From: Xenorhabdus poinarii G6
GTDB taxonomy: Bacteria; Pseudomonadota; Gammaproteobacteria; Enterobacterales; Enterobacteriaceae
Reading direction: 5' to 3'
Length of the DNA stretch: 64,000 nucleotides
Assembly (NCBI RefSeq): GCF_000968175.1
Contig: NZ_FO704551.1
Coordinates: 124,001-188,000, forward strand
Shown here: one piece after another, positions 1-64,000 of the stretch
Layout of the letters: each line of letters begins with the position of its first letter
Position numbering within the stretch: the first letter of the stretch is position 1
Program-made: the position numbers and the translations under genes
The notes under the pieces: model-generated
What the model was told of the DNA's origin: nothing
The model's input: only the letters and a program-made list of their open reading frames with translations
The model's database searches: none

Positions 1-567
1 TATGGATTTTTTAATAATAAAATAATTTGATTTGAACCGGGTTAGGTGCTAGTACTTAACGTAAGCGGATTTAAGGTTATTAACGCCTGATTTTGTTTTT
101 GTATCATTAAGTTAAATTTTCGGGTAGAGAATAAAAACAGCTGAACTACCTTATGTCATGAGTAACGAAAATTTTCAGGTTGATTTTATCATCATAATCA
201 GGCGTTATATTTTTCCCATGATATTAATGAAATGAAATTCTTGATTTACGGTTCTTTCATTGTCTTGACAGCCTATTTTTTATCGTGACTTTTTATTTTT
301 ACGTCTAAATTTGTTTTATCTGCTCGATGAGACGATACCTATCAATACTGATCTTTCCCCTTTTTCAACAAACAATTTCCCGTAAAATACGGAGCACGGT
401 ATCCGCGCCGCTGCGATTAGGGTTAATGCGGATCATACGTTGTTCCAGTATGGGAGCGGTTTTTTTAAGATAAGGGATTTCAATAAAAAATAGGGGGGAT
501 TTCGAAAATTCCCGGCTGTTTGTATTTGGGGGCATAGATGAGTGGGGAAGAGGCATTCATTGAAGTG
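1..567. other. Intergenic stretch without a convincing gene
   Basis: AT-rich sequence downstream of glpD in which no recognisable gene is seen. It contains a perfect 12-bp inverted repeat, TAACGCCTGATT at 81-92 and AATCAGGCGTTA at 196-207, separated by about 100 bases. A 63-codon minus-strand frame at 365-556 has no recognisable product and no clear ribosome binding site. Confidence 0.5.
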
Positions 568-599
568 GAAAATGGCAATAAAAATGATTGCCATTTTCC
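567..599 (-). terminator. Hairpin downstream of glpD
   Basis: GGAAAATGGCAAT (567-579) pairs perfectly with ATTGCCATTTTCC (587-599) around a 7-base loop, 19 bases past the glpD stop codon. No strong T-run follows on the glpD strand, so it may be an mRNA 3' stabiliser rather than a classical intrinsic terminator. Confidence 0.45.
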
Positions 600-617
600 T
601 CGCGATCAGTCTCGCAA

Positions 618-2111
618 TTAAGCGGCTTTAACGTTTTGTGCCAGCCAGTTAGCTACCTGCTGTTTCTGTTCATCGCTGAGCCACATACCTAGTTTTGTAC
701 GACGCCAGATGGCATCATCTAACTGGGTTACCCACTCATAATCAACTAAATAACGTAGTTCTGCTTCATATAAACCATGACCAAAGAATTCGCCGAGATC
801 AGCCAGAGTTTCCGCACCTTTTAGGATGATTTGGCTGTGACTGCCGTAAGTACGGGCATAACGCAGTGCGACTCCTTCAGGTAGCCAGGTATAGCGCTGA
901 CGTAACAGACGTGCATAACCATCACGGTCGCAGCCTTCCAGCTCACCACCCGGTAATTGACCATTTTTCGTCCATGCTTTGCCTGCGCTGGGATAGTACT
1001 GTGCCAACTTATCTATTGCGTGTTCAGCCAGCTTACGATAGGTGGTCAGCTTGCCACCGAAGACGGACAGTAAGGGGGCTTGCCCTTTTTCATCCTGTAC
1101 ATCCAACGTGTAATCACGGGTAATCGCTTGTGGTGAATCAGATTCATCATCACACAGCGGGCGAACGCCAGAGTAGGTCCAGACAATATCATCGCGAACA
1201 AGCTGTTTTTTGAAGTGGTCGTTATAGACTTTCAGCAAATAGTCAATTTCTTTATCTTCAATGTTGACGTCTTTTGGATCGCCTTTGTATTCAACATCCG
1301 TGGTGCCAATGATCGAAAATTCGTCATTCCATGGGATCACAAACACGATGCGATGATCTTCATTTTGCAGAATATACGCCTGAGATTCATCGTGGACGCG
1401 AGGCACAACGATATGGCTGCCTTTGATTAAACGGATACCATAAGGTGATTTCAATTGCATGCCATTGTCGAAGAAGTTTTTCACCCACGGGCCAGTTGCG
1501 TTAACTAAACCTTTTGTGCGCCATGTATTGGTTTCACCAGTCTTGAGATCTTTGGCCTCAACCATCCAGTCGCCATCTTCACGCCATGCGCGAGTCACAT
1601 GGGTACGGGTGCGTACTTCGCCACCGTGTTTTTGAACTTCCTGTGCATTCAGAACAACCAGTCGTGCATCATCAACCCAACAGTCAGAGTATTCAAAGCC
1701 ACGGCTGATAGAAGGTTTCAATACTGAATTTGCACCAAATTTCAGTCCCTTACTACCCGGTAAGCTAACACGTTTACCCAAGTTATCGTACAGGAACAGA
1801 CCAACACGGATCATCCAGGCCGGACGCAAGTGTGGTTGGTGTGGTAAGCGGAAACGCATTGGAAATGCAATATGTGGGGCCAGTTTTAACAGCACTTCAC
1901 GTTCTGCCAATGCTTCACTGACCAAACGAAATTCATAGTGTTCCAGATAGCGTAAGCCACCGTGGATCAGCTTAGAGCTGGCTGATGAGGTCGCGCTGGC
2001 CAAGTCTTGACCTTCCAACAGCAGGACAGAAAGTCCCCGGCCAGCAGCATCTGCTGCGATACCCGCGCCGTTAATTCCGCCGCCGATTACAATCAAGTCT
2101 TTGGTTTCCAT
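618..2111 (-). CDS. glpD: Aerobic glycerol-3-phosphate dehydrogenase GlpD
   Basis: FAD-dependent dehydrogenase at the inner membrane that oxidises sn-glycerol-3-phosphate to dihydroxyacetone phosphate and passes electrons to quinone. The dinucleotide-binding GGGINGAG motif lies at about residues 9-16, and the family strings SSKLIHGGLRYLEHYEF and SVFGGKLTTYRKLAEHA are present. The frame is open further upstream, but the start at 2111 (METKDLIVIGGG) matches the known N terminus and has AGAGGA just before it, giving 497 residues. It lies downstream of glpR on the same strand. Two GlpR-like operators stand directly upstream, so it is probably transcribed on its own and induced by glycerol-3-phosphate. 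Confidence 0.97.
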   Translation of the reverse strand: METKDLIVIGGGINGAGIAADAAGRGLSVLLLEGQDLASATSSASSKLIHGGLRYLEHYEFRLVSEALAEREVLLKLAPHIAFPMRFRLPHQPHLRPAWMIRVGLFLYDNLGKRVSLPGSKGLKFGANSVLKPSISRGFEYSDCWVDDARLVVLNAQEVQKHGGEVRTRTHVTRAWREDGDWMVEAKDLKTGETNTWRTKGLVNATGPWVKNFFDNGMQLKSPYGIRLIKGSHIVVPRVHDESQAYILQNEDHRIVFVIPWNDEFSIIGTTDVEYKGDPKDVNIEDKEIDYLLKVYNDHFKKQLVRDDIVWTYSGVRPLCDDESDSPQAITRDYTLDVQDEKGQAPLLSVFGGKLTTYRKLAEHAIDKLAQYYPSAGKAWTKNGQLPGGELEGCDRDGYARLLRQRYTWLPEGVALRYARTYGSHSQIILKGAETLADLGEFFGHGLYEAELRYLVDYEWVTQLDDAIWRRTKLGMWLSDEQKQQVANWLAQNVKAA

Positions 2112-2126
2112 TGCGTATCCTCTGAG

Positions 2127-2164
2127 ATGTTCGAAATAGTTCTTTAATGCTCGTTTTCGCTCAT
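2127..2164 (-). promoter_or_regulatory. Tandem GlpR-like operators before glpD
   Basis: ATGCTCGTTTTCGCTCAT at 2147-2164 is an imperfect palindrome resembling the GlpR operator (ATGTTCG...CGAACAT type). A second, half-conserved site starts with ATGTTCGA at 2127. They are 20 bp apart and within 55 bp of the glpD start, so repression by the GlpR encoded just upstream is the natural reading. This is motif reading only. Confidence 0.55.
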
Positions 2165-2360
2165 GGATTGTAATCAAAAATTCATCAACCGCCAACTATT
2201 AACTGAGAAAAAATACATTTACGTGATACTGGTAACCTATTTTTTACCATAGACATAAGATAAATAGGGTTTTTGCCGGATAATAAGTTGTGTCAGACGA
2301 TCTGTCCGCGATAGGAAACCCCGCCAGATCTGGTGGGGTTAGGATGACGAGAAAACGTGA

Positions 2361-3119
2361 TCAGCACAGCTCCAGCCTGACACTATGTTGTTCAATAATT
2401 TTCTGGAGGTAGGGAGGTGGCGCTTTATCCGTGAACAAGAAATCAATGAGGTTCATATTACCGAGATTCACCATCGCACTCCGGCCAAATTTTGAATGAT
2501 CGGCAACCAGCATGACACAACGGGAGTTTTCAATAATAGCGCGTTTGGTACGGACTTCGTGGTAATCGAATTCCAGTAGGGAGCCATCATTATCAATGCC
2601 GCTGATCCCAAGAATGCCGAAATCAAGGCGGAACTGAGAAATAAAATCCAGAGTTGCTTCACCAATAATGCCGCCATCACGGGGACGTACTTCACCACCT
2701 GCTAAAATCAGACGAAAATCTTCTTTGCCCATAAACAGCGTGGCGACATTGAGGTTGTTGGTGACAATCCGTAAATCGCGATGGTCGAGCAGAGCATGTG
2801 CTACGGCTTCTGGTGTTGTGCCAATATCAATGAATAAGGTTGCGCCATTTGGAATTTGGGTAGCCACTTGCTGGGCAATACGGGCTTTTTCATCCGATAA
2901 CATTATCTTACGATCATGATAGGCGGTATTGACGGAGCTGGAGGGCAGTGCGGCACCGCCGTGATGACGCTGGATTTTATTTTTATCTGCGAGATCATTT
3001 AAATCACGTCGGATTGTCTGCGGGCTAACATCAAAATGTTCAACCAGCTCTTCAGTGCTGACATAACCTTGAAGGTGCACCAACTCGATTATTGCATCAT
3101 GTCGCTGAGTTTGCTTCAC
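2361..3119 (-). CDS. glpR: Glycerol-3-phosphate regulon repressor GlpR (DeoR family)
   Basis: DeoR-family transcriptional repressor of glp genes; the effector is glycerol-3-phosphate. The N terminus carries the winged helix-turn-helix (VSTEELVEHFDVSPQTIRRDL, about residues 19-40) and the rest is the sugar-phosphate-sensing DeoR C-terminal domain with IDIGTTPEAVA. The length of 252 residues equals that of the E. coli protein. It lies in the glpE-glpG-glpR series on the minus strand with glpD following. In E. coli glpD is divergent from glpEGR, so the local order differs here. Confidence 0.96.
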   Translation of the reverse strand: MKQTQRHDAIIELVHLQGYVSTEELVEHFDVSPQTIRRDLNDLADKNKIQRHHGGAALPSSSVNTAYHDRKIMLSDEKARIAQQVATQIPNGATLFIDIGTTPEAVAHALLDHRDLRIVTNNLNVATLFMGKEDFRLILAGGEVRPRDGGIIGEATLDFISQFRLDFGILGISGIDNDGSLLEFDYHEVRTKRAIIENSRCVMLVADHSKFGRSAMVNLGNMNLIDFLFTDKAPPPYLQKIIEQHSVRLELC

Positions 3120-3226
3120 AACATTCCCCTAATGTTTTTTGCGTCGATGAATTATAGTTGACCCCAATGATCCCCACCCTTTCATGCCGCTGTTGCAACA
3201 TGAAATGTCTTGGATTTTTGGGCATA

Positions 3227-4066
3227 TTATTGATTTTTTTGTTTACGCAAATTATCCCACAGCCCCATCAATAACCCGATAATTAATCCTGCAACATGGG
3301 CGGCATTGGCGATATTTAATGAAAAAAGATCCCAGTAGCCCACCAATAACCAAATGACAGAGATAGCGATTAATCCTCTGGGGGCGCTGATTCCGCGCTT
3401 GGGGGACATTTCACCGGTTAACCAGCTATACCCGATCAGGGCGTAAACCACCCCGGATAATCCCCCGAAAGCCACGCCACTGAACAGCGATTGTGCCCAG
3501 CCACTGAAAACCGCTGAGACGATTGTGATTTCAAAAAGTTTACCGCTGCCAATCTTTTTTTCTATCTGGCTGCCGAAATACCACCATAATGCGAGATTAA
3601 AGAGGAGATGTGTCAGCGAGAAATGCAGCAGAGCCGGGCTGAATAAGCGCCACAACGCCAGGTACTGTTCACGATCTTGAGGCCACGCCAGCCAGTTCAT
3701 CACAGCCTGATCGCCTGCCACTGCCATCCAAAAGTAGACGAGGATACAGAGTATCGTGATAGCGATTGTCAGCGGCCCCGATTGACTTTTGAGCGTACTC
3801 AAATTCAGGTTGTTTGGATACTTAAAGGCGATAACAGGTTTGCCCGTTTGCCAACTGGCTGCTTGATAACGTTCATGAAGCGGATCGCGGGTAAAAAGGT
3901 GAAGTTCCTGTTCAACCCGGTTTAGTTGGCTATCATCTTCTAACCAAAGCTCAATGAGTTGCGACTCCTTGTCGGGCCGAATAATCAAATGAATATTTTG
4001 GGTCGCCATATAATCAATAAAGGCCTGAGCCAGTCGAGGGTTGGATATAGAGGTTACATGGATCAT
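3227..4066 (-). CDS. glpG: Rhomboid intramembrane serine protease GlpG
   Basis: Rhomboid protease of the inner membrane that cleaves within or next to transmembrane helices. It has an N-terminal cytoplasmic domain (about 1-90) and a six-helix rhomboid core. The catalytic serine is visible in [13 protein letters not shown] (S204) and the histidine in [10 protein letters not shown] (H257); their spacing of 53 equals that of E. coli S201/H254. Its 279 residues match the family. It lies between glpE and glpR with short gaps, consistent with one transcript. The link of GlpG to glycerol metabolism is only positional. Confidence 0.96.
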
Positions 4067-4142
4067 GGCTCGTCTTCTCTCTGCCTCAAGTTGAAGTGAG
4101 TTGTACAGGGATTAATCGTATTTCAATTAGTGTGTTAAAGAT

Positions 4143-4466
4143 TCACAGGGTATGGATAGCCTGGGGATAGGCTTTTTGCCAGGCGGCAAAGCCGCCATTG
4201 ATACTAAAAACGGCCTCAAAACCTATATTGATCAAGTATTGTGCTGCGCTTTGACTACTATGACCGTGGTAGCACATCACCATAACGGGCTGATCAAAAT
4301 CGGTTTCCTGTAGAAAATGATTCATTGTTTCATTCGTTAGATGAAATGCGCCTGCTGCGTGCCCGGCACGAAAACTTTGTGGATCGCGGATATCAACCAT
4401 CACTGCGGTTTTATCGAGCCAATGTTGGTAAGCCTGTTCAGGGTTTATCGTTTGAAAGTGGTCCAT
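4143..4466 (-). CDS. glpE: Thiosulfate sulfurtransferase GlpE (single-domain rhodanese)
   Basis: Cytoplasmic single-domain rhodanese that transfers sulfane sulfur from thiosulfate to cyanide or thioredoxin in vitro. The active-site loop CYHGHSSQ begins at the persulfide-bearing C65. The length of 107 residues is close to that of the E. coli protein (108). It is the first gene of the glpE-glpG-glpR series. A gap of about 150 bp separates it from nfuA upstream. Confidence 0.95.
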
Positions 4467-4614
4467 AAATACTCAACGTTGTTTCTCAAAATTGCATTTT
4501 CAATATATTTATTGCTTGATCGTCGTTGGGTATGACCTTCACACCGTCCCAACGTTTATCGCATTGACGCTGGAAAGGCGTGAAGGTGCGGATATACCCG
4601 TCGTCTATGAAAAA

Positions 4615-5190
4615 TCAGTAATAGGAATGTTCACCGCGCTGGTGTTCAGTCAAATCTTTCACGCCTTTCAATTCAGGGAACATCTGTAGTAACTGTTTTT
4701 CAATCCCTTCTTTCAGGGTGACATCGACCATTGAACAGCCGTTGCATCCCCCCCCAAATTGCAGAATGGCATAGTTTTCACCCGTGATTTCCATCAGGCT
4801 GACACGGCCACCATGCCCTGCCAGTTGGGGATTGATTTGCGATTGTAGAACATATTCAACGCGCTCAATCAGTGGGGCATCATCGTCTACTTTACGCATT
4901 TTGGCGTTCGGGGCTTTCAGGGTCAATTGCGAGCCCAATTGGTCGGTGACAAAATCAATCACGGCTTCTTCCAAGAAAGGAGCACTAATTTCATCAACAT
5001 AGGCAGAAAGTTGGTCGAATTTGAGTTCAGTATCAGTGGCTTCAACAGCATCCGGTGGGCAATAGGAAACGCCGCATTCAGCAGTTGGCGTGCCTGGATT
5101 AATGACAAAAACGCGGATCTGTGTGCCCGGCTCTTGATTTGCCAATAGCTTGGCAAAGTGTGCTTGCGCTGCTTCAGTAATATTAATCAT
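4615..5190 (-). CDS. nfuA: Fe-S cluster carrier protein NfuA
   Basis: Carrier that receives 4Fe-4S clusters from scaffolds and hands them to apo-proteins, important under iron limitation and oxidative stress. It has an N-terminal degenerate A-type domain (about 1-100) and a C-terminal Nfu domain with the cluster-binding CxxC in [11 protein letters not shown] (C149 and C152). Its 191 residues equal E. coli NfuA. It follows gntX on the same strand with a 59-bp gap, as in other enterobacteria. Confidence 0.97.
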
Positions 5191-5249
5191 GTCATTTGCT
5201 CAATAGTTGACTGTTCTAGTTGGTTATAATACGCCCATTTATAAAGGAA

Positions 5250-5933
5250 CTACAAGGTTCGGCATATTGCCCAAGCTTGTACCGAGCAAGCGCCCGCACG
5301 AATTAGCAACTGTGAAGCTTCATGTATCGTTGTGCCCGTGGTGATCACATCATCGAAGATGGCGACATGTTGATCAGTAACATGGCCTCGTAATTGAAAG
5401 GCGCGTTTAAGATTGGTTTTCCTTTGGGCGGCAGAAAGGCTCTGCTGTGAGAGTGTAGCACGTGAGCGTCGCAAAAAACCGGGGTGATACGGGCATTGCA
5501 GCCAATGTGACAGGGAATGGGCTATCAGTTCAATCTGATCAAACCCGCGTTGCCAGCGTTTTCTACTGTGCAGAGGAATACCCAATATGCGATCCGGTTT
5601 ATGCCAGCGGTTTTCACGATAGCCTTGTAACCAATGTAACAGAAATAAGCGAGCCAGCACCGGTGCAAGTTGTGGTGTGTTGTGATACTTGTAACGGTGG
5701 ATAAGCTGGCTTAATGGTGGCGTGTAATCGGTGATCGCGATCAAATGTTGCCACGGAGGGGGTTTTCTCACGCATCGCCCACATGGAAAGCGGCCGGATT
5801 CAGCAGGCAGCGCACAGCGCGGACAGACAGGTTGCCGCCGCTTTACCTGTTGATGACAAAGACAACAGATCCCATGATGGGGGAAATACAAATTTTGCTG
5901 GCATAGCCAACAGTACCCAACCATTGTTAGCAT
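5250..5933 (-). CDS. gntX: GntX/ComF-family phosphoribosyltransferase-like protein
   Basis: ComF-family protein. The N-terminal part carries zinc-finger-like cysteine pairs (CWLC, CCLC, CPRC, CGRC) and the C-terminal part the phosphoribosyltransferase-type loop IFDDVITTGTT. In E. coli it is linked to gluconate or DNA utilisation, but its exact reaction is unsettled. The frame is open to 6299, overlapping bioH. The start at 5933 gives 227 residues, the E. coli length, and follows an AAGGAAGGAAA ribosome binding site. It diverges from bioH with only 38 bp between the start codons. Confidence 0.93.
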   Translation of the reverse strand: MLTMVGYCWLCQQNLYFPHHGICCLCHQQVKRRQPVCPRCALPAESGRFPCGRCVRKPPPWQHLIAITDYTPPLSQLIHRYKYHNTPQLAPVLARLFLLHWLQGYRENRWHKPDRILGIPLHSRKRWQRGFDQIELIAHSLSHWLQCPYHPGFLRRSRATLSQQSLSAAQRKTNLKRAFQLRGHVTDQHVAIFDDVITTGTTIHEASQLLIRAGACSVQAWAICRTL

Positions 5934-5971
5934 AGTTTCCTTCCTTGGTGACAAATAAAGTGAGAATAACA

Positions 5972-6748
5972 ATGAATCAGTTGTTTTGGCAGACAATCGG
6001 TGATGCACCTCGTGATCTTGTGATGCTGCACGGATGGGGGCTAAACGCTGAGGTTTGGCGTTCAGTAGAAACACGATTGGCTTCGCATTTTCGTTTGCAT
6101 CTGGTGGAGTTGCCGGGATATGGTCGTAGCCAATCTTATCCGGCGATGTCTTTGGCGGATATGGCTGATATTGTCTGGCAGCAGGCACCAGAAAATGCCT
6201 TATGGCTCGGTTGGTCTTTGGGGGGATTGGTGGCCAGTCGGATTGCGTTGGATCATACGGCACAGGTTGCGGGGTTAGTGACGGTGGCTTCTTCACCAAG
6301 ATTTAGTGCTGATGGGGATTGGCCAGGGATTAAGCCTGAGGTTTTGTGTGCGTTTGAACATCAATTGAGGGTGGATTTCCAAAAGACAGTCGAACGTTTT
6401 CTGGCTTTGCAGACACTGGGAACCGATAGCGCCCGTCAGGATGCGCGAGAATTGAAATCAGTCATACTGAATCAGCCGATGCCGTCAGTCGATGTACTCA
6501 ATGCCGGGTTAGAAATCCTGCGTACTGATGATTTAAGGGAGGAATTATCCCGGCTACCATTACCTTTTCTGCGCCTTTATGGTCACCTCGATGGTTTAGT
6601 CCCCCGCAAAATTGTTTCACTGCTTGATAGTGCATGGCCACATACGCATTCTGTTATTATGCGTCATGCCGCACATGCTCCTTTTATTTCCCATCCTGAT
6701 GAGTTTGTCGAAATATTAATGAACTTTGCTTCCAGTATGGAATGGTAA
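5972..6748 (+). CDS. bioH: Pimeloyl-ACP methyl ester carboxylesterase BioH
   Basis: Alpha/beta hydrolase that removes the methyl group from pimeloyl-ACP methyl ester, releasing pimeloyl-ACP for biotin synthesis. The nucleophile elbow GWSLGG holds S82; the acid residue is in GHLDGLVP and the histidine in HAAHAPF near the C terminus. The ATG at 5972 gives 258 residues against 256 in E. coli; an upstream TTG at 5945 is in frame but less likely. It diverges from gntX with a very short shared 5' region. Confidence 0.95.
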
Positions 6749-6810
6749 TGGATCATTCATCATAAAAAATTACCCATAACATGAAAATGTATGGGTAATA
6801 AATCGCATTA

Positions 6811-7251
6811 TTAGACTGGATAAATCTCAGTGACAATTTCTGGTGTATTGACGATGGTATCGAGAACAGGGCAATGATGTTCGACAAACGTAATAAAATC
6901 TCGGATCTCTTGTTCAGTATTATCGGCTTTAACGTAAAATTTGGTGGTGATTTTTGAAAATCCTAGTTTGGCATTTTTATTGATCCCGGTAAAACCATCT
7001 GTATCCAGCTCACCTTCTATTTTAACCTGAATATCAATTAAATTGATTTTTTGCTGGCGGGCAAAACTTTTTGCCACAATACATTGACATGCACCCAATG
7101 CAGACAGTAATGCTTCCACGGGATTCATTGCTTCATCAGTCCCACCGAGATTTTTTGGCTCATCGACATGAAAAGTAAAATCCCGTGATGAACATTTCAT
7201 TTTGAGATTGCCAGCTGACTCAACTGTCGCAGTAAATAACGCTTTAGGCAT
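6811..7251 (-). CDS. OsmC-family protein
   Basis: OsmC/Ohr superfamily protein, a group that includes cysteine-based peroxidases for organic hydroperoxides. Two cysteines occur in the central helix (ACQC, C55 and C57) and one late (HHCPV, C127), the usual redox pair arrangement. The 146-residue length suits the OsmC-like branch, which differs from true Ohr. It lies alone between bioH (convergent) and the transporter remnant. The substrate cannot be told from sequence. Confidence 0.85.
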   Translation of the reverse strand: MPKALFTATVESAGNLKMKCSSRDFTFHVDEPKNLGGTDEAMNPVEALLSALGACQCIVAKSFARQQKINLIDIQVKIEGELDTDGFTGINKNAKLGFSKITTKFYVKADNTEQEIRDFITFVEHHCPVLDTIVNTPEIVTEIYPV

Positions 7252-7319
7252 AGTAATATCCTTTGGTTATTAATAATGATAGAAATGCAAGTCAAATAAT
7301 AAGTGTTATTTTTTATTTT

Positions 7320-7670
7320 TCAATTCTGATCAAACTCATTAAATATTGCGGCCAAACCGATGGGAACATTGATGAGGGAAATCCACCCCCAGTGATAATT
7401 GTCGCTAATCCATCCACCGAGGATTGGGTCACAAACCGGGGCAATAATGATAAACAGCCGTACTTCCCCCACCTATTTTGCTAACCAGCCAGTCAAAGGG
7501 ATAGAGATCATATTAGCAACACCAAATGACGTGATAACCCAAGTTCCTTGTGACACGGATGATCCAAGATCACCGGCAATAGTTGATAATGCTACGTTAG
7601 CTATCGTCAAATCCAATATTTGTAGAAACGCAATCATCGCCAAAGATAGGATTAGCCAGTTTATTCAAGC
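7320..7670 (-). pseudogene. Remnant of an EmrB-like (DHA2 family) multidrug MFS transporter
   Basis: Reading the minus strand gives a recognisable EmrB start region: FLQILDLTIANVALSTIAG, then GDLGSSVSQGTWVITSFG and SIPLTGWLAK. An in-frame TAG stop follows at once. The reading resumes with VGEVRLFI, jumps to IAPVCDPILGGWISDNYHWG and NVPIGLAA, and then ends. About 90 residues of the family between LF and APVCGPILGG are missing, and nothing of the remaining three quarters is present. It is therefore a decayed gene fragment with a stop codon and an internal deletion. Its presence shows gene loss beside the transposon insertion site. Confidence 0.8.
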
Positions 7671-7803
7671 AAAATGAAAGCGCTATCGTTAGATTTGCGT
7701 TTGCGAAAACCTTCTTATTAGAAATATTTATTTATGCATGTTTGATATAAAAGTTCGCTCAATGGCGATTGAAAAACACATAATGACTACTGGGATAGAT
7801 TAA

Positions 7804-8088
7804 ATGTTAAAATCTACTGAGCCGTATGAAAAAATAAAGGAAGTAAATGGTGATGATATGAAATGGTTAATAGAAGATAGTAAATTTATCTATAGCCTTT
7901 CAACTGACGAGCAACAAAAATTAAAAAATTACATTATTAGAGATGCCCTTGATAATTTGATTGGTAAGGTAATACAACGACGCAATCCGCTTTTATGTGG
8001 TGAACTTAACCACCAATATCTGTCTGGGCTGAATGTGCAAATAGCACTGAAATTAATAAAAGCTGAGTACGAAATATTGTATGATTAA
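7804..8088 (+). CDS. Hypothetical protein, probably 3'-frameshifted and cut off by the transposon
   Basis: 94-residue charged, helical protein of unrecognised family (MLKSTEPYEKIKEVNGDD at the start, ending AEYEILYD). Directly past its stop, another frame reads LIREKYQ and then DGWVWCLGNKDVTDWL up to the left end of the IS1-flanked unit. If that unit is removed and one copy of the 8-bp repeat kept, this frame runs on through TLSGVSNPLY to a TGA at 16597-16599. Loss of one T at about 8085 would join both parts into a protein of about 128 residues. So the visible frame is probably the 5' part of a gene broken by a frameshift and by insertion. The ribosome binding site is weak. Confidence 0.5.
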   Translation: MLKSTEPYEKIKEVNGDDMKWLIEDSKFIYSLSTDEQQKLKNYIIRDALDNLIGKVIQRRNPLLCGELNHQYLSGLNVQIALKLIKAEYEILYD

Positions 8089-8156
8089 TAAGGGAAAAAT
8101 ATCAGGTTGATGGATGGGTTTGGTGTCTGGGGAATAAGGATGTCACTGATTGGTTA

Positions 8157-8164
8157 ACCTTGTC
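8157..8164. repeat. Left target-site duplication ACCTTGTC
   Basis: The eight bases just outside the left IS1 copy are ACCTTGTC, and the same eight bases stand just outside the right IS1 copy at 16567-16574. IS1 elements are known to duplicate about 8-10 bp of target. Confidence 0.85.
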
Positions 8165-8193
8165 GGTCGTGTATTCAACCTGTTGATTGGCCA

Positions 8194-8559
8194 TCAATAA
8201 TAGAACTCACGCTCGATGAATGTGCCAATGATCTTGTCATGCATTTCAACTGACTTAGAATAACCCAGCGTCTTGCGATTGAGTCGCTTTAGCCTGTTAC
8301 GCAGGTTCAGATTTTCTCGTTCAATACGTTGAGTATAAAGTTTACCGGTGATATGTTTCTCATCAGCCAATATGTCATATGCCCCGAAATTATCGGTGCA
8401 CCAGAATGCCACATCAAAAGCGGATAACTTTTCCAGCAACGTCCTGAGTGTCTGTTTGCTACGGGCGCCAAAAGCGTGAGCGACAATACGTTTCAAGCGA
8501 GGCTCCCACGCGTACCACAACCAGCGTTGCCGTTTTTTGTTACTGATGAATGACCACAT
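8194..8559 (-). CDS. insB: IS1-family InsB transposase part
   Basis: C-terminal catalytic part of the IS1 transposase. The frame listed from its own ATG encodes 121 residues; KRQRWLWYAWEP, FWCTDNFGAYDI and YTQRIERENLNLRNRLKRL match InsB. The open frame reaches further upstream into insA: after a -1 shift at AAAAAAC (about 8641-8647) it reads KKLAPRCVTTLPLDTPE and then EVDEMW, placing the first catalytic aspartate before the ATG. The active product is therefore expected to be the InsAB' fusion. Catalytic aspartates are visible in EVDEMW and CTDNF. Confidence 0.9.
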   Translation of the reverse strand: MWSFISNKKRQRWLWYAWEPRLKRIVAHAFGARSKQTLRTLLEKLSAFDVAFWCTDNFGAYDILADEKHITGKLYTQRIERENLNLRNRLKRLNRKTLGYSKSVEMHDKIIGTFIEREFYY

Positions 8560-8612
8560 TTCATCGACTTCACAGATAAGCTGAAGCTCAGGGGTATCCA
8601 GCGGCAGCGTGG

Positions 8613-8888
8613 TTACACATCGCGGCGCGAGTTTTTTAAAGTGCGTACAACAGCGTTAATGCTGACATGAAGTGCCCGTGCCGTATCACGAATACCGGCG
8701 TTATTCATGGCAAGCTTGACGATTTGCTCTTTTATACCCGAATGGCAAGCCCGGTAAGTGTATTCGAGCTGGAAGGTTCTACGACAGGACTGGCAATAAT
8801 ATCGTTGATGCCCACCTTCTCCTTTACCGTGTTTTTTAACAGGCGTGGTTTGGCCACAAAACCGACACTTCACTTCAACTAATGCCAT
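8613..8888 (-). CDS. insA: IS1-family InsA protein
   Basis: 91-residue DNA-binding protein of IS1 that binds the ends and represses transposition. It has an N-terminal zinc-binding region (CRFCGQTTPVKKHGKG, then YYCQSCRRTFQ) and a helix-turn-helix (IRDTARALHVSINAVVRTLK). An in-frame GTG lies one codon upstream; the ATG at 8888 gives the classical InsA length. The gene ends just after the AAAAAAC slippery motif where translation can shift into insB. Confidence 0.9.
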   Translation of the reverse strand: MALVEVKCRFCGQTTPVKKHGKGEGGHQRYYCQSCRRTFQLEYTYRACHSGIKEQIVKLAMNNAGIRDTARALHVSINAVVRTLKNSRRDV

Positions 8889-8949
8889 CACTATCCCTCA
8901 CGTATTTACCCTCATTATACGTGAGAAACAACGGGATGAATACGTGACC

Positions 8950-9165
8950 TTATTTTTTTTTAATATCCTGAATCGATATTTGGGTGTCCATACGATATGG
9001 TATTGACAACACCAAAGCACATGCGATGCTTTCTTGAATCTACTCATGGTTAAATCCTTATCTGTTATGGGGATAACGGCTTCGGATTTTCCCATGAGTA
9101 GCATTATTGGCAGAGCCAATTTGTTGATGACCACGCCATCAGGGCGTGGTTTTCAGTTATGAATA
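8950..9165 (-). pseudogene. Truncated IS200/IS605-family element (tnpA 5' end)
   Basis: The minus strand from 9047 reads MSRFKKASHVLWCCQYHIVW and TPKYRFRILKK, the typical start of a Y1 transposase TnpA of the IS200/IS605 group. It is cut after about 32 codons by the IS1 right end at 8949. The hairpin ACCACGCC/GGCGTGGT at 9130-9150 just upstream is the subterminal hairpin such elements use for end recognition. The HUH motif and catalytic tyrosine are gone, so it is dead. Confidence 0.85.
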
Positions 9166-9442
9166 AAAATTTTTTCGAATCAGTTTATTGTTTCTGGCAT
9201 TTGCTGTAGTCAATAAAAATCAGTCGCTAACTTAATGACCATTGCAAAACAATCGGTCTAATTCATTGGGTTTAAACTTATTATAGTTGTGTTCATTATA
9301 CTCATTTAACTTCAAGGTTCTGGTTTGATTTTAAGGTTAATTATTAACATTCAATAATATGAATCGTACCTTCTCATGCATCTTCAAGTTTATTGCGTAT
9401 ATAATTCTTCAGGAATATATTAAGGTATCATTTACTTATCAA
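9166..9442. other. AT-rich stretch downstream of the rhs gene
   Basis: No credible gene is seen here. In particular there is no small frame of the sort expected for an immunity gene beside an Rhs toxin tip. A 33-codon open stretch on the minus strand (9232-9330) ending in LNEYNEHNYNKFKPNELD has no start codon and may be debris of another gene. Confidence 0.4.
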
Positions 9443-12400
9443 TTAAAAATCATCATCATTGTTTTCTTCATGAGCTAATGCTGTTACTGTATTAGCCTTA
9501 ATTTCACGATTAATACTAAAAGCAACCACAAGAGAAAGCATAGAAACTTTAAATAGTATAGTGGCTGAATATAAAGGTATAAAAATAGATTGACTACGTA
9601 CAAGATATTTATCTAAATCCTTTAACGCATTTACCTTGTTTAATATGTTATAACGGATAAAATTAACGCCTCCTGTCTTCATATAGGGTATGTTTTTTAA
9701 TGGTAAATAAATATTTTTAAATGCATTCACATTAATATCCACTCCACCACTCGATCTTGGTACTACATTACTTAATATATCCCCCACGCCTTGACGTTCT
9801 GCTGATTGTATATTAAACCCCATTTTTTCTAAAAATGGGTACATATTTTCTCGTATAGAACTAGGTGTATATGTTGCTTTAGGTAATTTAAGTACTAATG
9901 AACGTTTACCACTATATTGAGGAAATTCAATTTCCTCAATCCATCCCGAGTTTACTGCTTTTTTAAAGGCTTGCCTCACATTTGCTGGCAAAGTAGATGC
10001 TCCTCCCTCTACTACCATTCCGGAACGACGACTCAAAACAAATCCAGCTTCTCTGGCTACTTTAGCCGAACGGTAAAATGCTGTAACACCTAATCCACCT
10101 AACAGACCCACAACTCCCAGTCCTAAAAATACCCAGCTAAGGATCGCGGAAGCCCTCGGGTCACTCTCTTGAGTCGCCGTGCTGGCAATCCCGCAGGCAT
10201 CCCCCACAAAACCTACCGCAGTTATAACCCCCATTAAAAGAGCTAAAGATGCGCCACCAGTTGGTACGGCCGAAATTATTCCTAATATCCCTAATCCTAG
10301 CCCTATGAACATGCTAATCCCACCAAACACCAGCCCCAGAATACTCACATGTCCACTCGGATCTGTCCGGTTGATGGGATCACCCAAGCAGTAGGCATAT
10401 GGGTTCAGCCCCCCCTCCCCGAACGGGCTTAAACTGTCCGGCGCCGTAAACCGCATCAGCACCGGATTATACGTGCGGTAGCCGTTGCCTAGATGATACC
10501 CTCCCCCAGTTGAGTCCTGCCACTCCCCGTTATAACCCGGTAACGCCGGGTCGCTGTTTGCTGCCGCCTGCTGTCCGTAAGGGGTATAGCGAAAACGCGC
10601 GGTCGTGCCATTCTTAACACTCAGCAGCACACTGCCCGGCTTATCCGTGCCCAGTAAATGCACCCCGCTGTCCGTCACCATGGCCGCCGGAACGCTATCA
10701 GCTTGTACCAGTCGAGTCACCGCCCCGTTTTCCCGTTGGATTTCTGCTACTCGGCATGAGCCCTGATAGTACAATTCACGGGTGGCCTCTTTGTCACGCT
10801 GCTGCAGTGCTAGCCGTCCAATCGCATCATAGCGGTAAGTCTGCGTGGTATCCTCCTGCGTGACTGATGCCAGTCGCCCCAATCCATCATAAGACAATAC
10901 CCGCCCAGCCTCATCCTCAATCAGCCGACCGGCTTTATCATAAGTAAGTATGATAGTAGACGGATAGGCTGGGTGGCTGTGAGTGATACGCGTGAGCTGA
11001 CAGGGATCATCCAGATTATCGTAACAAAAGTGAGCACTATCCTGACTACCATCCTCCAGAATAGTGATGCAGGTAAGTATGTTTCCCAGCCGATCATAGG
11101 TAAATTGCTGGCGACTCAAGGTATTCCCATACGCATCCTGCGGACATTCGATCCCCGTACACTGGTAATCTATCAGCCAACTGCGGGCCATATCGTAAGT
11201 ATAGTGTTCTTCTCTCAGCCGCCCAGCATATGATGAATCGGTAATGCGGCTCGCCAGCTGCCCGGTGATGGTATAAGTTTGTTTCAGGGTCAACGTATCC
11301 GTCCCATTCTCGATCTGCCGCTCTATTTCCCGGTTGAAATCATCAAAGGTAAGGGTCGTAGTCAATTGTTTCTGGGTTTTATTGTCTAGTACCGTCCAGC
11401 AATCCATCCGGCCGGTTGCATCATAGCGCAGGGTCACTGTCACCTCATCATCCACCGCCGCCATGGGACGACCCAGCAAATCAAACTGCAGCTGGTACGA
11501 TCTTCCGGTCATGTCCTGATAGGCCGTCGGCTGGCCAGTAGGGGAATAGTGATACATTGTACTGTGCGCTGGACCGGCTCCGGCATCGTCAAACTGTACC
11601 GTCTCCTGTTGTAACCACCCTTCCGTGGTGTAAGTGTATTGCTGTGTGGCTTGCCCGACAGCTTCAGCCCGAGTCATTTCCCCGCTCTTGGCATCATAGG
11701 TCAGTTTCTGAGTAAGGTTTGGCGACTCTACCCGAATCGGGACATTACCCAACCGAGGTTCATACTGAAACTGCACCCTTTGCCCCAGTGGATCAGTCAC
11801 TATCTCTGGCTCTGGACAAGCCCCCTGATAAGTGGCAGTCTGAGTCCGACCACCAACCGTCGTGGATGTGACCCGCCCCAGACTATCAAATTCACGCAGC
11901 CCCAGTGTCTTGCCGTCCACTTCAATTTTAACCACTAAATCACCAGCACTGAACGGCGCGTAGGTTTTCCGCACCTTGGTGTCGTCACTGTACTGAATCA
12001 GGCTGACCCGATTAAAGGCATCATAGGTGTAAACGGTTTTCTGATCCTGAGCATCAATGCTGACCCGCAATCTGCCTAGGCCATCATACTGATACCTATG
12101 CTGGCCGGCCTGTTGTCCCGCACTGTCATACTGGGTCACACTCAGAGGCTGATGTTGCAAATTATACAGAGTCTCTGTACGACTGAATTTCAGACTCCCG
12201 GCTTCGGTCGTCTGCTGGGTGGTAAGGGTCACCGGGTCATAATCCTGCCGAAACTGAGTGCCCGTCGCATCCGTTATCAGGCAGACCTGCCCCCAATTAT
12301 CATAACCGGTCTGTCGGCTGACTGAAATTTTCTCTAATTGTGCCGGATCTGTTCCGGTCGGTAGCCAGTCGTAATGCGTCTCGCTCACCACCCGCCCCCA

Positions 12401-14440
12401 GCTGTCCCGTTCAGTCTCAAGAACTCGCAGCCATCCTTGAGCTTCCTGCCCTTTCCGCATTACTTCGTGCTGGTAAGCCTGCCCCTGCCCGTCAAACCAA
12501 GTACGACTTAGATTGCCTAAGGGATCCGTCTTCATCGTGTTCACCATCCCCGTTTGTTCAATGGCGTAAGCATATTCGATATTCCGGGTATACTCCGTTC
12601 CTATATTAGCCACCTGTTTCAGCAGCCGACCAATAACATCATAATGGTACTGAGTCGTGCAGCTCTGACTGTCTTCCTCATACCACACCTTGCCGCTAAG
12701 ATAAGAACGGCTTTCTGTATGGGTATCTGTCAGTCCATCGTGACCAATCCACTGTACGGTGCGTTCCAGTGCTCCTTGCTCTGTCAGGGTATAATGGAAG
12801 GCCTGCCGATGAGTCCAGCTCTGACCAGCCTGCAATATTCCTGCACCCTGCCCACTGTAGACCGTTTTCTCAACCGTATCCATCCGTCCGTGATGAGGGG
12901 AATCCAACTGGTTGACATACCGAGTGCAACTTTCATGCAGTAACTGCCCAGCACTGTACACCCCCTGATACGTGCGCACCACCGCATAAGCACACGGGGC
13001 ACCCGGCAAGGTTGGTAAGGTATCATAGCGGTAAATAACCTGATGTATTGGTGCATCATCATAGCTACCTACTAGAGAAGGTGTGCCCGGCGTGACGGTT
13101 TTTGATTTAACATAACGGACAAACCCGTGCGGGTCAGCGGGACAAGCATCTTTATCGCCTGCCGCCGGATAATACACCCAGTCAGTGCGGGTGCCATCCG
13201 GCGCGATCTGGACGGTGGGATTGCCTGTCGAATCAAACTCGGTTTGGGTTTCTTCCTCTCGCTGACCGCTGTCGCTGATAAAGCGAACCGTGGCGGATTC
13301 CGGCAACTGGAACTGCTTCGGCTGTTCATCAAATGTCAGCCCTATTCGGGCATAATATTTCGTCTCATGCTGCCGCTGGCAGCTGTTTTGTTGCACATTT
13401 TCTGAAATCAGCAGATGGTAGTTATTGTAAAGTCGGGTAATGCTACGCTGCTCATGGCCATTGTCCCAATATTCAGTTGAGCCGTAGTGATAGTCTGTCA
13501 GGACACCATAGAGATAATCTTCATCCTCATTCCAGCTCTCTTTACTCCCATAACCCAGAAAATTAGATTCGGTATATTCATAGTGTCTGATGATTTCAGG
13601 ATTTTGTTTTGAATGTTGTATGTACCGGGTGACATACGGCAAAGGCGGCAAATCTGCCTCTTCGGGAAACTGATGACCGTCAAAATCGTAATCCACAAAT
13701 TCAGTGTTGCCTGTCGGAGATAAAACTCGGGTTAAAAAACCGCTGTCTGAGTCATATTCCAGCTTCCAGATTAACGTTTGGTTACTCGTCTCATTGTTAA
13801 TCTGAGTGACTTTATCATTCTCAAAAAGTAACCGGATACCATAAGATTCCGATGATTCAGGCCAGACCGTAATATAGGTATAGGCGGCCGTTTTTTCATG
13901 GATTTTTAACAGTATCTGCCCTTCGTCCGATACAGCAGTAAGACGGGGCATGGCTCCCGTATCATAAATCCAGTCCAGTTTCAGGGTATATCCCAACGGG
14001 TTGACTATTTGAGTAGGCACTTTGAGATCATAGAGATGCCGGGAACCGTTGAGGATCTCCACTAGACCGGATTTATGGATCACTCGGTAGACATTCTGCA
14101 CGACATCTTTTTCAAAGCGAACCACATCCTGTTTATATTGTTTTAAAGTGACCTTTTCATCCGTTTCAAACACTTTATACTGCTCACCCGTTGAGAGCAT
14201 TAAAAGTCGGTTTTTGGCATCATATTGAGTGAGTCCCAGGGAAAAACCGATGCCAAATCCCCTATCCACCCCGTTGAGGGGACTATAAGTAAGTGCGAAA
14301 ATTTGCTCTGGACCAAGACGGTTATTGCCGATAAGGTGAGCCACCGGCATCACGTAATTAAATAGTCCGGTACGCGGATCGACTCGACCTGTTGCTGTGC
14401 TCTGGAAATTAGTCGCCTGAGAAAAGAATTCAGTGCTCAT
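9443..14440 (-). CDS. Rhs/YD-repeat protein with variable C-terminal tip
   Basis: 1665-residue Rhs-family protein. Residues 1 to about 1275 form the YD-repeat shell, with many motifs such as YDGLGRL, YDAFNRV, YDALGRL and YDKAGRLIEDEAGRVLSYD. The Rhs core end follows (GYNGEWQDSTGGGYHLGNG and GLNPYAYCLGDPINRTDPSG, to about residue 1361). Downstream is a unique tip of about 300 residues: a glycine-rich hydrophobic stretch (about 1363-1455), then a soluble part of unknown family and a last hydrophobic segment near 1618-1643. No PAAR domain, signal peptide or TccC-type N terminus is seen, so the delivery route is unclear. In the family the tip is usually a toxin held inside the shell and released by self-cleavage at the core. 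The shell is of balanced composition while the tip region is AT-rich. GGGAGAAAAA precedes the ATG. Confidence 0.9.
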   Translation of the reverse strand: MSTEFFSQATNFQSTATGRVDPRTGLFNYVMPVAHLIGNNRLGPEQIFALTYSPLNGVDRGFGIGFSLGLTQYDAKNRLLMLSTGEQYKVFETDEKVTLKQYKQDVVRFEKDVVQNVYRVIHKSGLVEILNGSRHLYDLKVPTQIVNPLGYTLKLDWIYDTGAMPRLTAVSDEGQILLKIHEKTAAYTYITVWPESSESYGIRLLFENDKVTQINNETSNQTLIWKLEYDSDSGFLTRVLSPTGNTEFVDYDFDGHQFPEEADLPPLPYVTRYIQHSKQNPEIIRHYEYTESNFLGYGSKESWNEDEDYLYGVLTDYHYGSTEYWDNGHEQRSITRLYNNYHLLISENVQQNSCQRQHETKYYARIGLTFDEQPKQFQLPESATVRFISDSGQREEETQTEFDSTGNPTVQIAPDGTRTDWVYYPAAGDKDACPADPHGFVRYVKSKTVTPGTPSLVGSYDDAPIHQVIYRYDTLPTLPGAPCAYAVVRTYQGVYSAGQLLHESCTRYVNQLDSPHHGRMDTVEKTVYSGQGAGILQAGQSWTHRQAFHYTLTEQGALERTVQWIGHDGLTDTHTESRSYLSGKVWYEEDSQSCTTQYHYDVIGRLLKQVANIGTEYTRNIEYAYAIEQTGMVNTMKTDPLGNLSRTWFDGQGQAYQHEVMRKGQEAQGWLRVLETERDSWGRVVSETHYDWLPTGTDPAQLEKISVSRQTGYDNWGQVCLITDATGTQFRQDYDPVTLTTQQTTEAGSLKFSRTETLYNLQHQPLSVTQYDSAGQQAGQHRYQYDGLGRLRVSIDAQDQKTVYTYDAFNRVSLIQYSDDTKVRKTYAPFSAGDLVVKIEVDGKTLGLREFDSLGRVTSTTVGGRTQTATYQGACPEPEIVTDPLGQRVQFQYEPRLGNVPIRVESPNLTQKLTYDAKSGEMTRAEAVGQATQQYTYTTEGWLQQETVQFDDAGAGPAHSTMYHYSPTGQPTAYQDMTGRSYQLQFDLLGRPMAAVDDEVTVTLRYDATGRMDCWTVLDNKTQKQLTTTLTFDDFNREIERQIENGTDTLTLKQTYTITGQLASRITDSSYAGRLREEHYTYDMARSWLIDYQCTGIECPQDAYGNTLSRQQFTYDRLGNILTCITILEDGSQDSAHFCYDNLDDPCQLTRITHSHPAYPSTIILTYDKAGRLIEDEAGRVLSYDGLGRLASVTQEDTTQTYRYDAIGRLALQQRDKEATRELYYQGSCRVAEIQRENGAVTRLVQADSVPAAMVTDSGVHLLGTDKPGSVLLSVKNGTTARFRYTPYGQQAAANSDPALPGYNGEWQDSTGGGYHLGNGYRTYNPVLMRFTAPDSLSPFGEGGLNPYAYCLGDPINRTDPSGHVSILGLVFGGISMFIGLGLGILGIISAVPTGGASLALLMGVITAVGFVGDACGIASTATQESDPRASAILSWVFLGLGVVGLLGGLGVTAFYRSAKVAREAGFVLSRRSGMVVEGGASTLPANVRQAFKKAVNSGWIEEIEFPQYSGKRSLVLKLPKATYTPSSIRENMYPFLEKMGFNIQSAERQGVGDILSNVVPRSSGGVDINVNAFKNIYLPLKNIPYMKTGGVNFIRYNILNKVNALKDLDKYLVRSQSIFIPLYSATILFKVSMLSLVVAFSINREIKANTVTALAHEENNDDDF

Positions 14441-14582
14441 TTTTTCTCCCTATTTTTAACATAATGGAAAATTAATTTTTAGTCCTATAAGTTTCATTCG
14501 ACTTCGGAAGAAGCAGTAATCCTAATGATTTTTATTTTTTTAATTTAAAATTAAAGCATTCCTGCCAAACACACAGAGTGCA

Positions 14583-14732
14583 TTAATATCTATCTTTAAG
14601 ATTAACCTGTTCTGTGTCGTCCTGATTTGTATTATTTGGCATCACCCATAACTCTACTTTATTACCATACTGGTCATACACATCAAGATCAAAATCATCT
14701 AACCATATATCACTAATATTGATATTTTTCAT
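14583..14732 (-). pseudogene. C-terminal fragment related to the 231-residue rhs partner
   Basis: A 49-codon frame (MKNINISDIWLDDFDL, then DVYDQYGNKVEL and a hydrophilic end) lies between the 231-codon gene and rhs. Open reading continues a little upstream of the ATG without a clear start. Its DQYGNKVEL resembles DQYGSRYV near the end of the 231-residue protein, so it looks like the surviving tail of a duplicated copy. It could instead be a genuine small gene. Confidence 0.4.
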
Positions 14733-14800
14733 CTTTACATATAATACAGTAAAACAAATACAATCAATTTTTTCTCTTATTATACAAAAGTTCTACTGCC

Positions 14801-15496
14801 TCAGTAGTGTATAAATTTAACATACCTACTTCCATATTGATCAGTGGTTTTTTCGCTAAATGATAAATAAGTATTTTGAGCAAACACAGTAAATTCTTTA
14901 GCATTATATTTATGTAGGTCCTGAAGTACCGCCTGCATATCCATATCATCCAGACTGTATTGTCTTGCATAAATGGGACGTAACAAAACAAACTCTTCAC
15001 CTTGATCTCCGTTTAATCCTGTTGAATGCTCACCATCTGGCGCCTTTACTAATACAGCAATTGGTTTATCTTTACCCAATGCACTCGGTAAACAATACAC
15101 ATAATGCCTTATTCTATTTTTATGTTTTTCCTCTTTCTGTGAAGATTGCTGTTTAAATGAAGAATTACTAAATGGTATGGATGTAGTAAATCCATTCGAT
15201 GAATAAGCATAAGACCATTTATAATCACCACTTTCCAAACAGCAGTTATAGCAGATCTCTTCACCTGTATTAAAATCAATAAGATATAAATTAACAACGA
15301 TATCTTTATCTGGAACTGAAATATTATTTCTGTTTTTGTCAATTGGTTGTATATAGACATCAATAATTACCTGATGCATACCATTAGAAAAAATAGAAGC
15401 TCTGTCACTTCTATCAGCTAATCTAATTTCCAAAGTTGACACACTATACCATGATGGAGATTCTTCATTATTTTTTAAGGTATCCATAATCATCAC
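14801..15496 (-). CDS. Unknown protein upstream of rhs, possibly frameshifted at the 3' end
   Basis: 231-residue hydrophilic protein, family not recognised. The N-terminal half looks beta-rich (TLEIRLADRSDRASIFSNG, then VIIDVYIQPIDKNRNNI and IVVNLYLIDFNTGEEI), with a CYNCC cysteine cluster near residue 80. No signal peptide or membrane segment is seen. It is read in the same direction as rhs, about 360 bp upstream, and both are transposon cargo, so a role as partner or adaptor of the Rhs protein is a guess. The frame ends in VKFIHY, whereas a neighbouring frame continues as LNLYTTEAVELLYNKRKN to 14764. A single-base change may have altered the natural C terminus. Confidence 0.6.
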   Translation of the reverse strand: MMIMDTLKNNEESPSWYSVSTLEIRLADRSDRASIFSNGMHQVIIDVYIQPIDKNRNNISVPDKDIVVNLYLIDFNTGEEICYNCCLESGDYKWSYAYSSNGFTTSIPFSNSSFKQQSSQKEEKHKNRIRHYVYCLPSALGKDKPIAVLVKAPDGEHSTGLNGDQGEEFVLLRPIYARQYSLDDMDMQAVLQDLHKYNAKEFTVFAQNTYLSFSEKTTDQYGSRYVKFIHY

Positions 15497-15781
15497 CTAA
15501 TCATAGAATGAAATATATAAAACATGCTCCATGTTAAATAACATAATTAGTTTATTTCACTAAAAACCATTCTCATTCACTTAAATAGAATAAAACCCTC
15601 ATATATAATGTTAGTCTTGATTTGAAATTTATCCATGGGATTTTTTAAAAAAAAACATAACATCAATTAAAGTTATCAAAAACAAAAACAGGAATCACCA
15701 GTGAAAATAATAACTAATTATTATTTTTAAATAGTGTTTCAATACTATATTTTCTGGCAATGAGTAAGCATTAAAATAATT
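15497..15781. other. AT-rich leader of the transposon cargo
   Basis: 285 bases between the 231-codon gene and the right IS1 copy. No gene is seen. As the cargo reads leftwards, a promoter for the 231-codon gene and rhs should lie here or in the IS1 end, but no convincing -35/-10 pair stands out from the AT-rich background. Confidence 0.3.
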
Positions 15782-15810
15782 GGTCGTGTATTCAACCTGT
15801 TGATTGGCCA

Positions 15811-16176
15811 TCAATAATAGAACTCACGCTCGATGAATGTGCCAATGATCTTGTCATGCATTTCAACTGACTTAGAATAACCCAGCGTCTTGCGATTGAG
15901 TCGCTTTAGCCTGTTACGCAGGTTCAGATTTTCTCGTTCAATACGTTGAGTATAAAGTTTACCGGTGATATGTTTCTCATCAGCCAATATGTCATATGCC
16001 CCGAAATTATCGGTGCACCAGAATGCCACATCAAAAGCGGATAACTTTTCCAGCAACGTCCTGAGTGTCTGTTTGCTACGGGCGCCAAAAGAAAGGGCGA
16101 CAATACGTTTCAAGCGAGGCTCCCACGCGTACCACAACCAGCGTTGCCGTTTTTTGTTACTGATGAATGACCACAT
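15811..16176 (-). CDS. insB: IS1-family InsB transposase part (right copy)
   Basis: 121-residue frame identical to the left copy except for LSFGARS in place of HAFGARS. As there, the catalytic protein is expected from a -1 frameshift out of insA at the A6C motif, which supplies the EVDE region upstream of this ATG. Confidence 0.9.
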   Translation of the reverse strand: MWSFISNKKRQRWLWYAWEPRLKRIVALSFGARSKQTLRTLLEKLSAFDVAFWCTDNFGAYDILADEKHITGKLYTQRIERENLNLRNRLKRLNRKTLGYSKSVEMHDKIIGTFIEREFYY

Positions 16177-16229
16177 TTCATCGACTTCACAGATAAGCTG
16201 AAGCTCAGGGGTATCCAGCGGCAGCGTGG

Positions 16230-16505
16230 TTACACATCGCGGCGCGAGTTTTTTAAAGTGCGTACAACAGCGTTAATGCTGACATGAAGTGCCCGTGCCG
16301 TATCACGAATACCGGCGTTATTCATGGCAAGCTTGACGATTTGCTCTTTTATACCCGAATGGCAAGCCCGGTAAGTGTATTCGAGCTGGAAGGTTCTACG
16401 ACAGGACTGGCAATAATATCGTTGATGCCCACCTTCTCCTTTACCGTGTTTTTTAACAGGCGTGGTTTGGCCACAAAACCGACACTTCACTTCAACTAAT
16501 GCCAT
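16230..16505 (-). CDS. insA: IS1-family InsA protein (right copy)
   Basis: 91 residues with the same sequence as the left-copy InsA, with zinc-binding cysteines and helix-turn-helix preserved. It ends after the AAAAAAC frameshift motif. Confidence 0.9.
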   Translation of the reverse strand: MALVEVKCRFCGQTTPVKKHGKGEGGHQRYYCQSCRRTFQLEYTYRACHSGIKEQIVKLAMNNAGIRDTARALHVSINAVVRTLKNSRRDV

Positions 16506-16566
16506 CACTATCCCTCACGTGTTTACCCTCATTATACGTGAGAAACAACGGGATGAATACGTGACC

Positions 16567-16574
16567 ACCTTGTC
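16567..16574. repeat. Right target-site duplication ACCTTGTC
   Basis: Second copy of the eight bases flanking the composite transposon. Directly after it, the interrupted gene resumes (AGGTGTTAGTAATCC, read SGVSNPLY, stop at 16597-16599). Confidence 0.85.
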
Positions 16575-16683
16575 AGGTGTTAGTAATCCTTTGTACTGAA
16601 AGCAATAGGAGTGTGATGAGCTGGCTCAAACCAGTTTACGCTTCGAATTGGATCGGTTTAATAACGAAGATGGAGTTTTAATT

Positions 16684-17862
16684 ATGCGAACAATGCCGGC
16701 ATTTTTCCTCTTGTTCGGAACTTTGTTCACTGCAGGTGGATATGGCGCTACCTTTCTTATTTCTGAATATTTTCGGTCACAAGGGGGGAGTGATATTGAT
16801 ACAGGGACGACCCTTAGCGTAGCGCTGATCGGCACTTTAATAGGCGTCCCTTTGGTTGGATGGTTTTCCGGACAGTTGGAAGCGGCGCGTCTTGCAGCCT
16901 TCGCGGCATTGTTGATGTCTTGTGGTTATTTTCTTTTCGGTGGCTTCGGTGGTGAACTGAGCTACATACAGAATATCGCGGCGCTTTTGATTGGACTCGG
17001 TTGGGGAATGTTTTATATCAGTGGTCCTATGGCTTTGTCGGAACGGGTCACTGACGCAGACAGGGGACATTGGTTTACTCGTTTTAGTGCGTTTCAAATG
17101 ACGGGAATTTGCGGTAGCCCCATTCTCCTTAGTGTAGTGGTTGAACAGGGTGGGTTTTCAATCCAGATAGCGTTTCTTCTGGTTGGGATTGTTGGGGTTT
17201 TCGCTTCACTTCTTCTGGCGATTTTCGGAATTAGGGAGCCGCTTGAGCAACGGAAACTGTTACTGCGGCCTTGGGTGAGAAAAATAACGAAGATCGCGAC
17301 AACGAGTACTATCCGCCCGATTATCATGGTTGGGTTAGGGGGATGTGTATTCTCTGGAATGATGTCATTTCAGGGGTCACTCGTCGAAGGGACTCGTGCG
17401 AATGCAAGTACATTCTTTGCTGTACATGCGGCGACTGCGGTCGTATCGCGTCTTTTGTTGGCACGATATTTATCGATAGTACCCCGTATTCCTCTGATGA
17501 TTGTGTTGATGTCATGCTTAATCATTGGCCTTTTATCCTTGTTAGGTATACCCGTTCATCCTGTGTTCCAGATTGTTGCGGCCATGTTGACAGGAATAGG
17601 GTATGGATTAGTCTATCCTGTCATTCAAACATGGGCAGTAAATGATTCTCCTCTTGAGGATCGCCATGCCGTCCTCACCTGGTTTGTTGTCGCCTATTTT
17701 GCGGGTATATTTGGATTTCCGTTGATCGGTGGATGGATATTAGTTGATGCGGGAAAACCTCTTTTTATTCTGGTTCTGGCTGCAATCGCCTTGATTGAGC
17801 TCGTAGTCGCGTTATTGGGAGAACGGTGTTTTTGTGACATTAAGTGGCCTAAGCGGGGATGA
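16684..17862 (+). CDS. Major facilitator superfamily transporter
   Basis: Integral membrane protein of 392 residues with about 12 hydrophobic segments and MFS-type loops (VPLVGWFSGQLEAARL after helix 2; GYGLVYPVIQTWAV in the second half). The substrate is not evident; the overall look is of a proton-driven exporter. The ATG at 16684 has GGAG nine bases upstream. A TTG at 16648 is also in frame but less likely. The gene begins about 85 bp after the remains of the interrupted gene and stands alone, convergent with feoC. Confidence 0.85.
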   Translation: MRTMPAFFLLFGTLFTAGGYGATFLISEYFRSQGGSDIDTGTTLSVALIGTLIGVPLVGWFSGQLEAARLAAFAALLMSCGYFLFGGFGGELSYIQNIAALLIGLGWGMFYISGPMALSERVTDADRGHWFTRFSAFQMTGICGSPILLSVVVEQGGFSIQIAFLLVGIVGVFASLLLAIFGIREPLEQRKLLLRPWVRKITKIATTSTIRPIIMVGLGGCVFSGMMSFQGSLVEGTRANASTFFAVHAATAVVSRLLLARYLSIVPRIPLMIVLMSCLIIGLLSLLGIPVHPVFQIVAAMLTGIGYGLVYPVIQTWAVNDSPLEDRHAVLTWFVVAYFAGIFGFPLIGGWILVDAGKPLFILVLAAIALIELVVALLGERCFCDIKWPKRG

Positions 17863-17955
17863 TGAGGCCAGGTACTGAGTTCTCCTCTTGAACAAAACCC
17901 GGTTAATACGGGATAGCGCCTTATTGGCATTGAGTCTCAACAACGGAGCGATTCC

Positions 17956-18195
17956 TTACGTTTTTACGGCGAGCTGGTACACTTTGGTATCACATTTTTG
18001 TGTTTCCGGGCACTGCTTGCAGCCCCCGCTGAGGCAGGAGGAAGTATCTACTTCCTCCAGTTTACCCATCATGACAAGCTGTTTGAGTATGGCTTCTACC
18101 ATTGGCAACGGTACTGAAAACTGATGGCTCAATGATCTCGCATCAGTCCGCCCATTAAGGGCAACCGCATCTCTGATTTTCAGCAGGTCAATCAT
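17956..18195 (-). CDS. feoC: Ferrous iron transport accessory protein FeoC
   Basis: 79-residue winged-helix protein of the Feo system. The cysteine cluster CLSGGCKQCPETQKC near the C terminus can bind an Fe-S cluster in homologues. It probably modulates FeoB stability or activity rather than acting as a DNA-binding regulator. It is the last gene of feoABC, 14 bp after feoB. Confidence 0.95.
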   Translation of the reverse strand: MIDLLKIRDAVALNGRTDARSLSHQFSVPLPMVEAILKQLVMMGKLEEVDTSSCLSGGCKQCPETQKCDTKVYQLAVKT

Positions 18196-18209
18196 TTAGG
18201 ATCCCTCGT

Positions 18210-20534
18210 CTAATGGCAGTTGCCTTTTGAGCATTCGCAACCACGGTTAGCACTGTTAGTAAACGTCATGGTCACTCTGCTACGTGCACGGCGTAAGCCG
18301 ATAAAAACCAGTATGTTAAACAGAACCACAGCGGAAATGGTGATCAGGCTGCTTTGTGGATGTGCTGAAAACGTGGCGATTTGGTAAAACAGCGCGGACA
18401 GGGAATAAGCGACGTTTAACCCCCACAGAATGGAGAATGTCATCCAGCCACGGCTGGTTTCTCGGGCAATGGCTCCCATGACGGAAACGCAAGGTACATA
18501 CAGCAGCACGAATATCAGGTAGCTGTAAGCGGAAATCGCAGAGCCAAATTTGGCACTCATGGTGCCCATCGAGCCGCGATCCATATCACCATCACCTTTG
18601 CTGGCCTCAATCGGGTTAGAAAGTGCACTTAAGGTAAAGGTTTCTTTCAGGCTGTCCCATGTTTCCGCGACAGCGCCTTTTAATTCATCCAACAGATTAA
18701 ATTCATCGGGATTGAATGGCGCTTGCGTAATATTTTCTGCGGTATAGAGGGTATTTAGGGTTCCTACCACCACCTCTTTTGCCATGGCGCCGGTGATAAG
18801 CCCGACCGTTGCTTGCCAGTTGTCAGAATGAACGCCAAGGGGTTGCAATACCGGTGTGAGTACTTGACTGACGGAAGCTAACGCTGATTCGTTGATGTTG
18901 TCTACGGTCTTACCGGAGAAGGAAAAACTGTTCAGGGCGCCAATCAACATACTCGCCGCAACAATCACTTTACCTGCCCGTATCACAAAGCCTTTCAGCC
19001 GTTGCCATGTCTGGAGCAGCAAGGTTTTGGCATGAGGAACATGATAGACCGGCAGCTCCATCACAAACGGCGATGCTTCACCACGCATGAGCGTATATTT
19101 GAGCAACAATCCGGTCAGAATAGCAACGGTAATGCCCAATATATACAGGGAGAAAACGAGGCTTGCTCCGTTTTTGCCGAAGAAAGCCGCAGCAAAGACT
19201 GCAAAGATGGCCAACCTTGCCCCGCAGGACATAAACGGGGCCATCATGATCGTAATCAGGCGTTCACGAGGGGCGTCAAGGGTTCTCGACCCCATGACAG
19301 CAGGCACGTTACACCCAAAGCCAACAATCAGAGGCACGAAGGATTTACCCGGTAATCCCATTGCCTGCATCAGTCTGTCCATGACAAACGCTGCCCGCGC
19401 CATATAGCCGGAGTCTTCCAGAAAGGAGAGGAACAGATACATCATGCCGATTTGGGGAACCAGTGGCAGTACTGTGTTGATGCCCCCACCAATGCCTTGA
19501 GCAAGGAACACGGTTAACCAATGCGGGAAATGGAGAGTATAACCGAGCCATTGCACCCCATCGATAAAAATGGCCGCAGAAACCCCTTCAAAGATGGGTT
19601 GTAAGGCGCCCCCGATATTGATGGCGAGCACAAACATCAGGTACATGGCAAACAGGAAGATCGGCACGCCTAACCAGCGGTTAAGGATCACGCGATCTAA
19701 GACTTGAGTCAGTTTATTTGGCATGGCGGTGCGGGTATCCATGACGGTCTGACAAATTTCACTGATTGCCTGATAGCGCGAACCTGCAATGATGAGGTCA
19801 GGTTCTTCCATCTGTTGTTCTTGCAGACGCGCTTTACTTTCCGCTAGCTGTTCGTGTGTCAGGCCAGAGATCTCACGGCCATAAATATCGCCTTCCAGCA
19901 CTTGCAAAGCCAGCCAGCGGCGCTGTTGTGGCGTGAATTTCCCCGTGATTTGGCCGGAAAGACAGGAAATTTCTTGCAATAATGCAGCAGGATAATTCAC
20001 CTGTAAGCGGTTAAGCCCTGGTAAGGACGGGGGGGAGTCAGCGTCGATCGCGTTTTTCAGTGCATCTATGCCTGTGGCACGAGTGGAAACCAGCGGAATA
20101 ACCGGACAGCCGAGCCGTTTTTCCAGCGCGGCAATATCAATCTCAATACGTTGACTCTGAGCAATATCCAGCATGTTCAGTGCAACAATGCAGGGAATGC
20201 CCAATTCAAGCAATTGCAGTGAAAGATAAAGGTTACGTTCCAGATTCGACGCATCAACAACATTGATCAACATATCGGCTTCGCCACTGAGGATATAGTG
20301 GCAGGCAATCTGTTCATCAATGGACGTTTGTTCAGAAATGGTAGTGAGCGAGTAAGTCCCCGGGAGGTCTACAAGCTCGACGTTATGGTCAGGGGTGGTA
20401 AAGTGACCCGTTTTGCGTTCAACCGTAACGCCAGCCCAGTTTCCTACGCGTTGTCGGGAGCCGGTAAGCTGGTTGAAAAGTGTCGTTTTTCCGGCATTAG
20501 GATTACCGATCAGACCTATAGTTAATTGTTTCAT
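18210..20534 (-). CDS. feoB: Ferrous iron transporter FeoB
   Basis: Main permease for Fe(II) uptake in the inner membrane. It has an N-terminal G-protein domain with GNPNAGKTT (about residues 10-18), DLPGTYSL and NMLD, then a polytopic membrane part with the Gate motifs VGFGCNVPA and MMAPFMSCGARL. It has 774 residues from the start at 20534 (MKQLTIGLIGNP), which matches the E. coli N terminus; a start five codons upstream is open but not supported. The C terminus ends in the cysteine-rich CECSKGNCH. Confidence 0.98.
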   Translation of the reverse strand: MKQLTIGLIGNPNAGKTTLFNQLTGSRQRVGNWAGVTVERKTGHFTTPDHNVELVDLPGTYSLTTISEQTSIDEQIACHYILSGEADMLINVVDASNLERNLYLSLQLLELGIPCIVALNMLDIAQSQRIEIDIAALEKRLGCPVIPLVSTRATGIDALKNAIDADSPPSLPGLNRLQVNYPAALLQEISCLSGQITGKFTPQQRRWLALQVLEGDIYGREISGLTHEQLAESKARLQEQQMEEPDLIIAGSRYQAISEICQTVMDTRTAMPNKLTQVLDRVILNRWLGVPIFLFAMYLMFVLAINIGGALQPIFEGVSAAIFIDGVQWLGYTLHFPHWLTVFLAQGIGGGINTVLPLVPQIGMMYLFLSFLEDSGYMARAAFVMDRLMQAMGLPGKSFVPLIVGFGCNVPAVMGSRTLDAPRERLITIMMAPFMSCGARLAIFAVFAAAFFGKNGASLVFSLYILGITVAILTGLLLKYTLMRGEASPFVMELPVYHVPHAKTLLLQTWQRLKGFVIRAGKVIVAASMLIGALNSFSFSGKTVDNINESALASVSQVLTPVLQPLGVHSDNWQATVGLITGAMAKEVVVGTLNTLYTAENITQAPFNPDEFNLLDELKGAVAETWDSLKETFTLSALSNPIEASKGDGDMDRGSMGTMSAKFGSAISAYSYLIFVLLYVPCVSVMGAIARETSRGWMTFSILWGLNVAYSLSALFYQIATFSAHPQSSLITISAVVLFNILVFIGLRRARSRVTMTFTNSANRGCECSKGNCH

Positions 20535-20625
20535 TATACTTTCTGCCAATCAGGAAGCGATTTTCGTACTCTAGTGAGACAACCAGATGGACGAGGGTTG
20601 TTCTGAATTACCTTGATTCAATCCG

Positions 20626-20856
20626 TTATGCGCCCAGATCTTCATGCAACATGAGAAATGCTAAGTCTTGTTGACGAAGAGTAAGATTGACTCTGCGAGT
20701 TTCGATTTGTATTGGATCACCCAATGGCGCAGTGCGAATGACCCGAAATGTTGAGCCCGGCAACATGCCAAGTGACAGTAATTTTTGCCGATAAGCGGGG
20801 CTAATTTGGGGAGAAAACCCCAGAATTTTGTACCGACGTTCTGGCGTAATAACCAT
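20626..20856 (-). CDS. feoA: Ferrous iron transport protein FeoA
   Basis: Small SH3-like cytoplasmic protein needed for FeoB-dependent Fe(II) uptake; [18 protein letters not shown] and [14 protein letters not shown] are family hallmarks. The start at 20856 gives 76 residues and has GGAG six bases upstream; the frame also contains an ATG four codons earlier that would include that ribosome binding site. It is the first gene of the operon, with Fur-like and FNR-like sites upstream. Confidence 0.95.
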
Positions 20857-20962
20857 ATAACACTCCATTAAAACTGAAAAAATAAGTGATTATAAGAATT
20901 ATTATCCTCTATAAAGTGAAATCCACAAGAAAAAAGTTCAGTAGTGACGCTGGATTTTAATT

Positions 20963-20981
20963 GGTAATGATAACAATATGC
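20963..20981. promoter_or_regulatory. Fur-box-like site before feoA
   Basis: GGTAATGATAACAATATGC matches 13 of 19 positions of the Fur box, including the core TAATGATAA, about 110 bp upstream of feoA. Repression by Fe-Fur fits the known regulation of feo in E. coli. Confidence 0.6.
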
Positions 20982-21024
20982 AACTGTAATACGGGTTATT
21001 TATACGGAATAATGCTGGAGCAAT

Positions 21025-21038
21025 TTGATATTAATCAA
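21025..21038. promoter_or_regulatory. FNR-box-like site before feoA
   Basis: TTGATATTAATCAA is a perfect match to the FNR consensus TTGAT-N4-ATCAA, about 170 bp upstream of the feoA start. Anaerobic activation by FNR is known for E. coli feo. The match is exact, but the background is AT-rich. Confidence 0.65.
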
Positions 21039-21145
21039 ATTAATGACGACTTTGTTGAAAATAAATCGCGTGCGGGCGTGCTTAATGTTTGGCAGATTTC
21101 TTTGTTGATAAGCTCTGCCAAGAACTAGCAGAGCTTGTTGATTTT

Positions 21146-21673
21146 TTATTGATCTTCAAGGAGAGAACGTAATTCACTCAAGGGAACTTGCATACGCTGA
21201 TCATCTTGATGTTGGCGCCAGGCATCTGAGTCGTAAACCCACCACGCCTCAATTTTCAGCTCATAGAAACGGCGGATGGCATGGCCTTTATAGTCACTGA
21301 TAGGGCGTGCTTTTTGCTTTCTGATAACGGGATCAGGGTAAGTTTTTAAGAAAAAGTAGTCATAGGTTGCTTTTATTTGATCATCAGGGACTTGGCGGGC
21401 TTGACCAATAAATTGAGAACCAACCAGATCCAGCGACGAATCAGGCATGCTCTGACTACTGTAGATTGTCCCGCTGACACGGGGATTGATACATAATGCT
21501 TTCGAATGTTGGGTATCTAACTTTGAATACCAGATTAGCGTCAGTGGATTGTATTTCGGGATATAAAATAGGGTCGATGACCAGACTGAGTTCGCATCGG
21601 GATTGAGTGTAGAAAGGCTGAAGAAACGTATATGACTGAGTAAATCTAAACTGCTTTGGACATATTTTTTCAT
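21146..21673 (-). CDS. Pyridoxamine-phosphate-oxidase-like (FMN split-barrel) protein
   Basis: 175-residue protein resembling the YhbP-like branch of the PNPOx split-barrel fold: FFSLSTLNPDANSVWSSTLFY, LTLIWYSKLDTQHSKAL and VSGTIY follow the usual strand order of this fold, and IEAWWVYDS closes it. Members usually bind FMN or heme; the substrate is unknown here. It stands alone between the feo regulatory region and tex. Confidence 0.7.
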   Translation of the reverse strand: MKKYVQSSLDLLSHIRFFSLSTLNPDANSVWSSTLFYIPKYNPLTLIWYSKLDTQHSKALCINPRVSGTIYSSQSMPDSSLDLVGSQFIGQARQVPDDQIKATYDYFFLKTYPDPVIRKQKARPISDYKGHAIRRFYELKIEAWWVYDSDAWRQHQDDQRMQVPLSELRSLLEDQ

Positions 21674-22035
21674 GGTTTTTCCTCAACAGTGTCAATGCAT
21701 TCTATACCTGTATTTCTGTAAACATGAAGCCCATAGGTATAAGAACATGATGATGTTATGCGTGATTTATATTTTTTATTATTCAATAAGTTTCCCATGA
21801 TGATGGGATTTATTGCGAAATGAATGATACGAAATATTAATGAAAAGAGGCAGGTGTTATCACTTATTTTAATTTGGCATGCCAGCAATAAATAAAAATA
21901 TCTTTTTGGTGTAATCAATTATTTATTTAATTAAAAATATATTGAGTGATGTTTAATCACTGAGAAGGTCTCTGAACTGGCTCCATGGAACCAGTTCAGG
22001 ATAGGATTCAGGTAAACAACCGCTTAACGTTTTTG
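21674..22035. other. AT-rich intergenic region between tex and the PNPOx-like gene
   Basis: 362 bases downstream of tex and upstream of the PNPOx-like gene. No gene, RNA or clear hairpin is recognised. The promoter of the PNPOx-like gene should lie at the left end of it. Confidence 0.4.
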
Positions 22036-24402
22036 TTACCGTTTTTTACTAAAGGCTGCTGCTAGTGCATCACTCATGGCGCTGTTTGCTAAAGGCGTAG
22101 AACCTGAACGCGAATGAGGGCGGTTTTTACCATGATTGTTTTTATCATGATTGTTGCGATTATGGCGGTTCTGATCATTGCGGTCCTGCCGGTGACCACC
22201 TTGAGAAGCCCGGCGTACCTGAGTTTCACCCGGTTGCTCATCAAGACGCATGGTCAGTGCAATACGCTTGCGGTGAAGGTCAACATCCATCACTTTCACT
22301 TTCACGATGTCGCCTGTTTTGACCACGGTATGTGGATTTTCAATAAAGCGGTCAGACAGTGAGGAGATATGAACCAGACCATCCTGATGAACACCGATAT
22401 CGACAAAGGCACCGAAGTTAGTCACGTTCGTCACCGTGCCTTCCAGAATCATCCCTGTTTGCAGGTCGTTCAGGGTTTCAACACCATCGGTAAATGCGGC
22501 AGTCTTGAATTCAGGACGTGGATCGCGCCCCGGTTTTTCCAGCTCTTTCAGAATATCGGTGACGGTCGGGATACCGAATTTCTCGGTGGTGAAATCCTGT
22601 GCGCTCAAACTACGCAGGCTGGCAGGATTCCCCATCAGTTCAGGCAGCGTCTGTTCAGTTGTGGTCAGGATCTTTTCAACGACAGGATAGGCTTCTGGGT
22701 GAACTGTTGATGCATCCAGCGGATTATCACCCTGATTGATGCGCAGGAAGCCAGCACATTGCAGGAAGGCTTTCGGCCCCAGACGATGTACTTTCAGCAG
22801 TTCGTTACGGTTGTTGAAACGGCCGTTTTCATCACGCCAGTTCACAATATTTTGGGCGACGGAACGGCTCAGACCTGCCACACGGGTCAGCAGGGCGACA
22901 GAGGCCGTGTTCAGGTCAACGCCGACACTGTTTACACAGTCCTCAACCACGTTGTCCAGTTTTTTGGCCAGTTGGATCTGGCTGACATCATGCTGATATT
23001 GCCCCACCCCGATGGATTTAGGTTCGATTTTCACCAGTTCAGCCAGCGGATCTTGCAGACGGCGAGCGATGGACACCGCGCCGCGCAGGGAAACATCCAG
23101 ATCAGGGAATTCCTGTGCGGCTAATTCAGAAGCGGAGTAGACAGAAGCACCGGCCTCGCTGACGACGACTTTCTGTGCGGTGACGTCAGGATACTGTTTC
23201 TGGATGTTGGCAAAGAAACGCTCAGTTTCACGGGAGGCAGTGCCATTGCCAATGGCGACCAGTTCCACCTGATGTTTGGTACACAGTGTCGCGACAGTTT
23301 GCGCTGCTTTGTTTTCTTGTCCGGTATGCGGGTAAATGGTGTCGGTGGCAATCAGTTTACCCGTTGCATCAACAACAGCGACTTTAACCCCGGTACGCAA
23401 ACCAGGATCCAGTCCCATTGTTGCGCGCATACCCGCCGGTGCCGCCATCAGCAGGTCATTCAGATTCCGGGCGAATACATTGATCGCCTCATCTTCCGCT
23501 TTCTCGCGCAGTGTGCCCATCAGTTCGGTTTCCAGATGCAGCAGCACTTTGATTCGCCATGTCCAGCTCACCACGGTTTTGCGCCAGCTATCAGCCGGTG
23601 CATTGTTCAGGCGCAAATTAAGGTGATCCGTAATAATTTGTTCGCAGTAGCTTTCGGTTGGTGCTTCTTCATACTGAGGATCGGCATTCAAAGACAGTTG
23701 CAGGATACCTTCATTGCGGCCACGGAACATGGCAAGGGCACGATGGGAAGGGACAGTCGCAATGGCTTCATGATGATCGAAATAGTCACTGAACTTGGCA
23801 CCGACTTCCTCTTTGCCTTCGATAACTTTTGCAACCAGGTGCGCATTTTTCCACAGGTATTCACGCACTTTCGCCAGCAAAGCCGCATCTTCGGCGAAAC
23901 GCTCCATCAGGATATAACGGGCCCCATCTAAGGCGGCTTTGGTATCTGCCACGCCTTTATCTGCATCGACATAGTCAGCCGCTGCCTGCTCTGGCACATG
24001 TTGCGGATCTTGCCACAAGAGATCCGCCAGCGGCGCCAGCCCGGCTTCAATCGCAGTTTGTCCCCGGGTACGACGTTTAGGTTTATAAGGTAAGTACAGA
24101 TCTTCCAATTCAGTTTTGCTCAGCGTGGCGTTAATCGCCCCGGCAAGCTCAGCGGTTAATTTGCCCTGTTCCTCAATCGATTTCAGAATCGTCTGACGGC
24201 GGTTGGACAGTTCACGCAGATAACTGAGGCGGCTTTCGAGCTGGCGGAGCTGTGTATCGTCCAGACCACCGGTCGCCTCTTTACGGTAACGGGCGATAAA
24301 GGGAACGGTATTTCCCTCATCGAGCAGAGTAATAGCGGATAGGACTTGCTGCGGTTGAGCCTGTAGCTCACCGGCAATGATTCGACTTAAAGATTCATTC
24401 AT
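22036..24402 (-). CDS. tex: Tex-family RNA-binding transcription accessory protein
   Basis: 788-residue homologue of Tex/YhgF, a conserved nucleic-acid-binding protein affecting transcription and toxin expression in some pathogens. It has an N-terminal helical region ([19 protein letters not shown]), a YqgF-like domain ([20 protein letters not shown]), helix-hairpin-helix motifs ([15 protein letters not shown]) and an S1 RNA-binding domain ([20 protein letters not shown]). It ends in a histidine/asparagine-rich linker. The start at 24402 ([13 protein letters not shown]) matches the E. coli protein. Confidence 0.96.
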
Positions 24403-24665
24403 GGTCTGTTTTTCTTCAACTTTCTTGATGTCTGTCGATATCCTGAAATATCGCCAGACAGAGCCGGATAAGATCAAATTTCATCTGAAATAGTATCGGC
24501 ATGGTTCAAACTGGCTTCATTTATACGTGCTGAGCGCGATAATTTCCAGTTTAGTACGCTATTTCGGTCACGTTGCGACAGAATTCATCGAATATCTTAT
24601 GGGTTAGGATAGGGTTGAGATATAGTACTCCCCCATTAATCCTCTTCTTTCAAGTGAGTTTTTTC

Positions 24666-25148
24666 ATGGCCAAAAGTCACTATATTACCCGAGAAGGCTG
24701 GCATGCGCTTGATCAGGAATTGAAATATCTTTGGAAAGTTGAACGCCCTAAGGTGACTCAGGCCGTTTCAGAGGCCGCTGCTTTAGGGGATCGTTCAGAG
24801 AACGCAGAATATACTTATGGTAAAAAAAGGTTAAGAGAGATTGACCGTCGAGTACGCTTTTTATCTAAGCGTCTGGATGTTCTGCAAATTGTCGATCCGG
24901 ATCCGCGACAAGAAGGAAAAGTCTTTTTTGGGGCATGGGTAAAAGTTGAAAACGAAAATGAAGAAGAGCATGTTTTCCGTTTAGTGGGTCCCGATGAATT
25001 TGACCCGGCCAAGAAGTGGATCTCCATTGATTCTCCGGTGGCAAGAGCACTACTGGGGAAGCAGATTGATGATGAAGCCACGGTGATGACACCGAATGGC
25101 AGGGTGACCTATTGGATACGGGCAATTGGCTATCAGCCTTTGACATAA
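24666..25148 (+). CDS. greB: Transcript cleavage factor GreB
   Basis: 160-residue Gre factor that rescues backtracked RNA polymerase by stimulating transcript cleavage. It has an N-terminal coiled coil with the acidic tip (GDRSENAEYTYGKKRLREIDRR) and a C-terminal FKBP-like domain (GKVFFGAWVKVENE). Gene order tex-greB-ompR-envZ and the sequence favour GreB over GreA. The start at 24666 (MAKSHYITREGW) fits the family; the open frame upstream is not coding-like. Confidence 0.94.
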   Translation: MAKSHYITREGWHALDQELKYLWKVERPKVTQAVSEAAALGDRSENAEYTYGKKRLREIDRRVRFLSKRLDVLQIVDPDPRQEGKVFFGAWVKVENENEEEHVFRLVGPDEFDPAKKWISIDSPVARALLGKQIDDEATVMTPNGRVTYWIRAIGYQPLT

Positions 25149-25341
25149 GCTAACGTGGTCGTGTGATGAAAATAGTCAGCACAAAGATAATGGGCAGAAC
25201 AAGGATAAAAACTCAAGCATAAGCAAGAGTTGCTAATGCAATGAATAACCTTAAAATACATGCGGTTAGTTTCTATTAAAGTGTGGGTTTTCTGTGAAGG
25301 TAATGGATGTTACGGGCATGGAACATCTTAGGAGCTGAAAC

Positions 25342-26061
25342 ATGCAAGAGAGTTATAAAATCCTTGTTGTTGATGATGACATGCGTTTTCGGGCGTTGTT
25401 AGAACGCTATTTGTCCGAACAGGGATTTCAAGTGCGTAGTGCAGCAAATGCAGACCAGATGGATCGTTTGTTGACCAGAGAATCCATTCAACTCATCGTT
25501 CTGGACTTAATGTTGCCGGGCGAAGATGGCTTGTCTGTCTGTCGAAGGCTGAGAAGCCAGCAAAACTCGATTCCGATCATTATGGTGTCCGCGAAAGGGG
25601 AAGAAGTGGATCGGATTGTGGGTCTGGAAATTGGTGCGGACGATTATCTTGCTAAACCTTTTAATCCGCGTGAATTATTGGCACGTATGCGGGCGGTCCT
25701 GCGGAGACAAGCGAATGAATTGCCGGGTGCGCCGGCATCAGACAATGCCGTCATTAACTTCGGAAAATTTAAACTGGATCTCGGCGCACGTGAAATGTTT
25801 CATCAGGATGAGCTGTTACCCTTGACCAGCGGGGAATTTTCCGTGCTGAAAGTGTTGGTTTCTCACCCCCGCGAACCGCTATCACGCGATAAATTGATGA
25901 GCCTGGCACGGGGACGAGAGTATGGCGCAATGGAACGTTCCATTGATGTACAGGTTTCCCGTTTACGCCGCCTGATTGAAGAAGATCCTGCCCATCCGCG
26001 TTATATTCAGACGGTTTGGGGATTGGGATATGTTTTTGTTCCTGACGGAAGCAAGGTATGA
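25342..26061 (+). CDS. ompR: Osmoregulatory response regulator OmpR
   Basis: 239-residue response regulator. The receiver domain carries the acidic pocket VVDDDM and the phospho-acceptor D55 in [11 protein letters not shown]; the C-terminal winged helix is nearly identical to E. coli OmpR ([22 protein letters not shown] region). It controls porins and, in Xenorhabdus, motility and exoproduct genes (established for X. nematophila). AGGAG-type sequence precedes the ATG. Its last four bases overlap the envZ start. Confidence 0.98.
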
Positions 26062-27095
26062 AAAAACCCTGCGTGCCACAGCTTTGGCTTTCTTTACGTT
26101 CCTGCTTTTTCGCTGTGCTGTACCTGATGCTGGGCAGCTTGCTGTTCAGCGTGCTGGTCGCTTTGCTGCTGGCGACCGCTGAAAAATTGATTTTCAGCGT
26201 GGTATTTCCTTATCTCTTTATCATGCTGTTTGGTACGGGATTACTGGTGTTCGCGATATCCTGGCGGTATGTCACTCTCCAGAAACGCGCCTTGCAAAGT
26301 TTGCAACAAGCCATTATCGAGACAGGAAAAGGAAGACGTGTATCACCACTGCCTGAAAGGGGAACCGCGGCCACTCGTTCGGTTATCAGGGCGTTCAACC
26401 AATGGTTGGTGATGCTGAAATCACAGGCGAGTGATCGAGCGGTATTGATGGCGGGCGTGAGCCATGATTTGCGTACTCCGCTGACCCGCATTCGTCTGGC
26501 GATGGAAATGTTGGCAGGAAAAGATCACGGCTTGGCAGAGGCTATCTATCAGGATATTGAAGAGTGTAATGCCATGATTGATCAATTCATTGATTATCAA
26601 CGGGCGGAACAGGCTATGCCTCTGACATGCTGTGAATTGAATACGTTGCTTGACGAGGTGATTGAGGCAGAACGACGTTGCGTGGTAAAACAGCCTGATC
26701 TGGCTGATGTCGCTATCGAAAACGGCTTATCGGCAGGTTCGATTTTTATTTTAGCGCATCCCCTTTCTATCAAACGTGTCTTGCTCAATCTGTTGACGAA
26801 TGCCCGGCGTTATGGTCATGGATGGATTCGGATCAGTAGTGGTTCAACCGAAAAATTTGGCTGGTTTCAGGTTGAAGATAACGGTCGCGGGATGACGAAA
26901 GAAGAAGCGGCTATTTTGTTCCAGCCTTTCGCGCAAGGGGTCAGTGATCGCCGTCGCCACAACCCAGGCGGCGTTGGATTGGGGCTTGCCATCATCCATA
27001 GTATCATTGCGATGCATGGGGGCGAGATTCAGGTGGGCAGCAGCGAAAAAGCGGGGCTGTCGATTCGTGTATATATTCCAATCGCGTTACCTTGA
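26058..27095 (+). CDS. envZ: Sensor kinase EnvZ with minimal periplasmic domain
   Basis: 345-residue histidine kinase. Two membrane segments lie close together (about 15-38 and 44-66) with only a handful of residues between, whereas E. coli EnvZ (450 residues) has over 100 periplasmic residues there. HAMP, the phospho-acceptor H136 in [14 protein letters not shown], the N box ([12 protein letters not shown]) and glycine boxes ([13 protein letters not shown]) are intact. The short form is the known X. nematophila architecture and points to signal input from the membrane or cytoplasm. ATGA overlap with ompR indicates translational coupling. Confidence 0.97.
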
Positions 27096-27145
27096 GTGCA
27101 TGATTGAACGTCAAATTGAATGTCAAAAAGGACAACCTACCCGCC

Positions 27146-27181
27146 CTGTCATCAAAACCCTGTCATAAAAATGTCATAATT
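27146..27181 (+). promoter_or_regulatory. Pho box upstream of pstS
   Basis: Two adjoining 11-bp direct repeats, CTGTCATAAAA (27160-27170) and ATGTCATAATT (27171-27181), match the PhoB-binding Pho box; a further CTGTCATCAAA sits 14 bp upstream at 27146. They lie about 130 bp before pstS. PhoB activation at low phosphate follows from the known regulon. Confidence 0.85.
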
Positions 27182-27310
27182 TATACATTTTATTGTCATT
27201 GAATTCGCCTATTTTCCCTGACGATCCCTTTTTTTAACCTAAAATCAATTTGTCAGTCAGGTTTGGCACTTGTTTTTACATTAATGATGCGTATCCCAGT
27301 AGGAGGGAAT

Positions 27311-28339
27311 ATGAAATCAATGCGTACCACCGTGGCCGTCGTCTTGGCCATGACATCCCTGTCATCATTTGCGAGCACCAGCTTGACAGGGGCTGGTGCG
27401 ACATTTCCCGCACCGATATATGCCAAATGGGCGGATTCTTATCAGAAAGAAACGGGTAACAAAATTAATTATCAGGGCATTGGTTCTTCAGGCGGTGTCA
27501 AGCAGATTATTGCTAATACTGTTGATTTTGGTGCATCTGATGCGCCTTTGACTCATGAAAAACTCGCCAACGACGGTCTGTTCCAGTTTCCGACGGTCAT
27601 TGGTGGCATTGTGTTGGCGGTGAACATTGCCGGTGTTAAATCGGGTCAGTTGGTTCTGGATGGTAAAACGCTGGGTGACATTTATCTGGGGAATATCAAG
27701 AAATGGAATGACCCGGCGATTGCAAAACTGAATCCTCACCTCAAACTGCCCGATCAAAACATTGCTGTCGTCCGTCGTGCCGATGGCTCAGGGACTTCCT
27801 ACGTCTTCACGAGTTATCTGTCTAAAGTGAGCCGCGACTGGAAACAAAAAGTCGGGTCAGGTTCGACCGTCAAATGGCCAACCGGATTAGGAGGCAAAGG
27901 CAATGATGGGATTGCGGCTTTTGTTCAGCGTCTTCCTGGCTCGATTGGTTATGTTGAATATGCCTATGCAAAGCAAAATAACCTGGCTTATACCAAATTG
28001 ATCTCAGCGGCGGGGACAGTGCTCACGCCGACGGAAGAAAACTTCAGTGCCGCAGCGAAAGGCGCAAACTGGAGTCGCGGCTTTGCCCAGGATCTGACAA
28101 ACCAGAAAGGCGATAATGCCTGGCCAATCACTTCCACCACCTTCATTCTTATCCACACACACCAGGCAAATGCTGCGAACGGTGCTGAACTTCTGAAATT
28201 CTTCGATTGGGCTTATGACAAAGGCAGACAACAGGCGCAAGATCTGGATTATGCCGTTCTGCCAAAAGAGGTGGTTGACCAAGTACGTGCCGCATGGAAG
28301 AGCAATATCAAAGATAGCAGCGGTAAACCGCTATATTGA
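27311..28339 (+). CDS. pstS: Phosphate-binding periplasmic protein PstS
   Basis: Periplasmic receptor of the high-affinity phosphate ABC transporter. The signal peptide (about 1-21, ending SSFA) precedes mature [14 protein letters not shown]. Phosphate-contacting strings [18 protein letters not shown] and RADGSGTSY are present. It has 342 residues from the start at 27311, which has AGGAGG four bases upstream; the longer open frame is not used. It is the first gene of pstSCAB-phoU, behind a Pho box. Confidence 0.98.
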
Positions 28340-28365
28340 TGACTTTGTGCATTGATGATGATGAC

Positions 28366-28394
28366 ATTTCCCCCTTTATTATTCAGGGGGAAAT
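28366..28394 (+). terminator. Hairpin between pstS and pstC
   Basis: ATTTCCCCCT (28366-28375) pairs with AGGGGGAAAT (28385-28394) around a 9-base loop. No T-run follows. It lies just after the binding-protein gene, where such hairpins partly stop transcription or protect the upstream mRNA, giving more PstS than permease. Confidence 0.6.
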
Positions 28395-28417
28395 CACCCA
28401 AAATGAGAATTCAGCGT

Positions 28418-29374
28418 ATGGCCGAACGTAAAACGGCATTGAAAGCACCAAGTAAAAATGGCGATATTATCTTCGGCGCGCTGGTTAGACTGGCGGCGTT
28501 GCTGACTTTATTTCTGTTGGGGGGCATTATCATTTCGTTGATCATCGCTTCCTGGCCGAGTATACAAAAATTTGGTTTTGCTTTTTTGTGGGGCAAAGAT
28601 TGGGATGCCCCCGCCGGCGTCTTTGGCGCATTAGTCCCGATTTATGGCACAGTCATGACCTCACTCATTGCCTTGATCATTGCGGTTCCGGTGAGTTTTG
28701 GCATCGCCTTGTTTCTGACTGAATTGGCACCGAATTGGTTGAAACGTCCGTTGGGTGTAGCGATTGAGTTATTGGCGGCGATCCCCAGTATTGTTTATGG
28801 CATGTGGGGGCTATTTGTTTTTGCGCCCTTGTTTGCGACCTATTTTCAGCAACCCGTTGGTGATGTGCTTTCCAGCATTCCCATTGTGGGCGAGTTATTT
28901 TCTGGTCCGGCGTTTGGCATCGGCATTCTGGCGGCGGGTGTCATTCTTGCCATCATGATCATCCCCTATATTGCCGCTGTCATGCGGGATGTATTTGAAC
29001 AGACCCCGGTAATGATGAAAGAGTCTGCCTATGGCATCGGTTGTACGACGTGGGAAGTGATTTGGCATATTGTCTTGCCTTATACCAAGAATGGTGTGAT
29101 CGGTGGCGTCATGTTAGGGCTTGGCCGGGCATTGGGAGAAACCATGGCGGTTACCTTTATTATTGGTAATACCTACCAACTGGATAGCTTGTCTCTGTAT
29201 ATGCCGGGGAACAGTATCACCTCTGCGTTGGCGAATGAATTTGCCGAAGCAGAATCGGGTCTGCATACCGCTGCATTAATGGAGTTGGGGCTGATTTTGT
29301 TTGTTATCACCTTTATTGTGTTGGCGTTATCAAAATGGATGATCATGCGCCTGGCAAAAAATGAGGGGCGTTGA
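28418..29374 (+). CDS. pstC: Phosphate ABC transporter permease PstC
   Basis: Inner-membrane permease subunit with six predicted helices. The ABC-contact EAA loop ([18 protein letters not shown]) and [11 protein letters not shown] are nearly identical to E. coli PstC. The start at 28418 (MAERKTAL) gives 318 residues against 319; an ATG at 28403 is also possible. It forms the channel together with PstA. Confidence 0.97.
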
Positions 29375-29375
29375 A

Positions 29376-30284
29376 ATGACAACGATCAATCATCAACCGT
29401 CACGGTTATCCGGTACAGTCAACGAAGCCGAGATGAAAAACCGCCTGCGTATGCAGTCATGGCGTCGTCAGAAAAATCGCGTGGCGTTGATGTTATCCAT
29501 GGCGACAATGGCATTCGGCTTATTCTGGCTAGGCTGGATTTTAATCTCCACCGTCACTAAAGGCATCGATGGGATGTCGCTGGCGTTGTTTACGGAAATG
29601 ACACCGCCCCCCAATACCGAAGGCGGTGGGCTGGCAAACGCGATTGTGGGGAGTGGCTTACTGATCTTCTGGGCAACGGCGTTTGGTACACCGCTGGGGA
29701 TGATGGCGGGGATTTATCTGGCGGAATATGGCCGCCGTTCATGGCTGGCAGAAATCATTCGCTTTATTAATGACATTTTGCTTTCAGCTCCGTCAATTGT
29801 GGTCGGTTTGTTTGTCTACACGGTGGTTGTGGTGAAAATGCAACATTTTTCCGGTTGGGCCGGGGTGATTGCCCTTGCGTTGTTGCAAATCCCCATCGTT
29901 ATTCGTACCACAGAGAATATGCTGAAACTGGTGCCAGATAACCTGCGCGAAGCTGCTTATGCCCTGGGAACACCAAAATGGAAAATGATCTCAGCCATTA
30001 CATTGAAAGCATCAATATCAGGCATCATGACCGGTATCTTGCTGGCCATTGCCCGTATCGCTGGTGAGACGGCGCCACTGTTGTTCACTTCGCTGTCTAA
30101 CCAATTCTGGAGTACCGACCTTAGCCAGCCAATTGCAAACTTGCCTGTCACGATTTTCAAATTTGCCATGAGTCCGTTTGCGGACTGGCAGCAGTTGGCC
30201 TGGGCGGGTGTCTTGCTAATCACGCTGTGCGTACTGTTAATCAACATTGTGGCGCGTGTGCTGTTTGCAAAGAAGAAGCACTAA
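29376..30284 (+). CDS. pstA: Phosphate ABC transporter permease PstA
   Basis: Second permease subunit of the phosphate importer, 302 residues. The EAA loop is in [18 protein letters not shown] and the following [13 protein letters not shown] is typical. The start at 29376 ([11 protein letters not shown]) has GAGGGG eight bases upstream and follows the pstC stop by one base, so translation is probably coupled. Confidence 0.96.
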
Positions 30285-30350
30285 TATTCTTTTAAATCAG
30301 CCATGCTTTGATGGCATGAAAGCATAAAGGGATTAAAGAGATAAATACTG

Positions 30351-31187
30351 ATGAATAAAGCGAATGATCTCGTCGTTAATCAAATGGCAGTCAATAAAAG
30401 CGCAGTAGATAAAGTCGCCGTGGAAAAAATAGCTGGCAGCAAAATACAGGTACGTGATTTGAATTTCTATTATGGCAAATTTCACGCCCTAAAAAATATT
30501 ACACTGGATATTGCACAAAATAAGGTCACGGCTTTCATTGGGCCATCGGGTTGTGGTAAATCCACATTGCTGCGTACTTTCAACAAAATGTATGAATTGT
30601 ACGGCGAACAGCGCGCGGAAGGGGACATTATTCTGGATGGCATCAATATCCTGACAGACCGGCAAGATGTGGCTTTGTTGCGCGCTAAAGTGGGTATGGT
30701 CTTCCAGAAGCCGACACCCTTTCCGATGTCGATTTACGACAATATTGCTTTTGGGGTACGTCTGTTTGAAAAACTGCCCCGCACAGAGATGGATGAGCGT
30801 GTCCAATGGGCGTTAACAAAAGCCGCCCTGTGGAATGAAACCAAAGATAAATTACATCAGAGTGGGTATAGCCTTTCTGGTGGTCAACAGCAACGCCTGT
30901 GTATCGCCCGCGGTATTGCTATTCGCCCGGAAGTTTTGTTGCTGGATGAACCTTGTTCGGCACTTGACCCGATTTCAACAGGGCGCATTGAAGAGTTGAT
31001 CAGTGAATTGAAATCAGAATATACCGTGGTGATTGTGACTCATAACATGCAACAGGCGGCTCGTTGTTCTGATTACACGGCATTTATGTACCTGGGTGAA
31101 CTGATTGAATTCAGCCCGACAGATCGATTGTTCACCACACCGAAAATGAAGCAGACCGAAGATTACATTACTGGCCGCTACGGTTGA
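30351..31187 (+). CDS. pstB: Phosphate ABC transporter ATPase PstB
   Basis: ATP-binding subunit, 278 residues. Walker A is GPSGCGKST (G64-T72), the signature [10 protein letters not shown] and Walker [13 protein letters not shown] are intact, and the protein closes with the family ending [12 protein letters not shown]. It is about 20 residues longer than E. coli PstB because of an N-terminal stretch with repeated alanine-valine-lysine units ([19 protein letters not shown]). Whether translation really begins at the first ATG is open, but it has AGAG at a fair distance. Confidence 0.97.
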
Positions 31188-31204
31188 TATGAGGATAGCA
31201 TAAG

Positions 31205-31921
31205 ATGGAAAATCTGAATCTCAGCAAACACATCTCCGGCCAGTTCACGGCCGAGCTGGAGCACATTCGCACAGAATTGATGACAATGGGCGGGCTGGTG
31301 GAAGAGCAGCTCAGTAAAGCCATTCTGGCGATGCACAATCAAGATGCAGTGTTAGCACAGCAAGTCATTGAAGATGATCAGAAGGTGAATATGATGGAGG
31401 TGGCGATTGATGAGGCTTGTGTTCGCATCATTGCAAAACGCCAGCCGACGGCCAGCGATCTGCGCCTGATCATGGTGATTTCAAAAACCATCGCCGAACT
31501 GGAGCGGATTGGTGATGTTGCTGATAAGATCTGTCAAACCGCGCTTGAAAAATTCTCACATCAACAGCAATCTTTGCTGGTCAGTTTAGAATCACTGGGA
31601 CACCATACTATCCAAATGTTGCATGATGTATTGGATGCCTTTGCCCGCATGGATCTGAAAGAAGCGATCCGCATTTACCATGAAGACAAAAAAGTGGATC
31701 AGGAATATGAGGGGATTGTCCGTCAACTTATGACTTACATGATGGAAGATCCGAGAACGATCCCGAATATCATGACTGCCCTTTTCTGTGCCCGCTCGAT
31801 TGAGCGCATTGGCGATCGTTGTCAAAATATCTGTGAATTTATTTTCTATTACGTTAAAGGGCAAGACTTCCGCCATATTGGTGGCGATAAGTTGGAAAAA
31901 TTGCTGACCCAAAAAGAATAA
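31205..31921 (+). CDS. phoU: Phosphate signalling regulator PhoU
   Basis: 238-residue all-helical protein with two PhoU repeats, each with the metal-binding type motif ([13 protein letters not shown] and [15 protein letters not shown]). With PstSCAB it keeps PhoR in the phosphatase state at high phosphate. It is the last gene of the operon, 17 bp after pstB, and is followed by a terminator. Confidence 0.97.
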
Positions 31922-31947
31922 TATCGCTGTTGTTTTTAATTACCTGA

Positions 31948-31982
31948 AACGCTGACTATTTTTCGCCAGCGTTCGCTTTTTT
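31948..31982 (+). terminator. Intrinsic terminator of the pst-phoU operon
   Basis: AACGCTG (31948-31954) pairs with CAGCGTT (31967-31973), followed within three bases by a run of six T. It lies 26 bp past the phoU stop. Confidence 0.75.
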
Positions 31983-32090
31983 ATATTCTTTATTGCTATA
32001 AACATAGTATTTTATATTATTTCAAGTGCTATGGCGAAATTGATAGCTTTTGTTGGTCATATAAAAATTGATAACTAACAGGGGTGTACA

Positions 32091-32939
32091 ATGAAAATTC
32101 GCAATAAATCTCGCATAGCAGTGGCCGTTTTGCTGAGTAGCCTGGCATGGGTTTCAGGTGTGGCAAAGGCGGATAAACTTGATGATATTAAAAAATCTGG
32201 CACGGTACGTATTGCGGTATTTGACAGTAACCCACCCTTTGGTTTTATCGATCCTCAGACGAAAAAATTGGCAGGCTATGATGTTGATATCGCTAATGCG
32301 ATTGCCAAGGATTTAGGGGTGAAATTAGAACTGCGCCCAACCAACCCGGCGAACCGAATTCCCCTGCTTGCTGCCAAGAAAATTGACTTAATCGCTGCGA
32401 ACTTCACGGTCACTGACGAACGTGCCAAACAAGTTGATTTCTCTATACCTTATTTCTCGACCGGCCAGAAATTTATTGCCCGCAAAGGTGTTTTAACTCA
32501 TCCAGACGATATTGCCAAACTGCGTATAGGTGCAGACAAAGGGACGGTGCAGGAAATTACCCTGCGTGAGCGTTACCCAACGGCTAAGGTGATCTCTTAT
32601 GACGATACACCACTGGCATTTGCGGCGCTGAGAAATGGTAATGTACAGGCAATCACGCAGGATGATGCGAAACTGGTTGGCTTGTTGGCAAACGTCCCCG
32701 AAGCGCAAAAAGCCGATTTTGAAATTTCCCCTTTCAGTATTACCCGTGAATATCAGGCGGTCGCGGCAACCAAAGGAGAAGGGCGGCTGATTGATGCGGT
32801 TAACCAGACGTTACTGCAATTAGAAAAAGAGGGTGAGGCTAACAAAATCTACAACCGTTGGTTTGGCCCGGAAACGCAGTCAGCCCAACCACGAGGTGAT
32901 TTTAAATTTGCGCCATTGGAGAGCCAGGCAAAACGGTAA
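32091..32939 (+). CDS. Polar amino-acid ABC transporter substrate-binding protein
   Basis: 282-residue periplasmic binding protein of the family 3 type. The signal peptide (about 1-27) ends in GVAKADKLDDI. The domain opens with VRIAVFDSNPPFGFID and contains LAGYDVDIANAIAKDLG and NFTVTDERAKQVDFS, which are typical of glutamate/aspartate/arginine-type receptors. The ligand is not decidable. It stands before two permease genes, separated from them by a hairpin with a T-run. Confidence 0.9.
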   Translation: MKIRNKSRIAVAVLLSSLAWVSGVAKADKLDDIKKSGTVRIAVFDSNPPFGFIDPQTKKLAGYDVDIANAIAKDLGVKLELRPTNPANRIPLLAAKKIDLIAANFTVTDERAKQVDFSIPYFSTGQKFIARKGVLTHPDDIAKLRIGADKGTVQEITLRERYPTAKVISYDDTPLAFAALRNGNVQAITQDDAKLVGLLANVPEAQKADFEISPFSITREYQAVAATKGEGRLIDAVNQTLLQLEKEGEANKIYNRWFGPETQSAQPRGDFKFAPLESQAKR

Positions 32940-32989
32940 TGTCGTCGTTTATGCTTAGCGCTTTGGTTTAAAAAACAAAGACTGAAATT

Positions 32990-33018
32990 AGCCCCGTTAT
33001 CTTGGGGCTTTGCTGTTT
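32990..33018 (+). terminator. Hairpin with T-run between binding protein and permease genes
   Basis: AGCCCC (32990-32995) pairs with GGGGCT (33004-33009), followed by TTGCTGTTTTTTT. It probably causes partial termination after the binding-protein gene, leaving a lower level of permease transcript. Confidence 0.65.
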
Positions 33019-33034
33019 TTTTATGCGGTGAATA

Positions 33035-33778
33035 ATGAATATGTTTGAGCAATTTATTACCGAGCACTTACTGGCTTCTGAATATCGACAATGGTTGTGG
33101 CAGGGGTTTCTGATCACCTTGTGGCTTTCGGCTTGCACGATTGTCTTTTCCACGTTGTTAGGCTTTTTGATTGCTGCGGCACGAGATAGCCAAATTAAGC
33201 CACTGCGCTGGCTGGTCACCGCTTATACCACGGTATTTCGTAATACGCCTTTACTGGTACAACTGTTTTTCTGGTATTTCGCATCCGGGCAAATGCTGCC
33301 ACAAGGGGTGATGATGTGGTTGAACACGCCCCACGATATCCTGATTTTGGGGCTGACACTGGGATGGCCATCTTTCGAGTTTCTGGCGGGATTGATAGGG
33401 CTTACCCTCTATTCAGCGCCATTTATTGCGGAGGAATTACGCGCAGGCATTCAGGGAATCGGACGTGGGCAGAAATATGCGGCTCATGCATTAGGCTTAA
33501 CGGGTTGGCAGGCCATGCGCCACGTCGTCTTACCACAGGCGCTGAAAATAGCGATGCCACCGCTGTTAGGGCAATACATGAATATCGTTAAAAATTCATC
33601 ACTAACCATGGCGATTGGGGTAGCAGAACTCTCCTACGCATCGCGTCAGGTGGAAACTCAAACCTTACAAACCTTTGAGGCATTTGGTGTCGCGACAGTA
33701 CTTTATATCGCCATTATTGCCGTGATGGAAGGTTGGGGACAGTGGCGTCAGCAGAGAACATTGGCAAGAGGGAATTAA
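33035..33778 (+). CDS. Polar amino-acid ABC transporter permease (first)
   Basis: 247-residue His/Glu/Gln/Arg-type permease. FRNTPLLVQLFFWYF and the EAA loop AAHALGLTGWQAMRHVVLPQAL with KNSSLTMAIGVAEL define the family. It lies one base before the second permease, so the two form a coupled pair and a heterodimeric channel. Confidence 0.92.
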   Translation: MNMFEQFITEHLLASEYRQWLWQGFLITLWLSACTIVFSTLLGFLIAAARDSQIKPLRWLVTAYTTVFRNTPLLVQLFFWYFASGQMLPQGVMMWLNTPHDILILGLTLGWPSFEFLAGLIGLTLYSAPFIAEELRAGIQGIGRGQKYAAHALGLTGWQAMRHVVLPQALKIAMPPLLGQYMNIVKNSSLTMAIGVAELSYASRQVETQTLQTFEAFGVATVLYIAIIAVMEGWGQWRQQRTLARGN

Positions 33779-33779
33779 T

Positions 33780-34514
33780 ATGGACTTTACCGTTATCGCA
33801 GAAAACTGGCGTTATTTGCTATTGGGTACTTTTCCTGATGGGCCGTTGGAAGGCGCGGTATTGACGTTGATCATCAGCATCATGGCGGGCGCTATCTCCA
33901 TTATATTAGGCACCTTAGGCGGCATTGCATTGGCAATGCTGCGTGGTTTTTGGGTTAATCTATTGGCGGCCGTGCTAGGTTTCTTCCGTGCTATTCCAGT
34001 TATTATGCTGATTTTCTGGACATATTTTTTGCTGCCCGTGGTATTGGGAATGGAAATACCTGAAATAACGACCGTCGTTTGTGCACTGGCATTGATTACT
34101 TCGGCTTATTTGGCTCATGGCGTTAAAGCGGGCATTCTGGCAATGGGTGAGGGTCAATGGCGGGCGGGACTCTCTCTTGGATTTAATCGCTGGGAAGTGC
34201 TTTGGTACATCGTTTTACCACAGGCACTGCGTATGATGGTGCCCTCATTCATCAATCAATGGATTGCATTAATTAAAGATACATCATTGGCTTATATTGT
34301 CGGTGTCGCGGAGCTGTCATTTTTGGCGACTCAGGTGAATAACCGCAGCATGGTTTATCCGATGGAAGTTTTTTTATTTGTTGCGCTGGTTTATTTTGTG
34401 ATGTGTTTATCACTGGAGTTGACGGCAAATTATATTGCGCGCCGTTTCTCGATAAGGCGTGAAAAAATAGCGCATAAAATAGCGTCGCCCAATGAATATG
34501 CCCAACAATCATAA
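33780..34514 (+). CDS. Polar amino-acid ABC transporter permease (second)
   Basis: 244-residue partner permease with RAIPVIMLIFWTYFLLP, the EAA loop (AGLSLGFNRWEVLWYIVLPQAL) and IKDTSLAYIVGVAELSF. The usual fourth gene of such a cluster, the ATPase, is absent: the next gene is adeP under its own operator. The complex must use an ATPase encoded elsewhere. Confidence 0.92.
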   Translation: MDFTVIAENWRYLLLGTFPDGPLEGAVLTLIISIMAGAISIILGTLGGIALAMLRGFWVNLLAAVLGFFRAIPVIMLIFWTYFLLPVVLGMEIPEITTVVCALALITSAYLAHGVKAGILAMGEGQWRAGLSLGFNRWEVLWYIVLPQALRMMVPSFINQWIALIKDTSLAYIVGVAELSFLATQVNNRSMVYPMEVFLFVALVYFVMCLSLELTANYIARRFSIRREKIAHKIASPNEYAQQS

Positions 34515-34541
34515 TGTTATTTAACTCGTTGATTATACGCA

Positions 34542-34557
34542 TCGCAAACGTTTTCTT
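34542..34557. promoter_or_regulatory. PurR-box-like operator before adeP
   Basis: TCGCAAACGTTTTCTT fits the PurR consensus ANGCAANCGNTTNCNT at all but the first fixed position, 83-98 bp upstream of the adeP start. Purine repression of an adenine permease is biologically sensible. Confidence 0.7.
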
Positions 34558-34639
34558 TTTTGTCCTTCCAGGGTAACGATTTATAGGGGTTTCCTGTAGG
34601 ATAGGTCGAAAACTTTGCTTTTTGGGGAAATCACATTAC

Positions 34640-35977
34640 ATGAGCACAATAACTCCTGGTCCTAACCATCGTCAGGGCTTGCTTCAGCGTGTGTTTAAGT
34701 TAGCGGAACATGGTACGACGGTGCGTACTGAAATGATTGCCGGGCTGACGACGTTTCTGACAATGGTGTATATCGTCTTTGTTAACCCGCAAATTCTGGC
34801 CGTTGCCGGTATGGATATTAAAGCGGTATTCGTCACAACGTGTCTTATCGCCGCGGCAGGCAGCATGATGATGGGATTGATAGCGAATCTGCCGGTTGCG
34901 GTTGCACCCGCAATGGGATTGAATGCATTTTTTGCCTTTGTCGTGGTTGGTGCAATGGGCATTTCATGGCAGGTCGCCATGGGCGCTATTTTCTGGGGCG
35001 CGGTGGGATTGTTGATCTTGACGCTCTTTCGTGTCCGTTACTGGATGATCGCCAATATACCCTTGAGCCTGCGCGTGGGTATCACCAGCGGTATTGGCTT
35101 GTTCATCGCCATGATGGGGCTGAAAAATGCGGGCATGATCGTGCCTAATCCCGATACGATTGTCTCTATTGGCAACGTTGCTTCGCATCATGTTTTATTG
35201 GGCACATTGGGCTTTTTCATTATCGCCATTTTAGCGGCGCGCAATTTCCACGCGGCCGTATTGATTTCTATCATCGTGACAACCGTCATCGGTTTTATGA
35301 TGGGATATGTGGAATATCACGGTATCTTTGACTTGCCGCCGAGTGTGATGAGCGTGGTGGGTAACGTTGATGTCAAGGGCGCGCTGGATATCGCTTTGGC
35401 CGGCGTTATTTTCTCGTTCATGCTGGTCAACTTGTTTGATTCTTCCGGTACATTAATTGGCGTGACGGATAAAGCCGGTATTGCAGACCATCGTGGTAAA
35501 TTCCCGCGCATGAAACAAGCGCTGTACGTGGATAGTATCAGCTCGGTGGCAGGATCTTACATTGGGACGTCTTCGGTGACCGCCTATATTGAAAGTTCGT
35601 CAGGGGTTTCTGTTGGGGGGCGTACAGGCTTGACGGCGGTTGTCGTTGGGATGTTGTTCTTGCTGGTGATGTTTCTCTCTCCACTGGCAAGTATGGTGCC
35701 TGCCTACGCGACTGCGGGTGCTTTGGTCTATGTTGGCGTGTTGATGACATCCAGCCTGACACGGGTGAAATGGGATGATCTGACCGAATCCGTTCCGGCA
35801 TTTATCACCGCAGTGATGATGCCATTTAGTTTCTCTATTACCGAAGGTATTGCACTGGGTTTTATGGCTTATTGCGCCATGAAACTGGGCACCGGCAAAT
35901 GGCGTGAAGTAAGCCCGTGTGTGCTTGTTGTGACGTTATTGTTTATCTTGAAAATGGCGTTTGTCGATACCCACTGA
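34640..35977 (+). CDS. adeP: Adenine permease AdeP (NCS2/AzgA family)
   Basis: 445-residue proton-coupled adenine importer with 12-14 hydrophobic segments, almost collinear with E. coli AdeP (formerly YieG). Family strings include GLTTFLTMVYIVFVNP, APAMGLNAFFAF, LFDSSGTLIGVTDKAG and GTSSVTAYIESSSGV. The ATG at 34640 (MSTITPGP) is chosen over one six codons upstream by length. It lies near pstSCAB-phoU as in E. coli and is followed by a strong terminator. Confidence 0.95.
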   Translation: MSTITPGPNHRQGLLQRVFKLAEHGTTVRTEMIAGLTTFLTMVYIVFVNPQILAVAGMDIKAVFVTTCLIAAAGSMMMGLIANLPVAVAPAMGLNAFFAFVVVGAMGISWQVAMGAIFWGAVGLLILTLFRVRYWMIANIPLSLRVGITSGIGLFIAMMGLKNAGMIVPNPDTIVSIGNVASHHVLLGTLGFFIIAILAARNFHAAVLISIIVTTVIGFMMGYVEYHGIFDLPPSVMSVVGNVDVKGALDIALAGVIFSFMLVNLFDSSGTLIGVTDKAGIADHRGKFPRMKQALYVDSISSVAGSYIGTSSVTAYIESSSGVSVGGRTGLTAVVVGMLFLLVMFLSPLASMVPAYATAGALVYVGVLMTSSLTRVKWDDLTESVPAFITAVMMPFSFSITEGIALGFMAYCAMKLGTGKWREVSPCVLVVTLLFILKMAFVDTH

Positions 35978-36017
35978 TCCCATTCAGGTATTGATCAATT
36001 TGACGGTGTGATATCAG

Positions 36018-36051
36018 AAAAGCCTGACAGGGTGTTTGTGTCAGGCTTTTT
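36018..36051. terminator. Bidirectional terminator between adeP and the glycosyltransferase gene
   Basis: AAAAGCCTGACA (36018-36029) pairs perfectly with TGTCAGGCTTTT (36039-36050) around a 9-base loop. A-run and T-run on either side serve both convergent genes. Confidence 0.88.
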
Positions 36052-36083
36052 GTTGCCAGAAGAGCCGAAAGGGGCATCGATTA

Positions 36084-37562
36084 TTACGTCCGCCTGGGGG
36101 CGATAAAACCAATGCAGATGGTTTCCAACTCAGCACCTGGATGTGCCTGGAAGGTGAATTCTTCTTTGTGGCTGAGCATTAATGAAGGCCATTGTGCAAA
36201 CGTTTGTTGGAAATTTTCCGCTGTGCACGCTTTTCCCCTCCCATCCACGAGCAATGCACCATGTTCTAAGATCTCGCTTTCTTTGAGCGCGCGGTTATAG
36301 ATATTGGGCGGGGTATTGTTCTCTAATGTCCAACGTTGTATCGTTTCCGGGCGATAGTGGCTATAAAATGTCAGCCATTGATGCAGATAGTCTTCACCAA
36401 CAAAACGCAGTGGTGTTGAATACAGTTCGTTCCAGCGTTGATCCAGTTGACAGGCAAAGGTTTTTATACCCACAAATTTTTGCCCGGCATTACGGACATT
36501 GCCCAGCATCACACTGATATAACCGAGCAACACGAAAGCACCCAATACGGTGAGCCCCAGTAATGTGCCTCGCAGGGATTTGTTGGGGAATACCGTTATC
36601 GATCCGACCAATAATGCGGGTGAAACGGACATAAAAGGTTGTAACCATTCGGTCATGCGCCCGCCCTGATTGAAAGAAAACCAACCGTAAATGATGAATA
36701 GTGGTAGCAGGATCACGCTATTGACCAGCGCATTGGATTGCTGTTTTGGCCAACCAATCCGTCCACCGAGCAGATAAATAAGGCCGCTGACAATGATTAA
36801 CGGATAGAACACGGACAGTACGGCACGTGTGGTATGTAGATTAAAGCCTTTCTGAATTTGGGAATCGACCCACTTAAACGCGGCGAAGTCGTTATGTAAT
36901 AGCCACCAAAAGTTCGGTAGCACCAAGGCGAGCCAGATGGCAATGGCGAGATAAAACAGAGGCTCCCGATAGTGGCGGCGTACTTTGGGGACGAACAGGG
37001 AAAGCAAAAAGACAGCGCCGACGATGGCAAGCGAAGAATACTTTCCCATCGTTGCTAGCCCGATGGTTAGGGCGAACGCCAGCCACCATTTGGGATGATC
37101 GTCAATGGCTCGCAGGAAAAACAGCAATGACCACGGCCAGAGCATAACCAAAAGATAATTATCATTATAAGGAATGATGTCAAAATTGATGATACCGGAT
37201 AGGTTCAATGTCAGCATGGCAAGCCAGGCGAGTACAACTTTACCGGTCAATCGGAAAGCCAGTTGCCAAACGCCGAGCATACCGATGGCAATGGCGACAA
37301 AGTGGATGAAGTACCAATAAAAACTAAGAGAAAGGGCGCTGATCGCAATCGCGGGCAGCATCATGACGCCCACTAGCCATGGGTTTTTCGGTGATCCCCA
37401 TTCTCCATTCATACCCCAGTTCAAGGCTTCTACGGCATCATAAGGAACGGTCGGATCGAGAATGTAGCTCGTGATTATCCATAAAACAGCATAGCCAGTG
37501 ACCCAAAGATACAATGGCATGCGATAAGACGAAGTATCAAAAAAGCGCATGGTGGTGATCAT
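36084..37562 (-). CDS. ArnT/PMT-like membrane glycosyltransferase
   Basis: 492-residue membrane protein of the dolichyl-phosphate-mannose mannosyltransferase superfamily (GT39/GT83-like). A short cytoplasmic N terminus is followed by about 10-12 hydrophobic helices, with the acidic loop DPTVPYDAVEALNWGMNGEWG after the first helix; in this superfamily that loop holds the catalytic acidic residue. The C-terminal 100 residues are a soluble periplasmic domain. By analogy it would transfer a lipid-linked sugar to an envelope glycolipid; donor and acceptor are unknown. The start could also be at 37550. Confidence 0.75.
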   Translation of the reverse strand: MITTMRFFDTSSYRMPLYLWVTGYAVLWIITSYILDPTVPYDAVEALNWGMNGEWGSPKNPWLVGVMMLPAIAISALSLSFYWYFIHFVAIAIGMLGVWQLAFRLTGKVVLAWLAMLTLNLSGIINFDIIPYNDNYLLVMLWPWSLLFFLRAIDDHPKWWLAFALTIGLATMGKYSSLAIVGAVFLLSLFVPKVRRHYREPLFYLAIAIWLALVLPNFWWLLHNDFAAFKWVDSQIQKGFNLHTTRAVLSVFYPLIIVSGLIYLLGGRIGWPKQQSNALVNSVILLPLFIIYGWFSFNQGGRMTEWLQPFMSVSPALLVGSITVFPNKSLRGTLLGLTVLGAFVLLGYISVMLGNVRNAGQKFVGIKTFACQLDQRWNELYSTPLRFVGEDYLHQWLTFYSHYRPETIQRWTLENNTPPNIYNRALKESEILEHGALLVDGRGKACTAENFQQTFAQWPSLMLSHKEEFTFQAHPGAELETICIGFIAPRRT

Positions 37563-37691
37563 ATTATTTGAGTTAACTTGACCTAGAATAGTAGTCTAAT
37601 TTTGAACGATCAGTGAATGGCATTGGATGTTGAAGGTCGTTTCTGTTAGATTTCGCCGAAAATGTCTTGATTAAAGTGAGTTGAGTCACAA

Positions 37692-38216
37692 ATGATGAGC
37701 CAGGTAAAGAGAAAATCACCAGCGAAGCCTTCTGCTGGTCAGCAAAAAAGGAAAAGTCGCGCAGAATTGGATGCAGAAGGGCGCGAGCGTAAACGCCAGA
37801 AAAAACGCCGTGGTAACCCCACTGGCAGTCGCAGTAGCGAGAATGGCGGCAATAAAAAGCGTCCCGCCGTCAGGCAGGAAAAAGATCCGCGCATTGGCAG
37901 TAAAGTGCCAGTTGCGCTGATTGTCGGTGAAAAGGCGGCAACCGTGAAACCCGCACTGAAGCCCGCAGTAGAAAAACCACAGCCTCGCCTGTCACCGCAG
38001 GAAGAGCTGGCAATGCTGGAGAATGATGAACGGTTGGATAGCTTGCTGGCACGTCTTGAACAAGGGGAAAAACTGTCTCAGGAAGATAACCTTTATGTCG
38101 ATAATACGCTGGATCGCATTGATGCGTTGATGGAAGCGCTGGGCATCAATCTGGAAGAAGAAGACAGTGAAAAAGAGCCACAAGAAGATATCATGCAGCT
38201 GTTGAAGGGGAATTAA
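37692..38216 (+). CDS. yihI: Der GTPase-activating protein YihI
   Basis: 174-residue activator of the ribosome-assembly GTPase Der. It has a very basic, disordered N terminus ([20 protein letters not shown] and [10 protein letters not shown]) and a C-terminal acidic helical region ([35 protein letters not shown]). Order yihI-hemN-glnG-glnL-glnA equals that of E. coli. The start may be one codon further in (37695). Confidence 0.92.
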
Positions 38217-38290
38217 TACCTTCATCAATAACGTGTTATCGTAAAAGGCGGATTCATTCTGATAACCACAATACTCATAATGACGGTATT

Positions 38291-38329
38291 AATAACCACA
38301 ATATTAGTATGTTATTTATTGTGGTTATT
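38291..38329. repeat. Perfect 13-bp inverted repeat upstream of hemN
   Basis: AATAACCACAATA (38291-38303) and TATTGTGGTTATT (38317-38329) form a hairpin with a 13-base loop. A direct copy of the left arm (ATAACCACAATA) also sits at 38262-38273. No T-run follows. It could be the yihI transcript end or a regulator site for hemN. Confidence 0.55.
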
Positions 38330-38449
38330 GGGTAAACTAGGGCGGCTATCACGACGCAAACGTCGGTTACGCAGTGTCATCATGGCACGACATTTGACTG
38401 CCACAAAAATGCTAGGTTTTGGTGGGCGAAATCCGCGGAAGGAATAAGC

Positions 38450-39823
38450 ATGTCAGAGCAAACCATTGTTTGGGATCTGCCTTTGATCCAAAAATACAAT
38501 TATTCAGGGCCTCGTTATACGTCGTATCCGACAGCATTAGAATTTAACCACCAGTACGATGCGACGGCTTTTTCCCAGGCCGCTGCCCGTTATCTTGAGC
38601 GCCCTCTCTCCCTGTATATCCATATCCCATTCTGCCATAAGCTTTGTTATTTCTGTGGCTGCAATAAACAGGTCACCCGGCAAAAACACAAAGCAGATGA
38701 ATATCTGACGGTGCTGGAAAAAGAGATTGCTGCCAGGGCTAAATTATTTTCTCAGCGGAAAGTTAGCCAGATGCATTGGGGAGGCGGTACACCAACCTAT
38801 CTGGACAAAACACAAATCAGTCGATTGATGTCGATGTTGCGAAACCATTTCCATTTTCTGCCGGATGCTGAACTTTCCATTGAAATTGATCCACGTGAAA
38901 TTGAACTCAATGTCATTGATCACCTGCGCAATGAAGGCTTTAACCGCCTGAGCATGGGGGTACAGGATTTCAATAAAGACGTACAGCGTTCAGTGAATCG
39001 TGAGCAGGATGAAGCATTTATTTTCAACCTGATCAATCGCGCTCGTGAAACCGGTTTTACCTCCACCAGCATTGACCTGATTTATGGTTTGCCAAAGCAA
39101 ACTCCTGAAAGTTTTGCTTTTACATTACAGCGCGTGCTGGCATTGTCACCTGATCGCCTGAGTGTCTTTAACTATGCCCATTTACCGGATTTATTTGCGG
39201 CGCAGCGTAAGATTAAGGCGCATGATTTACCGAGTGCGATGCAGAAGTTGGCTATTTTACAAGAAACGATTTCAACCCTGACAGGTAACGGCTATCAGTT
39301 TATCGGCATGGATCACTTTGCCCGTCCGGAGGATGAATTGGCGATTGCTCAACGAAAAGGTCTCTTACATCGCAATTTTCAGGGATATACCACGCAGGGG
39401 GAATGCGATTTATTAGGTATGGGCGTTTCTGCTATCAGTATGTTGGGGGATAGCTATGCTCAGAACCAGAAAGATCTGAAAACTTACTATGCTGCGGTAG
39501 AAGCACAAGGAGAGGCTTTGTGGCGGGGGTTGGTACTGACGCCGGATGATTGTATTCGCCGTGATGTGATCAAAGATCTTATCTGTAACTTCCGGCTGAA
39601 TTTTGCTGATATTGAGCAGCGTTATGGACTGAATTTCGCTGATTATTTTGCCGAAGACCTGCAACTGTTAGCCCCATTGGCAGAGGACGGACTGGTGGAA
39701 CTGACGGGATCGCAGATCCAAATATTGCCAAAAGGGCGCTTGCTAATCCGGAATGTTTGTATGTGTTTTGACCGCTACCTGCGTAATCAGATGCGTCAAC
39801 GGCAATTTTCCCAGGTGATATAA
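38450..39823 (+). CDS. hemN: Oxygen-independent coproporphyrinogen III oxidase HemN
   Basis: 457-residue radical SAM enzyme that decarboxylates coproporphyrinogen III to protoporphyrinogen IX without oxygen. The cluster motif is in HIPFCHKLCYFCGCNK (C62, C66, C69, with the extra C71), preceded by SGPRYTSYPTA. The substrate-binding C-terminal HemN domain is complete. It allows heme synthesis under anaerobiosis. Confidence 0.98.
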   Translation: MSEQTIVWDLPLIQKYNYSGPRYTSYPTALEFNHQYDATAFSQAAARYLERPLSLYIHIPFCHKLCYFCGCNKQVTRQKHKADEYLTVLEKEIAARAKLFSQRKVSQMHWGGGTPTYLDKTQISRLMSMLRNHFHFLPDAELSIEIDPREIELNVIDHLRNEGFNRLSMGVQDFNKDVQRSVNREQDEAFIFNLINRARETGFTSTSIDLIYGLPKQTPESFAFTLQRVLALSPDRLSVFNYAHLPDLFAAQRKIKAHDLPSAMQKLAILQETISTLTGNGYQFIGMDHFARPEDELAIAQRKGLLHRNFQGYTTQGECDLLGMGVSAISMLGDSYAQNQKDLKTYYAAVEAQGEALWRGLVLTPDDCIRRDVIKDLICNFRLNFADIEQRYGLNFADYFAEDLQLLAPLAEDGLVELTGSQIQILPKGRLLIRNVCMCFDRYLRNQMRQRQFSQVI

Positions 39824-39866
39824 GGGATGACGAAAACCGGTGTAAATTCCCGATAAGTGTGGGGAG

Positions 39867-41309
39867 CTATAACCCCAACTCTTTCAATTTCCGCGTTATT
39901 GTATTTCTTCCCCAGCCCAGCAAACGGGCTGCTTCCTGTTTATGTCCATTAGTATGCTCCAGCGCACAATTTAGCAAAGTACGTTCCAATAAGGGTAACG
40001 CATCAGCAAGGAGATCGGTTTTCCCGGCGTTTAAGGCATTGTTGGCCCACGCAGCCAAGGGTTGTGACCAATGCTCAGTTGACGCCAGATGAGGAACCGG
40101 CACGAGGTCTTTCTGCGCTGCGATTTGTTTCTCTGTCAATTGCTTCTCAATCAAATCAGCAGGTAGATCCTGCACCAACACTTCTTTACTGGCTGCCATC
40201 ACCGTCAACCAGCGGCAGACATTTTCCAATTGGCGAACATTACCAGACCACGGTAAGCGCATCAGAGCAAGTTCAGTATCAGGGTGCAGTATTTTGGCTT
40301 CGACACCCAGCTCTTTCGCCGTTTGTTGCAGAAAATGATGTGCCAGACGTGGGATATCTTCCACCCTTTCCCGCAATGGAGGGAGCTGAATACGAATCAC
40401 ATTCAGACGGTGGTAGAGATCTTCCCGGAATTTACCTTCTGTAACGCGTTGCTCTAGATTTTGGTGAGTGGCGGCGATGATGCGGACATCAACTTTCACT
40501 GGCGCATAACCCCCGACCCGATAGAACTGCCCTTCGGCCAGCACCCGTAGCAATCGGGTTTGGATATCCAGTGGCATATCCCCAATTTCATCCAAAAACA
40601 GGGAACCCCCATTCGCTTGCTCAAAACGACCGTGGCGTACCTGATTTGCGCCGGTAAAAGCCCCTTTTTCGTGACCAAACAGTTCGGATTCAATCAAATC
40701 TTTCGGGATTGCCGCCATATTCAGAGCAATAAAGGGGTTTGAGGCGCGTGGACTATGGCGATGAAGAGCATGGGCGACTAACTCTTTTCCCGTACCCGAT
40801 TCACCATTGATTAACACACTGATGGAGGAGCGGGACAGACGGCCGATAATCCGGTAGACCTCCTGCATAGAGGGCGCTTCTCCGATCATATCTGAAACGG
40901 ATACGGGTAACTGTGGATGAGGTATCGATTGGCACCGTTCCTGATAGTGATTCAGTGCGCGCTCAACCAGTGCAACAGTTTCATCAATATCGAAAGGCTT
41001 TGGCAGATAATCAAACGCGCCGTGTTGATAAGCACTGACCGCTGCATCCAGATCAGAATGTGCTGTCATAATGATGACCGGCAGTTGTGGGTGGCTCTGC
41101 TTTATCTGGTTGAGAAGGCTTAGCCCATCCAGCCCGGGCATACGGATATCGGAAAGCAGCACTTCAGGATGGCTGTGTGAGAGGGCAGCCAGAACCGCGT
41201 CGGCGTGTTCAAAACTGGTGCATTCCATGCCTGCGCCGCTCAGCGCCCGTTCAAGTACCCAGCGAATAGAACTGTCATCATCAACGATCCAGACTTTTCT
41301 TCGTTGCAT
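39867..41309 (-). CDS. glnG: Nitrogen regulator NtrC (sigma-54 activator)
   Basis: 480-residue response regulator and AAA+ activator. The receiver domain has VDDDSSIRW and D54 in LLSDIRMPG; the AAA+ domain carries Walker A GESGTGKE, the sigma-54 contact loop GAFTGA and Walker B GSLFLDEIG; the C-terminal Fis-type helix-turn-helix is KQEAARLLGWGRNTITRKLK. The start at 41309 (MQRRKVWIVDDD) has GAGGG upstream. It lies downstream of glnL with 40 bp between. Confidence 0.97.
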   Translation of the reverse strand: MQRRKVWIVDDDSSIRWVLERALSGAGMECTSFEHADAVLAALSHSHPEVLLSDIRMPGLDGLSLLNQIKQSHPQLPVIIMTAHSDLDAAVSAYQHGAFDYLPKPFDIDETVALVERALNHYQERCQSIPHPQLPVSVSDMIGEAPSMQEVYRIIGRLSRSSISVLINGESGTGKELVAHALHRHSPRASNPFIALNMAAIPKDLIESELFGHEKGAFTGANQVRHGRFEQANGGSLFLDEIGDMPLDIQTRLLRVLAEGQFYRVGGYAPVKVDVRIIAATHQNLEQRVTEGKFREDLYHRLNVIRIQLPPLRERVEDIPRLAHHFLQQTAKELGVEAKILHPDTELALMRLPWSGNVRQLENVCRWLTVMAASKEVLVQDLPADLIEKQLTEKQIAAQKDLVPVPHLASTEHWSQPLAAWANNALNAGKTDLLADALPLLERTLLNCALEHTNGHKQEAARLLGWGRNTITRKLKELGL

Positions 41310-41349
41310 TGTCGCCCTCGATTTCTTCATCGGTGTTTTGATTGGTTGG

Positions 41350-42393
41350 CTATTTCTTGATCGGCAGGTAAATGGAAAACGCCGTATGTCCCGGCCAACT
41401 GGTAAATTCAATTTTGCCAGCATGTTGATCGACAAGATTGCGCGCGATGGATAATCCAAGCCCGGTACCGCCTTCATGTCCACTGATCATGGGGTAAAAC
41501 AGTGTATCCTGAATAGGGGGAGGAATACCCGGCCCATTATCTTCAATATCAATTCTGGCCGCCAGGCGGTAGCGCTCACCCTGTAAGGTAACCTGAAACG
41601 CAGTGCGTGTTCGCAGGATGATAGAGCCCCCTTTTTCGCCCAGCGCCTGTAAAGCGTTCCGGGTGATATTCAGTAATACCTGTTCAATTTGGTCAGGATA
41701 ATGGGACAGCTCAGGTAAACTCGGATCATAATCTTTGAGTAACGTCACACTGGCAGGTTTCTCCAGAGAAACTAATTGATACACCCGCTCGACCACATGG
41801 TGGATGCTTTGCCGGGTTTGTGTTCCCGGATGTTGCGGCCCCAGTAAGCGATCAACAAGCGCGCGTAGCCTGTCAGCCTGTTCAATGATAACTTGGGTAT
41901 ATTCCCGCAGAGAGGGATCGGGCAGGGCTTTGGCGAGTAGCTGTGCGGCGCCCCGTAGCCCCCCCAGGGGATTTTTAATTTCATGTGCCAGCCCCCGAAC
42001 CAATTCCCGAGCCGCCACCTGCTGTGCCTGTTGTATCTGCTCTTGGCTTAAACGGCGTTGACTGTCCATAGTCGCCAGTTCCAGCAAGATAGAGTGCTCG
42101 GCAATGGGTTGGGCGCTGAGCGACATTACATGAAAATGATTATTGATGACCAGAATGACTTCGTTATCGGTAAACCCGTGACCGTTAATCAAACTTGAGC
42201 GCATCAACTCTGTGTCCAGCGAGAGATAACTAAATAAAACCGGCAGTGGCGTTCCGAATAACTTATGTGAACTTTGCGCCAAAAGTTGCAGAGCAGAATG
42301 ATTGGCGTAGCGGATAATTAAATTATTATCCAGCACCAATACGCTGTTTATCAGCGAATTGAGTATCTGTTCTGCGTGGGTAACCTCAGCCAT
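41350..42393 (-). CDS. glnL: Nitrogen sensor kinase NtrB
   Basis: 347-residue cytoplasmic histidine kinase/phosphatase controlling NtrC according to PII (GlnB) state. It has an N-terminal PAS domain (about 10-110), the phospho-acceptor H137 in [14 protein letters not shown], the N box in [12 protein letters not shown] and glycine boxes DNGPGIPP and GTGLGLSIA. It is the middle gene of glnA-glnL-glnG. Confidence 0.97.
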
Positions 42394-42540
42394 TGCTATT
42401 CAATTCCTGCACTTTTTTGGTGCATTGTAGCTTATTTAAGTTATAACTTGATGGATTATTCTACTAAAAATGCCTTCTTCTTCTCATTTTTGAGGCACGG
42501 AAACCGGCCTCAGTATGGGGAATCAAGCGTATTGGTCGTG

Positions 42541-42564
42541 AAAAGCGCCCATCCAACGATGGGC
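42541..42564 (-). terminator. Terminator after glnA
   Basis: GCCCATC (42547-42553) pairs with GATGGGC (42558-42564). On the glnA strand the stem is followed by GCTTTTC. It lies between glnA and glnL, where partial termination lowers glnLG relative to glnA. Confidence 0.7.
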
Positions 42565-42620
42565 TAAAAAGTTTCACGGCAACAAAAAAACACGTCGGGA
42601 GCGGTGGATCATCAACAGCA

Positions 42621-44030
42621 TTACACACTGTAATAGAGTTCAAATTCCAGGGGGTGTGGCGTCATACGGATACGCTCAATTTCACTTTGCTGTAATTTGA
42701 TATAAGCATCGATCGCATCATCAGTGAAAACACCACCGCGTATCAGGAAGTCACGATCTGCATCCAGAGCTGCGATGGCTTCTTCCAGAGAAGAGGCGAC
42801 AGTTGGGATCTCTTGTGCTTCTTCTGCGGGTAGATCATATAAATTTTTATCCATGGCATCACCGGGATGAATTTTGTTGATGATGCCATCCAAACCTGCC
42901 ATCAACAGGGCAGAGAAAGCCAAATAAGGATTCGCGGCGGGATCAGGGAAACGAACCTCAATACGGCGGGCTTTGGCGCTGGCGACAACCGGAATACGGA
43001 TCGAGGCGGAGCGATTGCGGGCAGAATAAGCCAGCATTACCGGCGCTTCAAAGCCCGGCACTAACCGCTTATAGGAATTAGTGGTCGGATTGGTGAAAGC
43101 ATTCAGAGCACGGGCATGTTTGATGATGCCGCCGATATAGTACAGCGCCAGTTCTGACAAACCGCCATATTTATCACCGGCGAAGAGATTCGTACCATTT
43201 TTGGACAGTGACATATGGCAGTGCATACCGGAGCCATTATCTCCCACCAGCGGTTTTGGCATAAATGTGGCGGTCTTACCAAATTTATGAGCAACGTTAT
43301 GAACGACATACTTATAAATCTGGGTTTCATCGGCTTTTTTGGTCATCGTATTAAAGCGAGTCGCGACTTCGTTTTGCCCGGCAGTGGCGACTTCGTGGTG
43401 ATGCGCTTCAACAATCAAGCCCATTTTCTCCATCGTCAGACAGATAGCCGAACGTAGATCCTGGGACGAATCCACGGGAGGCACAGGAAAATAGCCACCT
43501 TTGACGGCAGGGCGATGACCTTTATTCCCATTTTCATAACGTGTACCACTGTTCCATGCTGCCTCAATATCATCAATGTGGTAATACGAGCCAGAGATAG
43601 CGTTGCCGAAACGCACGTCATCAAACAGGAAAAATTCCGGCTCTGGCCCAAATAACACCGTGTCGGCGATGTCACTTGCCCGCAGGAAATCTTCTGCGCG
43701 TTTGGCAATGGAACGAGGATCACGTTCATAGCCTTGCATCGTGCCAGGTTCTAAGATATCGCAACGTATAATCAACGTGGCATCATTAAAGAATGGATCA
43801 AGCATGGCCGTATTGGGATCTGGCATTAACACCATATCGGACTCATTAATACCTTTCCACCCACCGATAGAGGAACCATCAAACATTTTGCCATCTTCAA
43901 AGAAATCTTCATCAATCTGGTGGGCTGGGATGGTGATATGTTGCTCTTTACCTTTGGTATCAGTAAAACGTAAGTCAATAAATTTCACCTGATGTTCTTC
44001 AATCATGGACAAAACATGCTCAATGGACAT
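42621..44030 (-). CDS. glnA: Glutamine synthetase GlnA (type I)
   Basis: 469-residue dodecameric enzyme making glutamine from glutamate, ammonia and ATP. Family strings: [40 protein letters not shown], the ATP-site [36 protein letters not shown] and the adenylylation site NLYDLPAEE (Y397 in E. coli numbering). It has sigma-54/NtrC control elements upstream and forms one regulatory unit with glnL and glnG. Confidence 0.99.
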
Positions 44031-44145
44031 ACTGAATTCTCCTGGGTTACGTCAGCCTGATAGAACGATGCATGAAGAAGGTCGTTTTATCTTAAAGGGG
44101 CATTTTTGCGATTAATTTTTATAAAATCGGGATTGAAAAGATAAA

Positions 44146-44161
44146 TGCTAAAAGCGTGCCA
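44146..44161 (-). promoter_or_regulatory. Sigma-54 promoter of glnA
   Basis: On the minus strand TGGCAC-GCTTT-TAGCA matches the -24/-12 consensus TGGCAC-N5-TTGCA with one mismatch, about 115 bp before the glnA start. It corresponds to glnAp2 of enterobacteria. Confidence 0.85.
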
Positions 44162-44277
44162 ACATTTATAAATTATTTAATATCAATATATTATATTGTG
44201 GTAACGCAAGGAGCATGGGGAAAGAGAACAATTTTTAAAGCAGGTTGCCCTAAATTAGGGAAAAATAAAAATCATTT

Positions 44278-44294
44278 TGCACAAAAATGGTGCA
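44278..44294. promoter_or_regulatory. NtrC-binding enhancer site of glnA
   Basis: TGCACAAAAATGGTGCA is a near-perfect match to the NtrC site (TGCACTATATTGGTGCA), about 117 bp upstream of the -24 element, the spacing of the strong enhancer in E. coli. A weaker palindrome (CCCTAAATTAGGG, 44248-44260) lies between and could be the second site. Confidence 0.85.
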
Positions 44295-44360
44295 AAAAGT
44301 GTTTAAATCATATCGATAGATGAGAGGCGATATTGTTATTGATCAAGGAAAGGGAGTAAG

Positions 44361-44386
44361 AGGCGCAATCAACATGGATTGCGCCT
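44361..44386. terminator. Hairpin between the island and the glnA promoter
   Basis: AGGCGCAATC (44361-44370) pairs perfectly with GATTGCGCCT (44377-44386) around a 6-base loop. It probably ends transcription coming from the RCC1-like gene and marks the boundary of the accessory island; no long T-run is present. Confidence 0.6.
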
Positions 44387-44432
44387 GTGGGGCTAACGTA
44401 AACTATCGATGATTTTGGTATCGAATGCTATA

Positions 44433-46253
44433 TTAATCCATATAATAGGTTAACTTACCATTCAGCAGAGATTGTACTTCGCTGCTACTGCCACCCCCCG
44501 CAATTCCTCCCCAGGTATAGACTTTGTTATCTGCTGACAGCGCAAGGAATGCGGTTCCCGTCGAGTAAATGGCCCTGATATCTTTCATGTCGGGTTGAGC
44601 AATTGAAGGAATATTATAAGAATCAGGATGTTGCCAAGTAGCCACCTGGCCATTTTTTCTTAATACGGCAAACCCATTCGCAGAGCCGGTTATTTGAACG
44701 ATATCGGTGAGGTTTAAAATGTCTCCCCCTAGCGCGTCTACTCCTTCTGCTGAGTACGTGCTCAGTTTGTTACCCCTTAGTACTAAGATCGCTTTTCTGG
44801 TGGATGATAAATCTGTTGCTGGCTCATGGTCGTTCCCATTAATACTGTAGTAGCCATTGCCTAGCGTCCATCCCCATACATACACGCTACCATCGCGGCG
44901 AATTGCTACGTTACCTAATGGTTCCAGAGGCTCAAACTCTTTTTCCCCACGGTAACTAAGTCCGGTGGTACATATAAGATCCTGAGATGAAGGGGAAAAA
45001 GGCTGAAAGAGGCTTAAATCACCCCAAATGGAGAGATTACCATTCGGGTCGGCAAGCGCGAAACCTCTTGGCATTGCTGTGAGGAAACGCGGCGGTGAAA
45101 CAAGATAAGGTGCATTGGGATCCAGTACCCACCCATACGAATGTATGGCGGTTCCCCAAAGAGTTTGTATTTTTCCAGAATGACTATTATAGGCTGTACA
45201 ACCAAGCAGATTTCCGACAAAAAGATTTTTCCCATCACCAAGAGAATCATACGGATAATACCCAGAAGCACTATTCTCTCCCCAAGCGCCCTCCCAAGCG
45301 AATATTTTCCTGGTCCCTTTTTCGACAGCAAAAAAGCTTCTGCCACCCGCTGCTACATCATCAAAATTTCCGGGGGGGATACGCATATTCGTGCCGTAAG
45401 CCCATAATGTTGAATCCGTTTTAAGCCCGGCATAAGAATCGCCAGTGGTAGTAATGGATTTTATGCCTGATTGCGTAAAGTAATTACCGAAGACGCCACC
45501 CCAGCCAACCATCGTATTGTCATTGAGTAGCACAGCAAAAGAAGACGGGGACGGAGCAAGATAGTCATATTCATGGTCTATTGGATCGTTATACGCGCCC
45601 ACAGGGAGACCGAGCGTACCACCGTTACCAATCACATTGATTGGGCTTATTTTAAGCGTGTCAGTTCCGTGGGTAACTTTAATCGCGAGCCAGGGCGCAG
45701 TATCGTAGAAAAATGAAGAACTTTCATATGAAAAAGGAGAAAAGAGTGGTGATTTACCACCTATGTATTCCCACTTCACTGAAAGTGGATTACCATTTTT
45801 ATCCCAGGCGGTCAGTCGTTGTGGTGCTTTAAGCCCGTTAGCGATAACTAAATCAGAATAGCGAGCCCCCATAACAATAAAGGGTTCTCCGTCTGATGGA
45901 TTTGGTGGGGTTGTCGTTGGTGACGACGTGCCATCAATAACTTTTACAGATGTAATATTTGAGCTTCTAGTTTCTGAATCGGTAAAATGTCTAATAAAAT
46001 AATACAATTGATATTCACCATCTGGGAATTGTGATATATCTATTTGGGCAATTTGGAATGGATCTTTCAAGCTTTCAGGATTAGGTACTGAATAAACATG
46101 AGGTACAGATGTAAAATGAAGTGTAATTTGATCTTTTTCAGCAATACCTTCATATTTTGGTATCTCTACTATAATCTTATTATCGGTTATTTTAGACTTA
46201 TCTAAAACACCATTTACAGCTTGAGGTAATATAGGTGCTGATAGGTAACTCAT
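44433..46253 (-). CDS. RCC1-like beta-propeller protein with N-terminal Ig-like module
   Basis: 606-residue protein. Residues about 1-110 form a beta-rich module (NKIIVEIPKYEGIAEKDQI, then FPDGEYQLYYFIRHF and SSNITSVKV) that resembles the third module of the neighbouring tandem proteins. After a proline/threonine linker, an Ig-like stretch (about 130-225) leads into an RCC1-type propeller (about 230-606), seen as repeated strands ending in a W-G pair: NTMVGWGGVFG, STLWAYG, KIFAWEGAWG, NLSIWGDL, SVYVWGWTLG, KVYTWGGIAGG, alternating with SYAGLK, SFFAVE, GFAVLR and AFLAL. No signal peptide or membrane segment is seen. It has its own AAGGA ribosome binding site. Function unknown. Confidence 0.8.
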   Translation of the reverse strand: MSYLSAPILPQAVNGVLDKSKITDNKIIVEIPKYEGIAEKDQITLHFTSVPHVYSVPNPESLKDPFQIAQIDISQFPDGEYQLYYFIRHFTDSETRSSNITSVKVIDGTSSPTTTPPNPSDGEPFIVMGARYSDLVIANGLKAPQRLTAWDKNGNPLSVKWEYIGGKSPLFSPFSYESSSFFYDTAPWLAIKVTHGTDTLKISPINVIGNGGTLGLPVGAYNDPIDHEYDYLAPSPSSFAVLLNDNTMVGWGGVFGNYFTQSGIKSITTTGDSYAGLKTDSTLWAYGTNMRIPPGNFDDVAAGGRSFFAVEKGTRKIFAWEGAWGENSASGYYPYDSLGDGKNLFVGNLLGCTAYNSHSGKIQTLWGTAIHSYGWVLDPNAPYLVSPPRFLTAMPRGFALADPNGNLSIWGDLSLFQPFSPSSQDLICTTGLSYRGEKEFEPLEPLGNVAIRRDGSVYVWGWTLGNGYYSINGNDHEPATDLSSTRKAILVLRGNKLSTYSAEGVDALGGDILNLTDIVQITGSANGFAVLRKNGQVATWQHPDSYNIPSIAQPDMKDIRAIYSTGTAFLALSADNKVYTWGGIAGGGSSSEVQSLLNGKLTYYMD

Positions 46254-46563
46254 AAGTTAGTCCTTTTGTGAATTTTAATTATATAATCAGATTGGTTCAT
46301 GGATAATTTACACAAAGCTATATTTTAAAACTAATGAAAACAAGCTATCGGAATGATGAGTGTAAATTATCGTTGCTTTAGAACAAGAATCTTCCAATTA
46401 ATAATGATTATTTGTTTTTTACATGGTAATATATTTTATACTTGAGTTGTTAGTTTTAATTAAACATAAGAATAGTAAAGTAACCTCCTGATATTTTTTG
46501 TATTAATCATTAAATCATAAATAAATTATTAAATTGATTGAAATTAGTTATCACATAAGAAAA
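46254..46563. other. AT-rich spacer before the RCC1-like gene
   Basis: 310 bases of strongly AT-rich sequence between array copy 1 and the RCC1-like gene. No gene or clear hairpin is seen; it probably carries the promoter of the RCC1-like gene. Confidence 0.35.
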
Positions 46564-48135
46564 CTATGGCGTACAATCAGGAGGCGTCCCAGGAAGAGCA
46601 GTTGAAATTCTGCCTTTCCAAACTTTTGTATGGGAAGATTTATCATCATTATCAATGAAATATGTAAATTGAATCATACCTGTATGACAATTTTCATATT
46701 CAGAGCATCCTGTTAAGTAATTGTATGGAATTTCTATTGTTCCAACTGCTGTTATGCCATCACTCCCTGGTTGGTCTGGTATCGATCCATTAAACCATTT
46801 ATCAACATTCCTATATCTTGCATTAATTTTTAAGTGTAATCTTATTTTTGATCCCAATGGTGGCTTCGTCATATCATTTGGATCGTTAGTCCCTGTGATC
46901 TGAACAAATAATCCAGTACTATTTAAACCATTATTAGATATATTTTCACAGGTAACAACATTGTTGTACTTAATATCAACACAATCCATATTGTCAAAAT
47001 CGTCTATAATATTACTAGGATCACTAGCTCCAAAACTAGAATAAACTACACATTTATCATAATAAACTGGAGCCGGCCATGGTTCACCGGTATATGTTAA
47101 TTCTAAAGGATTGGATATTAAAATATTAGCGCTATCTGTATGAACTATCTTATAATAAAACTCGGAAACAACTCCAACAGGAAAAATATAATAAGGCAAT
47201 GATATAGAAAATTTATCTAATTTATCTATATCTACAAGAGGGTAATCAACACCGGCATCATGGTTATTAACATAGAATCTGATTGTATCATTTTCTCTTG
47301 CACCCAAATAATGAGGTATTTTTACAAGAAATTTTGTATCACCATGGTTCACTAATTCTCCTCCATTAAACCCTTCGATTTCAGGAGAAGGTAGCTTATG
47401 TGTTACACCTGCAGGATCATTGTGAGTAATATTTAATGTGTCAGACGAAGGTTCTGCACCACCAACACCAAAAACTTGAGTATTTAGACTTAAAATTAAA
47501 GCTTCATCTAGTTTGGGATAAATATAGAACGATAACCTTCCATGCTGATCTGATGCCAAATATATTCCTTTGTAATAGAAAAAATTTTGAACATTTACTG
47601 GAGTATGATTATCATATTCATAGATATTAATTTTATCAAGAAGATTATCATCATTTGTATTTATTAATACGGCGAGATAGGGAATTGGATTATTCTTTTC
47701 ATCTTTAATCAGAGTACTGACACGAGTAGATATTCCTTTAGGAGGAGTATTTTCACTAGTAGGTACATCTAGAGAAGTTCGATCAAAATTCAGGCGTAAA
47801 GAATCATTATTTAACGTTCTGGCGGTATATTTAATTTTTTGTGAAGGAAAGCCTCCTGAACTAGATGATGGAACTATATCAAAACTGACAGTATCACCAC
47901 TATTAACTGTTGATGATATCCTTAATTGTATTATAAATGTTCCTGTTGTGCCATTTTCAGAAAGATTTATATTAGGAATTGGGCTTTCTAGTGTAACATT
48001 AGTTTTATTTTCCAAATATATATACGAGCCAGGAGATATTGCAGTATCAGATGTTAAAGTTACATTCAGTATTAATATTTGTCCTTTAATGACACTGTAG
48101 TTATCAGGGGGGAATGCAACTGTATTGTTACTCAT
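46564..48135 (-). CDS. Tandem Ig-like array protein, copy 1
   Basis: 523 residues, four modules. An N-terminal Ig-like module (about 8-110, VIKGQILILNVTLTSDTAIS) is followed by a Big_1-type Ig module (about 115-240, VSTLIKDEKNNPIPYLAVLI and DQHGRLSFYIYP). The third module (about 250-350) reads GDTKFLVKIPHYLGARENDT. The C-terminal module (about 360-523) opens with YDKCVVYSSFG and closes with TKVWKGRISTA. No signal peptide, anchor or barrel is visible. It is the most divergent full-length copy together with copies 3 and 4. GAGGT lies six bases before the ATG. Function unknown. Confidence 0.8.
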   Translation of the reverse strand: MSNNTVAFPPDNYSVIKGQILILNVTLTSDTAISPGSYIYLENKTNVTLESPIPNINLSENGTTGTFIIQLRISSTVNSGDTVSFDIVPSSSSGGFPSQKIKYTARTLNNDSLRLNFDRTSLDVPTSENTPPKGISTRVSTLIKDEKNNPIPYLAVLINTNDDNLLDKINIYEYDNHTPVNVQNFFYYKGIYLASDQHGRLSFYIYPKLDEALILSLNTQVFGVGGAEPSSDTLNITHNDPAGVTHKLPSPEIEGFNGGELVNHGDTKFLVKIPHYLGARENDTIRFYVNNHDAGVDYPLVDIDKLDKFSISLPYYIFPVGVVSEFYYKIVHTDSANILISNPLELTYTGEPWPAPVYYDKCVVYSSFGASDPSNIIDDFDNMDCVDIKYNNVVTCENISNNGLNSTGLFVQITGTNDPNDMTKPPLGSKIRLHLKINARYRNVDKWFNGSIPDQPGSDGITAVGTIEIPYNYLTGCSEYENCHTGMIQFTYFIDNDDKSSHTKVWKGRISTALPGTPPDCTP

Positions 48136-48321
48136 TATGTTACCTCATTTTATGGAAATAATAATTTATGTCGAAATAATTTTATGGGTTAATAACTATG
48201 ATTTTAATTTCTATTTATTGATTCTTATATTCTATTGTCGTATTCCATTAACTATAGCCACATAGTTATTATATGACTGTAAAATTAAATATTTTCAGCT
48301 ACATTTTAGTGTAAATAGTTA

Positions 48322-49539
48322 TCATGCATAGGGGTCTGTGTCTATCTCACTTTTCCAAACTTTTCCGTATGTAACATTAAGATCAGTATCATCTCCTATC
48401 TGATAATCAAAGAAAATATGGCCATTTGTACCATCTTCATATCCCATATTATTTTTTATATCACTATGATCTATACTAATTTTTAATGTGGCTGTCTTTC
48501 CTCCTATATCATCTGGATGTGTTTGCATTGTTTGATTATAAGATTTTGTAACTGTTCTGGTGCTTGAATTAATATACATATTTAATGTTATGTTAGCCCC
48601 AAAAGGTACTTTGCTGTTATCATTGGGATCGTTAGTTCCTGTTATTTTAACAAATAACCCTGCATTCTCTGGATTTTGTTCGGCTATGGTGGCATCGTTA
48701 ATAACATCGTAATCTTCATTTACAAGAGCACCACCACTAGAATACACTTTGCATTGTTCGTATGTTCGATAAACATCCGTCCAGGGTTTATTGGGTCTGC
48801 CTTTGTAAGTTAAAGGTAATGCGTTTGATTTTTCTTCTATAATATCTCCAGAATCTCTGATAAGAACATAGAAGAAATTAGAGTATATATCTTTTTTAAA
48901 AATGCCATATGGCAATTTAGTGAAAATATGTGCATTACTTTGGTCTTCTACCCGAATGTAATAATTAGTATACTCTTCATTCACGAATAACAAAATATAA
49001 TCACCTAATTTTTTCTTGTCATAATTTGGAATGTCAACTTCAAATTTACTATCTCCGTCTGATTTCAAGTTTTCGCCAAAAAAATTAAGTATTTGTGGCT
49101 GGTCAAATTTAGTTTCCATGCTATCCAGCGAATTATTAACAATAAAGACAGTATGTTTAGCAGCTACTAATTTGGTTGATCCAGTTACATTAGAATATAA
49201 GTTTAAAATAACAGGAAGAGACTGATATGGTTTAATGAAAAATAATATCTTCCCTTGTCCATCGGTATTTATCAGAAATCCTTCTTTGTTATCTTGTGTG
49301 ATTATAGGAATCTCATTATTTTGATCTGCATCATAAATTTTGACTCTATTAAGATTTCCTGAAATAGAATCAGATATAAATATTTGAGTATTAGATAAAT
49401 AATCTCCATTTATATCTACAACTTGTGCAGTGACTGTTATTTTTTCATTATCATTAGTAGTGGGTAGATTAGGGACGGACAAGAAATAGTTATCCATATT
49501 TAATCTTAATGACTCGAGATTTATTTCATTAACATTCAT
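48322..49539 (-). CDS. Tandem Ig-like array protein, copy 2 (short form)
   Basis: 405 residues; it lacks the first Ig-like module of its relatives and begins directly at the second (NLESLRLNMDNYFLSVPN aligns with the end of module 1 in the other copies). Remaining parts: the Big_1-like module (VTAQVVDINGDYLSNTQIFI, TDGQGKILFFIKP), the third module (GDSKFEVDIPNYDKKKLGDY) and the C-terminal module (YEQCKVYSSGG to IFFDYQIGDD and YGKVWKSEIDT). AAGGAAAG precedes the ATG, so the short form is likely real, not a missed start. Function unknown. Confidence 0.8.
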   Translation of the reverse strand: MNVNEINLESLRLNMDNYFLSVPNLPTTNDNEKITVTAQVVDINGDYLSNTQIFISDSISGNLNRVKIYDADQNNEIPIITQDNKEGFLINTDGQGKILFFIKPYQSLPVILNLYSNVTGSTKLVAAKHTVFIVNNSLDSMETKFDQPQILNFFGENLKSDGDSKFEVDIPNYDKKKLGDYILLFVNEEYTNYYIRVEDQSNAHIFTKLPYGIFKKDIYSNFFYVLIRDSGDIIEEKSNALPLTYKGRPNKPWTDVYRTYEQCKVYSSGGALVNEDYDVINDATIAEQNPENAGLFVKITGTNDPNDNSKVPFGANITLNMYINSSTRTVTKSYNQTMQTHPDDIGGKTATLKISIDHSDIKNNMGYEDGTNGHIFFDYQIGDDTDLNVTYGKVWKSEIDTDPYA

Positions 49540-49829
49540 TCTACTTTCCTTTTTTAGTGTGTTGACATTCTAAATGTCAATTAATCTATTGACGTTTTTA
49601 TAATTATAATTATAATTATGATGTTTTATGTTGTATGATTCCTTGGATTCATTTGTTATGACGAATACAAGGCCATTTATATACTAATAAATTTATATTT
49701 TTACTCTATTGTGTTTGCTTTCTACTGAAATTTCATAGTTGTAATGATTTTTTATTTTCAGTGTTGCTGAAAATATTTTTACTTAAAACGACATAAAGAT
49801 TATTTTATATCACTTTATAAATAATCATT

Positions 49830-51416
49830 TTATTCAGTGTCAATTTTTCCTTGCCAAATGTTCCCATAATATTTGGTTTCAATGTTTCCTGGGTCAGAAG
49901 GATCATAAGCATAATAGTCAAAATAGATGTTTCCAGCAGAACTATTAGGATATGATTCTATATGATTGAGATAATCAATAGGAATACCGTATACATATGT
50001 TGCTGTATGATCGAAACCTTTATCAAGGTTTGTGGGCATAGTAAAACTAAATGAGTATTGACTTTTCTTCTTATAAGAATCTATATATAACGTTAATACA
50101 ATGTTAAAGCCAAATGGTACTTTGGTTTTGTCATTAGTATCATCAGTTCCTGTTATTGCAATATATAATGCTGAGTGTCCTGTGTTATTATAATAACGAG
50201 ATATAGAGAAATAGTTTATTAAATCATGTTGTTGGATTAGTGCTGTTTCTTTTAAAGCACCAAAACTAGAATAAACAACACATGGATCGTAAATCCTATT
50301 GATGTTATCAAGAGGTGCAGCCTTACCGCCGCCATTATAGGAGAATCCTAGTGATGCTGATTTTTTTATGCTTGCATCATGTGTGGCAATGATATAAGAC
50401 AAAGCAACATCTTCATTTTGCGGTAATATTGAATAAGGTAAATCAAAAAAATAATTATCTAGGTTATTTGTGTTTCCAACAGAAATTTCTTGATTGGAAT
50501 ATTTTCCATTCACATAGAATAGTATAATATCATTTTTATTAGAATAATCGTATCGATCAACTTCAACAGAAAAAGTTGTTGAATCAGGATCCCCTATTAA
50601 TGCACCGCCTGATGCCTCTAGAATAGAGGGTGGGGCTAAAAAATCAGTATGAATATTTGAGAGTTTACCTGGATCAGTCGGATTATCATCAATAACAAAT
50701 AAACTATTTTTTGATAGTTGAAAATTTTGTGTGTTGGTTACTCCAGCTTGTAAATTAAGTACAAATTCGGTATTGGTAGCCGGATAAACATAAAAAACAA
50801 TCATGCCATTTTCTTCTGTTTTTAAATAAAAAACCGATTTATTATATAAAGTTTCTTTTTTTACCTCAGATGCCGCATCTTTATGATTTTTGAAAATCCT
50901 GACACTATCTAATTTAGTATTATTATTTGACATTATAGTGATAGGGATTCCAGACACACCTTGACCATTTTTCTTATCTTTTATTGTGGCAAAAACTTTA
51001 GAATATATCAGGCCATTTGGTGGGATGTTAGTATTAACATTTTCTGTTTGAGTTATGGAGTTTAAATATCCATTGCCAAAGGTAAGGGCTAATGAATTAT
51101 TATCAATTTCTACAACCGTATATTTAAAGGATGTTCTAGTAAATCCATTTATATTCTTAGGTACAATATCAAAACTAATTTCACTTTGATCTGCTAGTCC
51201 TTCTTTAATAATAAATACAATTTCGACTGAGTATGCGTTTTTTGGCATTGTATAACTGGTTTTTTCTGGCGTAAGATTAACCGGATTTTGTATTTCAAAT
51301 CCGGCATAAGGTGTAATACTTTTTTCAGAAGTGTTAAAATAAATCGTCATTCTTAGTAATTGACCATCGACTATATTTGATTTTGGTGGAAGAGATGACG
51401 TTATAGTATTTGCCAT
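49830..51416 (-). CDS. Tandem Ig-like array protein, copy 3
   Basis: 528 residues with the full four-module plan: module 1 (NIVDGQLLRMTIYFNTSEKS), module 2 (VFATIKDKKNGQGVSGIPIT, EENGMIVFYVYP), module 3 (STTFSVEVDRYDYSNKNDI) and the C-terminal module (YDPCVVYSSFG, GNIYFDYYAYDP, YGNIWQGKIDT). No secretion signal is visible. The AGGGA ribosome binding site is seven bases upstream. It is separated from its neighbours by AT-rich gaps of about 260-290 bp. Confidence 0.8.
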   Translation of the reverse strand: MANTITSSLPPKSNIVDGQLLRMTIYFNTSEKSITPYAGFEIQNPVNLTPEKTSYTMPKNAYSVEIVFIIKEGLADQSEISFDIVPKNINGFTRTSFKYTVVEIDNNSLALTFGNGYLNSITQTENVNTNIPPNGLIYSKVFATIKDKKNGQGVSGIPITIMSNNNTKLDSVRIFKNHKDAASEVKKETLYNKSVFYLKTEENGMIVFYVYPATNTEFVLNLQAGVTNTQNFQLSKNSLFVIDDNPTDPGKLSNIHTDFLAPPSILEASGGALIGDPDSTTFSVEVDRYDYSNKNDIILFYVNGKYSNQEISVGNTNNLDNYFFDLPYSILPQNEDVALSYIIATHDASIKKSASLGFSYNGGGKAAPLDNINRIYDPCVVYSSFGALKETALIQQHDLINYFSISRYYNNTGHSALYIAITGTDDTNDKTKVPFGFNIVLTLYIDSYKKKSQYSFSFTMPTNLDKGFDHTATYVYGIPIDYLNHIESYPNSSAGNIYFDYYAYDPSDPGNIETKYYGNIWQGKIDTE

Positions 51417-51598
51417 GGTAGATCCCTATGATTTTAAAATATTATTTAGAGATTAAAATATTTTTGCTGTTTTTTTATATACCATTAGATAGCCAAGTTT
51501 CTTGCCGAAGAGATTATGCAATACTTATTTGTTTGTATAATGAAAAAAAATTATCAGTTGATAACTAAATACTATTAGAGATAAATAAAAGATTTGGA

Positions 51599-51632
51599 AC
51601 TATCCTGACTTATCTTAGTTGTCTAGGATAGT
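51599..51632 (-). terminator. Possible terminator after array copy 4
   Basis: ACTATCCT (51599-51606) pairs with AGGATAGT (51625-51632) around an 18-base loop, about 45 bp past the stop of copy 4. On the gene strand the stem is followed by TCCAAATCTTTTATTT. Confidence 0.5.
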
Positions 51633-51677
51633 CCCGAATATTTATTAGTTGATTGCGAGAATACTCAACCATTTTGA

Positions 51678-53285
51678 CTATTTACAAGGGTTAGGATCAT
51701 TGTCAGCTGGAATCGTTACAATAGATGCATTCCATTTTTTACCATATGCTTTTTTATTAGTATCTAAGGTAAAGCTATAATCAAAATAAATATTTCCTCC
51801 AGCGCCACCCTCATATGTTTCGACATTAACAAGATCAGTACATGGGACATGAATAATTGCAGAAAATGTATTGTCAACTTGTTTTTTTATTGGCTGAGCT
51901 GGGTAAGTTCTTATATAGTTTTTATTTTGGGAGTTGAGATATAAATTTAATGTTATTTGAGTACCATTTGGTATCGCTGGTGTTCCTCCACTTTGCTCAC
52001 TTAAAATTTCAATATATAATCCAGTACCATCACCATGAACATATTTCATTATTGCAGCATAATTAACTGCATTATTATTTGGTATAATATTATAATCCCT
52101 GACTCCTAGGCTAGTATGAACTATACAACTAGCATAGTCTCTTTTTACATCAGGATCTGGTTCATATGGTGTTCCTCCTGTATAAGTGACGGGTAAATGT
52201 AGTGAGGCTCTCATATCTCCTCGTTGGTTAATAACAACATACGAAAACTTACTGGGTTTATTAAGTTCAAAAATTTGATAAGGTAATTTAGCAACGGTAT
52301 TACTTTCTCCTATTTGACATTGAGGGTCAGTAATCAATACATTATAGCCACTATAATTAGAGTTAATAAAAAATAATATTATGTCATGTTCTTTTGCATC
52401 CGGGTATTCTACTGACACATCAAATTTTCTTATCCCTGGGCTAGCATAAAGATTTCCTCTATCAAGTCCCCATACTATTGGAAATGGTAAGGATTTAAGA
52501 AAGCTAGGAGGGTCACTATTGATAATGTAAAGTTTCTGAATTGCGTAAACTGAACTATCATCCACACCTGGAATCATGGATATAAATTCTACTATTTCAG
52601 ATAATGAGTTTTTGGGATAAATATAAAACACTATATTTCCTTGGTTATCTGAATTTATAAAGAAACCCTTTGTGGAATTATCGAGAATTTGTGGATAAAT
52701 TTGAGAAGAGGAGGCAGTGTTTGAAGCATAAATTGAAATCTTATCTATATCATCAAATAAACTTGATGTTATAAATATTGGGGCATTGGCTAAATATTGG
52801 TTATTTTTATTTTTTATGGTTGCCGTTACTGCACTAGATTTATGGCTGCCGTTATCTGGAGGAAAATTAGGTGCGCCATCAGCGGGTATATTTAAATATG
52901 GCTGAGATAGGTTGAGAGCCATTGAATCTAAGTTAACGGTATTAATATTGATAGCTTTACATTTAAAAGTTTGTAAGGAAATATCAGGAATGTTATTTGG
53001 AGTTATATTAAATGTAATATAAGAATCATCTTGGGTGGCACTGGATACCTCCAAATTAAAAGTCGCTATATAGATATTTTTATTGTGAGAAGATTGAATG
53101 AAGTGTTTAGGCGCATTTGAATCAGAATAAATATTAACGCCTTGACTAAAAGAAACAGATGAATTGCTGGGTAGTAATTTACCCGGTGGCAGAGTAATAG
53201 TAACAGTTAAGACAATAGTTTGACCTATAATCAAATTTGCATTGCTATGCAAGGAATAGGTAATATTGATATCTGTATTTTGCAT
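51678..53285 (-). CDS. Tandem Ig-like array protein, copy 4
   Basis: 535 residues. Module 1 (NANLIIGQTIVLTVTITLPP) carries the N-A-x-L-I-I-G-Q-T string shared with copies 5-9. Module 2 is VTATIKNKNNQYLANAPIFI with SDNQGNIVFYIYP. Module 3 is GIRKFDVSVEYPDAKEHDII. The C-terminal module reads YASCIVHTSLG, GNIYFDYSFTLD and YGKKWNASIVT; here H replaces the usual Y of the motif. It is intermediate between the divergent left copies and the similar right copies. AGGAT precedes the ATG. Confidence 0.8.
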   Translation of the reverse strand: MQNTDINITYSLHSNANLIIGQTIVLTVTITLPPGKLLPSNSSVSFSQGVNIYSDSNAPKHFIQSSHNKNIYIATFNLEVSSATQDDSYITFNITPNNIPDISLQTFKCKAININTVNLDSMALNLSQPYLNIPADGAPNFPPDNGSHKSSAVTATIKNKNNQYLANAPIFITSSLFDDIDKISIYASNTASSSQIYPQILDNSTKGFFINSDNQGNIVFYIYPKNSLSEIVEFISMIPGVDDSSVYAIQKLYIINSDPPSFLKSLPFPIVWGLDRGNLYASPGIRKFDVSVEYPDAKEHDIILFFINSNYSGYNVLITDPQCQIGESNTVAKLPYQIFELNKPSKFSYVVINQRGDMRASLHLPVTYTGGTPYEPDPDVKRDYASCIVHTSLGVRDYNIIPNNNAVNYAAIMKYVHGDGTGLYIEILSEQSGGTPAIPNGTQITLNLYLNSQNKNYIRTYPAQPIKKQVDNTFSAIIHVPCTDLVNVETYEGGAGGNIYFDYSFTLDTNKKAYGKKWNASIVTIPADNDPNPCK

Positions 53286-53436
53286 TTTATTATCCTATTA
53301 TTAATAATATTCAATAATTAATTTAAAGTTACTTTATTGATATATTCAGTTGAACAGATAAATATAACAGAAATGGTTTATGGAAACTATCAACGAAGGG
53401 GAAGTTTAAAATCGGTTTAGTATTGGTGAACGTCAG

Positions 53437-53469
53437 TAAAGCTCCCCCTTCATAGAAGGGAGAGCTTTA
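53437..53469 (-). terminator. Hairpin after array copy 5
   Basis: TAAAGCTC-CCCTTC (from 53437) pairs with GAAGGG-GAGCTTTA (to 53468) with one small bulge and a 3-base loop, only a few bases past the stop of copy 5. Confidence 0.6.
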
Positions 53470-53471
53470 CT

Positions 53472-55025
53472 TTATTCTGGTTGGGTGGAAATCAGCCCTT
53501 CCCAAATTTTTCCGTATTGTTTTTTGTTTTCAATGCTTAATTCATAATCAAAATAAATTCTACCCTCAAAACCAACAAGAATATCTTTAGGTATGTGAAA
53601 TTGCAATATTGCGATACCATCCGTATTAACCTGTGTTGGCATGGGATATAACCATTGTTTTTTTGTAGAATAACTTGTTGTATCAATATACATGTTTATT
53701 TTCACGTTGTAACCTAATGGGATCTTTCCTGGTATGTTATCTCCTCCTAATATTTCAATAAACAACCCTGTATTGACAGGGTTATTATTATCCAGATATC
53801 TCTTTATACCATCGTAATTGATGTATGTACCCTCTGGTATTTCAACAACACCAGCACCAAGGCTAGTATATACTTTGCAAGTATCATAATTCCGTGTTAC
53901 ATTTTCCAGAGGATAATATGTAGCACCGCCCATATAAGTCACGTTTGTGGATTGAGACGTTAGGCTACCAGCGGCTTCCCCAAGAATTACGACATAGTTA
54001 ATATCGGAAGGAACATTGTATTCGAAAATATCATAAGGTAATTTGTAAAAATAATTACTTGCACCCAGCTCTGCTTCAGGATTACCTACAATAACATAAT
54101 GGCCACTATATTCACGTTTAGCCCCTGGCTTCTCCAGGTTTTTGGTGAAAAATACTATATAATCATCAGGTTTAGCTGGTGAGTATTTGGGGATGGCAAT
54201 ATAAAAATCCGATTCGCCACCTTCAGAAGTTAAGGGACCAGGAAAGCCCCCCAAAATATTTGGTGGTAATAAACCATCTGGAAATTTAGGAATTTCAGTA
54301 TTAACAATAAAAAGGGGAGAGCTAGCTGCTACTGGTTTATCGACATTTGCAATCCAGGATTGTAGTTCAAGCACCATGGAATCTGCTTTTTGTGGATAAA
54401 TATAAAATTTTATATTTCCATCCTTGTCTGAATTGACCGATACTCCGGAATAATCCCCGATTTTTTGTATCGGAATTTCAGTTTTATTATCAGAGTCTAA
54501 TATCTTACAATATGATAAATTTTCTGGTATTTGTGATCTAATAAAGACAGGCGTATTGCCCAGGGGAATTGCCTTTTTATCACGCAAAAGGGTGGTAGCC
54601 ATAGCCCCTTTTACTGGTTGGCTTGGATTTCTATTGGGTGTATCCAAGAACATATCACTTAACATCAAAGGCAAGGTATCCGGGTTTATAGTTCTTGCTG
54701 TACCCGTAAAAACGAATGGAGCAGCATTAGAGCCGTTTACTGTAATGGTAAATTGTATTGAATCATGTTCTTTTATGACGTTAGGATCACTGCTGACCAC
54801 TAGTTCTGTTATATAGACATAAGCATTGTTTCCCATATCCTTTAATGTCAGATTGCCAGCTGGAACCGAAATATTTGGACTGGCACCTGTAAATGTAATG
54901 TTTACATTTTGCGTGTTTATTGCGCCGTTTGTTGTTAGCGTCACCATTAAAGGAACGGTCTGACCGATGATAAGGTCAGCATTGCTTGGAATAGTGGTTG
55001 TTAATACCCCGTTTTTCGTGACCAT
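53472..55025 (-). CDS. Tandem Ig-like array protein, copy 5
   Basis: 517 residues. Module 1 (NADLIIGQTVPLMVTLTTNG) and the 5' leader are almost identical to copy 6, while modules 3 and 4 differ clearly (ISTQPE ending, no acidic tail; YDTCKVYTSLG, GRIYFDYELSIE, YGKIWEGLIST). The Big_1-like module contains ATTLLRDKKAIPLGNTPVFI and SDKDGNIKFYIYPQKADSM. Module 3 is GESDFYIAIPKYSPAKPDDY. No signal peptide is seen; AGGTG lies upstream of the ATG. Function unknown. Confidence 0.82.
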   Translation of the reverse strand: MVTKNGVLTTTIPSNADLIIGQTVPLMVTLTTNGAINTQNVNITFTGASPNISVPAGNLTLKDMGNNAYVYITELVVSSDPNVIKEHDSIQFTITVNGSNAAPFVFTGTARTINPDTLPLMLSDMFLDTPNRNPSQPVKGAMATTLLRDKKAIPLGNTPVFIRSQIPENLSYCKILDSDNKTEIPIQKIGDYSGVSVNSDKDGNIKFYIYPQKADSMVLELQSWIANVDKPVAASSPLFIVNTEIPKFPDGLLPPNILGGFPGPLTSEGGESDFYIAIPKYSPAKPDDYIVFFTKNLEKPGAKREYSGHYVIVGNPEAELGASNYFYKLPYDIFEYNVPSDINYVVILGEAAGSLTSQSTNVTYMGGATYYPLENVTRNYDTCKVYTSLGAGVVEIPEGTYINYDGIKRYLDNNNPVNTGLFIEILGGDNIPGKIPLGYNVKINMYIDTTSYSTKKQWLYPMPTQVNTDGIAILQFHIPKDILVGFEGRIYFDYELSIENKKQYGKIWEGLISTQPE

Positions 55026-55335
55026 GATTTTATCACCTTATAAAGAGTTGCAGTCTCAATCATATCGAGATAAATACAGCTATATCCCCAAAAAAATCAG
55101 TGGGAATTTTATCTCTTAGATTTTTTTGTAAATATAATTTAATTAACTCCAAACAAAATATAGTTAACTTTTATAACCGATCGTTGTTAAATTATTTTTT
55201 ATCCATTTTTGTATTTTTTACGTTTTTTTTAATTTGAAATTTTTTATTCAGTTTCTTATAGAGTATTTAACATTGACTGAAAAAGACTTGCTATAGTAAC
55301 TGACTATTTTTATAAAACGCCAATGAACAGCTTAA
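55026..55335. other. Spacer between array copies 5 and 6 with a conserved 3' element
   Basis: 310 bases of AT-rich sequence. The part next to copy 5 is near-identical to the leader of copy 6 (from 56963). The part next to the copy 6 stop contains a segment (about 55247-55320) that recurs twice near 57165-57250 and 57360-57450, with arms of the type TAGTCAGTT and AACTGACTA. Confidence 0.6.
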
Positions 55336-56962
55336 TTAATTATCGTCGCCGTCATCACCTTCATCTTCTGTTGGATACTCTGAGCGGGTATCAATGCCTC
55401 CCGCCCAAATTTTCCCATATTTAATATCGCTTCCATAACCAACTTCATAGTCGAACCAAATGCTCTCCGCGCCACCAAAGATATTGACAAGATGTTTCTT
55501 TTCAATATGAAAAATTAAGGAGTAACGCCCAGTCTCCTGATTTTTTGTGATCGGCATAATGTCCTGCCCAACAGCCTTTTGGGTATTACGGTTTGCTGCT
55601 TGAATATACATATTTAACGTCACCTTCGCGCCCAAAGGAACTTTTCCCTGTGAATTGTTATCTCCGACAATCTCAACAAATAATCCGGTCACTGGTGTGT
55701 TCGGATCCTTAGGGTGATTATACAGATATTTTTTTATACTGTCATAACCCAGGGTAATACCTTGTGGGATAGGTGTGTTGCTAGGAATAAGGCCAAGGCT
55801 GGTATAAACATTACAGGGGTCATAGTCCCTTTTTATTGTTTTATCTGGAGAATATGTCGCTCCTCCCATATAAGTGACAGTGGTTAGTGAAGACGTTATC
55901 GAACCGGCCCCTTGCCCCAGAATGGCTACACAATTAAAATTATAGGGAATACTGATTTCAAAAATATCATAAGGCAGTGAATAATAATATTTTCCTAATC
56001 CTAACTCTATATTTGGATCTTTTACAGTAACATAATGACCAATATATTTACGCCCCACTTTTTTATTATTTTCTTCTTGTGTAAAAAACAGGATATAATC
56101 GGCCTTTTTTTGCATTAGGATATTTGAACACTCCCACATGAAAGTTTGATTCCCCCCCTTGAGCGATTAAAGGTTGGGCAAATGCCCCCAAGATATTTGG
56201 TTCTGGCATAGTATCTAGAGCATTGGGGATTTCAGTGTTAACAATAAAAAGAGGAGAGGAAGCTGGTACTGGTTGATCGACATTTACAATCCAGGATTGT
56301 AGTTCAAGCACCATGGAATCTGCTTTTTGTGGATAAATATAAAATTTTATATTACCATCCTTGTCTGAATTGACCGATACCCCGGAATAATCCCCGATTT
56401 TTTGTATCGGAATTTCAGTTTTATTATCAGAGTCTAAGATCTTACAATATGATAAATTATCCGGCACTTTTGCCATGATAAAGACAGGCGTATTGCGCAG
56501 AGGGCTGTTTTCTTTATCTAGCAAAAGGGTAGTAACCTGAGCACCTTTCGCTGGTTGCGTTGGATTTATATTGGGTGTATCTAAGAACACATCATGTAAC
56601 ATCAAAGGCAAGGTATCCGGGTTTATAGTTCTTGCTGTACCCGTAAAAACGAATGGATCCGCATTTAAGCCGTTTACTGTAATGGTAAATTGTATTGGAT
56701 CGTGTTCTTTTATAACATTAAGATCGTTGCTGACCGTTAATTCTGTTATATAGACATAAGCATTGTTTCCCATATCCTTTAATGTCAGATTGCCAGCTGG
56801 AACCGAAATATTTGGACTGGCACCTGTAAATGTAATGTTTACATTTTGCGTGTTTATTGCTCCGTTTGTTGTTAGCGTCACCATTAAAGGAACGGTCTGA
56901 CCGATGATAAGGTCAGCATTGCTTGGAATAGTGGTTGTTAATACCCCGTTTTTCGTGACCAT
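55336..56962 (-). pseudogene. Tandem Ig-like array protein, copy 6 (frameshifted, chimeric)
   Basis: Two frames, 56066-56962 (N-terminal 298 codons) and 55336-56139, make one 541-residue protein if a single extra base is removed. The extra G is at 56101/56102: all relatives read ATAATCGCC there, this copy ATAATCGGCC, so the coding strand loses phase right after the conserved PNAKKGDY. Residues 1 to about 270 are nearly the same as copy 5, the rest nearly the same as copy 7, including the acidic tail EDEGDDGDDN. It is thus a recombinant that later broke, or a sequencing error. Confidence 0.8.
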
Positions 56963-57249
56963 GATTTTATCACCTTATAAAGAGTTGCAGTCTCAATCAT
57001 ATCGAGATAAATACAGCTATATCCCCAAAAAATTCAGTGGGAATTTTATCTCTTAGATTTTTTTGTAAATATAATTTAATTAACTCCACACAAAATATAG
57101 TTAACTTTTATAACCAATCGTTGTTAAATTATTTTTTATCCATTTTTGCGTTTTTTTAAATTTGGGATTTTCTAGTCAGTTTCTTATAGAGTATTTAACA
57201 TTGATTGGAAAAGACTTGCTATAGTAACTGACTATTTTTATAAAACGAC
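56963..57249. other. Leader of array copy 6
   Basis: AT-rich leader almost identical to that of copy 5, running into the repeated 3' element of the next unit. No gene is seen. Confidence 0.5.
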
Positions 57250-57346
57250 AATGAACAGCTTAATTAATTATCGTCGCCGTCATCACCTTCATCTTCTGTT
57301 GGATACTCTGAGCGGGTATCAATTCCTCCCGCCCAAATTTTCCAAT
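57250..57346 (-). pseudogene. Orphan 3' end of a deleted array copy
   Basis: The minus strand reads KIWAGGIDTRSEYPTEDEGD and its stop, the last 30 or so codons of a copy-6/7 type gene, with no body attached. A second full version of the same 3' end plus about 90 bp of downstream sequence follows at once (from about 57347) as the real end of copy 7. It is a scar of unequal recombination or tandem duplication. Confidence 0.75.
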
Positions 57347-57456
57347 AACTTTATTTGAAATTTTTTAGTCAGTTTCTTATAGAGTATTTAACATTGACTG
57401 AAAAAGGCTTGCTATAGTAACTGACTATTTTTATAAAATGCCAATGAACAGCTTAA

Positions 57457-59088
57457 TTAATTATCGTCGTCGTCATCACCTTCATCTTCTGTTGGATACT
57501 CTGAGCGGGTATCAATCCCGGCCGCCCAAATTTTTCCATATTTAATATCGCTTCCATTACCAACTTCATAGTCGAACCAAATACTCTCTGCGCCACCAAA
57601 GATATTGACAAGATGTTTCTTTTCAATATGAAAAATTAAGGAGTAACGCCCAGTCTCCTGATTTTTTGTGATCGGCATAATGTCCTGCCCAACAGCCTTT
57701 TGGGTATTACGGTTTGCCGCCTGAATATACATATTTAACGTCACCTTCGCGCCCAAAGGAACTTTTCCCTGTGAATCTTTATCTCCGACAATCTCAACAA
57801 ATAATCCGGTCACTGGCGTTTTTTTATCCTTAGGGTGATTATACAGATATTTTTTTATATTGTCATAACCCAGGGTAATACCCTGTGGGATTGGTGTGTT
57901 ACTAGGAATAAGGCCAAGGCTGCCATAAACATTACAGGGGTCATAATCCCTTTTTATTGTTTTATCTGGAGAATATGTCGCTCCTCCCATATAAGTGACA
58001 GTGGTTAGTGAAGACGTTATCGAACCGGCTCCTTGTCCCAGAATAGCTACACAATTAAAATTATAGGGAACACCAATTTCAAAAATATTATAAGGCAGTG
58101 AATAATAATATTTTCCTAATCCTAACTCTGTAGTTGGATCGTCTACAGTAACATAATGGCCAATATATTTACGTTCTGCATTTGTTGTATGTTTTTCTTG
58201 CGTAAAAAACAGGATATAATCGCCTTTTTTTGCATTAGGATATTTAAATACTCCTACAGCAAAATCTGATTCCCCCCCTTGAGCGATTAAAGGTTGGTCA
58301 AATGCCCCCAAGATATTTGGTTCAGGCATAGTTTCTAGAGCATTGGGGATTTCAGTGTTAACAATAAAAAGAGGAGAGGAAGCCGGTACCGGTTGATCGA
58401 CATTTACAATCCAGGATCGTAGTTCAAGCACCATTGATTTAGTATTTCGTGGATAAATATAAAATTTGATATTGCCATGCTCGTCTGAATTGACTAATAA
58501 CCCAGAATAATAACCTACCATTTGTGGTTGAATTTCGGTTTGATCATCAGAACCCAAAATCTTACAATATGGTAAATTTTCTGGCACCTGTGACATGATA
58601 AAGACAGGCGTATTGCTCAAGGGGAGGCTATTGTTATCCAGTAAAAGGGTGGTAACCTGAGCACTTTTCGCTGGTTGTGTTGGATTTATATTGGGTGTAT
58701 CTAAGAACACATCATGTAACATCAGAGACAAGGTATCCGGGTTTATGGTTCTTGCTGTACCCGTAAAATTGAATGGATCCGCGTTTGAGCCGTTTGCTGT
58801 AATGGTAAACTGTATGGGATCATGTTCTTTTATGACGCTAGTATCACTACTAACAATTAATTCTGTGCTACCGATATATTCAGAAGTAGAACCTTTTAAT
58901 GGTTGAAAACTTATTTCATTAGATGAAAACGAAATATTTTTATCTCCTGTTATTGTAAAATTTTGATTAACAGGGTTTAATATATTATTTACTGTTAAGG
59001 TTATAGTTAAGGGAAAGCTCTGCCCGATAATAAGATCGGCTTTTTTTGAAATGTTGACGGTCAATATATCTTTTCTTGTTGCCGGCAT
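57457..59088 (-). CDS. Tandem Ig-like array protein, copy 7
   Basis: 543 residues from the start at 59088 (MPATRKDILTVNISKKADLI), which has GGAG seven bases upstream and matches copy 8; the frame is open 49 codons further but that part is leader. Module 1 has KKADLIIGQSFPLTITLTVN, module 2 TTLLLDNNSLPLSNTPVFIM, and module 3 GESDFAVGVFKYPNAKKGDY. The C-terminal module has YDPCNVYGSLG, ESIWFDYEVGNG and YGKIWAAGIDTRSE, and there is an acidic tail EDEGDDDDDN. No signal peptide is seen. It is complete and likely functional. Confidence 0.82.
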   Translation of the reverse strand: MPATRKDILTVNISKKADLIIGQSFPLTITLTVNNILNPVNQNFTITGDKNISFSSNEISFQPLKGSTSEYIGSTELIVSSDTSVIKEHDPIQFTITANGSNADPFNFTGTARTINPDTLSLMLHDVFLDTPNINPTQPAKSAQVTTLLLDNNSLPLSNTPVFIMSQVPENLPYCKILGSDDQTEIQPQMVGYYSGLLVNSDEHGNIKFYIYPRNTKSMVLELRSWIVNVDQPVPASSPLFIVNTEIPNALETMPEPNILGAFDQPLIAQGGESDFAVGVFKYPNAKKGDYILFFTQEKHTTNAERKYIGHYVTVDDPTTELGLGKYYYSLPYNIFEIGVPYNFNCVAILGQGAGSITSSLTTVTYMGGATYSPDKTIKRDYDPCNVYGSLGLIPSNTPIPQGITLGYDNIKKYLYNHPKDKKTPVTGLFVEIVGDKDSQGKVPLGAKVTLNMYIQAANRNTQKAVGQDIMPITKNQETGRYSLIFHIEKKHLVNIFGGAESIWFDYEVGNGSDIKYGKIWAAGIDTRSEYPTEDEGDDDDDN

Positions 59089-59395
59089 TTTATTTCTCCA
59101 TATATGATTGTGTGAATTATTAAATTCTATATAGCCTGGTTTGTTTAATGGCTTTATTGCTGGTTTAAATATTTTAATGAACTCCTTCAAACTAAACTCA
59201 TTAAGATAAAAAGTATAATAATAAAATTTTATCACCTGATAACCATAAGCTATCTCTGCGAGAATATAATGTATTTAAATATAAAACAAAATTTTAAAAT
59301 TAATTTTATCCATAAATTGATGACTAAAAATAGTTTTCGTTTGAAGAATGAGTATTAAATATTTTTCAAATACCTCCTGTTAGTAGGATAGATGG
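59089..59395. other. Leader of array copy 7
   Basis: AT-rich leader closely similar to that of copy 8 (62531-62826) over its whole length, ending at the ISAs1-family insertion. No gene is seen. Confidence 0.55.
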
Positions 59396-60640
59396 TAGGG
59401 CAACCGCATGAATGTTCAAATATCATCCAAACCGGAAAACCCTGCTTGTAATACCTGCTCCAAAAAGCCGATTTTCATCCAGGCTCGTTTACGTTTCATT
59501 CTGATACTTAATTTAGTCGTTTCTTTTTTTAACATATTTAACGCGACCCGTCTCAATATCGCGATGTTTTCCGCTGCATTTTTACGGTAAATTTTGCAGT
59601 CATCTTCCCGAAAGGAGACATCCAGTATCCAGTGAAGATTATTTTCGATCTGCCAGTGGCTACGTATGGCCTGAGCAAACTGTTCTTCTGTTAACTCTGC
59701 AGAACTGATGGCGTAACGGTATTCCAGGCTGGCGGATTTTCCTTTTTCTTGCCGGTATCCGACTGTCACGCCAACTGTTTTTAATTCAGGCCATTCCGGG
59801 AAATGGGCGACTAATGAACTCGCATCCATGACATGACTTTGCCTAATTTCAATACGTCCATGCCCCTGTTCTATGTGTACTTTTTCTCTTGTCAATGACC
59901 CGGAGAGTTGTCCCGCCAGTGCCTCCCTGACTACACGGTGGAGATTTTTCTGATTGTCTTTCACACTCAGCAAATAATCAGCGCCGCCTCAATAATGTCC
60001 CGGGCTATCTGGGTTTGACATCCCATTGCATCAATGGAAATGAGGGCGCCTTTCAGTTCCAATAACTTAAACAGTTCAGGGATGGCAGTGATCTCATTTG
60101 ACTTACTTTGTGTTCTGACCTGACCAATGACGAGTTGGTTTGCAGCGGCGTAAGCACTCACCATGTGGAGAGTTGAATAACGATCTTCACGATGATAAGA
60201 GCCACGCAATACTTTACCGTCGATCGCCACTAATTCCCCTTTGGTGAGTTGGTGAACAGAACGCATCCAGTTGATAAAACAGAGATTAAATTGTTCTGGT
60301 TTGATGCGAGAAAGGACCCGGGCAATGGTGTCATCAACAGGAACGCCTTCTTTGAACATACCTTGTTTAAGAAACCAGTCATGATGGCCTTCAGTATATT
60401 CCTGAATATCACTCCAGCCCTCCGCCCCCGCAATAATCGCGCAAAGGGTGGCAAACAAAATGTCAAATAAAGGATAGGCCACTTTGGCCGTCTGGCGTGG
60501 GTCTTTGATATCGGAGAAATGGTCAGTGAAACTGTCAAGGTACATGGTATTGACTCTCAAAAGAGAGTATAAGATCACAGCTATTTACTCGAATCAACTT
60601 AATTTACCGTTGGCTAAAAAACATTCGCGATCTTGCCCTG
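59396..60640 (-). mobile_element. ISAs1-family insertion sequence
   Basis: 1245-bp element. The ends are imperfect inverted repeats: TAGGGCAACCGCATGAATGT at 59396 against, inward from 60640, CAGGGCAAGATCGCGAATGT. It is flanked by the 10-bp direct repeat GGATAGATGG (59386-59395 and 60641-60650). The corresponding site upstream of copy 8 (around 62827) has one uninterrupted GGATAGATGG followed by the same sequence as at the right flank here. It is the natural empty site. Confidence 0.88.
59416..60545 (-). pseudogene. ISAs1-family (H-repeat type) transposase, frameshifted
   Basis: The N-terminal part (MYLDSFTDHFSDIKDPRQ, VAIDGKVLRGSY, ISIDAMGCQTQIARDIIEA) and C-terminal part (LLSVKDNQKNLHRVVREAL, EEQFAQAIRSHWQIENNLHW) lie in different frames. 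Restoring one G in GCGGCG near 59981-59990 yields EAGADYLLSVKDNQ and a single protein of 376 residues, the family's normal length. So one base is missing and the copy is probably inactive, unless the break is bypassed by frameshifting. DDE residues are seen in AIDGK, SIDAMG and NNLHW context. Confidence 0.85.
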
Positions 60641-60650
60641 GGATAGATGG

Positions 60651-60900
60651 CTTCTTTATCAGGCCATGTCGCATTACGAGTTAATCAGAGATCTCGAGGT
60701 TGATTGTTTTTTATCCTGCAAATCGATAAAATTGTTCCGCCACCGATAGACACTTACCTTCCTTTATTGATAATCACTACCGTCGGTTTGCCGTCAGCAA
60801 GAAATCAATGGTCTGCCCGTTGATATCAACCACCCGGTAAAATCATTGCTACTGGTCTTTGACTTTAGTACATTTTTATAAAATCCCAATGACCAGCTTA
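60651..60900 (-). pseudogene. Decayed IS6-like transposase fragment in the array spacer (copy a)
   Basis: The minus strand contains FYRVVDINGQTIDFLLTA, which resembles the IS6-family catalytic region (YLYRAVD-G-TIDFLL), followed after a gap by CLSVAKQFYRFAA as a possible C terminus. Stop codons interrupt it. The same sequence occurs at 62827-63087. Confidence 0.5.
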
Positions 60901-60901
60901 A

Positions 60902-62530
60902 TTAATTACCATCATTTTCATCGTCTGTTAGATCCTCTGAGCGGGTATCAATCCTCCCTGCCCAAATTTTCCCATATCTAATATCGCTTCCATGACCAAC
61001 TTCATAGTCGAACCAAATTCGACCTGCGCCACCCGTGATATTAACAAGATCTTCCTTTGCAATATGAAAAATTAAGGAGTAACGCCCAGTATCCTGATTT
61101 TTTGTGATCGGCATAATTTTCTGTCCAACAGGCTTTTTGGTATTACAGTTAGCCGCCTGAATATACATATTTAACGTCACCTTAGATCCCAAAGGGGCGC
61201 TTGTTTTGACATTTGTATCTCCGACAATCTCAATAAATAATCCGGTCACTGGCGTGTTTGGATCCTGAGGGTGATTAGACAGATATTTTTTTATACTGTC
61301 ATAACCGAGGGTAATACCTTGTGGAATAGGGGGATTATTAATAACACCAAGGCTGTTATAAACATTACAGGGATCATAATGTCTTTTTATTGTTGTATCT
61401 GGAGAGTATGTCGCACCTCCCATATAAGTGACAGTGGTTTGTAAAGACGTTAGCGAACCAGCTCCTTGCCCTTGGATAATGATATAGCTAAAATTATAGG
61501 AAACACCGGCTTCAAAAATATTACAAGGTACTGAATAAAAATATTTTCCTAAACCCAACTCTGTTTTCGGATCGTTTACAATAACATAATGACCACTATA
61601 TTTAATCGCTGAATTTTGTATGCTTAGGTCTTGTGTAAAAAACAGGATATAATCGCCTTTTTTTGCATTCGGATAATCATAGACTCCCACCTGGAAATCA
61701 GGCTCTCCCCCCTCAGAAACTAAAGGTCTGGCAAATGCCCCTAATATATTTGGCTCTGGAACAGAATGCATGAAATCAGGTATTTCGGTATTAACAATAA
61801 AAAGGGGAGAGGCCGCTGGCTCTGACTTACCGACATTCACAATCCAGGATTCTAATTCAAGTACCATGGAATCTGATTTTTGTGGATAAATATAAAATTT
61901 TATATTTCCATCCTTGTCTGAATTGATGGATAATCCGGTATAATCCCCGATTTTTTGTAGCAGAATTTCAGTTTTATTATCAGAGTCCAAAATCTTACAA
62001 TATGATAAATTTTCTGGTATTTTTGATCTGATAATGATGGGGGTATTGCTCAAGGGATTGTTCTCTTTATCTAGCAAAAGGGTGGTAACCGTAGCCCCTT
62101 TTACTGGTTTTTTTGGATCGTTATTGGGTGTATCTAAGAACATATCACTCAACATCAGAGACAATGTATCCGGATTTATGGTTTTTGCTGTACCTTCAAA
62201 ATCGAATTTATCAGCATTAGAACCGTTTGCTTCAATGGTAAATTTTATTGGATCACGTTCTTTTATGACGTTAGGATCACTGCTAACAATTAATTTTGTG
62301 CTAGCGGTATATACAGAAGTAGAATCTGGTAATCGTGTAAATTTTATGTTTTCAGATGAAAACGAAATGTTTTTCGCACCTGCACCTGGTGTTATTATAA
62401 AGCTTGCATTAGTAGGGTTTATTGCATTTTTTGCTGTTAAGGTTATAGTTAAGGGAACGATCTGCCCTATGATAAGATCAGCTTTTTTTGCAATATTGAC
62501 GGTCAATATATCTTTTATCAATGTTGGCAT
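60902..62530 (-). CDS. Tandem Ig-like array protein, copy 8
   Basis: 542 residues with all four modules. Module 1: KKADLIIGQIVPLTITLTAK. Module 2: VTTLLLDKENNPLSNTPIII and SDKDGNIKFYIYPQKSDSM. Module 3: GEPDFQVGVYDYPNAKKGDY and YSGHYVIVNDPKTELGLGKY. C-terminal module: YDPCNVYNSLG, GRIWFDYEVGHG and YGKIWAGRIDTRSE, with tail TDDENDGN. GGAG stands seven bases upstream. Closest to copy 9 in its 3' half and to copy 7 in its leader. Confidence 0.82.
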   Translation of the reverse strand: MPTLIKDILTVNIAKKADLIIGQIVPLTITLTAKNAINPTNASFIITPGAGAKNISFSSENIKFTRLPDSTSVYTASTKLIVSSDPNVIKERDPIKFTIEANGSNADKFDFEGTAKTINPDTLSLMLSDMFLDTPNNDPKKPVKGATVTTLLLDKENNPLSNTPIIIRSKIPENLSYCKILDSDNKTEILLQKIGDYTGLSINSDKDGNIKFYIYPQKSDSMVLELESWIVNVGKSEPAASPLFIVNTEIPDFMHSVPEPNILGAFARPLVSEGGEPDFQVGVYDYPNAKKGDYILFFTQDLSIQNSAIKYSGHYVIVNDPKTELGLGKYFYSVPCNIFEAGVSYNFSYIIIQGQGAGSLTSLQTTVTYMGGATYSPDTTIKRHYDPCNVYNSLGVINNPPIPQGITLGYDSIKKYLSNHPQDPNTPVTGLFIEIVGDTNVKTSAPLGSKVTLNMYIQAANCNTKKPVGQKIMPITKNQDTGRYSLIFHIAKEDLVNITGGAGRIWFDYEVGHGSDIRYGKIWAGRIDTRSEDLTDDENDGN

Positions 62531-62826
62531 ATTATTTCTCCATATATGGTTGTGTGAACTGTTAAATTTTATATTACCAGTTTGTTTAATGACTTTATTA
62601 CTGGTTTAAATAGTTTAATGAACTTCTTCAAACTAAACTCATTAGAATAAAAAGTACAATAATAAAATTTTATCACCTGATAATCATAAGATATCTATGC
62701 GAGAATGTAATGTATTTAAATATAAAGCAGAATTTTAAAATTAATTTTATCCATAAACTGATGACTAAAAATAGTTTTCGTTTGAAGAATGAGTATTAAA
62801 TCTTTTTCAAATACCTCCTGTTAGCA
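62531..62826. other. Leader of array copy 8
   Basis: AT-rich leader closely similar to that of copy 7. It ends at GGATAGATGG (62827-62836), the uninterrupted version of the site where the ISAs1 element inserted upstream of copy 7. Confidence 0.55.
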
Positions 62827-63087
62827 GGATAGATGGCGTCTTTATCTGGTCATGTCGCATTACGAGTTAATCAGAGATCTCGAGGTTGATTGTTTTTTAT
62901 GCTGCAAATCGATAAAATTGTTTCGCCACCGATAGACACTTACCTTCCTTTATTGATAATCACTACCGTCAGTTTGCCGTCAGCAAGAAATCAATGGTCT
63001 GCCCGTTGATATCAACCACCCGGTAAAATCATTGCTACTGGTCTTTGACTTTAGTACATTTTTATAAAATACCAATGACCAGCTTAA
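62827..63087 (-). pseudogene. Decayed IS6-like transposase fragment in the array spacer (copy b)
   Basis: Almost identical to 60641-60900, with the same FYRVVDINGQTIDFLLTA and CLSVAKQFYRFAA readings and the same stop codons. Because both copies are broken in the same way, the fragment decayed before the gene-plus-spacer unit was duplicated. Confidence 0.5.
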
Positions 63088-64000
63088 TTAATTACCATCA
63101 TTTTCATCGTCTGTTAGATCCTCTGAGCGGGTATCAATGCCTCCTGCCCAAACTTTCCCATATCTAATATCGCTTCCATGACTAATTTCATAATCAAACC
63201 AAATTTTACCCGCACCACCAAAGATATTAACAAGCGTTTTCTTTTCGATATGAAAAATTAAAGAGTAACGCCCTGTGTCCTGATTTTTTGTGATGGGCAT
63301 AATGTCCTGCCCAATAACCTTTTTGGTATTACGGTTTTCTGCCTGAATATACATATTTAACGTCACTTTAGATCCCAAGGGAGCGTTTGTTTTTGAATTT
63401 TTATCCCCAACAATCTCAATAAATAATCCGGTCACTGGCGTGTTTGGATCTTTAGGGTGATTAGATAGATATTTTTTTATACTGTCATAACCGAGGGTAA
63501 TACCTTGTGGAATAGGAGGATTATTAATCACACCAAGGCTGTTATAAACATGACAAGGGTCATAATCCCTTCCTATTGTTATATTAGGGGAATATTTTGC
63601 ACCTCCCATATAAGTTACGGGCTCTGGTATGGAAGTTATCGAACCGGCTCCTTTCCCCAGGATAACTATATAGTTAAAGGCACAGGGAGTACCGATTGGA
63701 AAAATATCATAAGGTAGTGTATAAAAATATTCACCTAAGCCTAGTTCTGTCTCCGGATCGCCTACAGTAACATAATGACCACTATATTGACGTTTTGCAT
63801 TTTGTGTATGTCTTTCTTGTGTAAAAAACAGGATATAATCGCCTCTTTTTGCATTCGGATAATCGTAGACTCCCACATAAAAGTTTTGCTGACCCCCTTG
63901 GGCAATTAAAGGGCCTGGATATCCTCCTAAGATATTTGGGCCTGGAATCGTTTTCATGAAGTCAGGCATTTCAGTATTAACAATAAAAAGGGGAGAGGTC
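63088..64000 (-). CDS. Tandem Ig-like array protein, copy 9 (5' end beyond the window)
   Basis: The frame continues through the right edge. At the edge it reads TSPLFIVNTEMPDF, the end of module 2, so the gene starts outside; the ATG at 63969 is internal. Module 3 (FYVGVYDYPNAKRGDY, YSGHYVTVGDPETELGLGEY) and the C-terminal module (YDPCHVYNSLG, GKIWFDYEISHG, YGKVWAGGIDTRSE, tail TDDENDGN) are complete and nearly the same as in copy 8. The array therefore extends further to the right. Confidence 0.85.
   Translation of the reverse strand, partial: TSPLFIVNTEMPDFMKTIPGPNILGGYPGPLIAQGGQQNFYVGVYDYPNAKRGDYILFFTQERHTQNAKRQYSGHYVTVGDPETELGLGEYFYTLPYDIFPIGTPCAFNYIVILGKGAGSITSIPEPVTYMGGAKYSPNITIGRDYDPCHVYNSLGVINNPPIPQGITLGYDSIKKYLSNHPKDPNTPVTGLFIEIVGDKNSKTNAPLGSKVTLNMYIQAENRNTKKVIGQDIMPITKNQDTGRYSLIFHIEKKTLVNIFGGAGKIWFDYEISHGSDIRYGKVWAGGIDTRSEDLTDDENDGN

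What the first reader, a model, noticed from the sequence alone, without database searches (positions are those of the whole stretch)
46564..64000. Tandem array of at least nine paralogous four-module Ig-like proteins without export signals
Nine consecutive minus-strand genes share a modular plan and a C-terminal signature: Y-x-x-C-x-V-Y-x-S-x-G opening the last module, then FDY, then YGK-x-W-x-G-x-I-x-T. They are large and beta-rich, yet no signal peptide, lipobox, membrane anchor or autotransporter barrel is visible. Each has its own ribosome binding site and a 180-310-bp AT-rich spacer. Expansion of one unnamed family beside glnA suggests a strongly selected, variable trait such as host interaction, cytoplasmic inclusions or a cargo released by lysis or a phage-like device. 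The function is inference.
Basis: partly seen in the sequence, partly recalled or inferred. Interest (0 to 1): 0.88.

Follow-up and report, generated by a model that had tools for sequence, protein, structure and literature searches.

The report
Leaderless Ig-like partners of an invasin
A row of repeated genes in an insect-killing, nematode-carried bacterium turns out to belong to the neighbourhood and probably the control circuit of an invasin-type surface adhesin, yet their proteins lack the usual export tag, so how they reach their target, if they leave the cell at all, is an open question.

Summary
The array is real: nine family copies in the window (one frameshifted, one lacking module 1, one cut by the edge), two more just beyond, five elsewhere in the genome. 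The link recurs. In Xenorhabdus, 28 of 41 listed multi-gene clusters have an IAT gene within 6 kb. In Photorhabdus, 6 of 6 arrays sharing a contig with the large IAT lie downstream of it on the same strand; the 2 of 12 species without the family also lack that IAT. The predicted model of copy 8 matches intimin/invasin passenger domains best over modules 1-2. IATs and many copies share a palindromic upstream element (115 sites in 30 Xenorhabdus genomes, 0 for the reversed control), also found upstream of the large IAT in 10 of 10 Photorhabdus genomes with the family. No convincing Sec signal was seen on the family proteins, unlike ZirS or the Yfr4 'split passenger' operon. Best reading: accessory, recombining Ig-like partners of an IAT adhesin, export route unknown. 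New variant of a known kind; location and function of the proteins are inferred.

The parts
44433..46253 (-). Tail gene: 606-aa protein without obvious signal peptide, N-terminal Ig-like region plus RCC1 repeats (beta-propeller type)
   Evidence: Pfam RCC1_2 1.5e-6; similar genes end arrays in other Xenorhabdus loci L038, L045, L066, L069
46564..48135 (-). Family copy 1, 523 aa, modules 1-4
48322..49539 (-). Family copy 2, 405 aa, modules 2-4 only (no module 1)
49830..51416 (-). Family copy 3, 528 aa
51551..51564 (-). Perfect palindromic element upstream of copy 3 (part of the 26-base element, 0 mismatches)
51678..53285 (-). Family copy 4, 535 aa
53472..55025 (-). Family copy 5, 517 aa
55336..56962 (-). 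Family copy 6, frameshifted (ORFs 56066-56962 and 55336-56139); first half like copy 5, second half like copy 7
57457..59088 (-). Family copy 7, 543 aa
59229..59242 (-). Perfect palindrome upstream of copy 7 (26-base element with 3 mismatches)
59416..60578 (-). ISAs1-family transposase in two ORFs (59416-59973, 59967-60578), interrupting the array
   Evidence: NCBIfam transpos_ISAs1 5.2e-47 and 1.4e-65
60902..62530 (-). Family copy 8, 542 aa; the copy whose structure was predicted
62670..62683 (-). Perfect palindrome upstream of copy 8 (26-base element with 3 mismatches)
63088..64000 (-). Family copy 9, cut by the window edge (whole gene: chromosome 187088-188704). Beyond the window, upstream on the same strand, follow the IAT gene (189441-193259, 1272 aa) and copies 10 (stops inside) and 11

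Best explanation
The array is the accessory part of an inverse-autotransporter (invasin/intimin-type) adhesin locus. SHOWN by sequence comparison: an IAT with a leader peptide heads most of the array; the array is a recombining set of Ig-like proteins and ends in a protein with RCC1 repeats; IATs and many family genes share one palindromic upstream element; a similar layout exists in Photorhabdus. INFERRED: the proteins act with the IAT as separate, interchangeable adhesin modules that bind host (insect or nematode) surfaces or the IAT stalk, module 4 (most alike between members) being the common docking part and module 1 (fastest evolving in most pairs tested, duplicated or lost in variants) the varied recognition part. 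NOT KNOWN: whether and how they leave the cytoplasm; as no Sec signal is seen, I think release by an unmapped route (vesicles, lysis or a non-Sec exporter) is likelier than a purely cytoplasmic role.
Confidence: 0.5

Rival explanations
1. The proteins work inside the cell, for example as storage or inclusion proteins or as cytoplasmic binders, and sit beside the IAT only because they share its control.
For: No convincing Sec signal; few cysteines (median 3 in 116 members), which suits a reducing compartment.
Against: The fold of modules 1-2 matches surface adhesin domains best; the variable module 1 and the recombination look like a surface protein; the IAT link holds in two genera.
Confidence: 0.25
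2. They are cargo of a lysis- or phage-tail-derived release device, acting on host cells after release.
For: Leaderless proteins; in these genera several released factors lack Sec signals (recalled).
Against: I recognised no tail, holin or contractile-injection gene among the neighbours I looked at, but few neighbours were annotated. The N-terminus begins almost directly with the folded module 1.
Confidence: 0.12
3. The copies are silent donor cassettes from which the IAT passenger is varied by gene conversion.
For: Copies do exchange segments with each other (copy 6 is copy 5 followed by copy 7).
Against: No DNA similarity between the IAT gene and any of the eight array genes compared (copies 1-5, 7, 8 and the RCC1 gene; best E 0.14, 29 bp); most copies in the window have full ORFs and many family genes have their own upstream element.
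Confidence: 0.04
4. A decaying duplicate family without present function in this reduced genome.
For: Copies 6 and 10 are broken and an IS sits in the array.
Against: Overall dN/dS well below 1 in ten pairs; the family is present in 30 of 30 Xenorhabdus genomes searched.
Confidence: 0.05

Closest known systems
'Split passenger' IAT operons: Yfr4 of Yersinia frederiksenii and Ahy1 of Aeromonas hydrophila (Tsai et al. 2010, PMC3008723; section 15 read in full)
   Same: IAT gene first, then genes for separate proteins with passenger-type repeats
   Different: There the IATs are described among proteins lacking a passenger or having only a few repeats, there are 2-3 partners, and all four Yfr4-operon proteins are said to have Sec signals; here the IAT has its own long passenger, one array holds 11 partner genes, none with a convincing Sec signal, and the upstream element is repeated before many genes
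Salmonella ZirT-ZirS pathway (PMC2270342; passages seen)
   Same: An Int/Inv-family outer-membrane protein encoded next to its partner protein
   Different: ZirS has a cleaved Sec signal and its secretion depends on ZirT; the family proteins show no such signal and dependence is untested
Intimin and invasin passenger Ig domains (PDB 6tqd, 6tpl, 1cwv, 5n40, 4e9l)
   Same: Predicted fold of modules 1 and 2
   Different: Not attached to a barrel; sequence similarity to the local IAT not detectable and no Pfam Big_1 match in 24 members
[quoted passage not shown] passages seen)
   Same: Possibly the Photorhabdus counterpart: an invasin-containing multi-gene operon, called uncharacterised there
   Different: The passages describe only the invasin gene; that its other genes are this family is my inference and was not checked

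Membership tests
Inverse autotransporter (type Ve), for the family proteins themselves | N-terminal Sec signal peptide | tested here: not met
   145 family ORFs by hydropathy at all in-frame starts, the eight highest by eye; no SignalP available, so this is a weak test
Inverse autotransporter (type Ve), for the family proteins themselves | IAT_beta barrel | tested here: not met
   No IAT_beta hit in the window copies scanned or in 24 members
Inverse autotransporter (type Ve), for the family proteins themselves | Ig-like passenger domains | tested here: met
   By predicted fold only, modules 1-2; not by Pfam
Inverse autotransporter (type Ve), for the head gene at chromosome 189441-193259 | Signal peptide, IAT_beta barrel, Ig-like passenger | tested here: met
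   IAT_beta 2.5e-100, Big_1 2.3e-17, Invasin_D3 1.5e-11; hydrophobic leader read
IAT with separate partner proteins (ZirTS / Yfr4 type) | IAT gene beside partner genes on one strand | tested here: met
IAT with separate partner proteins (ZirTS / Yfr4 type) | Sec signal on the partner | tested here: not met
   contrast
IAT with separate partner proteins (ZirTS / Yfr4 type) | Partner secretion depends on the IAT | not testable with these tools
   needs an experiment
Lysis-released or contractile-injection cargo | Linkage to a delivery machine or a free N-terminal leader | tested here: inconclusive
   None recognised among the few neighbours looked at; module 1 starts near the N-terminus

The most novel reading that the evidence does not exclude
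A type Ve adhesin system with many leaderless, recombining Ig-like partners: proteins made without a Sec signal that nevertheless reach the surface and assemble on, or extend, a co-regulated inverse autotransporter in both Xenorhabdus and Photorhabdus. It would imply either an unrecognised export route or a lysis-supplied pool of adhesin parts.
Probability: 0.25. Interest if true: 0.85.

Novelty: new variant of a known kind. Interest (0 to 1): 0.7.

Why it matters
The separate partner proteins of inverse autotransporters that I found described with their signals (ZirS, the Yfr4 operon) carry Sec signals. A genus-wide, diversifying partner family without them, tied to the adhesin by neighbourhood, by a shared upstream element and by co-occurrence in two genera, makes a concrete question testable: how do leaderless adhesin modules get out, and what do they recognise in nematode or insect? 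It also supplies a candidate regulon, with a LysR-type gene that carries the element itself.

Tried and rejected
Donor-cassette model: no DNA similarity between the IAT gene and eight array genes. One-mismatch palindromes at 55030-55043 and 56967-56980 lie about 5 bp before the starts of copies 5 and 6 and overlap their ribosome-binding sites; I do not count them as the element. Chromosome site 1259744 lies inside a glycosyltransferase-like ORF and is probably chance. Notes of mine that the element precedes a metal ABC transporter do not hold: in L142 it lies between the end of a 226-aa gene and a 338-aa Ig-like protein gene that precedes an IAT, and in L141 it is not upstream of the transporter either. 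Pfam, NCBIfam and PHROGs gave nothing credible for the family (in one search one of 24 members hit TIG at 0.005). PDB sequence searches gave nothing credible. Foldseek of the whole model against PDB and viral structures returned generic multi-Ig proteins with low TM-scores. Module 4 alone: no clear relative. Sigma-70 promoter scan: 83 sites against a shuffle mean of 93.7; terminator-like sites 22 against 12.2 (sd 3.3), not followed up. Module 4 profile in 295 genomes of the order: 3 matched, all own genus; whole-family profile in 295 genomes of the family: 6 matched, in two genera, at most five candidates per genome being scored. First scan of genome contigs found nothing; the second found six Xenorhabdus loci. 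Papers: ten searches; none of the listings or passages I saw describes this family. Supplementary files could not be read, so the X. nematophila supernatant proteome of PMC3220699 (Text S7) was not checked.
Full report
WHAT THE WINDOW IS. The window is bases 124001-188000 of a single 3,659,523-base contig. The genus is Xenorhabdus: the named protein hits of copy 8 are Xenorhabdus, and so are the six loci found by a family profile. The size suggests X. poinarii G6; that is recalled, and the passages seen of the paper on that species (PMC4079199) confirm only that its genome is small.

THE OBSERVATION. Nine family copies lie on the minus strand from 46564 to the window end. Copy 6 is frameshifted, copy 2 lacks the first module, copy 9 is cut by the edge, and a broken ISAs1-type element separates copies 7 and 8. 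The search of the own genome returned 18 rows, which I read as 16 genes (copy 6 gives two rows) and one 23-residue fragment: 11 in the array (copies 10 and 11 lie beyond the window, copy 10 with stops) and five elsewhere. GC content of the array is about 29-40%, against 45-52% in 30001-44000.

THE MISSED HEAD GENE. Between copies 9 and 10, on the same strand, lies a 1272-aa inverse autotransporter with a leader peptide, an IAT_beta barrel (2.5e-100), Big_1 and Invasin_D3 domains. The array ends with a 606-aa protein with RCC1 repeats.

IS THE LINK GENERAL? In 30 Xenorhabdus genomes (all 30 have the family; all 30 have IATs) the 150 listed family genes form 65 clusters. Of 41 clusters with two or more genes, 28 have a listed IAT gene within 6 kb: 24 upstream on the same strand, 3 inside the array on the same strand, 1 upstream on the opposite strand; 5 are far from any listed IAT and 8 are on contigs with none. 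Of 24 single genes, 6 are near an IAT (2 with it upstream on the same strand, 4 on the opposite strand), 10 far and 8 on contigs with none. By genome, 26 of 30 have at least one such cluster; about 2% per cluster would be expected. In Photorhabdus (named), 10 of 12 species carry tandem copies. In 6 genomes array and large IAT share a contig, and the IAT is upstream on the same strand in all 6. In the other 4 the large IAT is on another contig; in three of these its barrel match lies within 3 kb of the contig's first base, towards which the gene runs. The 2 species without the family have only a shorter IAT type. The two Photorhabdus arrays I read end in proteins without obvious leaders, one of which (322 aa) has a clear Big_1 domain (3.7e-24).

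SHARED UPSTREAM ELEMENT. Upstream sequences of the copies showed a palindrome, TTATC-N3-TGATAA, followed by a T-rich stretch and CATT. The palindrome is exact in 32 of 144 family upstream regions (0.1 in Markov-resampled sequence), in 3 of 8 IAT upstream regions (0), and in 7 of 241 other ORFs of the same loci (0.1). The 26-base pattern in the own genome (up to 3 mismatches) hits 14 times, or 12 distinct sites, against 2 for the reversed pattern. Ten of the 12 precede family genes or IATs, one precedes a LysR-type regulator and one is inside an unrelated ORF. In 30 genomes (up to 2 mismatches) it occurs in 28, at 115 distinct sites, with no control hit in any genome; 38 sites lie within 700 bp upstream of a listed family gene and 35 of a listed IAT (0.19 expected in all). 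Of the remaining 42 sites I fetched regions around 21 (19 regions, plus the own-genome LysR region). Four sites lie 371-485 bp upstream of the same LysR-type gene (232 bp in the own genome); four lie between a gene pair that includes a TonB-dependent receptor (one of the four scanned: NCBIfam TonB-copper) and a divergent gene; two precede solo family-like genes near a gltX-like gene; one precedes a 338-aa Ig-like protein gene before an IAT; others were not resolved. Some of the 21 not fetched lie between an IAT and family genes that the truncated listing left out. In Photorhabdus the element lies 494-650 bp before the barrel match of the large IAT in 10 of 10 genomes with the family; all 12 Photorhabdus genomes have at least one site, the two without the family at other places; 11 genomes from 11 other genera have none. 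That the LysR gene is the regulator is inference from its carrying the element.

EVOLUTION. Variants lack module 1 (27 of 145 ORFs are 380-440 aa) or carry extra N-terminal domains (13 are over 610 aa); in two long ones checked the extra domain is a second module 1. Mean pairwise identity is 24.9, 25.6, 29.5 and 30.1% for modules 1 to 4 in 116 members. dN/dS in ten pairs is 0.20-0.55 overall; module 1 is highest in 7 of 10, up to 1.19 in one pair. Copy 6 is a mosaic: its first half is 87-100% identical in DNA to copy 5 apart from one 75% stretch, its second half 87-100% to copy 7.

EXPORT. No convincing signal peptide was found on 145 family ORFs by hydropathy at all in-frame starts, with the eight highest read by eye, while IATs complete at the N-terminus show one. 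SignalP was not available. This separates the family from ZirS (PMC2270342, passages) and from the Yfr4 operon (PMC3008723, section 15 read in full).

MECHANISM. Shown: linkage, co-occurrence, shared upstream element, passenger-like predicted fold of two modules, recombination, purifying selection. Inferred: the proteins act as adhesin partners or soluble adhesin modules, module 1 recognising and module 4 docking. Unknown: export. I give the partner reading 0.5, a cytoplasmic role 0.25, lysis or phage-like cargo 0.12, and decay or donor-cassette models 0.05 and 0.04. The corrections made on re-reading my calls did not change these odds.

NOVELTY. IAT operons with separate Ig-like proteins are known. 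A large, leaderless, diversifying partner family with a repeated upstream element is not described in the listings and passages I saw in ten searches. PMC3220699 (passages) says invasins have duplicated and diverged in Xenorhabdus and Photorhabdus but, in what I saw, not this family. PMC4683029 (passages) mentions an uncharacterised invasin operon PAU_02531-37 that may be the Photorhabdus locus, and PMC2266911 (passages) names Plu2057 and Plu2064 as invasin-like. Verdict: new variant of a known kind.

Noticed in passing
L133:3596-4525 (own genome 3112595-3113524), also L130, L131, L132, L147: A 309-aa LysR-type regulator with the palindromic element 232-485 bp upstream in five genomes: candidate regulator of the IAT/family genes.
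   Followed up: partly
L136, L139, L144, L148: The element also lies between a divergent gene and a gene pair that includes a TonB-dependent receptor (NCBIfam TonB-copper for the L148 gene; the others by eye), hinting at a metal link.
   Followed up: partly
L137:3075-4334, L143:3053-4327: Solo 419-424-aa proteins near a gltX-like gene that begin with a module-1-like stretch (by eye) and carry the element upstream; the first has no NCBIfam match.
   Followed up: no
L142:3804-4820: A 338-aa protein with a module-3-like start (by eye), with the element upstream, directly before an IAT-type gene.
   Followed up: no
window 9443-14440: A 1665-aa minus-strand ORF that looks RHS-repeat-like by eye; not searched.
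   Followed up: no
L041, L046, L078, L081, L083, L086: Another recurrent trailing pair in Xenorhabdus clusters: a 452-458-aa protein and a 520-555-aa protein with at most a weak Big_1-like match (E 0.038 in the L046 copy).
   Followed up: partly
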